NCBI GenBank assembly: GCA_015657535.1
Contig: JADHZB010000496.1
Location: forward strand, 1 to 64,000
Direction: 5' to 3'
Length of the DNA stretch: 64,000 bases
Source: Nephromyces sp. MM_2019
Taxonomy: Eukaryota > Apicomplexa > Aconoidasida > Nephromycida
This document shows, piece by piece, positions 1 through 64,000 of the stretch (position 1 is its first letter; each line of letters begins with the position of its first letter). The notes beneath the pieces are model-generated. The model saw only the letters and a list, made by a program, of their open reading frames with translations, did no database searches and had not been told where the DNA came from. Both the position numbers and the translations under genes were made by a program.

Positions 1-74
<74 letters not shown>

Positions 75-286
75 ATACATACACACACACATACATACAC
101 ACACACATACATACACACACACATACATACACACACACATACATACACACACACATACACACACACATACATACAGACACACATACACATACATACACAC
201 ACACATACATACAGACACACATACATACAGACACACATACACACACACATACACACACACACACACACACATACATACACACATAG
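1..286. repeat. (CA)n microsatellite with CATACATA interruptions
   Basis: A nearly pure AC dinucleotide run fills the first 70 bases and then breaks into a mixture of short AC runs and ACAT/ACAG units up to the AG at 285-286. It lies wholly in an intron of the aldehyde dehydrogenase gene and ends exactly at that intron's acceptor. The window begins inside the repeat, so its full length is unknown. Confidence 0.95.
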
Positions 287-464
287 GTTAAGAAAATTTC
301 ATTCACTGGATCTGGTGGTGTTGGTAAAACACTCAAACAACAAGCCGCTGGAACTGTGAAACGTTTATCTCTTGAACTTGGAGGTAAATTTTACACATTT
401 TTAAATTCACACAGACACATTTGTATATACACACTTTCATATGTTTACATACATTTCCTATTGA

Positions 465-503
<39 letters not shown>

Positions 504-1139
504 TTCTTACATTACTATTTAAACAGGTAATGCACCATTCATAGTCTTTGATGACTGTGATTTAGACGCAGCAGGTTAGTACTAATAAGCCCCCTACACA
601 CACATAATACACATCTACTCCTACACACAGATATAAGCACCCACATACACACACTCTCACACCCAGACACATATAATTTCCCAGATACACACATATAGAT
701 ACCCATTCATCAACCCCTCACCCCCTTCTCACTTACACACACACACATAAATAATCTATATTTTACACACTACAGTTGATGGGCTCATTGCTTCAAAATT
801 TAGAAATAGTGGTCAAACGTGTGTGTGTGCAAATCGTGCATTTGTACACAAAAATATTTTCGACAAATTTTTAGATGCCTTATATGCCAAAGTTTCACAA
901 TTTAAGGTGTGTATACATAAATTATATCTATAATGTGTGTATTTATTATATAAGTGTGTGTTTGTTTCTGTATGTATATTTATGTACGTGTGTGTATATA
1001 ATCATTTACATATGGCTATGAATATACTGATGCACTTGTGTATATAATATATATATGTATTTTTCTACACTCTATTCTTTGTGTATGTTGTATATGTGTA
1101 TATATATTTGTATTACAATATCTATATATTTTTAAATAC

Positions 1140-1176
<37 letters not shown>

Positions 1177-1307
1177 ATTTAGACGGGGCCAGGTTATGAA
1201 ACAGAAAATACAATTGGCCCTCTTGTGAATGCCAAAGCTGTTGCTAAATGCAAAGAGTTAGTTGATCAAGCCAAATCAGTTGGTTAGTATTGAATGTAAT
1301 TTTACAC

Positions 1308-1351
<44 letters not shown>

Positions 1352-1679
1352 ACACACATACACACACACACACATAACACAATATAACACATAATAATCA
1401 AACAATATACAAACAACACACACACAACATACACATGGTAACACTCACCCAAAACAAACACGCAACATAAAGAACAAGATAATATACACATATAAAACAC
1501 ATGCACACACACACACACACATTTCACTCTCTCTTTTTGCACACATTCATTTAGGTGCAAAGGCTATCTTTGAAGGTGGTGATAGCTTTAAAACTCCTTT
1601 TGAAAAAGGATTCTTTTATCCCCCAACAATTTTAGACTGCAGGTATACATTCACACACATATATTTAACCACATGTGTG

Positions 1680-1713
<34 letters not shown>

Positions 1714-3074
1714 GATATATGCACACACACATCTATATATATATATAAAGATATCAACTTGATGCATATTACACAAATACAAATATTTAAAAGTATAAAT
1801 TTACACATTGTATACTTAAATGTGTGTAAAAATACTAAAGTATACAAATATTTGTGTGTGTGTGTGTATGTGTAAAATAGAGATGTAGATACAGATAAGA
1901 TTAGAATGTTTAAAGAAGAAATCTTTGGCCCTGTATTACCAATTTATCAATTTGAAACCGATAATGAAGTTCTTACTAAAGCAAATTCGGTATATATATA
2001 CACACACATTTATCTCTACATATACACACACATTTATCTCTATATATACACACATATTTATCTCTATATACACACACACATTTATCTCTATATATACACA
2101 CACACATTTATCTCTATATATACACACACACATTTATCTCTATATATACACACACACATTTATCTCTATATATATACATATTTATATATGTATATATACA
2201 TTTTTATATATCTGTTTAATAAATGTACCGATGAATAAATGTTCTCATTTACAGAAGGAACAATATATATATATATAGCCAATGTGTGTAATTATGTGTT
2301 AATGTGTAAATATTTTTATTATATAGGTTGTCGAAGGATTAGCTAGTTATGTATACACACAAAATCTTAATAAATCTGTTAAAATTTCTGAGGCTTTACA
2401 TTATGGAATGGTTGGATTAAATGCAGGACTTTTATCTCACCCAGAAACACCATTTGGAGGTGTGTATTGTGTGTGTGTGAATATTGTGTGTGTGTATATA
2501 TATTGTGTGTATGTATGTGCATATATTGTGTGTATGTATGTGTATATATTGTGTGTATGTATGTGTGAATATTGTGTGTGTGTATATATATTGTGTGTAT
2601 GTATGTGCATATATTGTGTGTATGTATGTGTATATATTGTGTGTATGTATGTGTATATATTGTGTGTATGTATGTGTATATATTGTGTGTGTGTATATAT
2701 ATTGTGTATGTGTATATATATTGTGTATGTGTATACATATTGTGTATGTGTATACATATTGTGTATGTGTATATATATTGTGTGTATGTATATATATTGT
2801 GTGTATGTGTATATATATTGTGTGTATGTGTATATATATTGTGTGTATGTGTATATATATTGTGTGTATGTGTATATATTGTGTATGTGTATATTTTGTG
2901 TGTATACATATTGTGTGTGTGTATATATAATAATAATATATACATATATATTACGTGTGTATGATAATGTGTATATTAGGTGTCAAGGAATCAGGTTATG
3001 GTAGGGAGGGAGCTCGTGTTGGAATGGAAGAATTTATGGAAACCAAATTAATTTGCATGGGAGGCCATAGTTAG
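1..3074 (+). CDS. Succinate-semialdehyde dehydrogenase-type aldehyde dehydrogenase, 5' partial
   Basis: NAD(P)-dependent oxidation of an aldehyde to an acid, most likely succinic semialdehyde to succinate. Eight exons are in the window: 287-383, 527-574, 776-906, 1183-1282, 1555-1642, 1881-1989, 2327-2459 and 2980-3074, together 801 bases or 266 codons plus TAG. The 5' exons lie upstream. Seen directly: the cofactor-binding segment [12 protein letters not shown], the glutamate motif LSLELGGNAPF, the catalytic cysteine segment [20 protein letters not shown], and the C-terminal [17 protein letters not shown]. The Cys-x-Cys active site and [10 protein letters not shown] ending are typical of SSADH (family knowledge), so this subclass is preferred over a general aldehyde dehydrogenase. 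Every intron is loaded with CA, TG or TA microsatellite, yet all exon joins keep frame, which argues for a working gene. The next gene is convergent. Confidence 0.88.
469..500. repeat. (TA)n microsatellite in intron
   Basis: An uninterrupted TA run of about 32 bases lies in the second visible intron of the aldehyde dehydrogenase gene, 26 bases before its acceptor. Similar TA runs sit at about 1147-1170 and 1682-1710 in later introns. Confidence 0.9.
1306..1526. repeat. (CA)n-rich intron
   Basis: A mixed CA/CATA repeat with a pure CA core at about 1317-1345 occupies most of the intron between the exons ending at 1282 and starting at 1555. Reading frames across it are only repeat translations. 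Confidence 0.9.
1990..2180. repeat. Minisatellite of TATA(CA)nTTTATCTC units
   Basis: About seven head-to-tail copies of a unit of roughly 22-27 bases, made of TATATA, then CACACA, then TTTATCTC. Copies differ mainly in the number of CA and TA steps. The array begins exactly at the 5' splice site at 1990 and fills the first half of the intron. Confidence 0.9.
2460..2935. repeat. Minisatellite of TATTGTGTGTATGTGTATA units
   Basis: About 20 or more tandem copies of a roughly 20-base TG/TA unit fill the last intron of the aldehyde dehydrogenase gene, starting at the donor. The array drifts from a GTATGTATG form at its 5' end to a GTATGTGTATATA form at its 3' end, as expected from local duplication. 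Confidence 0.9.
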
Positions 3075-3559
3075 ATATAATTTTTATGTACACACATTTT
3101 TGTGTCAATGATAAGAACTCGTACACATTTAAGTTTGATTATATTATATTACGAGTTTAATAAGTTTTTTATATTGCTGTAAAATACATAGTTATATTTT
3201 TTTTTACACACATGTATAAAGTATATATATTAACTAGAATATTTATTACACACTTTATATTTAAAATTAATATTGAAATTATTTTAACCGTTTGGCTTTA
3301 CACATTAACATCGAATAACTTTTTAAAATCTAATTAATAATCTGAAATATTATTTTTTGATTGAGTCATACACACAATATATATATATATATAATGTATT
3401 ACACATATACATGTGTAGATCAAATTAATTTCTAAAGATTAATAAAGAATTTGTGATAAACTCGCACAATGTTTAATGTGTGGGTGTTATTGATAAATTT
3501 AAAAATTGTTCAATAAAATGTAACCAAAAAATGAAAATTTAAACTAAAGTAAATGTTAC
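3075..3559. other. Intergenic, between convergent genes
   Basis: An AT-rich spacer between two gene 3' ends, with a short TA run near 3376-3392 and scattered TGTG motifs. I see no coding or structured RNA signal. Confidence 0.8.
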
Positions 3560-6500
3560 TTAAATCTTGATTTGAAGAGCTGATAAAAAAAAGTTATATA
3601 TATAAAAATGCGTGTAGATAGTGTGATATGTGTGTATATATATAGATAGTATGTTATGTTTGTGTATATTAATGTTGTATAGTGCAATCATTGTGTACAT
3701 GTTTTTTGGTGTATATCTAGGTTATATAGTTCTAAATCTATGTGCATATATATATATATATGTATGTGTAAAATACCTTCTAATTGTTTCTCAATTTCTT
3801 GTTTTTTGACAGAAAATGCAGAATTATTTTCTTCCATCAAGTTTTTTGTTTCGGTGATTTTCTCAGTTACGACTTGTATAGCTTGTTCTAAATTTTCTTC
3901 TTTTAAAGGTGGCGCTATCTAATTAAATATATAATTGTGTATTTATTGACATGTGTATGACTGTGTGATAAATATGATATAAGATAAAAGTTTAATATTG
4001 AAATTTTATGTTACTATAAACTTACTCCAAATTTGTTGAATGTATTTAATGTAAATATATCAAACTTAAAGTTTTTGGATTTAGCAGATTTTCCTTTGCT
4101 GATAGTATAAATCATATATATACATATATATTTATATATAATTATGTAGTTTATAATTGAATATGTATATATGTGTCTATTCGAATAATATCATTTCAAT
4201 TCCTCTTGTGTGTGTATATGTTATTCACCCGGGCTTATTTTCGGTCTGTGTAAAAAAAATAATTGAAATATTAATACTAAAAAGAGATAATCTTATATAT
4301 ATTTAAATGTACATATAGAAATATATATAAACTCATTTATATGAATAGAAATGCGAATGCATTCATACCCTAAACACATACACCCACATACCCACACACC
4401 CAAGCCTACCCAAAAACACGCACATAGAAATCAAAACACATACACACACAAATCCAAACACACACACACACGAATCCAAACACATACACACATACACATA
4501 CAAACACACACCTCTTTTCCTGGTTTATCAGCCTTTAATTTCTCAAGATATGTTTGTAATGCTTGGAGTGTTTGTAACATTGATAAATGTGGGGAGTTTT
4601 CCATATTTTCTAATTCTTGTTGTAATTGACGGGCCTTTTGTTCAACATCCTTTTGTGCACGCGCTTCTTTTTGCTGTGTGTTTATAAATATGTTTTGTAT
4701 TTGGGGATTTGTTGTGTGTGTTTTTTTAAAAGTATTTATGGGTGTGTGAAAATTAAGGGTATGGGAAAATATACATATATAGACAGGGATATAGATTATG
4801 TCTCGAGTGCTAGTAAATAAAAAAAATATATCGTTGTTTATTTTTGTGTAAGGTGTATATACAATGAGGTATTTATGTGTATAATGCTATAGTAAGATAT
4901 GTGTAATGTCAAGTTCTTTGATAATGAGCAAGAGAGGGGTTATAGTGTGTATAGTAATCAGGTGGAGTGTTTGAAGATGAATGTTACATAAAGTATTATA
5001 TATTGATGAAGATTTTATGTGTATCAAATTTTGTGAAAAATTAAGCTAATATGATTGTGTGTGAATGTTAACCTTCTCAGCTCTTTCCATATTAAGCCTT
5101 TGTTTTTCTTCGTTATATTTATCAATCTCTGACTTAAATTGAGCCCTTATTTCTTCTCTCTGTAAATACACACAAAAATTTCAAATAGAAATTATGTGTG
5201 TGAGTAGGTCTTTAGGAAATGACACTATTTACATGTATGTATTCATTTTTGTGAATATAAATGTGTGTGTGTGTGTGTGTGCTTGCATCTGTATGCGTTT
5301 ACCTCAGATGAGATTTGTTTTCTTCTCTCTTGGTGAGCTTTAATCTGTGCTTTAAGTTCGCTAATTACTTCTGGATTCCAATTGGTATCTCTATGAGCAT
5401 TTTTGTTTTGCTCATTTAATTTATTTTTTCTTGCTTTCAAATATTCCACTTGTTTTTCAACTTCTTCAATTTGTGATGCCCTTGCTGTTGTTAGATATAT
5501 ATGTATATATGTGTGTGTATAGAGCATACGTATATTGTGTATAGAGTTTATGTAGATTATGTGTATACAAAGTAATGTATGGAATACAAAATCGTGTGTG
5601 GAATATAAAAATATTTGCGTAAAATAAAAAGTTGACAAAATATAAAGTGTGGAAGAAAAATGGAGAAATTAAAGAATAGATTGATTATCATAGAATGTTG
5701 ATAAAGGGATCAAAATTTGATTGATCACAAATATTCTATCCAATATTCTCACTTGAGAATATATTTATGTGTAATATTATTCATAGCTTACCATTGTTAG
5801 CTTCAGTTGTATCATTTGTATCAGGGGTGCTCATGTTTTCAGATTTAACAGTAGGTTGTATTTTCTTAGTAAGTTGAGCTGTTTTGGCCTCTTGTTGACG
5901 GAGAAATCTGAGCTCAGAATTCAAACTTTCAATCTTTGACATCATTTCTTTTTCTTCTTTGAGTGTAAGTGTTGAAGTGATCATTTGTTTCTCCAAACGG
6001 TCAACTTCATTTTTCAAATCATTCACTGAGGCAAATGATGAATGGTTATTCATATTGGGCTTTTTTACAGCTGGTTTTTCTGGTGATGCTTTTGATTGGT
6101 TGGCATTAAAATTATTTGACTTTCTGGGGTTACTTTCAATCATATTTGCTCTTATTTTCATCAAATTAGAAATATTTGCAGAAATTTTGTCTATCTCATC
6201 GCGAACCTTGAAAAATTCATTGTTCTCATTTTTTCTTACCTTAAACATTTGGTCAAGAGTTTCATTATCCGTTTTCTATACATTAAAAATGGTTTATATT
6301 AATGTATAGATGTTAAGATGAGGTTGTGGGGATGTGTTTGAATATGTGTGATTATAGGTGTATGCACATTGAGCTATAAATAAGTCCTCCACAACAATTA
6401 TCACTACATAAAATTATTCCAAAAATATTCTGCACACCTACACACAAATACTACAACAATATCGTGGGAGGTTAACACAAAAAAGATGCACATAATATTG

Positions 6501-6808
6501 AAAAAATAAATCAAACGCATGCAATATATAGAGGCATAAGAGTTTATATATGTACTAATCCTCCATATATACATTATAAGTTTCAGATATTAATGTTTTC
6601 CCCCAAATCATATTGTAGATCATAGGAAACCACCCGCTGTTTATTTGCTTTGTATACATATTCTTACAATTTTTTCATTTAGGGAATCAAATTCAGCATT
6701 GAGTTTATTTAACTGAGCCTTATGCTTTTCGTTGTCTGGCCGTGAGATATGATAATCTCGTTTTCTTTCAGCCTTGTTTCCACCTTTATTATTATTGCTA
6801 GATTCCAT
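3560..6808 (-). CDS. BFR1: BFR1-like coiled-coil protein (mRNA- and ER-associated)
   Basis: A 435-residue, highly charged coiled-coil protein in nine exons (from the start: 6808-6668, 6275-5792, 5484-5303, 5159-5073, 4673-4512, 4245-4229, 4098-4026, 3918-3777, 3579-3560); the lengths sum to 1308 bases, exactly in frame. The N-terminus reads RPDNEKHKAQLNKLNAEFD, the signature of the BFR1/nuclear-segregation family, whose yeast member (about 470 residues) binds mRNP and polysomes at the ER (family knowledge). Long E/K/Q-rich heptads follow: a linker with KASPEKPAVKKPN, then helices such as QIEEVEKQVEYLKARKNK and QKDVEQKARQLQQELENME. The ATG at 6806-6808 opens the only frame that joins the later exons. 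The sixth exon is a 17-base microexon and the last coding exon is only 20 bases. Introns carry TG/TA repeats. A generic coiled-coil protein is the alternative. Confidence 0.72.
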
Positions 6809-9340
6809 TATTTCAAATGATGGGATAGGTGCAGGAGGGTATCAAAAATTAAAGGTTCTCTCGTGGTAAATCACTGTGGGCAAATAGCGTTTGTATGTTT
6901 TTAAAATTTAAAAGTTCCCATGCTTCATTTGAGATTGACTTTTCATTTGGATAGATGTATTGGCTAATTTGGATGTCTTAAGATTTGTTTTTCAGCTGTC
7001 TCCTATTCGATTTTATAAGCTAAAAAATAAAGAGCTAATGTATATATATCTTAGTGCGAGGTATAGTGTGCTAGTTGTGAATTGTGTTAAAATGTGTTTT
7101 AAAAATGAGCTATATCAACAATGATTAAAGTAAAAAACTACAAGAGTGTATGTGTATTTAGGGGAGATGAACAGGCATATCAAGTCTAAGACAAGTGAAT
7201 GGAAAGTCTAGATGTGAGTATGGGTAAAGAGAGAGCAAGTCAAGAGTACTTTGGAACGATGTTGTGTATTGATTGATTGAATGTGTGTATGCGTAGGTAT
7301 AGGCCTTTTGTGTGAGGGAATAGATGCGTCTAGCGGGTATACTTTAAATCTAAATATATATATATATAAATATGTATATAATTAGTAAATATAAACACCT
7401 TTCTTCTCAGAGCAGTGTAGAAGACCTTTTTCAGTGGTAGAGAAATTTTTAATTGTTATATATAATTTATATAAATATTTGTGATTCAGTGTTTTAATGG
7501 TTCAAATGTGTGACCTTCTTCTATTGTTATTTCAAAGAAAAATTTAAAAATAAAAATTAATAGTGCCTGAAGTTGTATAGACAAAAGAGAAGAGAATTTG
7601 GAATATTTGAGTTAAACTTTTTTTCGTTGTATAAAGAATAAAAAGAGTACTATGTTTTTATGCTTGTGTGTGTAACTTATGTGTGTGTGTATTAGTATGT
7701 ACTTGTGCTTTGTGTGTGTACGAGTGTGTGTGTTTGCTTTGTGTTTTGGGTGTAAATTGTGTGTGTGTCAATTGTGTATCAATGTGAATTATGTATAATG
7801 TGTATTTTGCGTGCTCGTGTGTTATCTCGACAAATTTTTTTAATTTTAACAGTTTGTGTAGTGAGTTATGTCTGGATAGGGGCTTATTACTAGTGTGTAG
7901 GGTATAAGTGTGTATGTATGTATTATTTAGTGTGAGTAGATCATTCTATTTTTAAAATGTGTACTCAAATTCCAGTTCAACCACATCACAAAGAAATTCA
8001 AAGTAGTGCATTAGAGCTATTCAACATTCAAACTTGCTTTAATGATTGATGTTAATGCGAGTTGCTTTAATGATTGAAATATAGTGTATGTTTGTTCCAA
8101 TTAAGTTTATTTGAATCTTTGTTGCTGAACTTTTGTAATATTCTTAATTTAATTAAAATTGCATTTAAATATTCAAATATATATTTAATTTACATTGGTT
8201 AAGTTATGCATATGCTAGTGTGTAAATTTTGAACAAAGTTTAAGCTGTTTGCATGTGTAAAGTGAGATAAAAATCATAAGATTAACTTTATTAAGAAGAG
8301 TTTATTGAACAAAAAGTATATATGATAGTAAGGCTTTGTATGATTTTTAAGTTGAAAAATGCTTCAATTGTTAAAGAGGTAATAAATATTCCCCCTCAAG
8401 TGTTAAGGCAACAATAAATAGTTACGAATACTGCAAGTGATTAATACCTTTGAAAAGCTATATTTTATTCTAGAAATAAAAAAACTTAAAAAATTTCCTT
8501 CCTTGTACGATCTCTAAATTATAATACTTAATTATGACTATAGATAATTACAAAACCTATAAAATAAGTTTGTCTTTATGTTTCCATTTAACATCTGTAT
8601 ACTACATTTTTAATATACGTATTACTTATCCATTAAAAATAGATTCAAAAACATCTAGTCAGGTATCATCATTTTTTAACAAAACTTTTAATTTTTACTA
8701 TTTGTTTAGCAATTAGATTTTAAGCAAACTAGACGTTGTAATTTTCATCCTATTGTAAAACTCGAACTGCAGTGGGGAGTTTGCAACTTATTTTACTTAC
8801 ATAGGTTTATAACAGGAGTGTAAATTTTGATTATGTGTAAAAAAAAAGTGAAAGTGTTTATGCAAGATGACTATTGCATCAAAATCACTTTCCCTTAGAT
8901 TAGAGTTTCTAAGACTCCATAACTTGCAATTTATTTTAATTTCATAAAGAATATATCATATTTAAAATTTATACTATCAGAGTTCTTTAATCTCTTGTAT
9001 TGAATTTTACACATAATAGCGCGTTTTTGCCTCTATTCTGATCAAATATGTCTAAACTCAATTCAGGAGATAATAAAAAGTGCAAACGTTATGAAAATTG
9101 TATAAAAAATATTTAAATAGCTTCCAATAAACGAGATTTCAAGATTTTATAAAAAACTAAAATTAAATTAACGAACTATTTTAAAAAATTATGTTTATCA
9201 TCATACATTCAAGAGAAACAATTAAAATAGTCCTTAGAAAACATAATTAAAGGTATATGATATTAAAGATAAATGGTTTTAAATCTTTTAAAATAATATT
9301 ATAAAAGCATTCAGCTTAACGACAAAATGTTACCGCTTGT
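6809..9340. other. Intergenic region; repeat-rich to about 8 kb, then plain AT-rich
   Basis: The first 1.1 kb contains scattered TGTGTGTA tracts (for example 7665-7830). After about 8 kb such tracts disappear and do not return in the window. A 60-codon open frame at 8534-8716 on the + strand has no recognisable motif and AT-rich codon use like the surrounding non-coding DNA, so I do not call it a gene. Confidence 0.7.
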
Positions 9341-10650
9341 TTAATTGTTAATAAAAGGATTTCCTGCAATCTTCACTGTAACCATCTCTGGACAACAGCC
9401 AGCTGTAGTTCTGTAGATTAGAATTATCAAATAATATTGTTTTGAAAAGCAAGTAGTACGGATTAACTTACTTGAATGGAAGTAGTGCAATTTCAGCAAT
9501 ATCATCAGGCTGAATTACTTTATCCATATGCACAGCTGAAATCAATTAAATTTTATATTAAATAATTAATATGAATAATGTCATAAAGTCTTCCAAGGTA
9601 CTTACGAGATGAAGAAACCATATCAGTTGCCACAAATCCTGGGTTGATGAGCATTACCTGCAAGAAAATTTAAAAAGCAACTAGATGATCTTATATCTAT
9701 TGGACATTAGCTGAGTGTACCTTAATGTTGAAAGGCTTCAAGTTAAGTTGGCAATGATGGCTAAATCCTCGAATTGCCCATTTGGAAGTTGAGTACATTC
9801 CTACAGTAGTCATTCCTTCAGTTGCAGCGATACTTCCAATATTGATAATGGCACCAGACTTCTTTTCCATCATTGAAGGTGCAACACTAATCAAAATATA
9901 GATTAAAACTTAGATCAAGTGAAAAAGGAATTGTGATTAAGATGATAAGGCAGATGTGCATGATTTAGTAATCATTGAAATTATGTAAATTGCTATTGGC
10001 CTACTAATTAGTTATATGTAGAGGTGCCATCACATTTATGTTCATCATTTTAGCCCAATCATCAATATTATTTGGTGATGAAACACCATCTGGATTTAGG
10101 TATCCCGCATTGTTTACCAAAACGTCAATTCCATTGGTGTTGTTAGGGACTATGTTGGTGTCACTCAGAGTGTTTGTGAATGTTTTTATATCATCCAATG
10201 TGCTCATATCACAGGTGAAATAAGAGCAGGTCTGATAAAAATTAGGATAATGATTGTTTCCATAATTACAAGAGATCGTGAACTAAATTTTGATAGCTAC
10301 TATAACAAATCAACAAATATCGTTTTAGTGTGTAAGTTTGCAAAGTTAAAAATCAGTATCTTTAGTTTAATGTAAATAGAAATGAATAATTATATCTCAC
10401 GTTCCCATATCTAATACATTCATTATAAACTTCATTAAGTTTTTTTTCATCTCGACCAGTAAGGATCATATTGGCACCTTCTTTAGCATATGCGATTGCA
10501 ATGGCTACATATATTAAATATAAATTACAAATTCATATTTCAAGAAATTGAGAAATTCATTAAGCTTACAAAAATCTATTTACCTCTTCCAATACCCCTT
10601 GAAGCGCCTGTAATTAAACATGTTTTTCCAGCTAAAATTCCAGATGGCAT
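9341..10650 (-). CDS. Classical short-chain dehydrogenase/reductase (NADP-dependent)
   Basis: A 249-residue SDR oxidoreductase in seven exons (10650-10584, 10504-10401, 10231-10005, 9886-9721, 9657-9606, 9535-9472, 9410-9341; 750 bases in frame). All family landmarks are visible: the nucleotide-binding motif TGASRGIG at residues 14-21, an Arg after the second strand (TGRDEKK) suggesting NADP preference, DVLVNNAG, the catalytic Ser151 in INIGSIA, and Tyr164-x3-Lys168 in MYSTSKWA, then NPGFVATDM. Length is typical for a classical SDR. The sequence resembles the 3-hydroxyacid/serine dehydrogenase and 3-oxoacyl reductase-like members; the substrate cannot be read from sequence. There is no organellar targeting extension. 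The third intron uses the weaker donor GTAGGC. Confidence 0.93.
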
Positions 10651-13600
10651 TATAGAAATGATATCTTTTTAACTTTTTATAAAATGGTATGTATTAAAAC
10701 ACAAATTGTTCGAGTGAATTTAATGCAAATTTAAATATAAATTTTTATGAAGAATATATAATGTGATTTGATTAGTGAAAAGTATGTTAGATTGATCCTT
10801 CTCTATGGTTTTATTTATTTATATTTTTCGAGGTTTTAAGTTAAATCTTAGGTCATATCTTTATTCCTTGTTTCATTAACTGATCATACATTCTCAGAAG
10901 AAAAGTTATGTTCTCTATGTGTAGCTAGCTATAAATAAAGGTTGACCATCTAACAATCTTCTAACAGAATTATGAAATATAAATACTACTTGATAACAAA
11001 AGTTTCAATTTTGTTGCGATTCATTTTGCTAGCTCGATGATTTTTCCACTTTTTAAAAGATCTCCTTCAGATTACCGTATTTATGATTTAATTATAATTT
11101 TTTTACTGGAATTTTCTTGATTTAAGCGAATTTTTACAACACATAAGTTTAAGTTTGTGCTTTTTGAATTGTATTCAAGGTGGCTGAAAATTTTTATTCA
11201 CATTTAATGATTTACAACTTTTATATAATTTTAGAACAAAATTAAGGCCGTTTCCTCTTATCAGGGTTTTCCTATGGGAATGATTATTTTATCCAACTAA
11301 AAGCATTATAAAGTAGTATATATGCTGAATCAATTTTTCTCACCCTGTATTTCATAAAACTTTTTTATCGACGAAGAGATTGAACTCTTTGCTGTTTGTT
11401 GTTAAGCAACTATGACATTTAAAAGATTTTAACTTAATCTTAATCAAATTCATTAAGGTTTAAATATTCACAATTGAAAAGATTATAAAGCTTAATTCTT
11501 TGCCTATATCGTTTGACTCCTCAATTTTAATTCAAAAGTTAAAATAATTACTTTTAATGGATGAAGATTGGCTTAGCCCTCATGAATAGCATTCAGATTG
11601 TTTGATATAATTCAGTCAATTTTATTCATAAATATATTGCTATTTTGTTTTAATTGATTTTAAACTAAATTAATAACAATAATATTTCATTATTCACAGT
11701 ATACTATTTAATTTAGTATGAGATTAATTTAAATGATTGTATAACCTTGAACCAACTTTTAGAGATATATATAATTAAGTAGACTACCTGGAACCTTAAG
11801 ACTTAAAAACTTGTGTATATATAATAGTAACTAATTTCTACAAGATAACTTATTGATTATCATTAGTTAAAGACATACCTTATACTTAGTGTTGTATCAT
11901 TTGTGGACAATAGATTAAGCCTTTTTTAATATAGCAGTTAATTTATCGTATATGTGCTAAATGATTAATTTGGATCCTGCTACCTAATTTTGGCCTAGCT
12001 TTAATCAATTTGTTTAATAATTTAAATCAGACCCCTTCCTATGTTTGCTACTTAAAAATTAAATGCTCCAGTATGGTAAATTGGCGCATGCATGTAATCA
12101 TGGAAGTTAATTGATACGTAAAATTAATAACCTATAAATTATAAGATTGAAGGTCAAAAGTGTTATTAAAACTTGAGACTAGGATTAACTTACTGCTATT
12201 GAAATTTCTATATCTGGAATATAAAGAGTTTTTTGTGTTATTACTGATTCAATATAAACAGGAATGAATCATGAAAAGTTATAAAAATATTAAAGTTTAT
12301 TAAGACTTGGTCTAGAAATGGGACCAGCACTATTGAGAAGTCCTTGGTTGAATTTAAAAAATATTTATTCAGGCTATGCTATTAATAATTGTTTTAAGTA
12401 TACAACGGTTTAGCAAGCTTAAGTTGCTTTTTAGGTTTATTATTATTATTTGGTACAAATGTACTATGGCTCAAAAATCCATGAAAATAATACTAAGGAT
12501 ATGTTTTTATATGGGTGTAATTTCTTCATGGGGAAGGAATTTGGAATTATATAGATGTAAGGTGAATTTGTTTCTAAATCACTAGGCACTATAGCTCCAC
12601 ATTCCAATGGGGAGGTAGGTAGCGAAATGCAATGTAGATTTTGTAGCTCTAAAATGGTCAATGGTTGAGATTTACGAAGGATAAGTTCTCTATAAGTTAA
12701 AAGATAAGGTATCAGAATTTTGCGATTTGATAATGTATGAGGTGAGATACTTTAACTGTTAGGAAGTAGTTGGGACTCTTCATCTGTTTCTATCTTGAGT
12801 ATATTTAGATAGGGGATCGATTAATTAGTATATTCGAATTTATCGAAGCTAATTACTAATTTGGAACAAAGTAAGTTGCGATTAGGATTGTATGTATGTC
12901 CCATAATCAAATGTGAATTGAAAAAAGTTGGGAATAATACTAGTAACCGATAATAAGTATGTTCTTAAAATCTAAATGCCGATATATTTTCGAGATAGGG
13001 TTATTAATATAGGCAACAAGTAGCATAGAGAATTTTAGGACACCTGTCCTATGCTATATTAAGAGGATAATATATAGTGTCTATTCTAGGAAAGTCATCG
13101 AGTAGGTTAGCTAATAAGGGGGATATAATCGAAAATTCTTTCAAGATTTTTCTGTAAAATATACCTAATTACATTGGTTAAGGTAAACAGTGAGGGAATA
13201 TAAAGTGTGGTTTAGTGCTTGCGATTGTGAGCCTAAAGTCACCTATAACGTGAAAAGAAAAATATGTCTCCCATTCATATCATGGACGAAGGATAGTTAA
13301 TTAAAAGATGGGAGATAAGTTGAAAAGTAATGTCTGAAAGGTGTTGTGATTCCAGTGAATTCTGAATTATAATTTCTCAAGGGGGAGTTATAGGAATGTC
13401 CGTATTGTTTCCCCCTGGGATCCTTTAGTGATGGGCCTTTAAAAAGTAAAATACGAGACAAGAGAAAGACGGGTTCTTAAATTAAGATGGTTGTTCAAAC
13501 TCATTCTGTGAGGTATAAGGAGGTGCCTTCAGGGCTATTACTGTCATTTCCCTCTTTTAATTTGATGATTCACACTGTTTTGCTGTGGGATTAGCCAGGG

Positions 13601-15073
13601 GGACATCATAATTAGGAGGAGTATTGTTTCGTTTGTTTTAGGCATAGTCACCTTCGCATCTCTATTAAAGTGATGCTTGGGTTCACCTCAGTCCCTTTCG
13701 CCACTATCTTTCACAAGGTTGGATGTGAGGAGCGGCACCGAAAATGATCTTTCTCGATAGTTGGGTATGTCAAAGTATCTATAACAATGAAGTGTAATCG
13801 GTGATATGTTAATGTTAGCAAAATTTATAACTTTAATTCTATTTATTTCCAATTCAACATATCTCTATAGGTTGTCTTTTTGTGACAATTCAAGCGTCTT
13901 TCAAAGGGATTGAAACCCCGAAAAGGAGTGGTAATTAGTTAATTTTAGCTACGGTATGGGAAAGGTGAAATACCTGTGCTCCAATACTTGAGGCAGTGTT
14001 TCTATGATAGTTAGAGTTCCCATATCCTGGGCAGGAAGTTCGATTATTCATTCTTCCGCCTCGGTTTGTGGTGTTCCGAGAACTCGTTAAAAGAGCAACA
14101 TCTAATAATTCTCTTGCCTAAACTTTGAAATTGAAGCTTCTTTAAGGACTCCTACTAGGAACTTTTGCAAAATGAAAAAGTACTTCTTATATATGTAGGC
14201 ATCAGGAGGGGGAATTTTTTCATATGTTAATTTCTTTTTAACAAAAAATGAATTTGAGGCGTCAGTCTTCATAATTTTATATGGATCTTGAACGAAAGCT
14301 TCAGTCATTTAATGTCCAGTGTGTAAGATCATAAATTATCAACACTTCAATTCAATGATTAAAAATAAATTTTAAATGTGACAGATTAACTGATTTATTT
14401 ATTAGTAAGATTAACTTACTTTAAAATGGTTCTTAGGTTAGAAATATTTTTCTAGAAAATTTAAATGAAAATTTAAATATATATTTATAGTTGTATATGT
14501 TGTCTGTTAAAGTTATTAAAGACAACACTTTAATTATGATTTCAACTATTACTGGGTTATATACAAGTCATGAAAGGTGTCTTATCTTAGTTGTTTTACT
14601 TGTACTTTAAATTTAACTTTGAGCAACTAATATGTAAGGAATTAATTAATAAAAATTTGTTTTACCTATAAATTAATTTGAATTTTTGACCTACTTAATA
14701 AAAACCTTCGCTCGCGCTTTCGTTAATTTTTCTTGCCAGATTAATAAATTAAGCATATATCAAATAAAAGATTACTACTTTTAATTTAAGCTACTAGAAC
14801 TTTATTTATCGACTCCCCCTACGCAAAGTTGTCCAATTTTATCATAGCTCTAATAGAAGCACTTTAAATATTCGCATCGTGAACACATAGTACGTAACGC
14901 TTAGGATGTATGGATAGGCTTAACAAAAGAACAACACAAAACTTGTTATAGAAATACTTAACAATAGTTTCTTTAAAGGACTAATCAAAAAACACAATTA
15001 AGTTTCATCTCTATGCCCCTTGAAATCGATTACAACTTACAAAAATAAATTATATTACTCAATATTTTTACTA
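10651..15073. other. Gene-poor 4.4 kb with a relatively GC-rich central part
   Basis: Between the divergent SDR and aminopeptidase genes. Flanks are plain AT-rich DNA. From about 12.6 to 14.3 kb the sequence is visibly richer in G and C, with G-runs and C-runs absent from neighbouring intergenic DNA. On the - strand, stretches of gene-like codon use can be read across in-frame stops (for example around 13470-13640 and 13680-13920), which suggests a decayed gene or element; I cannot name it. A 68-codon open frame at 14102-14308 (-) starts with ATG and ends at this zone's edge. No intact gene is supported. Confidence 0.5.
13380..13416. repeat. Inverted repeat, 7-bp G/C stem
   Basis: AGGGGGA at 13380-13386 is the exact reverse complement of TCCCCCT at 13410-13416, with a 23-base loop. 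Such a stem is unusual in this AT-rich DNA and lies in the GC-richer gene-free island. Function unknown. Confidence 0.6.
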
Positions 15074-18000
15074 ATGAATATACCTAGTCCAAGTTTTATA
15101 GGACTTCCTACATTCAGAATTCAAAAAATAAAACAAAAAATATTTTCACTTCTACCATTCATAACTGCTGCTTATGCTGCATTCCCTACTTCAAATTTTA
15201 TAACAGGTTCACGCTTTTTACATGCTCCATTGTGTTACTTTCCTGAAAGCACCAGAACAGCCCTCACACCCAATTTAATCCAATCCTCCCCAATTGAATC
15301 GAACTTTTGTATAAACAAGCCTGAAAATTTAGGTTTTACAAAAGCTATAAGCACATCAAACTCTCCTGAGCCCCCTACTTCAGCTGATAACTTCTCCTTT
15401 AAAAAAATGGATTCGAAACCAAAAACAACTTACAGATCTGAATATAAACCTGTCAACTTCGATGTCGATAGCCTCTACCTAACATTCGATCTAGACACTG
15501 AATGCACCACAGTGGAGATGGAGATGAAGTACCACAAAAGGACTGATTCTGCATCAGATATGTTTTTGAATGGTGACCAAGTTGCCCTTAAAGAACTTAG
15601 GCTAAATGACAAGACACTTCAAGAAGGACAAGATTACTCACTCGCTCCAGGTTCACTTACTATTTTTGCAAACAGCATGCCCTCAGGCACTGAACAAGCT
15701 ACTGTTTACTCAAAGGTTGAAATTAACCCTAAAGAAAACCTTAAACTATTGGGTCTTTATGCATCTGGAAAGATGTTATGTACACAAAATGAAGCCGAAG
15801 GCTTCAGAAGAATAACATACTTTTTTGATCGTCCTGATGTTATGACTAAATACAAAGTCAAGATGACTGCTAATAAAACGAAATTCCCAATACTACTTTG
15901 CAATGGTAATAGAATTGACTACTCTGAAGATGGTGAAAATCATACTGCAGTTTATGAGGATCCATTTCACAAGCCATGTTACCTATTCGCATTGGTGGCT
16001 GGTCAACTTGAGAAAATTACTTCTTCATTTAAAACAATGTCGGGCCGGGAAGTTAGGCTCCAGATCTTCAGTGAACCTGAGAATGTATCAAGATTGGAAT
16101 GGGCGATGGAGAGCCTCAAGGAATCAATGAAGTGGGATGAAGAAACTTTTGGACTTGAATATGATTTAGATGAGTTTAATATTGTCGCCACACGGGATTT
16201 CAACATGGGTGCTATGGAAAACAAGAGTTTAAACATTTTCAACACTGTTCTTATCTTAGCTGACCCTAAAATGACCACTGACAGACAATATAAATATATT
16301 AAAGTAGTCATAGGCCACGAATACTTCCACAACTGGACTGGTAATAGAGTAACTTGTCAGGACTGGTTTCAACTTACACTCAAGGAAGGTTTAACTGTAT
16401 ATCGTGAACATTTATTCAGTGCTGCAACAGGCAACCCTTCCACAGCACGTATTAATGAAGTTAAATTCTTAAGAAGCCATCAATTTGCAGAGGATAGTGG
16501 ACCAATGGCACATCCCATTCGCCCTGATGCCTATCAGGCAGTTGAAAATTTCTACACAAATACTGTATATCAGAAAGGTGGTGAAGTAATTCGAATGTAT
16601 GAAGAATATTTAGGAAAAGAGGGTTTCCGAAAAGGAATGGATTTATATTTCCAAAGACATGATGGCCAAGCTGTCACTTGCAATGATTTCAGAGCCGCTA
16701 TGGCTGATGCTAACAATTTTGATCTAACTCAATTTGAAGAATGGTACTCTCAATCTGGTACCCCACGGGTTACTGTAATTGCAGAAAATTACGATGCTCA
16801 ACAACAAAAGTACACAATAACCTTTAGGCAGGTTGGATTCGTATTTTTGTAAAACTACAGTTAATTAAATTTTTCACTTTCAAATCCCATTTCATATCTC
16901 AGAAAAGCGCTCCCCAGAAAGATAATAAAGCTACTGGACCACTTATGATCCCTATTAGATTTGGATTGATTGGAAAGAATACAAACGCGCATGCTATAGA
17001 GCCTAAAGTTCTCAATTTCAATAAAACTGAGCAAACATTCACATTCGAGAATGTGACTGAGCCAGTCATTCCTTCAATGTTCAGAGGTTACTTACCTAGC
17101 ATTCAAAAACAATTTCATCAATAACTACATTAAGAAAAAAGAATGATGCCTTCTTTCTCGAATAAATGACTCAAGAATTTTAAATGATCTCAAACTTGTT
17201 TAAGCATTTTATATTTTTCTTTATTGATTTTTCAGGTTTCAGTGCCCCTGTAATTGTTGAACATGATTATAGTATGGAAGATGCCCTTAAACTATCTACC
17301 TATGACGATGACCCCTACATCAAATGGGACTCACTACAAAAGTTAACTAAAATAGAAATTGAAAAGATCTTAAAGCAGTATCAAAATGATGAAGAACCCA
17401 CAGCAAACCCTAATTTCATAAATGCTTTTAAAAATATTATAACTAAGACGAAAGATAAAGCCCTTATTGTAATTTAACTATTCTCTAAAATTCAATTATT
17501 AGCTGAGCTACAAAATTTATTACATTTTTTTCCAGTCTTTTATGATTGCACAACCCACTTTCAGTGAATTCATTGGTTCAACTCAAAAAGTTGACCTCGA
17601 CAATCTCATTAAAGCTAAGGAATTTCTAAGGTATCTATTGTAAATTTATAAAAATCAGTTTCTAGATTCGGGCATTAATTTTTTGACATTAGTAAAAAGC
17701 TTGCATTTGAGGCTAAAGAAGAAATAATAGAAGCATATAACAACTGTATGAATATTGCAGAAGGTCAATTTGAACACCTCAATAAGTTTATAAATAACAA
17801 TTACTAAAATTTTTGTATATATTCTTATACCCTATCCAACTTACAACTACTTATATTTAAACTCAAATATAAATTTTTACATATTTTTCGCAAAATTAAT
17901 AAATCAACATTTTGTTATTCTCTTAAAAACAGAGAAACAAAACTATCACTCTCATGAAAACGAAGCCGTAGAAAACAGAGAGTTGGCCAATACCCTCCTA

Positions 18001-18718
18001 ACTCAATATATAAGCTGCATGGAACCTAAAACAGCAGAAGAGTACTCATTTAATCATTTCATGAATGCAAAGTGCCCAACAGACAAAATCAGTGGACTCA
18101 GTGCTTTGTCTTTCTGCCCTCCATATTCTGATGCCTTCAACAAAGCACTTGAAATGTTTTATGAAGAGAGTAAAGGTGAAAATATAAAATTTATAAATCC
18201 ATTTGAGTTTAGCTAAGTTCATATTCTTTGTTTCTATAGATGAACCTCTCCTTTTGGATATTTGGTTCTCAATACAAGCAAGCTCTGATCAGCCTGACAC
18301 TATCGAACGAATAAATAAATTAATCGAGCATAAAAATTTCAATATAAAGAACCCTAATCGTCTAAGAAGTCTAATTTCTGCATTTAGCCACAATGTAAAA
18401 CATTTCCACAATAGTAATGGAATGGGCTACAAGGTGTTAGAGGATGCTATAACGAAAGTGGACTCTTTCAATCCTCTTATGTCGTCTAGTATGGCAAACT
18501 CATTCACAATGTTTAAAAAGTGAGTATCTAATCAGCTTTTCCCCATTTTTTATCTTTAACAAAAGTATTAAATTTGCCAATGCTTGTTTGTGATCATTAT
18601 TTTCAGAATGGATGAAAATAGGCAGACACTAATGAAAAATTGCTTGAAAAATATGATATCTAAGGGAAATTTATCTAAGGAAACTACTGAAGTCGTTTAT
18701 AACTGCCTCAACCAATAA
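15074..18718 (+). CDS. M1-family metallo-aminopeptidase (PepN type) with N-terminal extension
   Basis: A zinc aminopeptidase that removes N-terminal residues from peptides. The GAMEN exopeptidase motif is at residues 379-383, and the zinc site HEYFH at 415-419 is followed by the third ligand Glu438, exactly the M1 spacing. Exons: 15074-16831, 16903-17086, 17236-17468, 17536-17630, 17693-17763, 17933-18175, 18240-18519, 18607-18718; about 991 residues, in frame. The join 17763/17933 is the least certain (a donor at 17782 with a later acceptor is an alternative). The C-terminal helical domain matches the PepN type, as in E. coli PepN (870) and Plasmodium PfA-M1. About 110 extra residues precede the conserved start near the internal ATG at 15408. 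They include a hydrophobic stretch (IFSLLPFITAAYAAF), possibly a signal or organelle-targeting sequence. The open frame extends upstream of 15074 without another ATG. Confidence 0.94.
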
Positions 18719-19091
18719 TGGAATTTAGCATCAGCTTAAATTACTAATTGAACGATCAAATATATATTATTAATTCAATTCACTGATAACCTTTTTATCT
18801 TCTGTGCTATCCAGAAATCTAAAAATTTGAAATCGAACAACTGTCAGTCTTAGTTTAACCTAGTTTGCCTTGTAAAATCAATTTTATCATAGTGTCTTAA
18901 TTAATATCTATTCCCAAATCTAAAAGACTTTTTTAGTTTGGTATGAAACACCCTGTTAAAATTTTTTAAATTACAAAATATTTACCCTTATTTTATTTTT
19001 TTTATTTTGATATTTCATTAAAACAAGACCCCAAAAACATTTACATAGATTCATACATTAATCTTAAGATAGATATTCCCAAAACCAGAGG
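18719..19091. other. Intergenic, same-strand spacer
   Basis: A short AT-rich region between the aminopeptidase stop and the next gene's ATG. It must hold one 3' end and one promoter; I see no specific motif. Confidence 0.7.
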
Positions 19092-20033
19092 ATGAGACAG
19101 ATTACTTGTTTATGCCTTTTCTTAATTGTTGCCTGGACAGGTTTGTTGTGAAACTTAAATATGATATCCTAAAGCGTGATTTTATTAATTAGTTACAAAA
19201 AATTACCTTATCCATAATTCATAACCTTAAACGGAAACTTAAATATATCTAAACATTTAGCCCTAAAATTATGATTAGATTTTTATTATTTCTAGTGTTT
19301 ATTAACAAAATGATTGGGTTAGTTTAGCCAACAATAGAATTGAGTAAAAATTTTTGGAAATTATACCAAATAATAAGCTAGCTGATAATATAATATCTGC
19401 CAAATTTTGCAAATGTTCGTATTAAAATCCCGGTCAGAAATAACTAAAGTTAGTTAAAGTTGTTTCTTATATTTCTGAAAACCCAGAATAAATAATTAAA
19501 AAATGAATGGAAAAATTTGTGGAATGTGATATTTTACAGGCACACAGATTAAATGTCAGAAAGTGTCTAGTGGTTTTCTATCACGCTTTCATAAGATCGT
19601 AGACGATTGGTCATCACATGATCAACCAAATCAAGCAGTAGTTTCTCAGGGATCTTTTCAGGCGATTATGCCAGAGATGGATCAAAACACCTTTATGAAT
19701 GCATTCTTAGAAGCTAAGAAAGAATTTGAGGAGAAGTATGGAGAAATAAATATGGAAAAGTTCCCTGAAAGTCATCAATTTGAAGATTCAAATGCTCATG
19801 AAAAACAATTTAAAGTAAAAAACAATGAATTCCCAGTTGCAGAGTTTGTATCACATGCTGCATCAAGTTCATCTAATAGGTTAAGTAATTTTATTTCCCA
19901 AGCACCACTTGCTAAAGCTGTTTCAAATAGTTCTAGCAAAATTATCGACAAAGCTAAACAGAGTGCCAATGCATTCAATGAATACTTAGCAGCCAATGAG
20001 TTTGTAGTTAGTGATCCCCTTAACCTGGCATGA
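19092..20033 (+). CDS. Small predicted secreted protein, unknown function
   Basis: A 180-residue protein of two exons (19092-19140 and 19540-20033; 543 bases in frame). The first exon encodes a classic signal peptide, MRQITCLCLFLIVAWT, followed after the splice by GTQIKCQK, so cleavage near Thr/Gly or Cys is likely. The mature part is polar and Ser/Ala-rich, with no cysteine pairs, no transmembrane segment and no recognisable domain; SHAASSSSNRLSNFISQ and FNEYLAANEF are amphipathic helix candidates. The intron of about 400 bases separating the signal peptide from the mature part is a common layout for secreted-protein genes. I do not recognise the family; the signal peptide and clean splice make a real gene likely. 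Confidence 0.7.
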
Positions 20034-21455
20034 ATAAAAAAGTCTAGAAGGTTTTAGCAATAGAAATGGAATTTTGAATAGTTGAGCTCTTATCTATAAG
20101 CTTTGTAATAGGAAAAATATAACTCCTTTTTAAAAATGTTTTAGTACTTACTTTTAAGTAAAATTTAATCAAATTAAACAATAATAATTTATTTGTAGAT
20201 TGTATGAACCTATTTTGTAAAGTCAATAAATTATCAATATCATAACATACCAAGAAAATGTAGTCACAATTTACTTTTCTGGATAGATATCGCTCAAGTA
20301 CTTAAACAAGTATAACTGTTGAGAAGTCTTGTAACACTTGATTAAATAAAATATTAGTTTTACTTATAGCGTTCTAAGCGAAAATTAATGCTAATAATTT
20401 CTAAAAGATTTTTAAGGACTGTTTAATCCAATTGATATAGAGTATCAATTTCTTTGTATTGAATTTAGTAGTATAAAAACATAAAACAGCAACATAAGAA
20501 ACTTAAGGTATATAACATGGTCAAGGGATGTTCTAAATTTGAAGTCTAATTTTGGTAGAATAACTGGAAAATAATTATTTTATTGTTAATAATACTTTTA
20601 TTTTCAATTTCCCTATAGTACTTTGGTAGTAGGCCATTTGTTGACCTCATTTTAGAAGATGGCTAAAATTGCTATTTATTTTTGTGAGTTCTTACCTTGG
20701 GAAATTATTTTAATTTGGAATACGTAATTTCGGCAAATAAAGCAACAAATGCAAATAAGTATTTATATGTAGCTTTTAGATTCTGATTACAAGGTTTATT
20801 ACTCCTACACTATTTAAAAAAGAATCAACTTAAGAGCTTTGAAATAAGCTATATATTAATATTTTACAAATTCTAATTGACACTTGTGAGCTTGAATAGC
20901 TAAAGATGGGTGACTGCCAAAGTTTTCTGTTCCATATTTTAAATAAATTTGAAGCATTCTTATAGAAATGAATCGTGTGAACAAATTCTAGCTTTTCTCA
21001 ATGAGAGATTTTGAAAAATTTTATCAAAATATCTCAATTACCAGCAATATTTATGAATGTTTTGTAAAAGTAAGCAGAATTCATTAACTTAAAAAAAGCA
21101 GAGGAAAAAAATATGATTATTTATTTATCTATGAAATAGCATATTGTTTCTAGTTAACAAAATTGAAATCAAGTCAAGTTACCAAGTCTTAAAGTTGTCA
21201 GTATAAAACTGAGCATTATTTTTAAATAGTGAAATATGTCCAGCTAATTAATAATTAAACATAAAATATGCTTGCTTAGCACGGAATATCAGATAAGGAT
21301 AAAAGTTTGAAAATTCTGTCACTCCATCTATTATTAATGGTAAATCTTCCTAAAGAGAAAGATATCAATTAAATCATAGAGCATAAAAATAAAAAAATGG
21401 TTCCTATATGACGGATAAGGTAGGTACATATAGCTTTCTTTAAAGGTTGTGATGC
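20034..21455. other. Intergenic, between convergent genes
   Basis: About 1.4 kb of AT-rich sequence between two gene 3' ends. Short open frames on either strand look random. Nothing structured was noticed. Confidence 0.7.
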
Positions 21456-24058
21456 TTAAATAAGCTCTTCTATTTTCACTCCAGGAAGAGTTTTGGTTAT
21501 TTGATGTATTAAATCAAATGGTACCTGATAATCATATGAGTGACATTTAAGAAGCCTATATAAAAATAATGAGAACCTGGCAAAATAATCTTGTTTCAGG
21601 GTCATGAAGATTTGTCAGCTCATTATGGCGCACAACACGTTGTGGGTTGCCAATTTTTGAAGAATTTGGTAAAAATGGTTGCCCAAATGGGTCGAAAAAA
21701 GGTAAATCTGAATCATAATTCATTAATTTATTACTTATTGCTTTATGAAATTGTCAATTAGTGATTTATATATACTTGAAAACCTAGCAATTGAAGTGCT
21801 TGTATTTAATCCACGTCTTGATCCCTTTTTGTGTTCGATAGTATTCCATGGTAAAACTAGGCGCATCCGAACTAAGGAAGAGATCTAATGGTGGCCCAAA
21901 ATAAAAGGTGTTGTATATAAAAAAATATTGAATTTGAGAAATTTAATCTTCGATATTTATTTTTAACTAACCTGCTCATCCAAGAATGGGTTGAATTCGA
22001 TAGCTTTATCAAACATAATGTGGTGGAGTGTGTCAGCTATTGAGATCCATCTTAAAAGTGTAAAAGGATTTTGTTGGAACTTTTTAGATTCCTAAAAAAA
22101 GATCATATAAGCTCAGTTTCAAAGTATAAATCCTAAATCTACCTTGGGACGGATGCTTTTGCGTTTATTCCCAATTCTTAATCTCAGGCACTGATCAAAT
22201 ATTCTAATATCATTTGATTGATGGGTGGAAGATGCAATAGCTGCAGCAGTGATTAAGATTTTCCCAAACAAAGACAGCTCAATAACTAAAAGGAATAAAG
22301 CAGTATAAAAAATAGGCATGGCAAATTCATATAAGGTAATACCTAAGGTTGTTGCGAGAGATTTTTGGAGTGAAGAGGATAGGAATGAAGGGTCATAAAG
22401 ATCAGATGTAAAATGGCTTGATGGGCGACTTAGAGCTCTAATAAAATATAATTTTGATAATAATTGATATTTAAAAAGCTTATAAAGTACTTCCTTATAT
22501 GTGGTCCAAGGTCCTTTTTTAGTCTGGTTGCAATATTTTTTATCTCGCCTGGTCAAAGAATAATTTTAATTGAATGAAAACTAAATTATTGACAAAACTT
22601 TTCAATGAATAGATAAACAAAATTCTGAGAATAGAGTTCACCTCTTAAATTAATCTGGGCAATCGGATTCAAAAATATAATCCACATTTGCCTAAATGCA
22701 TAAGAATTTTATGTTATAAAAATATTTTATATTTCAAAAGAGACGTTGTGGCATTATAAACACGTCTTTAATAACCTGCAAAGGAAACTCATTTCTCTGA
22801 AATCACTTTTATACTCATTGAAGGTTATATTTACAAAGTCATTTACGAAGTTGCTCCAAAGTTCCTTCAATTTCTGGCTGCTCATTTTAATTTCTTCTGA
22901 AGGGTAGATTGGAGATGATGTAAAATGAGATTTACAAGTTATGGAAAGTTCATAATCCCCTAATTCATTCCTTTTTAATTTATACTCGTTTAACGGGAGT
23001 TGAAAAAGGCTTGGAATAGCAATCTTATCAAATGAGGATATAAATATTTCTTTGGCTTGCTCTGTTTTTATAGATTATTATAATCAAAATAGGATGTATA
23101 AATAGATGCTGAGTTACCTCGGGTGTATGAGTCGAATTTAATGGTTAAAGGTGTCAAATTACCGGGGCACAGTTCAGGGGGAATTGAGTTACGAGATATG
23201 AATACTAATGCTATTCCTCTAGTAAAAGCAGCTTAATTTTGGGTATACGTTCAAAGATTTAAAGATAATATTTTTACCTCGTTTGAAAGCTTTCTTTTTG
23301 ATATTCCTGAAAACTGTGAAATTCTCTATGTCTTAGGATTGAGCAAACTAGATTAGGCGATATTTCTATTAGTTCTTGTATATTGTCAAAAACAAGCACA
23401 ACAGAGTACTTTGAAGCTCCTTTGGGTGATTGTGACAAGATTTTATATAAATGGCTGAAAAAGTTATACGAAGTTCCAATTCTTCCGGGTACTGAATAAT
23501 ATACAGTTTGAGTCATGACTTCCCAATTTAAAGATAATCAGGGTTTGATAGAATTTCCACTTAATTGCTAAGCTTACTTTTGGTAGTTATTTTTGCATTA
23601 TTCTTAAAATGTTTAGAATTTTTACTGGTAGCATTTGCTTCATGTTCGAGAATGATGCTTCGGCGTAGCTGTTGCAAAATGCCCTTATACAAAAGTTCAT
23701 TTTTGAAGGAAAGTGGATCATAGCCTGTTTCCGTTTTGAAATTAAAACACAGATTTAAGATTATTAGAATCATAAAATCTTTGCTCATATTAGATGACTT
23801 ACAATAACGAGAACAGTCCAAGTACACTGATGCTGATTTTAGGCTTCTAAGGTAACTTTTTATAAATGAAGTCTTTCCGGTCCCTGGCATACCCACAAGT
23901 TGAACAAAGGGAGCAGGAGCTGTGAGCTAATTAAAATGAAAATTTGGTGTCTTTTAGTTTATTAACAAATTTAAACTCTTACTCACATCACCAAGGAGAT
24001 CGTTCAGCTTCATATGAAGATCAGATGATTGGTTGCTTATTTGGAAAGCTTCAGACAT
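21456..24058 (-). CDS. ORC5: Origin recognition complex subunit 5-like AAA+ ATPase
   Basis: A 607-residue protein in 13 exons (24058-23987, 23926-23578, 23518-23278, 23218-23118, 23061-22776, 22691-22642, 22548-22491, 22437-22343, 22285-22143, 22091-21972, 21884-21776, 21707-21577, 21524-21456; 1824 bases, exactly in frame). The Walker A GMPGTGKTS starts near residue 36 and a Walker B-like strand SVVLVFDN lies near 185. The C-terminal half carries ORC5 landmarks: a segment SLFGKILITAAAIASS aligning with the family's S-K-F-I-L-I-A-A-Y strand, followed by QNPFTLLRWISIADTLHH and a final short winged-helix-like exon. ORC marks replication origins as a six-subunit nuclear ATPase complex (family knowledge). 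Human ORC5 is about 435 residues, so this copy is longer, mainly in the middle. CDC6/ORC1 relatives are the alternative, but the C-terminal domain fits ORC5 best. Confidence 0.8.
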
Positions 24059-25303
24059 CTTTGGATTGGATGAAACTTTGTTGAAATATAAACACTGAGT
24101 TATAAGTATGGTATTCGAACAGATTTACTTTTGCATTTCTTAACATAATTCTTGCACTTAAAATTATTTTATCCGGTACCTAAACAGGTGAACATCTTAG
24201 AGGAATCTAGTTTATAATTTATGTTTTGATTGGAGGGTTAGTTAAATTAACTGGATTCAATTAATTCTACATTTTCATAATTACAGATCAAATTCTTAAA
24301 GCTTCTATTTTTGTAATACAGGAAGATTAGATAAAACTTAGTCTTAGATTTGTTTATGTTTGATCACGTCGTAATGAAATTTAGTTTTATGTTTTTCAAA
24401 AATATACAAATTTGCTGACCGAATTATATATTCAACAAAATGATATTCCTATTTTTGTACATAGCTGAGTTGTATGGTTTACTTTCCATAAGTCTAATAA
24501 ACTTTTTTTCATTAAATATTTATAAGTGTTTTTTAAATGTTTAATTCTGTTCCCATATATAATTTAGTAATCAGATTACTAAGCGATAAATTATTTATAA
24601 AAATTTCGATAATGTTAATTTGCTATGACATCAAAGCTGAAAATAATCAAACAAATCTTTTATGCAGAAACAATCAAGAGTAACAGAATTGGAAATTTCG
24701 CTCGAATGGTTGAAAATCCAATTTCATGAATTGTAACGTAATCCAAAATATTTGAAGCTTTAGTGAAAGTTTATAGTATCAAATTTTGAATAATCTTAGA
24801 TAGTTTCGTTGAAGAAAGTTATATAAGTTATATTAAATTCCTCCTTTACACAAAAATCACAATTGAAAGATATGCTCAAAATGCTTGTCAAGCCTATGTA
24901 CCGAGATTTATACTCGAGCAAATTAGCAACATTTTTAAGTTTTAAAGGAAAGTTTGCTACACTTTTAATAAAAAAGCAAATGTGCATATGCATTGCTATA
25001 ATTTTTAGACTTCACTTTACTATGGCAATTGCTTTACTAATCTTTTGGCACCAAATGAATTAGTCAACCAACTCGATTCATCTTTTCTTTTACTAAAGCG
25101 ACTTCTTCTTTTGTTAAGCTCTTTAATTTTCATTAAACTTTTTGCAACTTAGCGCATTTTCCTAAAATCAACTTTTAATACTACTAAAAGGAATCCCCTG
25201 ATTTTAATTTTATACTTGTGAAATTATGCTTTTCACTAGTTTTCAAACTTAATTTTAATCTCGATCTGAAACAGGCATTATTAATTGCACTTGAATACTT
25301 ACC
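24059..25303. other. Intergenic, between divergent genes
   Basis: AT-rich 1.2 kb between two gene starts, expected to hold both promoters. Two overlapping open frames near 24796-25063 lie on opposite strands, look like chance openings and have no recognisable motif. Confidence 0.7.
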
Positions 25304-26775
25304 ATGACTGACTCTAAAGAGACTAAAAATACTCATGAAAATCCTCTTACTGATTACATGGATAATTCATGTGTCATTATTGACAATGGAAGCGGCCTCA
25401 TAAAGTGTGGATTGGCCACCAACGCTCAACCATTACATGTTCGTTCCGTAGTTGGACGTAAGTCTCTTTTAAGATCTATAGCGACTCTAAAGAATAATAA
25501 TATTCATATGCACAACCACTTCACTGTTTGATATAATTTTAACCCATAATAATCACCCAGGTCCAAGAGTCCCTAAAATACTCATGGGTGGTGAAGATCA
25601 AACAGACTGTTATGTTGGACCTGATCTTGACAAATTTAGAGGGATTTTAACTTTAGATTATCCCATACAACATGGAATTGTTACAAATTGGTGAGAATAT
25701 ATCTAATCTCCATGTAAATGATCTTTTTAAATAGTTTATTTGATTCTTTAGGGATGATATGGAAAAACTTTGGCAGCATGTTTACTTTAAGACTTTGAAT
25801 GTCTTACCCGAGGAACAACCAGTTATCGTTACTGAAGCACCTTTAAATCCTAGAGCTCATAGAGAAAAACTTGCAAGTGTATTTTTTGAAAAATTTGAGG
25901 TCCCAGCTCTTTATGTTGGGACACAAGCTGTTTTATCGCTGTACGCTGGTGGAAGGGTAAATGGCCTGGTTGTTGATAGTGGAGATGGAGTCACTCACAT
26001 AGTACCTATATATGAAGGCTATGTTTTACCCCATGCTATTCTAAAGATGAATATAGCTGGCCATACTCTGACAAAATATTTGTTCCGCCTCCTAAATTCA
26101 AGCGGATACACATTCTCATCTACAGCAGATTTCGAAATTGTACGAGAAATTAAAGAAAGTGTTTGCTACGTTTGTAGCGATTTTAAGGCTGGTAAATTAT
26201 AAATTAAATATAAATATATATAAAATATTATTTTTTTCTTATCCTAATTTTTTACAAGAGTTGAATAAGTTTTACGAAAATCCTCAACTTGCTAAAAGGC
26301 ACGTACTACCAGACGGATCGGAAATCAGTGTAGATTCTGCTCAATTTCGATGCCCAGAAGTACTTTTCAATCCTAACTTGTTAGGAATAGATAAACAAGG
26401 CCTCCACTATATGGTGTGTTCCTCTATACTGGATTGTGATATAGACGTAAGAAAAAGGTTATTTGAAAACATTGTTCTATCGGGGGGATCCACAATGTTT
26501 CCTGGAATTAAAGAAAGGTATTTTAAGACATATGTTACACCTTGATTCAATTACAAGTTTTTTCTATAATTATTTGCAGGTTACAGAAAGAGGTAATGGC
26601 CCTATCCCATTCTAAAGCTTTAACTGTAAAAGTTGAGGCAAAAGATGAACGCAAGTTTCATGTCTGGATGGGAGCAGCAATCTTAAGCGCTTTACCACAA
26701 TTTTCTAAAGAACTATGTGTTACCAAACAAGAATATAATGAAAAAGGACCCAGGGCTTTGACCAAATTTTTTTAA
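25304..26775 (+). CDS. Actin-related protein (ARP1/ALP1-like divergent actin)
   Basis: A 392-residue actin-fold ATPase in five exons (25304-25457, 25561-25690, 25752-26191, 26259-26517, 26580-26775; 1179 bases in frame). Phosphate loop 1 is visible in [14 protein letters not shown], phosphate loop 2 in [18 protein letters not shown], and the adenosine motif in [11 protein letters not shown]. The C-terminus ends GPRALTKFF rather than actin's usual KCF. It has a longer acidic N-terminus than actin, keeps TNWDDMEKLW and [12 protein letters not shown], but differs at many surface positions. This suggests a filament-forming relative (Arp1/centractin, or the actin-like ALP proteins of apicomplexans) rather than conventional actin or the distant nuclear ARPs. 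A phylogeny is needed to fix the subclass. Confidence 0.88.
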
Positions 26776-28740
26776 AATCTATAAGTTAAGGGACCACACA
26801 CACATCCATTGTGATTATATCAAATAACAAAACTCGGGCCAATTTTCTTTTTTAGAAATTATTCGAACTACACAAAAGCTAATGATATTATTTTAATAAC
26901 ACTTTTATAGTTTAATTTTTTCAATTTTTGCACTAAACATAACAATATATACTTGAATCGTTTCAATATCAAAGATAAGAAATGTTTGTTCCAATTTAAT
27001 ACCACTCAATTATTCAAATGCATTACTTAATTTTTATTCAATCTTAAATGCATATCATCAAAGAGTTACAATCGAATAAACAAATCAATTTGTATTTATG
27101 ACTGTTTTCCATTAATTAAACCAAATCATTTACTGATTCTCAATTCTACTCTAGGTAACATCTTTATGAGCCACAATATAACGCTATAGGCAAGTAACTA
27201 ATCTAAAAGCATATTAATAACGCTTAGATAGGTCTCAACCCAATCTATATTATGTGAGAAAATGATCCCCTTAACAAATAGTATAGAAATTTATTACAAC
27301 AAAGTTCATCCTTAATCTTGATTTGTTTGCTTAAAACTGTTTTGACGCTCTTGAAAAAGTCAATGTTTCTCAAGTGACTATTTCATATCGAAAATGATTT
27401 TTTAGTATCATTTATTCAGAATGATGTAACTAATCAACTTTCCAAGTTCAAACATTATGGACTACCTATAGATAGGCGAATTTAAAAGAGCAATAGAAAA
27501 AATTCCTAATTTTAAGCCACTTTCCATTACGATTATCGGATAAATTTACAAAACTTGTTTAGATAACCATCAATAATTTCATATTGCTAAAAAAGCATAG
27601 ATTATTACATTAAATATATATGTTCAATAAATGTTAAAGGAATTAAAATAGAAAACTTTAGCTAAGCTTCTCTCACGTTACTTAAGACAGATCATCTCAG
27701 ATGCTTCAATTTTAGACTCATTAGCTTACTTTCACAAAATTACCTTGACTTTATTATCTAATTTGTTTTTAATTTTAGAAATCAAAATCAATTATCTAGT
27801 TAACAACACTACTGATTGTAAACTCCATCCCATCTAAAAATTTATTTATTTTATTCTAGGACTTATTGTAAAAGTTTAAATTTCTAACCTCTTTAATATC
27901 TGTTTATTACATTTGTATGATTACTTTCTCATTAAAATATAGCTGTTTGGAATTTGTCAATAGAATTGAAATCTACTTGAATTTTATTGTCTGAAGACTG
28001 AAATGCTTACCTGAGATTAGTGACCATAATGCTTAATGGGAAAATGAAAATCTTCACTCGAGAGATTTTTTCACCTATGGTTATGATGTGACTTTGTCAT
28101 GCTGTGAATATAATAAAAAAGTTCAAGCAATTAAATTTGTTTCAAGGGATCATTGAAATCCCTATTTTTAACATAGTTATGAGTTGATAAATATAACAAG
28201 CTCTTAATTAATGATTTTAATTTATTCTCTTTGCTTTAACTAGTATAAGAAATAAAGAGTAAGATGAAAAACTAAAAAAACTTAATTAGACAAAAGCTGT
28301 GACAATACACTTGTGTGTTTGGACTTAAGCTAGGATAATATTTTATTGTAGCTAAAGAGTAAAAGATATGTGTGTATAAGCTTTTTCTTAAAAAAGACAC
28401 TTCAAAATTTTTAAACAAGCTTTAGAGTGCCGAGAAAACAAAAGAGTAATAGTCTTTAAAAGTAAACTTATCCTATTGCTTAAAGTAATTACCACACTTT
28501 GCTTTATGATTTTCAAATCATACTAAAGCTTTCACACATTACTCAACTTTTTATCAAATAAATCAGCTCAGAAGCTGATATGGCTATTCTCATTTTTTAT
28601 TCCCTTTAATTATTAAATACATGATAAATAACAAAGGTGAAATACTAACAAATGTAAGTAATCAAGATATTTTCAATCCACTAAGCTTAGATACACACCA
28701 TAAAAAGATGTACATTAATTTGCAATGATTACTCCCCATA
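26776..28740. other. Intergenic, same-strand spacer
   Basis: About 2 kb of AT-rich DNA with no long open frame, no repeat array and no obvious RNA structure. It presumably holds the 3' end of the actin-related gene and the promoter of the next gene. Confidence 0.7.
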
Positions 28741-29977
28741 ATGAAACATCGTACTAAAATTGAAAAGAATGTATCCATAGAAGCTAAAGGAAAATCTGTC
28801 TTCTTGTATTGGCCGAATATTATAGGTAAATAACTCTACACAATAAGACTGGAAAACAAGGATCATTTAATGTTTTCTAATTTTTGAGTATTATAGGCAA
28901 TAAATTTTCTATTTTCCTTTTCAGGTTACATACGAATTATATTAGCTATTTTAGGAGTATTCTGGGCATACAGAGATAGTGCAGTTTTAGTTTTATTTTA
29001 TTCAATCAGTCAAGTTCTCGATGGTCTGGATGGATGGGTTGCTAGAAGATTTAACCAAGGTTCCTTACTTTTACCAATAGAAGTTATTTTCAAGAGGAGT
29101 ATAATATATATATATTTATTGTTAATTTATCAGAATCAAAACTTGGTGCTGTTTTAGACCAAGTTATAGACAGGTGACACAATTACAGCTAACATAAATT
29201 ATCTAATCAATGAATTTTTTACAAATATCAGGCTTTCAACAATCTACATTTATATATTGAATTGCCAGGTTTACCCATCATTTACTCCAAGTATTTTTTT
29301 TTTCATAAAAATTCAAAAATCTATTTACACAATGCCCTAATTTTCATCACCCAGTAATTATAATTCTTCTAACAATAGACATTGGTGGTCACTGGATCCA
29401 TACTTTTGGGTTAGTGCTTAATTTTTTACGATTTGGTTGAGCCAGAATTATTTAACACAGTTCCATTTACGATGAACTTGGGCGACCAACTCTTAATTCC
29501 TTGCACGTGTCTATCAGAGCTGCATTTGATAATTCCATCTCACACAAAAAGATACCTCAGTCTTGGGCTTTATTAAGGCTATATTATATGAACAAGGGTA
29601 AGCTCATAAAATTTGCCTAATGGTACCAATTGTTATAATTTCTCTTAAAACTATGTTTCCCTCAAGGAATTATGGTTAGTAGTATTATCGCCCATGAAAG
29701 TTTTTGGATGGCTTTATTCTTACGCAGTCAAATAAAAAGTCCTTACAACATCAGATCTACATTAGGTAAAAAAAGTCAAATTAAATTGAAACTCTGAAAT
29801 CATTTTCATTCTTTCTTAGTGGAAATTCTTATTTATGCTGGAGCACCGCTGGCCATATTCAAAATGGTAATCAATTTATTGAACCCTATCATTAAAAATA
29901 AAAAATCCAAAATTTACTAACAGATCACTAATGCTATGCAAGTCTTATTTGGCGCAATCGTCTTATCTGAGTTGTAA
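28741..29977 (+). CDS. PIS: CDP-diacylglycerol-inositol 3-phosphatidyltransferase (PI synthase)
   Basis: Makes phosphatidylinositol from CDP-diacylglycerol and myo-inositol in the ER membrane. It has 236 residues in nine short exons (28741-28825, 28925-29059, 29134-29173, 29232-29290, 29355-29409, 29461-29597, 29667-29765, 29820-29866, 29924-29977; 711 bases in frame). The complete CDP-alcohol phosphotransferase motif D-x2-D-G-x2-A-R-x8-G-x3-D-x3-D occupies residues 61-86 (DGLDGWVARRFNQ through VIDR). Several hydrophobic segments flank it, including IIIILLTIDIGGHWIH, whose D-x-x-x-H-W resembles PI synthases rather than choline or ethanolamine enzymes. Length matches yeast and plant PIS (about 220-230). 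The fourth exon ends at an internal GTATTT donor; reading to the nearer GTTTAC would break the frame. Confidence 0.88.
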
Positions 29978-30687
29978 TAACATCTTTATATTTGAACAAG
30001 GATACAATGGTTTTAGCTAAAACAACTTTTCTCGAACTGTCATTATGGATAAGATTCAGAATGTATCGAATTTATACCTTACTCGTGATAATTGAATTAA
30101 ATTGAACAACATTTTATAAACTAACAATGGATACAATAATGGTCCATAATTACCGTTATTAGTAGCTTTTGGAAACTTTACAAGTATTTAATGAGAATGA
30201 TCAAGAATGATACATTAAAAAATACTAAATCCTTCAAAAATCAGTTTAATTTGCTATAATTATAAGATAATAAAATAAATATTCAAAAAAATTCCCGCAT
30301 TAAGTTTATCCTATCAAAAATAAGAAGTATACATAATTTATTAATGCTTTTCTCTTGAAAGTTTAACAATATTAGAAATAACAGTGATATGTTTATTCGA
30401 TTTTACTTTATATAAATATCTAGTTGAAAATTATCGAATATACATGATATCTAAGTAATCTGTTAAATAATATATGGGATAATTTACTTTAAAGTACTGA
30501 ACTAATAAGAAATTTACAAACTTGCAATTTTTAAAAAAATATAGTAGTTTATTTTATCCTTGTTATAAAACTTTAATCAGTTCAAATTTATTAGATAGTT
30601 AGCATATCAACATCAAATTGATTGAGTTAAAATATTCATTCAAGGCTTACTAGATTTAGCTTGTAATAAACTATAAGTTTTACACTA
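29978..30687. other. Intergenic, between convergent genes
   Basis: 0.7 kb of AT-rich DNA between two 3' ends. No feature seen. Confidence 0.75.
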
Positions 30688-31989
30688 TTATGTCTTTTGG
30701 TCATAATGACGCAAGAAAATGAGCTCCTGGGGTGATAATTCCAATCTATAATGATAAGCAAAAATGTTGAAATTAGTACAAATTTTTAAATATTCTGAAA
30801 GAAATATCACCTGCATGTTGAACAAGTTTTATTCAGTTGGTTCCATTTTGATATACATCCCCAGCAGAAGATATGGCCACAAGGAGTTGCTGTTGGTAGT
30901 TTACAAAAGTCTAAACATAATTGACATCTAAAATTTGTACCTGCTTTTTTTGATTCTGAAATGTTGTATCAATAAGAATCGCTTTTATTTTTATTGAAGG
31001 TTTAATTTTACCTTTCAACGACTGGAGCCGGCATATTTCCAATGAATTAGATTGAGGTTTGGAGACATATCCCAGTTCTAAATCTTTAATGAGAAAACGG
31101 TCTATCGTTTTCCCGATGGTAACAAAAAATTGAAGGAGTAATAGAACTATTAGGAATTGGTACTTGTTATCAGATGAATTTTTTAACGATGCATCGATAT
31201 ACTTAAGACCAAGTATTCTTGTAAGGAAAAATATTATATATACATGTTGTTTATTGGTTAAGGCTATTGATGATAGTTATAAAAGTTACCTTTTGCTGAA
31301 ATGCATAAACTTCCCATTTTTCAGGAAAAAGACTGTATGTAAAAGCTTAAAACCTATAAAGCAAGATAAAAATCGATGTATTTTCTAAATTAAGATGGGC
31401 CTTACTTAACATACACTTTATTAATGGGTCAAGTAGTTGAAATGATATACTTTTTAGCGATCTGTCTTTTAACTCCAGGTTTAAGCTTCTGCAAGAGATT
31501 TAAAAGTAGTGTATTTTTTAATTTGTTAAAATTTGAGTTGTTTTTAAGAAACCTTAATTTCTTTGAAAGGTAATTTGGTACTAAACTAAGAATCACTAAA
31601 ACAATTATTCTTATAGTGCTGGGTTTTCCAAGATCCCCTTGTGTAACCTTAAAGAAATGAAAATTATTCAAAGCTTTGCACAAGTACACAAATATAAAAA
31701 GTAATTTCTAATCGAATATCTGGCTTTTAAACATAACTAGCTATGCATGACCTACTTCAATCAAATTGCAATATTGTTCTCCAAAAGTCCCATTACCAAG
31801 CTTGGTTAAAATTAAATAGCTACTTTTTACCATCAATTCGATTTCAGCTTTCAATGAGTGGACAAAAGATGTTCCATTTGTAGGTATAGAGGTTAAAAAG
31901 TCATCCGTGGCATTTTTCAGATATTCGATTATTCGAAAATCCTTTTGGTCACTTCTGATCTGAGAAGAAGATGATGCAAAGTTCATCAT
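30688..31989 (-). CDS. PEX10: Peroxin 10, RING-finger E3 of the peroxisomal import machinery
   Basis: Integral peroxisomal membrane RING ubiquitin ligase that works with PEX2 and PEX12 to ubiquitinate and recycle the import receptor PEX5 (family knowledge). Six exons (31989-31756, 31647-31474, 31384-31290, 31217-31012, 30955-30811, 30745-30688) give about 303 residues in frame. The C-terminal C3HC4 RING is complete, with FRCQLCLDF, then TATPCGHIFCWGCI, then KTCSTCR, and the protein ends with the family's LxFLRHYD-type tail. Upstream are LGNGTFGEQYCNLIE and LLHTVFFLKNGKFMHFSKR joined to ILGLKYI, both PEX10 landmarks. The second intron's donor (GTTAAA, after 31474) and the third's acceptor (AAG, before 31217) are non-standard but are the joins that restore the family pattern. 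The frame is open for seven codons upstream (GTG at 32010) with no ATG. Confidence 0.9.
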
Positions 31990-32799
31990 CTCTATTTTTA
32001 TCAAAGCCACTCATAAATAAACAATCGGTATTATTGATATAATCTGAACCACAAAATTTGCCAATAACTACCTGGTTTTTTAGACTCTTTCAATCTATAC
32101 ATATATATTTATATATATACATTTCTTCCTAAGCTTATTGATCATCTAGAATTAAAAACAGACAAGAGCTTAAGGGAGCAGCCAGTTCCAAGTAAAGAAT
32201 TTAATACTTAGATTATTAAATATACAATTTTTAATTTCCCAGATATTTTACCTGCTGATTATTTTATATAACACTATAGTTATTAAACTCGTAGAATCAC
32301 CAGCTATGAATTTTTTTAAATATTCCTTTTGATAGTATCGTATAGCTGCTTTAGGAGTGTTAAAACATAAATATCTTGTAGATCTAACACAATTTACTTT
32401 ATGATATTAAAGTCTTTAAATTTGAGATTTTTTAGCTATAAGTAATTTAAAAAGTTAAAGTCAATGTGTAAATTAATCGTGGAAAAGCTATTTACTTTTT
32501 AAGAATATATATTAAAATGAGCTATATCAATATTTAAAACAAGTGATTTTTTTTTAAAACTTTTGTTTCAAGACTTTTAATTTTTTATTTTCGATATTCA
32601 TATTGTGTTATATAGATATAATAAATTGACAAATTTTTCAGGAGACCTCTGTATATTGTTGTACTATTGAAAATTCGTCTGAGTAATAAAAAATCAAATC
32701 AGTTGACAGTTGTGGAGGAGAGTTGTTAAGCTTTAAAGGTCTATTAAAACCATTAGAACTCACTGTGATGAACTTTTTTCACTGAAATAGTTTAATATT
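31990..32799. other. Intergenic, same-strand spacer
   Basis: 0.8 kb of AT-rich DNA between the LOG-family stop and the PEX10 start. A TA-rich patch lies near 32098-32122. No gene seen. Confidence 0.7.
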
Positions 32800-33900
32800 T
32801 TATATATTGATGTCAAGGGTAGAATCAGCATCTACATATACTCCTTTTAAAACACGGTTGGACTTATGGACATGTGAGTTCCCAAGGACCAATTTATCTG
32901 CAAGAATATGACTTTTGAAATGTTGAAAAGCTTCTTCAGGGTCATCAGTGATAAATAACTGCTCTTTGTCTTGCTCTGAAATAGTTCCATATTCCACTAA
33001 AACGTTGAAGTTTATAGTTTGCTCCCAAAAGTCCTTCCCAAGGAGAACAACAGGGATATCCCTTTTTAGCTTACCAGTTTGCTTAAGTGTAAGTATTTCC
33101 ATAAGCTCATCTAATGTTCCAAATCCACCAGGTACGGCTATCAAACCAATAGCTAGGTAAGCCATCCAAAACTTTCTTGTAAAGAAGTAGTGAAATTCAA
33201 AAGCAAGGTCTGGATCAACGTAACCATTTAAGCCAGGTTCAAATGGTAAAGAAATGCCCATGCCCATAGAGCGAGCTCCTGGGACGTCATGGGCACCTTT
33301 ATTAGCGGCTTCCATTAACCCTTTACCTCCTCCGGTACAAACTGCTACTTGTGAAGTTTCACAATTGTTTTTGATGGATTCAAGATCTAAACTGAAATAT
33401 TTCGATGGCGCCACAGATGGACTTGGTACTTCCTTTATTATTTTTGCAAGTGCTTCCCTTGCCTCGTGAGTCTTAAACCAAGTCATTATTTTGGTAGTTA
33501 AATCTCTGGTTTTGTCCCAGTAAACACAGAGTTTTTCTATTCTCGAAAGTCTAAGCTTTCTTCTTTCTCCTTCTAAAATAGTTTTGGTGTCATTTATAGA
33601 GTAAGCTTGTTCGAGCTCAATTTCACATCGTTTCATCTCGAAGTCCCAGGTTTCTCTTGAATAGCTCCTAGCTGAACCGAACACTAGAACGGAGAACATA
33701 ACATTTGCATTTTGAAGCCTTTCTTGAACCTCCAAATATTCGCAAAGAATTCGAACATGACGAGCTGACCTACTATGCATCCATTCAGAATTGTCATAAG
33801 ATTTTTTGGGATGTAGTCCAGGTTTTCGTTTAGGAAAAATTTCAGATATGCCCCAATTGGGGTCTGTAGAAGGTGATGAAGAGCTCTCTGTTTTGTTCAT
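32800..33900 (-). CDS. LOG-family nucleotide 5'-monophosphate phosphoribohydrolase
   Basis: A single-exon, 366-residue Rossmann-fold protein. The diagnostic LOG/YgdH motifs are present: VCTGGGKGLMEAANKGA near residue 190 and PGGFGTLDELMEILTLKQ near 257 (P-G-G-x-G-T-x-x-E). LOG enzymes release the base from nucleoside 5'-monophosphates; in plants and some fungi and bacteria they activate cytokinins (family knowledge). Residues 45-140 carry an Arg/Glu-rich helical segment before the core, so the protein is longer than the compact 180-220-residue plant LOG. The long form is seen in other groups. Substrate is unknown here, and a general purine or pyrimidine nucleotidase role is as likely as cytokinin production. 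The gene has no intron, unlike most neighbours. Confidence 0.9.
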   Translation of the reverse strand: MNKTESSSSPSTDPNWGISEIFPKRKPGLHPKKSYDNSEWMHSRSARHVRILCEYLEVQERLQNANVMFSVLVFGSARSYSRETWDFEMKRCEIELEQAYSINDTKTILEGERRKLRLSRIEKLCVYWDKTRDLTTKIMTWFKTHEAREALAKIIKEVPSPSVAPSKYFSLDLESIKNNCETSQVAVCTGGGKGLMEAANKGAHDVPGARSMGMGISLPFEPGLNGYVDPDLAFEFHYFFTRKFWMAYLAIGLIAVPGGFGTLDELMEILTLKQTGKLKRDIPVVLLGKDFWEQTINFNVLVEYGTISEQDKEQLFITDDPEEAFQHFKSHILADKLVLGNSHVHKSNRVLKGVYVDADSTLDINI

Positions 33901-35530
33901 CTTTGTTTGGGCAAATCAAATGATTCAAAATTATTTTATAAAATAGTGATAAAATGATAGTCTTAATTCAAAAAGTTTAATGTTTTATGTTGAAATGAAA
34001 ATTTAACTTCTAAATATAATGCTGATATAACATTGCTTTCATGCTGTGACAGGGTAGTATAAAAAGTAGAAATAAGTTGATAGAACTAGGCCATTTGTGT
34101 TTAGTAAGTTTACAAATATTAACTGATTATAATAGACATGTAACTAATTGACTTGTTATCAATACGTTTTTAAACTTAGTTGAAAAATTGGATTTTTTGT
34201 TTACATTTTATATTTTTGTTAGTAAAGTTAAAATCTCCTCAATTTTAACAAAGTGAACTTCCCAATCTTGATGGAAAAATTATAAATAAACGTACTTAAA
34301 ACTTTACAATATTTTGAATAGAGCCTCAGTAACTTTTTGCTTCATACTGCTACTAGCTCTATACACAATTAGCAACAAGTTATAATCAAAAAGCCTGCAT
34401 GCCTAGATCAACACATCTAACACAGCTCGACTATTAGCCTGGACACTAAATTATGTTGTAATATATTGGAGTGTTGTGCTTTGATCCTAAGAATCATCGA
34501 TTTTGTCTTCTTTTAGATAACTTAGAGCTAGAAAAAGTGACTGAAATACTCAAAAATTCAATAAATTTTATCAATTAGTATAAATTTTATTAGCAAGTGT
34601 AGAACTTTATAGTTTTTAATAATATAGAAATGGCTTCAATTGGCATCTATAAAGATTAATTAGTATGAATCTCAACCATATTTTAAACTCTACTCATATA
34701 CATAACTTCAGGTTTTGGGTCATTTCTTAAACCATAATCATGAAGATCAGTAATATACAAAATTCTCCGATTTTGTAGCAGTTTAAGGTTTTTATATTCT
34801 CTTAAGACAATTGCACCATCTTTCCAAATTTGTCATCGGCAAAAAATACTTTAGCTGAAAACTAAGTTCAATAGCACAACAAGCGACTGAAGTTAAAACG
34901 GATGGCTTTAATTAGTTCCATAACAATTTATAAGCTATAGTATCAAAGGTACAACTTAACAGTGACCCAAAAGGGTTACCACTCTATTATATTGAATTTT
35001 TTGGATATAAATTTTGTGAAAATTATATAAATCATATTAAGTTAGAGATCGGTAAAGAATCCCAGTGAACTAAACAACACAGTTTTTTATACATAGAATT
35101 GTTTTCTAAATGGATTTTAATTCATTAACTAGTCTTTTACTGTGATTCATTCTGTTTTTGAAACTTATATAAAACAAAACAAAACCCTTTGAGAGTAAGC
35201 TGATTTTTATAATCATTTATTTATGTAAATAATCGGTAAAAAATTATCATTCTTCATGTGAATCAATAAAACACAAGAAGTGCTTTCCAAAATCTCGAAG
35301 CAAAATGAACATTTTTTTGCCTTAAAATGTTCACTAATCAATCCATGACATTATGTCACATAACTTCTTCCTTTTTTCAACAAAAATTATTGATATTTTA
35401 GAATTTAATTACAAAAATTGAAAGTAAGTAATCTGGGATAAGTAGCAGCTTGCTATGAGTGATAGAAGATGACATCATTTAAGTTTTAGACTCTTTGTGT
35501 CAGGCGAGTAGTAAGGCTATGACAATTGCT
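33901..35530. other. Intergenic, same-strand spacer
   Basis: 1.6 kb of AT-rich DNA with no supported gene or repeat array. Confidence 0.7.
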
Positions 35531-36615
35531 TTAGATATTGAGTTTTAATAACCGTGTATTTGATATAGGAACCAAAAGATGTGTAGGTGGATTTATTTTA
35601 ATATTATTTGAGTTATATCCAGACACTCCCTCTGTAGAAAATGCATTGAAAGTTAGTGTTCAGACTGTAGCATATTTTAAATTGCTGAGCCTTGGACTCT
35701 CAGTTTTCTGGTTATACTAGAATAAGCAAATTATTAATTATTCTTACCTTTTATGTTAAGGTTATTTTTCGTAAAATCTGCCTGAGATTTTGTTGGGTAA
35801 GCATGACACTTTGTTAGTTGAGCTTGAGATTTTGTTGAATAAGCCTAGATTTATGAATTATTTATCAAATCACTCCTTGTACTGAAATAATCTTTAAAAA
35901 ACTATATACCTGAAAAGAATTGACTGTTAAAATTACCTTTTTGCTATATTGATCCAAGAACTTATTAATTTGATCTATGAAGTAAAAGTCAGTCCTTTGA
36001 GTCTCCAAAGGCTGGGATTGATGAAGAAGCAAATCTTTAGTTTTATCTAATTTTGGGTTATGATGCAGAGGTCTCAATCCATTTTCATTTTCTAAACATT
36101 TTAAATAATTTAAAGCATTTCGAAAAATTGGTTTAAAATTAGGGGCTGTATGTAACGTAGCATGATGAAACTACCAACTTTTAGTAAAGGAACTGTAATA
36201 ATCATCATTAGAATCCCAGAATTTACTCCAAAAATCACGATCCAAGCATATTTGATGTGTCAATTTATAGAAACCCTCAGCTATAAGCTGAAATATATCT
36301 GAGAATTTACTTTTAACGTGCTCCCAATTGCTTTGAGTAACTAAAAATGTATTTTTGAAGAATTTTTATATCTTTGAAAGCCTCCTTCATTATACAGCTA
36401 CAAGTCACTTACCAAATTTTCTTTGGGATTCCTCCAATATATTTGACACTGTATTTTTAAATCCTGAAGGATCAAATCTTGGTTCAAAATTAACTGATGG
36501 TGAATAGTTTTTATGTATTTTTCATTTCTATTTAGTGTTTAGGTATTTTAATGATTATAATTTTAATATCGCTTAAAAAAGCAAATTTACTTGTTTGATT
36601 ATTACATTTATACAT
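35531..36615 (-). CDS. Unrecognised intron-rich gene, 224-residue product
   Basis: Six exons (36615-36591, 36493-36413, 36340-36179, 36145-35937, 35844-35748, 35631-35531) join to 675 bases in frame, which strongly suggests a real gene though the product matches nothing I know. The N-terminal half is helical and aromatic-rich, with FDPSGFKNTVSNILEE, WEHVKSKFSDIFQLIAEGFY and DRDFWSKFWDSNDDYY. The middle has PNFKPIFRNALNYLKCLEN. The fifth exon encodes two copies of a 14-residue unit (AYSTKSQAQLTKCH and AYPTKSQADFTKNN). No transmembrane segment or signal peptide is seen. The first exon is short and its ATG at 36613-36615 is only the nearest possible start; an upstream exon spliced at the AG just before 36617 cannot be excluded. 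Confidence 0.65.
35755..35844 (-). repeat. Tandem 42-base duplication inside a coding exon
   Basis: Two adjacent, in-frame copies of a 42-base unit encode AYSTKSQAQLTKCH and AYPTKSQADFTKNN. The 14-residue register is kept, with 10 of 14 residues identical, so the duplication is recent enough to see but has diverged. Confidence 0.75.
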
Positions 36616-38207
36616 GTTTCCTGAGATTCAGTCTACAAAATTTTGGAAAATATCAACAAAAGAAATCCTGATTTTGAGTTGTCCAATATCAATTACTTTT
36701 GAATAACTTTAAGCCAAATTAACAAACCTAAAAAATGTATGTGATGGTGTTGAAAAAATGCTTTATTTACTAGCCTTCATAGATTTTTGGTATTACTTTT
36801 GATTATCGTATTATTGGACTTTCATTAAAAATATTTTAATCTTTATTACCATTTGAATAACTTTTCCTATAAACCAGTGGGAATAAGGGAGTTTTTCACT
36901 TTTAAAAATAATTTAATCATGCTTTGCATTTAAATTATTTGGTTTAAGCTTCAAAAATAATTATTAAAAGCTTTGTTATTGTGAATTGGCCTAGCTTACA
37001 TGTTTTACTTGCTAGTTAGTTCAATCGAAAACTGCTATAAGTAACATGGTAAAAATTCTTATGTTATATCCTGCTTGATTTCAATGTTGTGGGTAAATTA
37101 TAAATTAAAAGTAAAAAATACCATTTGTAAATAGTTAATCAAATACAGCATTGCAAACACTTTTAACTAGTATTGCAAGCTCTAGCTCACTAAGTCTATC
37201 CTAACAAAAAATGTTTATAGCACAAGTTTAAGCACTGTTTGTGCTAATTTTTTGTAATGCTTTGCGGACTGCAGTAATTATAATAGCTTAAGTTGTAAAC
37301 AACTTTATAGTTGATTTGAATACAATTTATTTGTTGTTTATAAGTATTTACTAACTCTTACTGACTATAGTGTGGTAATTCATGTCAATTGCCTAATTGA
37401 TTTAAAATAATTCAAACTCAGAAATCTTATTTTTAAACAAAGTATAAAATAGAAATTGTTAACAATAACAAGTACTACTAAAAATACTTTTCAGTTTGAG
37501 TCTATGAACTTGGCAATGGTACTCTATGTCCTAAGATATTTTATCAATTTTCTTATTTTGATGGAACATATTTAAAATTTAGTAAATTATATTCTCTTTA
37601 TGCAAAGAATAATTTATACTTGCCTGTAAAATGGAGAAACAATTTATTTTAGGTCACGAAATGGACTTTTTTAATGAGACACTAAACTTGTATTATGTTA
37701 TTCTTTTGAATACTATATTCTTATTACTAGCATATATAGGTGAATTTCAAGAATAGAAAACTTTTATAGTTAATTACTCAATATTATTGAAACAAGGATA
37801 CTATTCTCTTATCAAGTTTGAGCTTCCGTGTTTGCTACTTTTCTTTACAACTATTAGGCTTTAGTTTTGACGCAGATTATTATAATATCGAGAGGCAGTA
37901 CTACTCACTAACAGCGTTTTAAAGAAAATGCTAAACGTGTGCGAAAGTAACTTGCAGTATTTATTAGCATGATCTTTTAAGACATCTACTGAATCTCAAT
38001 TTTTAATGATAAGATTGCTAGAATAAGAAAAGTTTACCCCCTCTTTAGGCAATACTTTTCTTAAGCTAACAAATTGTTGCATTAGAATATTTAAAATTCA
38101 TCATTGAGAAAGATTTATTTATATTATAAATAAAATTCTTCTTCTTTGAGGATGATTTGAAGATGATTTGTGTAAATAATCTTCAAGAGAATTCTGAATT
38201 AATGATT
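36616..38207. other. Intergenic, same-strand spacer
   Basis: 1.6 kb of AT-rich DNA. I looked for upstream exons of the preceding 224-residue gene and found none that joins convincingly. Confidence 0.6.
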
Positions 38208-38507
38208 TTAATTTTGATTTCTTCGTAGAAGTTTGGAATAAAACTCCTGAGAAAATTTTCTTCTTTAAATGTCAATTTTCTCATTTTGCCATCTTACAAA
38301 ACTATCAATTGTGGTAAGTATATGATTATACATCAATATACTCAATCTTTCTTGACTAGAATTAAATGATTTCTTGTGACATATATTTACTATTATTTGA
38401 TCGAATGATGATAACTTCCTTCTCCTTCCACTGAAGAAAATAATGTAGATATATCTACCTCTAAGAAGTTCTGACTGATCATAAACCGTTACATTTATAG
38501 TTTTCAT
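38208..38507 (-). CDS. Possible small two-exon gene, 82-residue product
   Basis: An ATG-initiated frame (38507-38298) ends at a strong GTAAGA donor, and a 52-base intron to the CAG at 38249-38247 joins it in frame to 38246-38208 and a TAA. The product is basic (GRRRKLSSFDQIIV, ERLSILMYNHILTTIDSF) with no recognised domain. Without splicing, the frame stays open for 80 codons. It starts about 340 bases from the tandem RNA genes, divergently oriented. Chance openness is a real alternative. Confidence 0.3.
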
Positions 38508-38839
38508 TATTTAGTAACATACTAATATGTATATAATCAAAATCTACTATAATCTAGAGGATGAAATAATCTGTTCTGTCAATCCACTGATTTATAATTG
38601 ATGGAAACTCAAGAGATTTCTGATTTATTTTTATATGTATGAATGCTATCGAAGTCGTATAATATTTATAGTAATTAGTACGATCAAAATGTATTCAATA
38701 GCGATTATTTATGAAGTTGGGTGGCATGCTTTCTATATTTTTCTGAATTTTATGTCAATCATAACTTCTCACAATTCTATTTTCAGAAATTATCAGGATT
38801 TTTTCCATAAATTGAATTTTTATCCAAGTAAGCATCAAG
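38508..38839. other. Upstream region of the RNA genes
   Basis: 330 bases between the small - strand frame and the first structured RNA, and hence the likely promoter region for the RNA pair. A 71-codon + strand frame at 38635-38850 runs into the RNA and has no motif, so I treat it as chance. Confidence 0.5.
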
Positions 38840-39110
38840 CTATAACATAGAACTATTGCGAGGAGCCATAAAGTTCCTTTTTCATGCTATGAGGAAAGTC
38901 CCCGTGCCTTGGGCTCGAAAGGAGCAGTGAAGAATCACAGAACCCTAACAATGTAGAAATATCGAAGATTTTTCATGATTACTATAATTTGTTAGGCTGA
39001 TAGCATTTAAGGTAATTTTCCCTTTCTATTCAGCTAATATAGCTAGTGCAATACAACATGCACTCACAGAATGGGGCTTAAGTATGATTTACTTGATAAT
39101 AAAGTTCAAT
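38840..39110 (+). ncRNA. RMRP: RNase MRP RNA candidate
   Basis: RNA subunit of the RNase MRP ribonucleoprotein that processes pre-rRNA. CR-I is GAGGAAAGTCCCCG at 38891-38904, very close to the MRP consensus GGAAAGUCCCCG. CR-V is ACAGAATGGGGCTTA at 39066-39080. They pair as P4: AG plus CCCC at 38897-38898 and 38900-38903 with GGGGCT at 39073-39078, leaving the universally bulged U at 38899. A P3-like helix-internal-loop-helix precedes CR-I: CATAG 38846-38850 with CTATG 38887-38891, and AACT 38851-38854 with AGTT 38872-38875. A GTGA/TCAC hairpin near 38927-38938 sits in the P8 position. The stem CCTAACAA 38943-38950 / TTGTTAGG 38989-38996 follows. The hairpin AGTGCA 39045-39050 / TGCACT 39059-39064 sits directly before CR-V, as in human MRP RNA. 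Ends are estimated. A second RNase P RNA is the alternative. Confidence 0.75.
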
Positions 39111-39119
39111 TGATTTGAT

Positions 39120-39372
39120 GGTCAAAGCTTGAGGTTCTCCACGCTACACGATGTGCATTCCGTGCAATTTAATGTGGATGGGAAGGTCTGAGATGCCGAA
39201 TTTCGATTTAGAAATCGTATGTTGTTAAACATAGGTCACCAAACAGAAATACGCTTTACAGCTTGAAAATGGTCGTCTGGCAAGTAAATAGTTTACTATT
39301 GAGTCCAATCCTCAAGGCATTTGGATATCCAAATGAACTCAATTCAGACTACTCTTGATCATCATTACACAA
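39120..39372 (+). ncRNA. RPR1: Nuclear RNase P RNA candidate (H1/RPR1 type)
   Basis: RNA subunit of nuclear RNase P, which cleaves tRNA 5' leaders. CR-I is GGGAAGGTCTGAGA at 39180-39193 and the 3' strand is CAATTCAGACTACTC at 39340-39354; from memory both match human H1 RNA almost base for base. They form P4 (GTCTGA 39186-39191 with TCAGAC 39344-39349). A textbook P3 precedes CR-I: CCAC 39139-39142 with GTGG 39174-39177, and CACG 39147-39150 with CGTG 39161-39164. CR-II/III appear as AGAA at 39210-39213, a small P12 (TATG 39218-39221 / CATA 39230-39233) and GGTCA at 39234-39238. The CR-IV-like AACAGAAATACGC is at 39242-39254, followed by CAGC at 39259-39262. CR-II/III are RNase P-specific and absent from MRP. 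The specificity domain is very compact. Ends are estimated. Confidence 0.8.
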
Positions 39373-39721
39373 TAATTTCTATTTGATTATGTTTTAATCA
39401 CATTTCTCAATATTTTATTTTTATTACTTGAACCAATTGTATCAAAGACACAACTTCAATCTTTAAAATACTATAATCAAAGATCTTAAACATATATTTG
39501 AAATATGCATAAAAATGTAACTTTCACGTTGAAAACCTTGCAACATTATCCTTACGCATTCAATATGAAGCATCGTAATTAAAATAATTTTAGTTTATTA
39601 TAAAAACAATTTATAGACTCGTAAACTAATATTTCGTAATAATCGCACTTATTATTTTATCCTTCAAATCATACAACAAAATTTAGCTAATAACTTTATA
39701 AAAATATTCTAATTTATTAGA
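39373..39721. other. Intergenic
   Basis: 350 bases of AT-rich DNA between the 3' end of the RNase P RNA and the RPAP3-like stop. The first T4 run after the RNA is at about 39393-39396. Confidence 0.7.
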
Positions 39722-40694
39722 TTACAGATAATCTAATCTACGAGATATCAAAATTCGACCATTCTTATTTAATGAATCTTGTTTTGATGTAAAAATCGAT
39801 TTGTTGTTAGGAGATGTTAACTCGGTACTATATGTGAAATTTTTTTTGATGCAATCCTGTAGTTCACATATTATATTATCATCTTGTCCATTTGGCGTTA
39901 TCATTCCACTGGCTTTCTTAAGATCTATTAATGTATTGATGTAATTTCCCTTTCTAGCATACACTATTGCTCTTCGTAAAAAGCTTTCAAAATTTATATT
40001 CATTCCTAGTAATTTGTTAAAGTATTCAATAGCGATCAGATCTTGTTTGAGGTAATAGTAACAAACTCCAATGTTATTAAGAGAAAAGTAGTATAATTCT
40101 CTAGCTAAATTCCTCATACTCCAAGGTATATTTGAATAAGTTGAAACAGTAGATAATTCCTTTAATGGATGAATACTAGTAACATTAATGAAAAATAAAC
40201 GAAAATATTTAAAAATTTACCTCATAACAAGATTTCCATAATTTACAAGACAATTTAAAATTTTTATTTTTGAACTCTTTGATTGCAGTTTGCTCTATCT
40301 GCCTAAAATTCCTGAAACTATCTAAATCACTTGTGAAATATAGGCATTCTTTTTGCGTCAAAATTTCATATAATTTGTTGGATGTTAAGACACACATAAG
40401 ATTTGCATGAAGGTTTTGATTGTCTACAATAAATTGTTCTTGAAGACATGTGTTTTCCGAGCTTATATTCTTTATTTTGAATTTGTTCTTAGTTTCAGGT
40501 TTTATATTTTTTTCTAGTGAATCTGAAATGTCATTATCATGACTTTTTTTAGTATTTGAGAATCTTATAGGTGTTTCTTTATTTGTAGGTGGAAATTGGT
40601 TACTAAAATTATCCTCCCAATCATATAGGTCATCTAAAAATGTTTTTAACTGGAGACCAGTTTGTCTCAGGTGTAACTGACTAGCAAGCGACAT
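39722..40694 (-). CDS. RPAP3/SPAG1-like TPR co-chaperone
   Basis: Two exons (40694-40221 and 40159-39722) give 303 residues in frame using an AAG acceptor. The N-terminus has LQLKTFLDDLYDWEDNF, matching the helix typically found ahead of the TPRs in RPAP3/spaghetti proteins (L-x-D-F-x-x-D-L-x-x-W-E). A polar linker follows, then helix pairs consistent with a three-unit TPR domain: AIKEFKNKNFKLSCKLWKSC, YYFSLNNIGVCYYYLKQDL with AIEYFNKLLG, and SFLRRAIVYARKGNYINTL. RPAP3 is the HSP90-recruiting subunit of R2TP, which assembles RNA polymerase II and, with TEL2, PIKK kinases (family knowledge). No separate RPAP3 C-terminal RUVBL-binding domain is seen, so a shorter SPAG1- or Tah1-like co-chaperone is possible. 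It lies 342 bases downstream of TEL2 on the same strand. Confidence 0.6.
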
Positions 40695-41035
40695 GGACCA
40701 TGTGACAAATTAGATTAGTTTAGTCTTTCATTAATAGCACGAAGTTAAAAATTAGATTAAAAATTTTAAACACTCGCTCAGTATTGAATGAATAGTTGGT
40801 CTATGAAATCGTAACTACTTATAGTTTTAAACGATAAAACCAAAAAATCAATTAAAATTTTTTTAGATGTATTTATATAGGAATGAGTTATTTCTCAATA
40901 TATACACAATTTAGGTAAAAATAATCTTATTCTTTGATTTACTATTGCCATCGATGAAATTTGTTATTATAATTTGAGTATTATAATGTAGGTAATTTAT
41001 ACATTTAAAAAGATCTTTTATCTAAATGGGTTATT
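40695..41035. other. Short intergenic spacer
   Basis: AT-rich spacer between the TEL2-like stop and the RPAP3-like start, with no additional signal. Confidence 0.8.
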
Positions 41036-44000
41036 TTAATAAGTTAGATCCTGTATTACAATAGAAGAAAGCTTTCTGATAATTTCATCTGGTGAATTTT
41101 GATTAAGATCAATAAGCCATTCGACTAGCATTTGGAATTGTTTCGAAAATTTTATTGGCTGAAGAAAGTTGTGAGATATGCTTAATCTTGCTGCAAGGGA
41201 AATTAGGCATCGAATTTGAAAGTTTGATGAGGGGTTTGGTCTAGAAATGTAAAATGCTAGAATGTCAAGTGAAACGCTCAGCATATCGCTAAGATTATGA
41301 TCTGCTTGACCCGCGCACTCAATTATTATAGCTAGAGTGTGAATTAGCGAGCCAAAGATGAGTGGTTCCTTCATTTTTAGAGTAGTGTTCATGAATTTAC
41401 CCTGACTTTTAGAAAAAATATTTTCATTGTCACTACTATTCGAGTCCTTAAAGTTCTCGAGAACTTTTCGAATTTGGTTAAAGAATAAAAAAGAAATATC
41501 TGAGAAACCATTTAAGGTGTGATAAATTCTTGTAGCCTGAGAAGTGTTACTAGGTGGCTCTGATGTACTTGAAATACTGGAAGAATTGTATTTTATAATT
41601 TTATGTTCAATTTTTTTGCCAGTTTTAGGTTGTTTGGCCAAGGGAAATTTTTCCGAGTAGATTGAATTACCTGATATATCCCTTGTTGCGTCTTGGACTA
41701 TTTTCAAAAGTAGCAATTTTTGAGAAATGTTCAAGTCAGGCTTCATAAAAAGCATTGGGAAATCTGCCATAATTTTAATAGGATATTTTGAAACTAATTT
41801 TACCATTGCTATATTTTGCATTCTTTGTTGATTTTCGATTAAAGAATCCTCCAAATAAACTAGAAGGTTGAATAAAGGTATAGCTAAATTCTCAGTTTCA
41901 GGAGATCCATATTCTAAAAGATTTGGTAAAGTTGAAATAGCAATAGCTAAACGATGCTCTGTTTGTGTCGGGGTTTCTTTATTGCTAGGGATTTTTGAAG
42001 GGTCCGAAAATTCATCAAACATAGATCCTTTTTCTGGATAACTGATGAATCCACTTATCCGATCAAAGCATTGCTGAATGTTTATTGGATATTCAGAATA
42101 ATTTTCATCTAATTTGAGATTGGCTATACAAGAGGGATGAGATGTCAGTGAATCTATTGATTTATTTGACTTAGATAGGTTAACGTTGTTAGTTATTGAC
42201 CTTTCAAACATATTTCCTGGGTTAATTTTGCTTGGGAAGATTGAATTTGAAAAAGTCCCAAGTAATTTTGATGGTGGGTAATTGTATTTGAAGGATTCCA
42301 TAAGTAGTTTAAAATGGTCGGAGAAATTGACATCTGAGAGGAAAAAAGAGGATTCGACAGAAATATAAAGGTAGAAGATGTCATAAATGTTGTTTTTTTT
42401 TGTTAGGAATTCGATGGTATCAGTCTTATATTGTGTTTCACATAAGATTCGTTGAAAAGGCTTCAGAGATGGTAAAAGATACCACAATTTCGTTGATATG
42501 ACTTTTAATTCCTGGTGTAGCTGTTCAAATTTATAAGTCTCAGATGGATCTTCTATGTGGTGTTCTTCTAAATTTTGATCAATTAACTGTGACTTAGTGC
42601 AAAGAATGATCGATTCTGCGAGTTGTTGTGATATAATAGAAATTTCATATATTGGGCTTTCCATTCTTCGATGTAAGCCTTCCAAGAGAGCTTCAAGATT
42701 AGATTCTAAAAATCTCAAATTAGTTGGGAAAGTTATCGAAGTCTGTTGCTGTAAGAACGGTTTAGCTTTTAACATATGTGTATTGAAGATGTTAGCATTT
42801 CTTAAGCATCTTGAGATGGTAGAACATAAAAAGCAGTGGTCCGAAATTTGAATTTTGTCCAAATATTTTAAATTGGACCATTGATCGACAAGACTTTCAA
42901 AAATCTGTTTGAAAGTATCCAATCGAATAATTATTTCATTTTCTGCAAAGTCTTGTCCAATTAAGTGAACTTGAATTTGATTTTCTCCGGTAAAAGGATC
43001 CACAAAAGACAAAATATCGATTATAATCAAGGCAAGAGGAATCTGGATTAAATCCTTTGAATTTACATCAAAAGACTCTCTAATAATAACATGGAAGTGT
43101 TTGATGGTTTGGTAGCTTAATAAATGTTGGATCATGCAAAAAAACTGATAAATTACACCCATGCGTAAATTATCAGTGGTCTGGGTGTCTATTTCTCCAT
43201 TTTCTGATTTTAGGTCCCCAGATAATCCCAAACCACAAGCCAAGATTTTGAAGATTGATCGTAAAATTTTTTGAGAGTTTGTAAGGGATGGCGTGAATAC
43301 ATATTTTAAAAAAGAGTCAATAGGATTTTTATACGAGGAAATTATATTGTGTGGCTCTGTAGCATATTTTATATAGTGGCACAGTAACATAAATGAGATT
43401 ATATCTGAATAACCCGATTGGATAAATTTATTAATAAACAGTTGTAAAGTAGAGTTTTGTTCAAGTAGATGTTCGCTATCGGATATTTTTGAAATTTCGT
43501 TGTGGTTACTTAAATTTGAATCCTTGTTATCATGTAAGAATTCCAGTAATCGATCAGCTAGCCAGCAGCCATAAAAATTTCTTGCAAATCTACCAAGGTT
43601 TCTTCCCAGAAAAGTAAAGTCAATAGCTGATAAAGCATTTGAACCAGTACGATCTAAAAGCTTGTGGTGTATTGTTGGGACAATCTCAGCTATTCCAATA
43701 ACTTTTTTGACCAAGCGAGAACACTGGATTGGGCTGGAAGAAAGTTTTTTATAGTTTTCCAATAGTATTATTAAGATATCGAATTCATAGCAGATCATGT
43801 TAAGTATGTAAAGGACAATTCCCCATGTGTGTATGAGCCTTTGAATGTTCTCTGTACTTTTATCCAAAGTAAGGAAGGCGTCAAGTTTTTCAAGTAATGA
43901 GTAATATGTTTCAAAAAGTTCTATCAAAAAAACTTTATCAGATGGGTTACTGTTTAAATCCTCCCTAACTTGATAAACAACTGATTTATCAATAATCGAG

Positions 44001-44191
44001 CTGAATTCGTTTTCACTTTTGGGCTCTGATTCGTTAAGAGCATTAGCTATTAGTTTAACCCATTTATCATAAACCTTTGTCTCAGAAAAAAGAATAGTAA
44101 AGCTCTCATCTGTGTTTATACCCAGAAACTTTGTGAATAGGTAATCTGAGTGACCACCAACTTGCCTTTGTTGATGTTGAAACGTGCTCAT
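41036..44191 (-). CDS. TEL2: TEL2/TELO2-like helical-repeat protein (TTT complex)
   Basis: An uninterrupted 1051-codon frame, all alpha-helical. The C-terminal 110 residues contain EPLIFGSLIHTLAIIIECAG, then FQIRCLISLAARLSIS and SPDEIIRKLSSIVIQDL. These align with the conserved end of TELO2 (L-x-G-x-L-L-H-T-L, then a leucine-rich helix and the D-P-D-E-x-x-R-x-L-A motif). Residues about 745-840 (LPNLLEYGSPETENLAIPLF, LVYLEDSL, PIKIMADFPMLFMKPDLNIS) match the preceding TELO2 segment that ends in the Y-G-P-D-Y-S-L-R-Q motif. TEL2 with TTI1 and TTI2 stabilises mTOR, ATM and ATR kinases through HSP90-R2TP (family knowledge). The first ATG is at 44189-44191. The remaining N-terminal two thirds is diverged. 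A different HEAT-repeat protein is the alternative. Confidence 0.72.
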   Translation of the reverse strand: MSTFQHQQRQVGGHSDYLFTKFLGINTDESFTILFSETKVYDKWVKLIANALNESEPKSENEFSSIIDKSVVYQVREDLNSNPSDKVFLIELFETYYSLLEKLDAFLTLDKSTENIQRLIHTWGIVLYILNMICYEFDILIILLENYKKLSSSPIQCSRLVKKVIGIAEIVPTIHHKLLDRTGSNALSAIDFTFLGRNLGRFARNFYGCWLADRLLEFLHDNKDSNLSNHNEISKISDSEHLLEQNSTLQLFINKFIQSGYSDIISFMLLCHYIKYATEPHNIISSYKNPIDSFLKYVFTPSLTNSQKILRSIFKILACGLGLSGDLKSENGEIDTQTTDNLRMGVIYQFFCMIQHLLSYQTIKHFHVIIRESFDVNSKDLIQIPLALIIIDILSFVDPFTGENQIQVHLIGQDFAENEIIIRLDTFKQIFESLVDQWSNLKYLDKIQISDHCFLCSTISRCLRNANIFNTHMLKAKPFLQQQTSITFPTNLRFLESNLEALLEGLHRRMESPIYEISIISQQLAESIILCTKSQLIDQNLEEHHIEDPSETYKFEQLHQELKVISTKLWYLLPSLKPFQRILCETQYKTDTIEFLTKKNNIYDIFYLYISVESSFFLSDVNFSDHFKLLMESFKYNYPPSKLLGTFSNSIFPSKINPGNMFERSITNNVNLSKSNKSIDSLTSHPSCIANLKLDENYSEYPINIQQCFDRISGFISYPEKGSMFDEFSDPSKIPSNKETPTQTEHRLAIAISTLPNLLEYGSPETENLAIPLFNLLVYLEDSLIENQQRMQNIAMVKLVSKYPIKIMADFPMLFMKPDLNISQKLLLLKIVQDATRDISGNSIYSEKFPLAKQPKTGKKIEHKIIKYNSSSISSTSEPPSNTSQATRIYHTLNGFSDISFLFFNQIRKVLENFKDSNSSDNENIFSKSQGKFMNTTLKMKEPLIFGSLIHTLAIIIECAGQADHNLSDMLSVSLDILAFYISRPNPSSNFQIRCLISLAARLSISHNFLQPIKFSKQFQMLVEWLIDLNQNSPDEIIRKLSSIVIQDLTY

Positions 44192-45104
44192 CAAACTCTT
44201 TTTGATTTATCTTAGGTTCATTGATTTTGAAAATTATAAAACCAGAGCGGCAAAGTAAGTTGCGTGTTATCTTTTATTCTTAGTTTTATATTCTTAAAGC
44301 TAAATAAGACTATTTGATAGACCGTTCTGCTTTTCTCGAGGTTTATTGGCTTGCTAGCAAGCGTGGCAGTTCAATATAAAGATAGCAATCATGTTTAAGA
44401 TGCTTGTCAGGTTTAGTTGTTAAAGTTACATTAATATTTTAATTTATGTTATTTTTTACAGTAAATGCAAAGTTAATACAAGCCAACTGCAAAATTGTTT
44501 GAAGCCAATAATTATATGATTTTTTCAAAAGTACATTCTTTGAACTTTTTATTGCCTTTTCAATTAAACTTATTTTTCACCAATCCTTGCTATATTAAAT
44601 ATTTGTTAAGTTGTGCGTCACAGAAATCAAACTAATTAAAGAAATTTACATTTATTATATTTTAAGTTATCATTAAGTTATGTGTTGAGTTTATGAGTAA
44701 TAACTATATGGCGAACTTATAATATAATCAACTTACAAACTAGTTTTTTCAGTAATCCACAAAGGTGTCCTACACTGGTATATAATATTCTAAATACAGG
44801 TACACCGAAATTACTCATTTGCTTTTACCTTAATATACCCATATAATTAGATTACTAAGTCTTCATAAAATTGCAAAATCTAAAGTTCTATGTGGTTATT
44901 ATTATAGTAATTATTTTCTTAATCTAAATACACAAATTATGTTGAAAGTGTCTACGCAAAAATTTTAGCAAGAAGATTAAATTTTTCAATTTTCTAAAGA
45001 ATGTTGTCAATTAAATCCTCTTGGGCAGTGTATAGATGTTCGTATAAAGAAGATTAAATAACCAAATCAAAAAAATTAAATTTTAGAAAATTTGATTGAA
45101 TGGG

Positions 45105-45190
45105 TGTGTGTTAGTGTCCGGAGGCGAATGGAGCTCATCACAAGAGCGGGGGGATTCACACTGACCTTATACGCACGTATTTTATGAATG
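45105..45190. ncRNA. GC-rich structured patch, possible small RNA gene
   Basis: A strongly GC-rich 55-base core interrupts DNA that is otherwise mostly A+T. It can fold as GTG-TCC (45114-45119) with GGA-TT-CAC (45152-45159), enclosing a GCTC/GAGC hairpin (45133-45136 with 45144-45147). It is followed by the palindrome TACGCACGTA at about 45170-45179. In AT-rich genomes such islands are often structured RNA genes, but I cannot assign a family and have no strand evidence. Confidence 0.3.
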
Positions 45191-45831
45191 TACAAATTTA
45201 TTCTGTTATTGGTTATTATAAGCTTTTACTCAAAACTTAGTTAATTAATAGTTTGAAATATTCAATCTGTTATTTTACAATGCTTAGAAGAATCACTAAT
45301 ACTAAGCTAACTAAAACCGACTTTATAGTAATTTGGGCTTTCAAAATTATATTTAGAGAGGTATAGTTCAGACTATACATAATAAGCTTGTTTTGGGTGA
45401 AAGCGTATATTAAATCAGACATCAGTTTTAAAAGTGTATGCGGATCGAAAAAAGAGAAAGATTCAAGTTTTTCACTGAAAAAGTATAAAGAGAGGATCTT
45501 ATATTATTAGTTAGAAGTAAAGACGTCTACGAAACCTCTACTGCGTATTTTTGTAAATAGAGTCTGAAGCTGTTGAATATTAAAGCTTTTCTAATAGAAA
45601 ACCATCTCCTCTCACACTTCTTTAATGCAGCAAAAAGTTCAAATAAGTCCTAAAATAGTATCAAAAAAGCTCTTCAATGCTTCTTGGTATTTTGAATGGA
45701 CAATTTGACCTCTTAAAAATTAAATTTTTGCTTTATATTTCTATAAAATTCCAAACATGTTACATAATGTTGATGGTATTTTTTTTATGAGAAACTTAGA
45801 CCTGAGATTTTATTTTTCTATCTAAAATAAG

Positions 45832-46255
45832 ATGGATCCAGGAGGGGACAGTGTGGTACAGGTACTTCAGAAAGTCAAATCAAGAACTGGAGAAAAAGTA
45901 TGGTCCTTTTGGTTGGAATTAGGTAAGGGGATTATTGAGCAGCATTGTTGGGGGATTGATCAAAATGTGTAAGACAAATTTCTGAATTTATATCTTTGTA
46001 ATTTAAAAAAAATTCTTCTCACGAAGAGGGGTTATTTTCAAAAGGAGAAGTGAATTTTAATAGTTTGATCTATATTTAGTATTATAATTTTTCAAAATTA
46101 TTTTTTGTTACCTGAATTACAGAAAATGTTTCGAAATTAATTTTGTAGCAAAAGATAGTATAGGTTGTCTTGGTTTTCTGAAAGACGAATTGGTTGCATC
46201 TACTTTGTTGTGCCGAAATATTTGCGCAGGTTATTCCGCATATTGCATTCTTCTC
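45832..46255 (+). CDS. Doubtful two-exon gene or gene remnant
   Basis: An ATG at 45832 opens MDPGGDSVVQVLQKVKSRTG and continues to WLEL, then reaches a GTAAGG donor after 45922. An acceptor at 46148-46149 continues in frame with AKDSIGCLGFLKDELVA and about 20 more codons to a TAA. Codon use looks gene-like. Further fragments in the same style lie downstream (for example EALKKKYCQVSYSTAKAC near 46500 and NCEIFVEPLRGFMSTSSG near 46670) but are separated by in-frame stops. The locus may be a pseudogene or an intron-containing gene I failed to assemble. No family recognised. Confidence 0.3.
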
Positions 46256-46948
46256 TAAATCATTGAAGTTTAATTATATACTATTTCTTAAAGTTTCAAG
46301 AATTGTGTAAGGTTTATAGTCATGTCTTGGTGATTAGCAAGAGTGGGTAAAACAACTACCCCATCTATAATGGAGTTATTTTAGTAAAAGATGATATTTT
46401 AGTAAGAGATAGAACCAAAAAAAAAAGCGCTGGCTAGTTTAAATAGTCTCGTATGCAATTGAGATGTTCATAGGAAATTTTTTGACGATGAGGCTTTAAA
46501 AAAGAAATATTGTCAAGTTTCTTATAGCACTGCTAAGGCTTGTGTGTGTAATTATTTGAATGTAAAAGTGAAATCAGAAAAATTCAATAACTTATCTATG
46601 TGTAATAGTAAAGGTTAAATTGATACAAGCGGTGCAGAATTAAAATTTCTTAATAATTGTGAAATTTTTGTAGAGCCATTAAGAGGTTTTATGTCTACTA
46701 GCTCTGGACAAAGATTTTAGGTATAGGCTCACCGGTGAAATTATTATGATTTAATAATTATAAAATAAAATTGTTAATATATAAATAATGGATTATGTTT
46801 TTGCAGGAGGATATTATCTAATTTCAAAAGATATAGACAACTTATAATTTTCTTTCAAATTAATCTGTTCGCCAACTTTGAGGTAAAAATGTGAATGGTT
46901 TTTACTGATTTTCATTGTAATATAACGATTTATTTGAAGCTAAGCTAG

Positions 46949-48905
46949 CTAAATATTCAATGAATCTCTGAAATCATCTTCAAATTTTCTAAATTCTTGA
47001 GCACTTTTCTCAGCTTTTTTCTGTGTGTTGAATACAAAGTTAATTTTCAGTCAATGTTGATTAAAAATAAATTCAGCGTGTGAATTACCTTTTCAGCTTG
47101 TTCTTTTTGTTTTTGGAGCCAAGGTAGATAGTTCCTATTGGAAGAATATTGTTAAAAAAGTTTGGTAAAAGAAAAGAGTGCTTACTTGTGATATTCTTCT
47201 TTACTATCTTCTAAAGCTGAGTAGACATCAGACATACCCTCAGATGTTGCAGATGAAACCCCAACAGTCTGAAATAATTTAAGAATAGTGCTTCTTGGAT
47301 AGAAGCATTTAGTATTATGGGTAAATGTGTATTTATTACCTTTATAGAGTTGTAAAATTCATTCAAAACGAGTGCGAATGAGCGGCTAAGACTGTAATAG
47401 TTTATTTTATGATGAGGTTGTTATGAAGGATGAGAAGCTTTATTCAAAATTTACCTTCCGATATAGCTATCTACCTTCCCTATATGGTCAGAGTAACTTT
47501 CATAATCTTGCATCCATTCGAGGCATAATTTATGGTCATTAATGTCTGAAATAAAAACCATTATAATGCACGTATAAATCATAAATATTTTCTAACCTGT
47601 TTTATTGAAGCATAAGAAGAAAGGCAATTTACTCTTGTATAAAACACTGAAGTTTAGAGGTACTAATATATAGTCGTATGAGTTTCAAAGCGTTATTATC
47701 AAATTTACCTGCATGCATAAAGCATGTTAGACATGAAAGTCACAGGCTGTTGACATCGTGGTGTGTCCATTACGTAGGCAACCGTAGAGGGGAAACTTAT
47801 AGCCAAGGAGTCTAAAGCAGAAAGAAAAAAGAACAGTTAATTGCAAGCACAAAACAGTGAACTATTATTGTGTATCATTACCTAATATTATGGTGCCACT
47901 TGCAGACCAATTGAAGATTTCAATTTGACCTGGGGTGTCGATTATAATATAGTCTAGTTTTGATGCTCTCTTATCAAGTAGTTCTAGGACCTTATCGAAT
48001 CTGGTTAAAATATCGAGTTAATATGACAAATAATTGAAGTGTATTTTTAATGAATAAATTATGTTTAATATTTCGGTGCTAGAGATAGAGTTATACCTTA
48101 TCGGTTACTAAAACCCTGAACCAAAATGTATTTTGAAAGTGCTAAATTATCGTATAGTTATTCTACGGTAATGTCATATTAGTATAGTACCTGGTTGAGA
48201 AAAGGTTTAAAGAAGTCATAATCGCCCCATTTGGGCCTAAACGGTATTGCTCCATAACTTTTTTGTAATTTACGGTGTCTCGTATATCTTAAAAGTAAAG
48301 TAAAACTTAATATAGTTGAGAGTAAAAATTACCACAGATATTAAAAATAACTGCTTACCAATATTTATTTTGAAAGGGATGTGAATTACCTGAAGTAAGT
48401 AAATTATGGAGCTTAAATCTATTTTTAGATAGAAAGTTTACTTACAGCAGGATCTAGATTGATTGTATATATACGTTTGCCCAGTTGTGTGAGATACCTC
48501 AATAGAGAAGCAACAAAGCATGTTTTCCCAGTACCCGCCATCCTGATTGATCAATAAAACATTTATAAGGCGTATAAGGTAGTCGAACTCTCTGATAGCA
48601 TGCGAATAAGATTTGAAAGGTAGTAAGAAAATTTCTCTAGATGAGGGATTAAGTAAAGGTTTATTTTACAAGGTAGATATTTGTTTTGAAATTCTCATAA
48701 GAACTAGTACTTTTAGGTTTTCTTAGCCATTATAGATAAAACATTTTAATCGGTTATATTGGCTTCGATATTGGAAGCTTAGTTTACTGGCACATGATGT
48801 GAGAATCATCTTATAGGTATTTCATTTAAGGTTGAAGTTAAGCTTCTCTTACCCAATTACCACTATGGCGAGTGGACCACTACCTTCTGCTTTTTGGTTA
48901 TTCAT
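46949..48905 (-). CDS. GPN1: GPN-loop GTPase 1
   Basis: A GTPase needed for assembly and nuclear import of RNA polymerase II (family knowledge). Twelve exons (48905-48853, 48542-48446, 48389-48359, 48287-48191, 48000-47882, 47811-47709, 47646-47597, 47545-47455, 47391-47340, 47268-47186, 47134-47089, 47020-46949) total 744 bases, 247 residues in frame. Seen: Walker A GMAGTGKT at residues 18-25, INLDPA, the D-I-R-D-T-V switch, the family-defining Gly-Pro-Asn at 78-80, the G3 motif [19 protein letters not shown] (GPN1-specific rather than GPN2/3), and a C-terminal [17 protein letters not shown] helix. Yeast and human GPN1 are about 375-385 residues, so this copy lacks most of the acidic C-terminal tail. 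It is the third protein in this region linked to HSP90/R2TP-dependent assembly. Confidence 0.92.
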
Positions 48906-50731
48906 TGCAATATATAGCCAAGTTCGAGTTAATCTTTATTAAAATTAAGGTATGAATCCATTATTTCATATAATTTACAGATTCACCTTCAGTATTGAAC
49001 TGAATTAATTGGATTTAAGTGAATATGGCAAGTGTTTAAGTATAGTTCATTGATTGTTTTCATTTGTAAAGGTAATTCCAATACCTGAAACAATAAAGTT
49101 AAGTGAAGTCAGTATAAATTTTTTTAAGTTATGTATTAATACTGTTTATTATGAAAAAAGTATAGTGTGTTGATACAATAAGTAATTATCATATAATTGT
49201 AAGCAAAGGCAACTAAAGCTAAACTCAGTAAGTAGCATATTGATTCCTGGTTATAATTTTATACTAAACTATGTTAATTTATCTTGGGTTGCAAAATGAT
49301 GGCTCAACTCTAACGTAATAAATAAGAGAGAAATCAAAATTAAATTAAAAAAATAACTAATTATTAAGTAAGAGAGAGCTCTTAACTATATGCATAAATT
49401 GTTTAAGTCGTGTACATTTTTAAATAAAGCAGATTAGACTGCTCAAACACATTAGTTATTATCACGATTGCTTTAATTGATTTTAAATATCAACTTGTAA
49501 TAACAATTATTGTTTTAAGTTAAAATGTATTTGTTGGAATCTGGTGTCTTTTATCTAATGCAATTTTCCATTAATTATTTATTGTTAGTCTAATTTCATA
49601 TATACTAACAAAGGATGTATTATGTGGTCTAGATAGAATTTTAATTTAAGAAAAGAAAAGCTAAATAATAAGCAAAACTGTTTTGTAGCTATAGCTTAAA
49701 ATTTGAGAAAGATATAAGAGTAATTAATATTTTTTTTTGTGTGGTTTTAATTTCATAATGGAATACCCAAAAGAATAAGTAATATTAATTTTGTAGATAT
49801 GATTTAATTTAATAAAGGTATAAACTAGGATTATCTAATCAGGCTATAAAACTTTGATATTTAATTATTTTGTATCCAAGTTTTGCAAACATAACGTATT
49901 TTCGAAACTGCTCATGAGAAAAAAAGTGATGGAAAATTGAGTTCTGTGATTGAATTCACAGGAGTTAATTGAGAATCTTGAATTTATGCACAAGTGAATT
50001 TTGGGTAATTGACTCCATCATCAAGTCAACTCTTGAACTTTTTCTAACAATTTTAATCTAAACGTACATAGTTTCGTCAATCACATTCCCCATTCAGCCT
50101 ACCTCTCAAAATTTGTGTATTTCATCTTCATTGAGCTAATAACACACACACATGAATGTCAAATTTAATAGCACGCATGTTTACCTAGTATTTACAAATG
50201 TATTAAGCAAAAATTCTATTTCTATATATTTTCACAACATAAACTTGTCCTAAATCATTTAGTTGTGTATTCCTTTGAGATTTATATAGCGTAAAATTAT
50301 CTATAGATATAAATTAACGCACACATACCCACACAATCAATAGTAAGTAGCTCACCAAGTTGTTTCAAATTGGCTTGTGCTTGTGATATTACTCAGGTAG
50401 GTATTTGCAAAATTGTTGAAACACGTATATCACACCCAAGTGTGCCTAAAATGTGTAAGCATTTTTGGAATGCATAATCTCCAATAATTTAATTACTTTA
50501 ACGAATATTACTTCTTTTGGTATTTCATAAACTCAAAAACTTGAATAAACTTAAATTGATATTTGACTTTCATGAATCCCATAGATATCTCCATGGAATA
50601 AGCGTTAACTTTGATTAGATTCAGACTTAATTTTTGATTTTTTAAGTAACCTTCACACGGCTTTTTACGTAACATCCTATCATATCCCATTTATATCATT
50701 AAACAATCTTGAATAAAAAGAAGTGTAAAAT
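48906..50731. other. Intergenic, between divergent genes
   Basis: 1.8 kb of AT-rich DNA between the GPN1 and VMP1 starts. A 60-codon - strand frame at 50508-50690 has no motif and lies where the VMP1 promoter should be, so I do not call it. Confidence 0.7.
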
Positions 50732-52904
50732 ATGAAGAAAATTCCTTTAACAGAATGTGATGGACAATCCTGTTTACAGACTTCTATGTCCACCACTATT
50801 GAGTCTCCCAACCAAAGTTTGGCCAATCAAGAAATATTGAGCATCGATGAGATCCACCGACAAGCTTTGAAGGATATTTTGATATCAATTAAAAAGAATC
50901 TCAAAGAAAGGCGAAAAGTTTTAACCTTATACAAACAACCTTGGGTAACATTAATGAAATGCTCCATCATTGCTTCAAAATACATCTCTATGACAGCCAG
51001 ACGTGTGTTCCTACACCCTATAACCTATGGCTTAATTATACCAGGCATAATATCAATGCACATGCTACAGCATATACAAGGACCACACTCAGAATTCATA
51101 AGTGAAGTTTGGATATATACCAAACTGATCACTTGGTGGGTTGTCCTAGGATTTTTGAGCTCCGTTGGCTTAGGAACGGGTATGCATACAGGTATGGTAA
51201 ATATAAAATGTAAAAGCGAAACGCCAGAAATGATATCATAAATTTAAATAATGAAATAGGTTTTGTGTTTTTATTCCCTCATTTTTTCCTAATATGCACT
51301 ACCGCGGAGGTGAGACTAACATTTGATCCAATTTTTAAATCTTTACTTCGAAATATTTTAACTATCCAGGTATGCAATTCTTTGGATTTCGATCCAAGAA
51401 TAAATATGTGGCAATACTCGATGACATCACTTAAACATTTTGAGGTATATTTGAGATTTTGGCTATAATAAATTAGTTTGTTTATTTAAAAATACCTCAA
51501 ACATAATTATACCGATTTTCAAATTGTTCAGTGTGGCACGCATAATCCCTCAGAGAAGTTTGACAGTGAAGTTACTTTTTCAGGATTGGTAATGAAAACA
51601 TTTTTTTTCGGTATCTTGTGGGGACTTGGATCTGCACTGGGAGAACTTCCACCTTATGCAGCTTCTTATGCTTCTGCTATGGTTTGTACTGATTACATAG
51701 GTTATAACCTTATTTGTCAATTTAAAACATTATATATAGGCAAGTCTTGAAGACGAAGAATTCGAAGAAATAGAAGCAGATCTCCACTCTAAAAGATGGT
51801 TACTTAATTTCACACACTTGTTACAAGTAAATAGTTTTTATTTATATTATATATATTAGGGGACTTATGAAACAAGTCAAAGCTTGGACGATGAAACTTG
51901 TTGAAAATTATGGCCCTATTTCTGTCTTTTTCCTTTCATCATGGCCTAATGGTATACCTGAATAAATGATGAAGAAAATTATAACCTATAAGATTCATAA
52001 TATTTTAATTCTATCTCAGTTAATTTCCAAAACTCACTACTGAGCTCTCCAAAACTTTGAATTAATTTAAATTATTTATTCAGCTTTTTTTGACCTATGT
52101 GGCATCATTTGTGGCCACTTTATGATGCCATTTTGGAAATTTTTTATCCCACTGGCAATTGGTAAAGGAGTTGTCAAAATATTTTTCCAGTGCTGCTTCT
52201 TTGTTTTCCTTTTCTCGTCTAAATTTGATCAGGTCATTTTACCTTGATTAAAGGAATTACCAATTTTAAAAGAAATGAAACTTTAATTTAATAGCAAATC
52301 GTCTCTCAAATATATAATAAATTATATCCACTTTCAACCTTTTGATTCTTTTAGATGAGGGCACGTCTATTTATTGAATTAGCTAATTTTTGGCCCTTAA
52401 GTAGCTGGATCATACATAGATATGAAAGCGCAGATAATTTTGAAAGAGTTATAATAAATGAAATACAGAATCTTAGGATTGGAATGAGAGGAGAATCTTT
52501 TAATAGAAGTTTACTTTCATTCTCAACATTTATTGCCTTGTCATCTGTTATCATGATTGCTGTATTAGGGATCAGTTTTATTGAGAAGCTTGCTCAGAAG
52601 AGACAACAGGTTTGAAATATATTTTTATTGAAATTACTTCGAATGTTTAGCTCGATTCTGCCAGCCCTAACTAATAACTGTATAACTATGTATAATTTAC
52701 TTATCTTTCCACAAAAAGGTATATAAATATATATACCTAGACACGTTTACCAACTGAACGTTTTTAGACATGTATTTGATTATTTTTTTATACTTGCACT
52801 CACTTCAGGAAATTGACGAATCAAACATAAAAAAAATTATGAAGAGTGATGCAACCCACTGTGAAAAAGTGAACAAACTCACAAACTTATCCATGAGTTT
52901 TTGA
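50732..52904 (+). CDS. VMP1: VMP1-family ER scramblase and autophagy protein
   Basis: A multi-pass ER membrane protein of the VMP1/DedA superfamily, required for phospholipid scrambling, autophagosome formation and ER contact-site control (family knowledge). It has 488 residues in eight exons (50732-51191, 51260-51444, 51532-51681, 51740-51819, 51860-51951, 52084-52232, 52355-52609, 52809-52904; 1467 bases in frame). Diagnostic segments are WWVVLGFLSSVGLGTGMHTG, VFLFPHF, the DedA core FFGILWGLGSALGELPPYAAS, then SSWPNAFFDLCGIICGHFMM and PFWKFFIPLAIGKGVVK. The C-terminal exon adds a further hydrophobic helix and a charged tail. Exon four must use GTTACA at 51820 rather than the stronger-looking GTAAAT eight bases on, which would break the frame. 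Human VMP1 has 406 residues; the surplus is mostly in the loop before GILWG and at the C-terminus. Confidence 0.92.
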
Positions 52905-53585
52905 ATCAACACAATTTTTTTTAATTAACCGCACTTTGTTTTAAAATATTTAACCCATTTCAGTATTAAAATTATTCATTTTCCTATTGCTTTATGATGG
53001 CATCATGGGCAATAATTCGCCACTCTTCAACTGGATAATAACATATATATACTTTTCACCATCTATATTTTATATAACAATGGGAAATCCTAAAATTCAA
53101 GACATTTTAAAAATCTTTTTATTTAATTTCGGAAGAAAATTTACTCCTGTATTACACATAAACTATGTCAATTTCTTAAATTTTATGTTTTTACAATTTT
53201 ATTGATATTTTACATTCACTATATTCGCTGTAAAAATGTATTTAGGGGAACATCTGTGAATGTTTTATCATTTAGGCTATATAGTCGGATATAATATAAT
53301 GATTTTGGCTTAAATATGTATGTCGTATTTGAAAATAGACTTATATATAAGAATTTTAAATTCTAAATACACTGTTATTCAGATACAATTTGAAAGTTCT
53401 CTAGAAAGTATAGGAAATTGTATTTATGTATATTTAAGGCTATAAAATAATACAATAATTTAGAGATCGATGATGCAAAAGGATAATTTGTAAAAAGTTA
53501 TCATAAATTTAAAGAAAATTTTTTCATATTTTAACCTTAATGTGAATTTGTTCCAGGTTAATTTTATACTGGAACAAAATTAATA
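52905..53585. other. Intergenic, between convergent genes
   Basis: 0.7 kb of AT-rich DNA between two 3' ends. A 72-codon + strand frame at 52987-53205 is hydrophobic and Phe-rich as expected from random AT-rich sequence; not called. Confidence 0.7.
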
Positions 53586-56510
53586 TTAGTTCAGGTTTTG
53601 AATGATGAACTTCTTAAGTTCGATCAGTCCATTGTACTCCTTGACAATTTCTCTAATTTCAATTATCTTTAGCTGCTCAATATTAGTTATATTTTCAAAT
53701 GTTCCTCTCGTTGCCAAAGCCTTATCGTACTAAAATATAGAAATGAAATTTTGTACAAAAAAATGTTAGATATATCTTATGAAATGATTATGGGTAATTT
53801 AGTTATAGTTCTGGCACTTTTTTTCTTTTTGAAAAGAAAGTGTTTAAAATAATCATTGAAAATGAGCAAGCATCAATCACTTTATTTAAAGTCACGGGGG
53901 GTTTCAATAGTGTTGTAGTAAACTTAAATAAGTAGATAGTCACGATGAACATTTCAAGTAAAGGTTAATAAGATTGCCTAATACCCTCAAATGAATCTAA
54001 AACATCATAAGCTTAGAAGCTAAAACATCATAAACTTACATAAGAGGAGCTCAGAATTATATCAAAACAATACATAAAAGTCAATTGTAGTTGAAATTAC
54101 CAGTTTTTTCAAAACATCGAGTGATTCTGATTTTGAATTCTCAAAGTTTGCTACATCATTCCTTTTTATTTGGGAAGATTTTGCTAGTATTGGAAGATCA
54201 ATATTTGTAATATTATATCTTTCCATAGCATTTGTAAACAGCCTATAAATGAGTTTTTAAAATGAAAATTGAAATTCAAAGGTCTCAATGAGTTTGAATT
54301 TAGTAGGGAATTTTTTTAAATAATATATATACAAATATATATGAATGCATTGAAATAATCTCACTTATAGAATTCTTCATCAGAGATATGCAGCTGTGTG
54401 TTGTCTCCAAGGTTTGATATAAAAAGTACCTTATATAAACAAAAAATATAGGTATCTCAAAATCCAATTGATATTATACTAAATGCTTACAGCTGAAGAA
54501 AATTGTGTGAAAAAATAAACTTCTTCTTTGATGTGTAGTGAAGGGTGTCTGAATAGTTGGATAAATTCTACTTGTAAATTCAAATGGCTTGGATTTGCTT
54601 TGATGATGACATAAATTAGCAGTGGTAATATATCATCAGCGCTTGCAAATCTCGAATGATCCCTATTTATATTCGAATATAATTTTGCAAGAATAGGTTT
54701 AATTTTTATATTGGGTGTAGGTGCTTATATATAACATTTATTATTAAACAATAGGTCAATGTTATGTAAGTCATGTTTAGTGCTTTAAATAAACTTAGCA
54801 CCATCTGATTTCTATATTGATATGCTTTAAATATTGACATCTAAAGTGTTGAGATATAAATACATTTTATATAATATCCTAATGTACACTGAAATCCAAT
54901 GCAATAAAAAAGTGTGTAGATATTTTCATATAACAGATTAATTCGTTCTCTTAAATGATTAGATATAATTGACTTACTTGTTATTGACTTCTGATTCTAG
55001 GATAGAGACAATAGCTCGGCAACAATTCAGTATGAGAACAAGTTTATCACGAGGACACTGTAATTAAAAAATTTGAAATTTTTAGGAAAGTTATTGATCT
55101 GCATGTTACCCTCATTTTCTCTAATTTTCGTATTTCATTGACTGCAGTTGAAACTATAGCAGGGTCAAAATCATGATCCAATTCTAAGTGTTTAAACTCA
55201 ATCCAATCTAGGCATCTGAAATAATAATGATGTTTTATAACAGTGTTATAGTGTTTTCCAAAATCAAACCTAATCTTATCAAATAGGGATTCATCTGCTG
55301 TTATGTTGGGACCTAATGTTCGTAGAAGGCTAAAAATAGGTTGTAATGAACGAATAATATTTTCTTTTATTGTTAAAATTAAATTTTTTGAAAAGTTGAA
55401 ACATAATAAATTACTTATTGTAAAGCTTCTGTACTACAAATTTTTCTAGTTTATCCAATAGTTGAAGTGGTTCTTCGTTTTTGAAAATTTCGAGCTAAAA
55501 ATACACTCATTTGAAATTGGTAACTTAATTTAAATAATATATATTTACCTGTAGGAATGAATCACGAATTAGAGTTATAAATTGATGAACTTGATTTGCA
55601 GCCTTTTCGGCACTCATAGAGTCTTGAAATGACTCAACAAAGCTGAGTAGCAGCAACATAAATTTTTATATTATAAGAAACAGAGGAATGTTTTATAAAG
55701 CTAAGGTTAGGAGTTAATGTTTGTCGGATTTGAACTCAGTATAATAGATAAAGAGTAAATTTTTGGTAATAGGCTATTTGTTTGAGTCGGATGAATTTCA
55801 GGTTCTTGATTAGCGATATGGAAACAAAAATTTTGTAAGTTTTACTTCTTTATCTCTGTGACAATGGAAAGGCATCTAGGGTGCTTAAGTTTTTGTAGGA
55901 ACTCATTATAAGGAGTTTTTGGTTTGTTTATGGTCCTTGGAGCCTCAGTTTGGTTTGACTCATAATTCGGAGATTCAATCAATTGCTGTTCATTTTGATT
56001 CTCAGGTTCATCAGGTTGAGATTGAACATAAGATAGATTTTTTACTTCTTCCAGAGGTTTCTGGGTTTCTGGTTTATCCTCTGATCCTTTAGACCTTTCA
56101 TGGTATTCTGTTAAGTGCTCAGAAGTTATTGGCTTCCTTGTTCCATCAAGAATTGCAGGGACGGCCTCATTTACAGGTGTGGAGAATAAGGACTCCGGTT
56201 GAAACCGAGTGTCTGAAGTTTCTGAGGGATAGATTGTGTTAAGGGTAGTCAAAACCTCATGACAACTAAATCCGCCTATTCACATATATAGTAGCTCAAG
56301 TGGTGTAAGAAACATATATATCCGGATGTATTTATAACTAATTGACTTACCTCTTGTTATGAAATTTTTGGTAGTTTTGGATACATGTTCTATAGTCTTT
56401 GCGTCAAACTCTCCATTAAGAGAATTTTCTTTTTTCCCTGTTTGTGAGTAAGCCGAAATATTAGATTCTATTTCTTTATCAGACCCTTCACTCATTTGAC
56501 TTGCCAACAT
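53586..56510 (-). CDS. Vps9-domain guanine nucleotide exchange factor for Rab5-type GTPases
   Basis: A 510-residue protein in eleven exons (56510-56351, 56275-55846, 55642-55549, 55494-55415, 55329-55270, 55215-55110, 55057-54978, 54662-54491, 54429-54365, 54242-54101, 53729-53586; 1533 bases in frame). The acidic, disordered N-terminal 160 residues lead into a complete Vps9 fold: YNEFLQKLKHPRCLSIVTEI, FVVQKLYNKLLRTLGPN, LDWIEFKHLELDHDFDP, CPRDKLVLILNCCRAI, then SADDILPLLIYVIIKANPSH, with the catalytic Asp and nearby Tyr of the family, and FISNLGDNTQLH. Such proteins (Vps9, Rabex-5) activate Rab5/Vps21 on endosomes (family knowledge). No zinc finger or CUE domain is seen. The C-terminal 110 residues form coiled-coil-like helices. 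Which Rab it serves is unknown. Confidence 0.87.
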
Positions 56511-58460
56511 GTCGAAAAGTGAGTTCTTTATATTTAAATGGGCAATTTAGGGTGCAAAGACTTAATAAGTCTTTAAGAATCTAAGCAAGACTAAGTCAAA
56601 GCAACAGGAACGTGTAGGTAATGAATATCAGATATAGGTGTATGTACAACCAGTTGGCCTGCCTGACAAGATTTTTATAATTTAATCCCAAAAGTTATGG
56701 AGCTGTAAATTACAAGGTGCTGAACCAAGCCCAAGCACACACCACAATTATTTTAGCCTATTAATGAAAATATGTAGAAAAAGGTAGTTATAGAGCACAA
56801 ACATCAAGCTGCAAATCATTCAATTTAAATACCACTAGTTTAGGGCTAAGAGATAATTTAGAAACCGAGGGTAATTGGTCAAACCTCTATTACCTACTCG
56901 AGGACTTTTAAATCAATATTTGGTAAAACAAATGTATGGAATGATAGTTATAAAAGCCAAAATCGAACATGATTAATCAAATTAGCAAATGTTTTGTATT
57001 ACAAGGCTTTAAAAAAAGGGGAGTATCAATTTTTAAATGAATTGTTCTCAATACTTGTGGAGCCTTAGATGGCCCTCAGTTAAAAAATACTACAGCTGCA
57101 AATCTTCTCTTAACAATTTTACTTAAAAGTCCCCCATGAGGACTTTCAAGTGCATTAACAGGATTTTATTACTGACTTTGTTCGCTGAGGGATTTTTTAA
57201 TGTGAAACGAAATAAAATAATTATATAGATTTGGTTAATTTTAGGGTAAGTATTAAGTTTTTCGGTTTTAAGTCAATCATTCCAGTGATTATATATAATT
57301 TTGTAATTGCTAAATTGAATGTTAGAAAAAAGATATTAGGTACTTTGCCATTTACTATAAGAGCGTTTGTTTGATTTATATTGAATCCATTCCACTTAGA
57401 TATAGCTAAATGCTGGGGGAGAGATTGGTTGAATTTCAACAATGTCTTCAAATATTATCCTAAATTGAAAGTGTGTTAAGTTTATCATTTTATTGGAGAA
57501 AATTTATTATCATGTTGATTGTAAAACTTCTTAATTGTGCCAACTATAACAGAATAGCGCTAAGGAGCTTTAAATGTCCTGTCATGTATTCCCATTTAGA
57601 TTTGTCAAATAAAACCTTAAAACAAAAGCATAAAGTATCCAAGGGTTACTATACTAAAATAAACAAACTTTTTAGATTCTTAAAATCTTATTGGAAAATA
57701 TAGACTCTAATTTAAATCTTCGTTTAGAAACAAGTGCTCAGAGAGTATAAGTATTTGAAACACTTGACGACTTATGCACTATCTTGAATTTTTCTCTTCC
57801 AATTTTTTTTATTGGTATATAATTAATGGGACTAAATCATTTCAATTAGAATTTAAAAGCAATTCGAGATTTGAAATCAAAAACTAAGCTAAACATGCTA
57901 TTAATGAAACTTAGTTGTTATGGATATCTTAAAATCTAATGCTATGATTTTCACACATCCACCCATCCCTAAGCTGATTCAGCTGAAATTAAAATCATAA
58001 ATCGCACTTTGGTATCTATGTTCGAGTGGGAGCTCAAGATCTCTAATAAGTTATGTTACAAACATAAAAATTATTCATTTGTTAAAACAACAGTGGTTAA
58101 ATGTCAAATTTCATTATTTACTATAGAATTATAGTTTAACTAAGCTGTTATAGCTCTGAATTATTTTGAAATTTTATATAAGATTTTGATATTCTAGTTA
58201 TATTAAATTCCTTAGAATTTTTATTGGCTCTCGCTTAACAATACACTGTTTTCTATTTCAGATTTTAATTATTAAATTTTATGACACGCTTTCTATGTTT
58301 TGCGTAGCAAACTGTTTCCCATATTTGACCTAATTATTTTCGGAAAAATTCTAAACAGAAACAAATAAATAATTATCTTGTAAATTCGCCATTGAACATA
58401 GTTGTAGCATTTAAATTATAGCAAAAAGTGTAATCGGCCTTTTTAAGATTTTTTTTTTCA
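56511..58460. other. Intergenic, between divergent genes
   Basis: 1.95 kb. Two 76-codon frames on opposite strands (57221-57451 and 57473-57703) have no motif, no convincing splice partner and AT-driven codon use; not called. No repeat array. Confidence 0.7.
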
Positions 58461-60776
58461 ATGGAGTTTTCGAAACAAGAAAGCTTAACTTTATCAAAAC
58501 TCTTATCTAATGGCTATATACAGTCGTTCATAGATGCTATCAGGATCTTAACTATTTGTAGTATGTTGAATATATAATAAATAGATTTATTTGTATTGTC
58601 ACATATGCTTAGAGCAATGTTTTTTGTAAGAAAACTCATATTTAAATCCCTGAAATAAAAATTATTTCCAACAGAAACTGAAAAATTTGAATTTGGAGAA
58701 CACAAAGAAATCCGAAGTTCTTTAATATTTGAATATAAAAGGCAATTGATTGAAAGTGAAGTTTTTTCTAGAGAAAATGAATTTACAAAGCGCCATGATA
58801 TTTCCAAAGGATTGGCCCAAAACTCAATAGAAAAACATAGCAATTTAGGCGTTGCTTTGTATCTTCTAGAGCGATGTCAATTGTATACTCTATCAAAACA
58901 AAATTATATAGAGCTCATATCCATATTGTTAGATATAGGTAAAAAGCTTTCATTATTTTTTTTGTAAGTTTGAGGATAGTATGATCATTGTTTATGAATT
59001 TCATGAACCTAAAGATCTGCCTATGCTTTTAAAAACTAAACATTAGTTCGTAATAAAAAAATTAGTGTTGGTACTTAGTGCAAATTTATCTTAAAAGCAA
59101 AGTCATAAAGTTATATATTAACTTATTCGCTGAAAACCTGATTTTTAATTGGTTTACTTCCCAGTTTTTTATAATAAATCAATGGGCAAGAGCAAAATAG
59201 CTGACTCAACATTTCGATCAGTTCTTGAATTTTTAAGTAAAAACGAGAATTTCAAATCAAATCCGGCTATCATGGACCGTTTGATTAAGTATAACGAAAC
59301 AGTTTTGTCAAGGAATGAACCAGATGAGCTCATGGTATACACATTATTAAGTTATTTCAAATTTATCCACAACATTTTCTTTAGCTGCTTGAAGATATTA
59401 AAAAACTAGAAAAATTAGCCAATAATGCACAATTGAACCTTTCCTTATTAATTATACAATTTAATTACGGATTGCTATTGCAAAAATTAGGTAACGTTTA
59501 GAGTCTAAAACTTCATTATTTTCAATGCAAACATCACTTTACATTAGCTCAGGCAATACTGCATCTTCAACCAGGATTTTCAAACAACTACTTGATAGGT
59601 TCGTATGTGTGCAAAAACTTTTGTACTTGGATATTTTTGAATTATGCATATTCCAAGGATTTAAAAGCTCTGTATGCTTTTATAAAATTGAATCCATATA
59701 AGAATTGCACTTATTATGTGTAAATTCTGTTAGTGTCCTTATAAAGGATACACGGATGATTAAAAAAATACTATATTGCCCAGTCAATTTGGCAAGAAAA
59801 TATATCATGTTTAATTATTCAGAAACCCTCCAAAAACAATGTTAGCAACCATTTTGGTGGGAATTGGTATTAATTTTGTAAAATCTGGATTATATAAAGT
59901 AAAAGTTACTATTACTTATTTTAAGGCTTAAAATAATCAAAATTTTATCAATATGGTATTTAAGGAGGCTACCTTTTATTTTGGGAAAATTAAAGAAATA
60001 AACTCTGATGAAGTTAGTTAGCCCCTGCAATATACTTGAAAAATATATAGAATCAAACATTTTAAATTAGATTGATTTGAATACAAAAAGGAAAAGTCAA
60101 TTTTACAATGGACTAATAAATTATAATCTTGGGGCGTTAGAGCAGGCAAAATTCGAGTTAAAAGAATTTCAGGGATATTCTAAGTATACACTATATCATA
60201 TATTACATAAACTCAGATTTAGGTACACTTATATGCATAGTAATAGAAGCAATAAAGTAAATGGATGTATACAAAATGAATGAATTTGTAATCAAGTAAA
60301 TATTATGTGTACAATGAGTGAATGATATATACGTAAAAATTAAAGCTCAGGTGTGTAGAAACGTGTAACATGTTTGTAAAATTTCATTTTGGGTAAATAA
60401 AACAATGAGCAATACCTTCTCAATACCTTAAAAAAACGTCAAGATTATATATTTATAATTTATCTAATTTCTCACTCAAAGCCTCTTAAGCTTTATGAGT
60501 GTAAACAATCCAAATTACAACAATCTTGTCAGAATCAACCATTATAAATTTTATAACACATAGCTTAATATTTAAAAATGTTTATACTTTCTCAGAATAC
60601 CTTTAGACCCTCTATATGATGCTACATCACAGCTAATAGGTAAAATTAATTTCCTCCAGAATTTAGAGAATTTTAAAGCTCTCGACACATCAAATATTAA
60701 AAATATTTTAAATTGGAAACTAAATAGATATTTATTTGCTGATTCAATAATAATTGTCAAAGAAAGTACTAATTAG
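58461..60776 (+). CDS. Helical, TPR-like protein of unknown role; 3' half of model uncertain
   Basis: The first five exons join cleanly in frame (58461-58560, 58675-58938, 59165-59334, 59385-59490, 59548-59598) and encode an all-helical protein, for example HSNLGVALYLLERCQLYTL and QLNLSLLIIQFNYGLLLQKL followed by AILHLQPGFSNN. Alternating helix pairs and a small-residue pattern suggest TPR repeats. Later exons are visible (59965-60012, 60071-60183 with FYNGLINYNLGALEQAKFEL, and 60596-60776 ending in a TAG), the last two joining in frame, but the link from 59598 to 59965 is unresolved. One possibility is an exon near 59640-59700 encoding LKALYAFIKLNPYKN. I do not recognise the family. The intron of about 400 bases before the last exon is long for this region and may hide another exon. 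Confidence 0.5.
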
Positions 60777-62008
60777 GCAGTTAACATAAAAAATATACAT
60801 ATATACATTAATATATAAGGGCTTGTATATTATAAGAACGGAGACGATGATATGCAAGAAATGATAAACAATAAATTCGACATTAACTAACAAAAGATCA
60901 AATAAGTATTTAAACCAAATTTGATCCTAAAGAATTTCATTTGGTTTTATTATATAACTATATCTTTTTGTACAACAGATATTGCTCAATTTAACGTGTT
61001 TCATGCTATATTGTTGCTGAAATTCGTCAATATGAATTTCTTTAAATAGAAATAATGCAGAAATAATACCTTACCATGTCACTCGCTTATGTGAGAATTT
61101 GAGTATATATAAAAAAATATTTATGTACTAGGAGATGTGTACACAATTTTCAATTGACTTGTGTTAAAATGTTTTACGAGCCTATATTTCAAGCAAGCTT
61201 CTGTTAGCTTTGATAATCTTCATGGCCAAGAGTTCTAATTAGATATACCTTCGATGTGTGTTGTAAGTTAGCATTTAGAAGTGTACATACATCTTTTTTA
61301 ATAAAATTTCATAAAAATTTATAATGACTAACACTAAGCAAATGCATTCAAATTTGATGTTTTTTATTGTTTTTAAATAATTATCATTGGTGATTCTACA
61401 AAATATGTCTTAAAGAAGCTATATCCTTAAAGGTTTTCTTTGGATTTTATAAAATCAACTAAATACTACTAGAACCTATAGGTATATGTCTTAGTTTTCC
61501 ATAAATTTTACACTTATATAGCCAAAGCATACAGATCCTCCTTTGTTACCTACAAACAATCCTCTTACCACAAACTTTCAAGTAACCTATAAAGTCAATC
61601 GCCTTTGATACTTTTTAAGTTAAGTCAGCTTAGTACCGACTTGTTTATCGGCATTCAGGCCGAACCCCACTACAATAAAGCCTATTCGAATTCTTCCAAG
61701 TCTCCTACTTAACATTGGAACATGACATTACGACCCTACCCTACTTTCATCGCAATTGATTAGCCTTATAACATCCTTAGTCCTATTTACAATAGCAGGT
61801 GCTCGCTTTAATAAGCCCATAATTAATTCCCCTCAACCACTACTTAATCTCCACAAGTCCTTACCATATCTCCAACTGCCTGCTCTCGCCAGAAAATAAA
61901 GATAAACATATCAAACAACTCAATAATAATCAAGCATGAATTGAATCTTATTTTCATATACATTTGAACCTATTTCTACACACTTTTGATATTTTAATTT
62001 ATCTTTCG
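60777..62008. other. Intergenic, same-strand spacer with a C-rich second half
   Basis: 1.2 kb. From about 61550 the + strand becomes notably richer in C than G up to the next gene. Overlapping inverted repeats lie at 61636-61663. No supported gene. Confidence 0.65.
61636..61663. repeat. Two overlapping short inverted repeats
   Basis: CCGA at 61636-61639 pairs with TCGG at 61648-61651, and TCGGC at 61648-61652 pairs with GCCGA at 61659-61663, so the same central arm can form two alternative hairpins. It could be a regulatory site or RNA switch-like element upstream of the CX9C gene, or chance. Confidence 0.35.
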
Positions 62009-62484
62009 ATGGGAAATCAGCTGTCAATCAAAACTTCAACACAAGACTCAAAATCAAAAACGTCCCCATGCCAAACTGAAATGGTAATGCTTTCTTTTAC
62101 AAGGTTCTATACTGGTGTTTAGCACTAATATTAGTAACATACCAATTAATTGAATGCAACATTCTTAATGATCTTTGTTAAATCTCTTTTTACAGGACAA
62201 GTACATCAAATGCGTCAACGAGTAAGCACCATAGCTACTATTTGACAAGGCATCTTTGACTATCAAACACCCTTGCCATATTATTATTAATATTAACCTC
62301 CCATTTAAATCATTATATTTCAGGCATCCTGATGGCTTAAGGGGACAAATTGACCAATGCGAAGACTTTCGAGTAATTTACAAGTAAGCACTTTATCACA
62401 AGCAATTTTTATTTATTAAATCTGTTAACATACTTTGTGTCTTTCAGAGCCTGTATAGCTGACCTTAGACCAAGAACTAAATAA
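62009..62484 (+). CDS. Small twin-CX9C (CHCH) protein, mitochondrial intermembrane space type
   Basis: A 65-residue protein in four exons (62009-62083, 62196-62221, 62324-62383, 62448-62484; 198 bases in frame). Cysteines at 21, 31, 46 and 56 form two exact C-x9-C motifs (CQTEMDKYIKC and CEDFRVIYKAC). This is the helix-loop-helix CHCH fold oxidised by Mia40 in the mitochondrial intermembrane space (family knowledge). The N-terminus MGNQLSIK fits the N-myristoylation pattern (Gly2, Ser6), a feature known from the CHCH protein CHCHD3/Mic19. The protein is much shorter than Mic19 and has a 14-residue spacer between the motifs, so a Cox23/CMC-like or CHCHD2-like member is equally possible. The ATG chosen is the one preserving all joins. 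Confidence 0.82.
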
Positions 62485-62599
62485 CCTAAAACCATCAACA
62501 TTCTTTTAAAAATACTTGCTTGTTCTGGCTTATATCTATAAAATCTAAGCTTTTATACTTTTCTTTATTCATTTATATTTTATTTTTCTTTCCGCAATC

Positions 62600-64000
62600 A
62601 TGTTGACCACATTTGGTGAACCTAAAACTTTACATCATACGCTACCTGGCACGATAAATAAGGACTTAAGCGCAATAATAAATTTTGCTACATCACCTTG
62701 CCACCATTTCATAGCTGCAATTAAACCTCATCATCTTATAATATTCCATAATGGCCACCAGCGGCTTAAACTCGCCCACATATCACGCCACGAACGCACA
62801 TGGATACATGGACCTAACAAGAAGGTATTTTGGTCTAGAGATTCAAGGAATATTTTTATCACCACTTCTCCAGGTTATTATTTTTTTGTATACAATTTTC
62901 ATCAAGGCGTTACCCCGCAATTGAAGGACAATTTAGATGAAAATTCAAAATATGATAATCAACCAAATAACAATAAGATATCTTGCCTTCTTATCCATGA
63001 AATTACCAACTTATCTAGCTTCACCATAGAATTAAAATGTTGGATTAGCTTGCCAGCAGCATGCCATAGCATTATAGCCATCCAAAAACAGATCATAGCA
63101 GCATGCTCGAAACAACTCTGCTTTTATTTCATAGATCAATCTTCCTACAATGTGGTTTGGGTTGTGTACTTAAATGACTTCTATGAACGATTATATATAC
63201 CTTCACCAGCCCTTTTGAATACAAAGTTTTGGCATCAGAATTTTAATGGTGCAAACCCATCAGAAACAGGTTCCTTGATATTTGCACCTCATCATGCAAC
63301 GAGTGTTATTCAATATATCAAGAAAATGAGGCATACGAAAATTGATACACACGTTCTCAATGATCATTTTGTACATAATTCACCGAGTTATCCACCATCA
63401 TTCGAGACACATAAACCAGTTTCACCTAATATAGAAGTATCACAAAGAGATAAAAGCCGTGCCAAAAGTGTAAATACATTCAGATCAGATCACAATTCGA
63501 TATTTGGATACAATAATAAAGAAGCCACAGGCATAGAAAAGATACAGCTCTCTCAATCTTTAGACCTACTTGGCTGTCTCTTGACAAATGGTGCATTACT
63601 TTTACTAGCATATAAATCACCTTTTAATTATTCTAATTACAAAAATTACACAGCATCCTACCCTGCCAATGATTTCCCACAGCATACAGAAACAAATAAA
63701 CAAGACATAAATAAATGGCATAATCGGATTATTGGGATATCATCTTCATATATTTCATCCAATGAACCTCCCCCCATAGGTTTTGTTATGAAGAATGGTG
63801 GTGTCACTGAGATGGAGTTCAACCCATCACAACTACAACTTGTACTCGCTCTTGAAAATGGAATTACCGAAATACACACTTTTCCTATAAACTCATTAGA
63901 TGATCAAAATCCCCCTATCATAAGATTTGATATCACAAAACTTTCACTGTACTCGTACCCTCACGACCATATATATTCAATACAATGGCACCCTAATGGT
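62600..64000 (+). CDS. RIC1-like beta-propeller protein, 3' partial
   Basis: An ATG-initiated frame of 467 codons stays open to the window edge with no intron. The start reads MLTTFGEPKTLHHTLPG. WD-like strands follow in a pattern seen at the N-terminus of RIC1, the large subunit of the Ric1-Rgp1 exchange factor for the Golgi GTPase Rab6/Ypt6: HHFIAAIKPHHLIIFHNGH, then WSRDSRNIFITTSPGYYFFVYNF, much later MEFNPSQLQLVLALENGITEIH, and finally IYSIQWHPNG at the window edge. An Asn/His-rich insertion (residues about 245-320) separates the blades. RIC1 is a guess from blade order and the GYxFFVY strand; any WD40-type scaffold is possible. The + strand of this gene is unusually C-rich for the window. 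Confidence 0.5.
   Translation, partial: MLTTFGEPKTLHHTLPGTINKDLSAIINFATSPCHHFIAAIKPHHLIIFHNGHQRLKLAHISRHERTWIHGPNKKVFWSRDSRNIFITTSPGYYFFVYNFHQGVTPQLKDNLDENSKYDNQPNNNKISCLLIHEITNLSSFTIELKCWISLPAACHSIIAIQKQIIAACSKQLCFYFIDQSSYNVVWVVYLNDFYERLYIPSPALLNTKFWHQNFNGANPSETGSLIFAPHHATSVIQYIKKMRHTKIDTHVLNDHFVHNSPSYPPSFETHKPVSPNIEVSQRDKSRAKSVNTFRSDHNSIFGYNNKEATGIEKIQLSQSLDLLGCLLTNGALLLLAYKSPFNYSNYKNYTASYPANDFPQHTETNKQDINKWHNRIIGISSSYISSNEPPPIGFVMKNGGVTEMEFNPSQLQLVLALENGITEIHTFPINSLDDQNPPIIRFDITKLSLYSYPHDHIYSIQWHPNG

Follow-up and report, generated by a model that had tools for sequence, protein, structure and literature searches.

Genes for the RNase MRP and RNase P RNAs, known to be unlinked in human and yeast, stand next to each other in a stretch of 64,000 nt (hereafter the window) from an assembly deposited as Nephromyces sp. 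MM_2019. An earlier note, made by reading the letters, had located the two RNAs and offered two explanations: a relic of the duplication from which MRP RNA is thought to derive, or a shared transcription unit. The locus hence raises the question of what these genes are, whether their linkage is kept by descent and how the second of them is transcribed.

The RNase MRP and RNase P RNA genes and a second pair

Screening the window with the Rfam covariance models yields two matches at gathering level and no others, the cutoffs being 50 bits for RF00030 and 28 bits for RF00009. Each RNA is matched as a separate gene, full length with respect to its model, and the two are arranged head to tail on the plus strand:

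38825-39094, plus strand: RNase MRP RNA gene (RF00030, 68.3 bits, E 7e-17, model positions 1-266 of 266)
39095-39116, plus strand: spacer between the two genes, 22 nt, without a T4 run and without a U6-type block before P
39117-39363, plus strand: nuclear RNase P RNA gene (RF00009, 99.9 bits, E 2e-27, model positions 1-301 of 301)

The adjacency on one strand claimed by the earlier note is confirmed by these two matches. The interval it gave, 38840..39372, covers the pair, but omits the first 15 nt of MRP RNA and ends 9 nt past P. Its CR-I motifs and the P4 partner of RNase P were found letter-perfect at their sites (GGAAAGTCCCCG at 38893-38904, GGGAAGGTCTGAGA at 39180-39193 and TTCAGACTACT at 39343-39353), and P4 of RNase P (CR-I/CR-V) forms all five model-annotated pairs, in the window as well as in a second pair on contig C371 of the same assembly (see below). 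CR-I and CR-V sequences are also present in the MRP RNA, whose Rfam model carries no P4 annotation; the MRP P4 with a bulged U, read by the earlier note, is putative. In the alignments the P8 loop of MRP is GAAAG in the window and on C371, which fits the GARAR pentaloop described as an MRP RNA signature (PMC13184271, PMC4287351); the bare motif occurs elsewhere in both RNAs, P included, the position in P8 being the diagnostic point. Read by eye and with approximate boundaries, the six-nucleotide CR-IV is AGCUAA / AGUUAA in MRP vs AGUCCAAU / AGUCUAAU in P. Judging from sequence, the window genes are almost certainly those of RNase MRP and nuclear RNase P RNA, and we read them as ordinary and functional; membership of P in an active holoenzyme is predicted only.

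Among the candidates scored with Rfam models over the whole assembly (48,283,399 bases, 1127 contigs, the window being C266:1-64000) there are two MRP and two P genes. The second of each lies on C371:

162785-162494, minus strand: C371 RNase MRP RNA (RF00030, 82.9 bits, model positions 1-266)
162127-161856, minus strand: C371 RNase P RNA (RF00009, 80.0 bits, model positions 1-301)

Order and relative strand are those of the window, with a spacer of 366 nt vs 22 nt, so that looking for the same pair elsewhere, as the earlier note had advised, returned a second, diverged one. An independent, diverged pair alike in order and strand makes a chance or assembly origin unlikely.

The comparison of the two pairs also informs on selection. 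The P RNAs have the same letter at 134 of the 223 model positions common to them. Of their 55 annotated pairs, 53 are ungapped on both contigs; pairing is retained in both lineages for 46 of these and lost in one or both for 7, and 18 are compensatory. For the MRP RNAs, identical at 103 of 222 shared positions, 57 of 67 annotated pairs are ungapped in both, with 44 forming in both, 22 compensatory and 13 broken in at least one lineage, nine of the latter within the poorly aligned model stretch 119-189. All pair counts come from alignments fitted to the Rfam models and are biased towards them. The many double changes at 46-60% identity argue for working MRP and P RNAs in both lineages, and the structures of both RNAs are under selection in two diverged lineages.

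The same arrangement was also sought in viral contigs. An exact-motif scan of IMG/VR gave 113 stretches with the RNase P CR-I (80 of the 113 listed) and 27 with CR-V, and none of the contigs in the 156 locus records carries both P motifs plus an MRP CR-I before or after them. Five loci (L019, L060, L072, L084 and L123) show GGGAAGGTCTGAG and CAGACTACTG within an identical span of 347 nt; these contigs, with a CR-I and a CR-V-like word, were discarded as RNase P RNA, as they look like phage coding DNA (one read by eye).

Genes around the two pairs and the lineages that carry them

Upstream of MRP the window contains further candidate RNA genes, and downstream protein genes that converge on the cluster:

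38398..38483, plus strand: box C/D snoRNA-like gene A (C box ATGATGA 38405-38411, D' CTGA 38431-38434, guide CCTCTAAGAAG 38458-38468, D CTGA 38471-38474)
38554..38631, plus strand: box C/D snoRNA-like gene B (C-like box AGGATGA 38558-38564, guide CTGTCAATCCA 38576-38586, D' CTGA 38587-38590, C'-like TTGATGG, D CTGA 38620-38623)
38639..38736, plus strand: tentative element C (TCGAAGTCGTA ... TTGGGTGGC common to window and C371, possible hairpin)
39722..40709, minus strand: two overlapping ORFs, convergent with the cluster, of which one matches TPR weakly (score under the Pfam cutoff)
41036..44206, minus strand: TELO2 (Telomere_reg-2, PF10193, E 1.5e-8), convergent with the cluster
154009-156560 of C371, plus strand: C371 TELO2 (PF10193, E 8e-14), downstream and convergent

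Gene A has its ATGATGA and CTGA boxes, a terminal stem of 5 bp (by eye) and a guide, CCTCTAAGAAG, that is conserved between window and C371. Its best family is SNORD61 in the window (30.4 bits, E 0.09, below the cutoff of 43) and snoU61 for the C371 counterpart (23.2 bits, E 0.11, below the cutoff of 55), the top matches on both contigs thus being families of one Rfam clan (CL00067). In gene B the guide CTGTCAATCCA is conserved, the C box is one letter off in the window and D' is CAGA in C371; the best families differ, snoR14 in the window (29.0 bits, E 0.007, below the cutoff of 40) vs snR67 for the counterpart at 163150-163086 (19.8 bits, E 1, below the cutoff of 55). As single sequences searched against the whole C371 contig, both find colinear matches, A with E 6e-4 (nhmmer) and 1e-5 (blastn), B with E 7e-4 and 2e-8, respectively. 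The guides of A and B may be complementary to conserved 18S stretches. A second guide pairing of gene B, with the 5.8S rRNA of the assembly, was dropped, being unsupported by the 5.8S letters (by eye).

A local comparison (blastn) of window and C371, over 10 and 11.5 kb respectively, recovers, on the RNA strand, P (E 4e-19) and the MRP core (E 6e-8), and upstream of MRP, in the same order, blocks at 38576-38644 (E 2e-8) and 38405-38435 (E 9e-5). As a control, the minus strand gives a single match, with E 0.45; four other plus-strand matches, one within P, also have E 0.45. No colinear match on C371 was obtained in the single-sequence search for the A-B spacer, the spacer between C and MRP or the approximately 200-nt flanks on either side, and the local alignment scores of the next 2 kb or so upstream and of 350 nt downstream are not above those of shuffles. 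A DNA search of the whole assembly with 38397-38740 recovered the window copy alone and, being less sensitive than the local comparison, missed that on C371, hence it says little on further copies. Models R1-R3, which match their own source sequences by construction, were checked for specificity over 274 kb. At 24190-24258 of the window (minus strand) a stretch carrying CCTCTAAGATGTTC is matched weakly (15.3 bits) by the model of snoRNA A; as a further copy this R3 match was set aside, since it looks like a chance likeness to the guide.

Less well defined is element C, which lies some 100 nt ahead of MRP. Its local alignment score of 34 exceeds the highest from 200 shuffles, 31; the hairpin has 14 pairs, one of them changed on both sides and two on one side, and 256 of 500 shuffles do equally well. 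The single-sequence search gave no colinear C371 match, the best blastn match lying elsewhere on that contig (E 0.012). It is tentatively considered an RNA or a promoter/leader element; an H/ACA RNA was considered, but no H or ACA box was seen by eye. Genes A and B, for their part, appear from boxes, guides and colinearity to be box C/D snoRNA-like genes before MRP on both contigs, and a conserved cluster that joins snoRNA-like genes to MRP and P is very probable.

Concerning the protein genes, TELO2 of the window and of C371 show 24-34% identity in matching stretches, and a protein search with TELO2 gave no matches. No counterpart of the TPR protein was recognised beside the C371 cluster among the matches listed. 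Exons of a GPN-type GTPase lie less than 10 kb from both clusters, but on different sides, so local gene order has changed; those of C371, assigned by likeness to the exons of the window and not by Pfam, are upstream on the RNA strand, approximately 6.4 kb from the RNAs, and mapped in part. On C371 a host transcript may come from this gene. The five ORFs of at least 100 aa that the window has from 32.8 to 44.2 kb are all on the minus strand, hence no same-strand host gene is seen there. The ORF at 32803-33915 (minus strand) of this apicomplexan-type genome matches the 'possible lysine decarboxylase' (LOG-type) family PF03641 with E 3e-24. The first 4511 nt of the window (1-4511) are dense in AC/TA-rich tandem repeats, and the long ORFs open in several frames of both strands at 2327-3004 are probably low-complexity sequence, not genes. 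TELO2 and the snoRNA-like genes may serve as linked markers by which to locate such fast-evolving RNAs in the genomes of other apicomplexans.

Two pairs in one assembly would be explained by mixed lineages. The GC content of the window is 29.7% vs roughly 36-42% for C371 (10-kb pieces), and this difference, together with an AP2-domain ORF (68.3 bits; a second AP2 match is below cutoff) and a diverged TELO2 of its own, makes another apicomplexan-type lineage the most likely source of C371. In the window, the best named matches of an M1 aminopeptidase ORF (15002-16852) include Neospora, Vitrella and Theileria, along with other eukaryotes and bacteria. Three plastid-type (apicoplast-type) rpoB genes occur on contigs C1112, C318 and C1009 (L174-L176); they have in-frame TGA, a GC of 16-18% in the pieces cut, contigs of 26-35 kb and 53-57% mutual identity. 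For the one rpoB searched, the nearest entries are twelve of Nephromyces sp. ex Molgula occidentalis (54-82% identity), which rank ahead of all other named rpoB entries. The assembly is hence Nephromyces-like and appears to combine three or more plastid lineages, and from the assembly the window is placed, by inference, as that of a Nephromyces-like apicomplexan. The sole 5.8S rRNA found in the assembly (L157 / L171 5411-5560, minus strand) scores 122 bits and is divergent by eye; no 18S words occur in the readable DNA near it.

It could be argued that two pairs within one 'genome' mean that one is a non-functional paralogue, or that the pair is an assembly artefact. Of U6 the assembly yielded a single kind, and 5.8S and a matching M1 peptidase were likewise found once each; this counts against a mixture and, taken alone, suggests one organism. 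Against this stand the structures, kept by many compensatory changes in both pairs, the GC difference, the two diverged copies of TELO2, and three rpoB genes so little alike of which the one searched is nearest to Nephromyces; we therefore judge a paralogue or artefact to be highly improbable.

Promoters, T runs and the transcription of the cluster

The two U6 genes of the assembly, identical and 4.84 kb apart on contig C195 (L172:4808-4915 and 9648-9755; GC 28%), were used as promoter reference and are assigned to the lineage of the window by GC only. They end in T7 and have upstream a block of 45 nt common to both with one mismatch (CACCTTTTAGCCAATCCACTCTAAATATGAAG, then a TATA-like stretch), a candidate for the Pol III promoter of this group, to which the block found before P on C371 is related. 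The 80 nt upstream of each RNA were searched for a 17-nt core of the U6 block, whose start in U6 is at -40, and the scores were compared with those of 1000 shuffles. Before C371 P the core scores 13/17 at -36 (0/1000 shuffles), and the 32-nt block 18/32 (8/1000); a core score of at least 13 is reached at just 4 of 328,292 C371 positions on both strands, and TAGCCnATnCACT occurs once on C371 and is absent from the window. Elsewhere the core scores 11/17 at -61 before C371 MRP (67/1000 shuffles; 32-nt block 761/1000), 10/17 before window P (192/1000; 782/1000) and 10/17 before window MRP (405/1000; 639/1000). Over 37801-39400 of the window the best match to the 32-nt block is 18, within the values of shuffles (17-19). 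A U6-type block thus precedes P on C371, and none precedes P or MRP in the window, where there is little room for one before P because -36 falls inside MRP.

T runs were scanned as well. The window has no T4 run from 39020 to 39391 and no T6 on the plus strand of 38805-39839; T5 runs are found inside MRP at 38878 and 38969. On C371 a T7 lies 55 nt after MRP, within the 366-nt spacer, and neither RNA contains a T4 run.

The overall reading that we favour, and regard as probable, is that of an old ncRNA cluster of Nephromyces-like apicomplexans whose P gene seems in the window to have no promoter of its own and is probably expressed by read-through from MRP. Head to tail, the cluster would consist of snoRNA-like A, snoRNA-like B, (element C), MRP and P. 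In the C371 lineage a dedicated promoter of U6 type, probably for Pol III, would drive P; in that of the window the spacer would have shrunk or stayed short, the U6-type promoter would be missing, and P would be obtained by read-through as an MRP-P dicistron, perhaps with the snoRNAs, from which cutting or trimming would free it. Plasmodium C/D snoRNAs can be co-transcribed, according to RT-PCR data in PMC2656528, and with this precedent read-through is the simplest account for window P. Taken by itself, MRP-P read-through in the window lineage has, on the sequence features at hand, about an even chance. The earlier note's shared transcription unit is accordingly plausible for the window, with its 22-nt spacer, its T4-free 39020-39391 and no U6-type block, and less likely for C371, where the block stands 36 nt before P and T7 follows MRP.

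Broader versions of co-transcription fare less well. The U6-type block before C371 P lowers the odds both of Pol II transcription, which we consider rather unlikely, and of one precursor for the whole cluster, which appears unlikely. As an ancestral or shared feature, one precursor is opposed by that block, by the T7 after MRP and by the T4-free RNAs, and one precursor in both lineages without any U6-type block was rejected, being countered by the same block. A narrower version, in which window P lost a U6-type promoter and is now made solely by MRP read-through, possibly together with the two C/D snoRNAs, may be held as a tentative possibility; a single promoter would then serve the catalytic RNAs of both rRNA and tRNA processing, and either enzyme, RNase P or MRP, may take part in releasing its own RNA.

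The main rival to read-through holds that MRP and P each have their own Pol III promoter in both lineages, linkage having no regulatory reason; in the window a TATA or leader element, element C for MRP, or intragenic elements would take the place of the U6-type block. The block at -36 before C371 P and the T7 between MRP and P fit it, and MRP Pol III signals are reported as kept in 26 of 26 further insects surveyed and in animals generally (PMC4287351). Since U6 ends in T7 here, the T5 runs inside window MRP may also be read through. A TATA-like stretch lies just upstream of window P (by eye, in AT-rich sequence), so that another kind of promoter for this gene is possible. The block scores of window P and MRP are however at shuffle level, an external P promoter would fall in the MRP gene given the 22-nt spacer, and the C371 MRP core is only 11/17 at -61, matched by 67 of 1000 shuffles. 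We hold own promoters throughout, including this variant for the window, to be a real possibility that stays somewhat below even.

If P relies on MRP read-through in one lineage only, the step from two genes to one unit would be caught here. The favoured reading, if true, would tie rRNA processing, rRNA modification and tRNA processing together through the joint synthesis of their RNAs, and prompts the question of how MRP and P RNA then acquire their ends.

Age of the tandem and comparison with known systems

If the tandem were recent, MRP and P of one pair should still resemble each other. Local alignment of like with like, with 200 shuffles each, gives z values of 18.1 for MRP-MRP and 37.2 for P-P between window and C371; for MRP against P it gives -1.3 within the window pair and -0.6 within that of C371, i.e. 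shuffle level, and 0.7 and -0.2 across pairs. A recent duplication is therefore excluded as origin. That the tandem is a leftover of the ancient RNase P RNA duplication that produced MRP RNA, as the earlier note suggested, agrees with both RNAs being families of one Rfam clan (CL00002) and with their adjacency in two lineages; it gained no positive support, as MRP-P likeness is at shuffle level, though deep age would erase it too, and the genes upstream of MRP are snoRNA-like. In Giardia and Trichomonas, moreover, P and MRP RNA genes are listed on different contigs (PMC3228867 Table 2), and linkage in one clade cannot tell retention from later joining. A relic is in our view very unlikely, and P/MRP linkage need not be one of common origin.

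Tandem P and MRP RNA genes are reportedly known from some protists through the work of Piccinelli, Rosenblad and Samuelsson in 2005 (NAR 33:4485), where the likeness is that of P and MRP RNA genes adjacent in a protist genome; that work is not known to include snoRNAs, a promoter comparison or a link to TELO2. The earlier note is right on gene identities and tandem; its contrast with human and yeast is less striking than presented there, given these reported protist cases. What is new here are the snoRNA-like genes that precede MRP-P, colinear on both contigs, the P/MRP tandem itself being reportedly known already. A full-text literature search, with subscription papers mostly outside its coverage, found no published cluster of C/D snoRNA, MRP and P in two apicomplexan-type lineages.

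Several systems resemble parts of the cluster. In Auricularia the rDNA intergenic spacer contains the RNase P, MRP and SRP RNAs and a putative U14 snoRNA (PMC9849065), and is thus alike in bringing P, MRP and a possible C/D snoRNA close together; it is however part of a fungal rDNA repeat, whereas the present cluster is intergenic, stands beside TELO2 and has snoRNA-like genes of other kinds. The Plasmodium PFS11-PFS12 genes are likewise apicomplexan C/D snoRNAs in short clusters with one longer transcript, but MRP or P RNA is not described with them in the available text of that source (PMC2656528). In insects and crustaceans RNase P RNA has moved to Pol II and is embedded in introns, MRP staying with Pol III (PMC4287351): as proposed for the window, P RNA there has no Pol III signals of its own and depends on another transcript, but it is intronic, whereas here MRP and P lie together and no same-strand host gene is seen.
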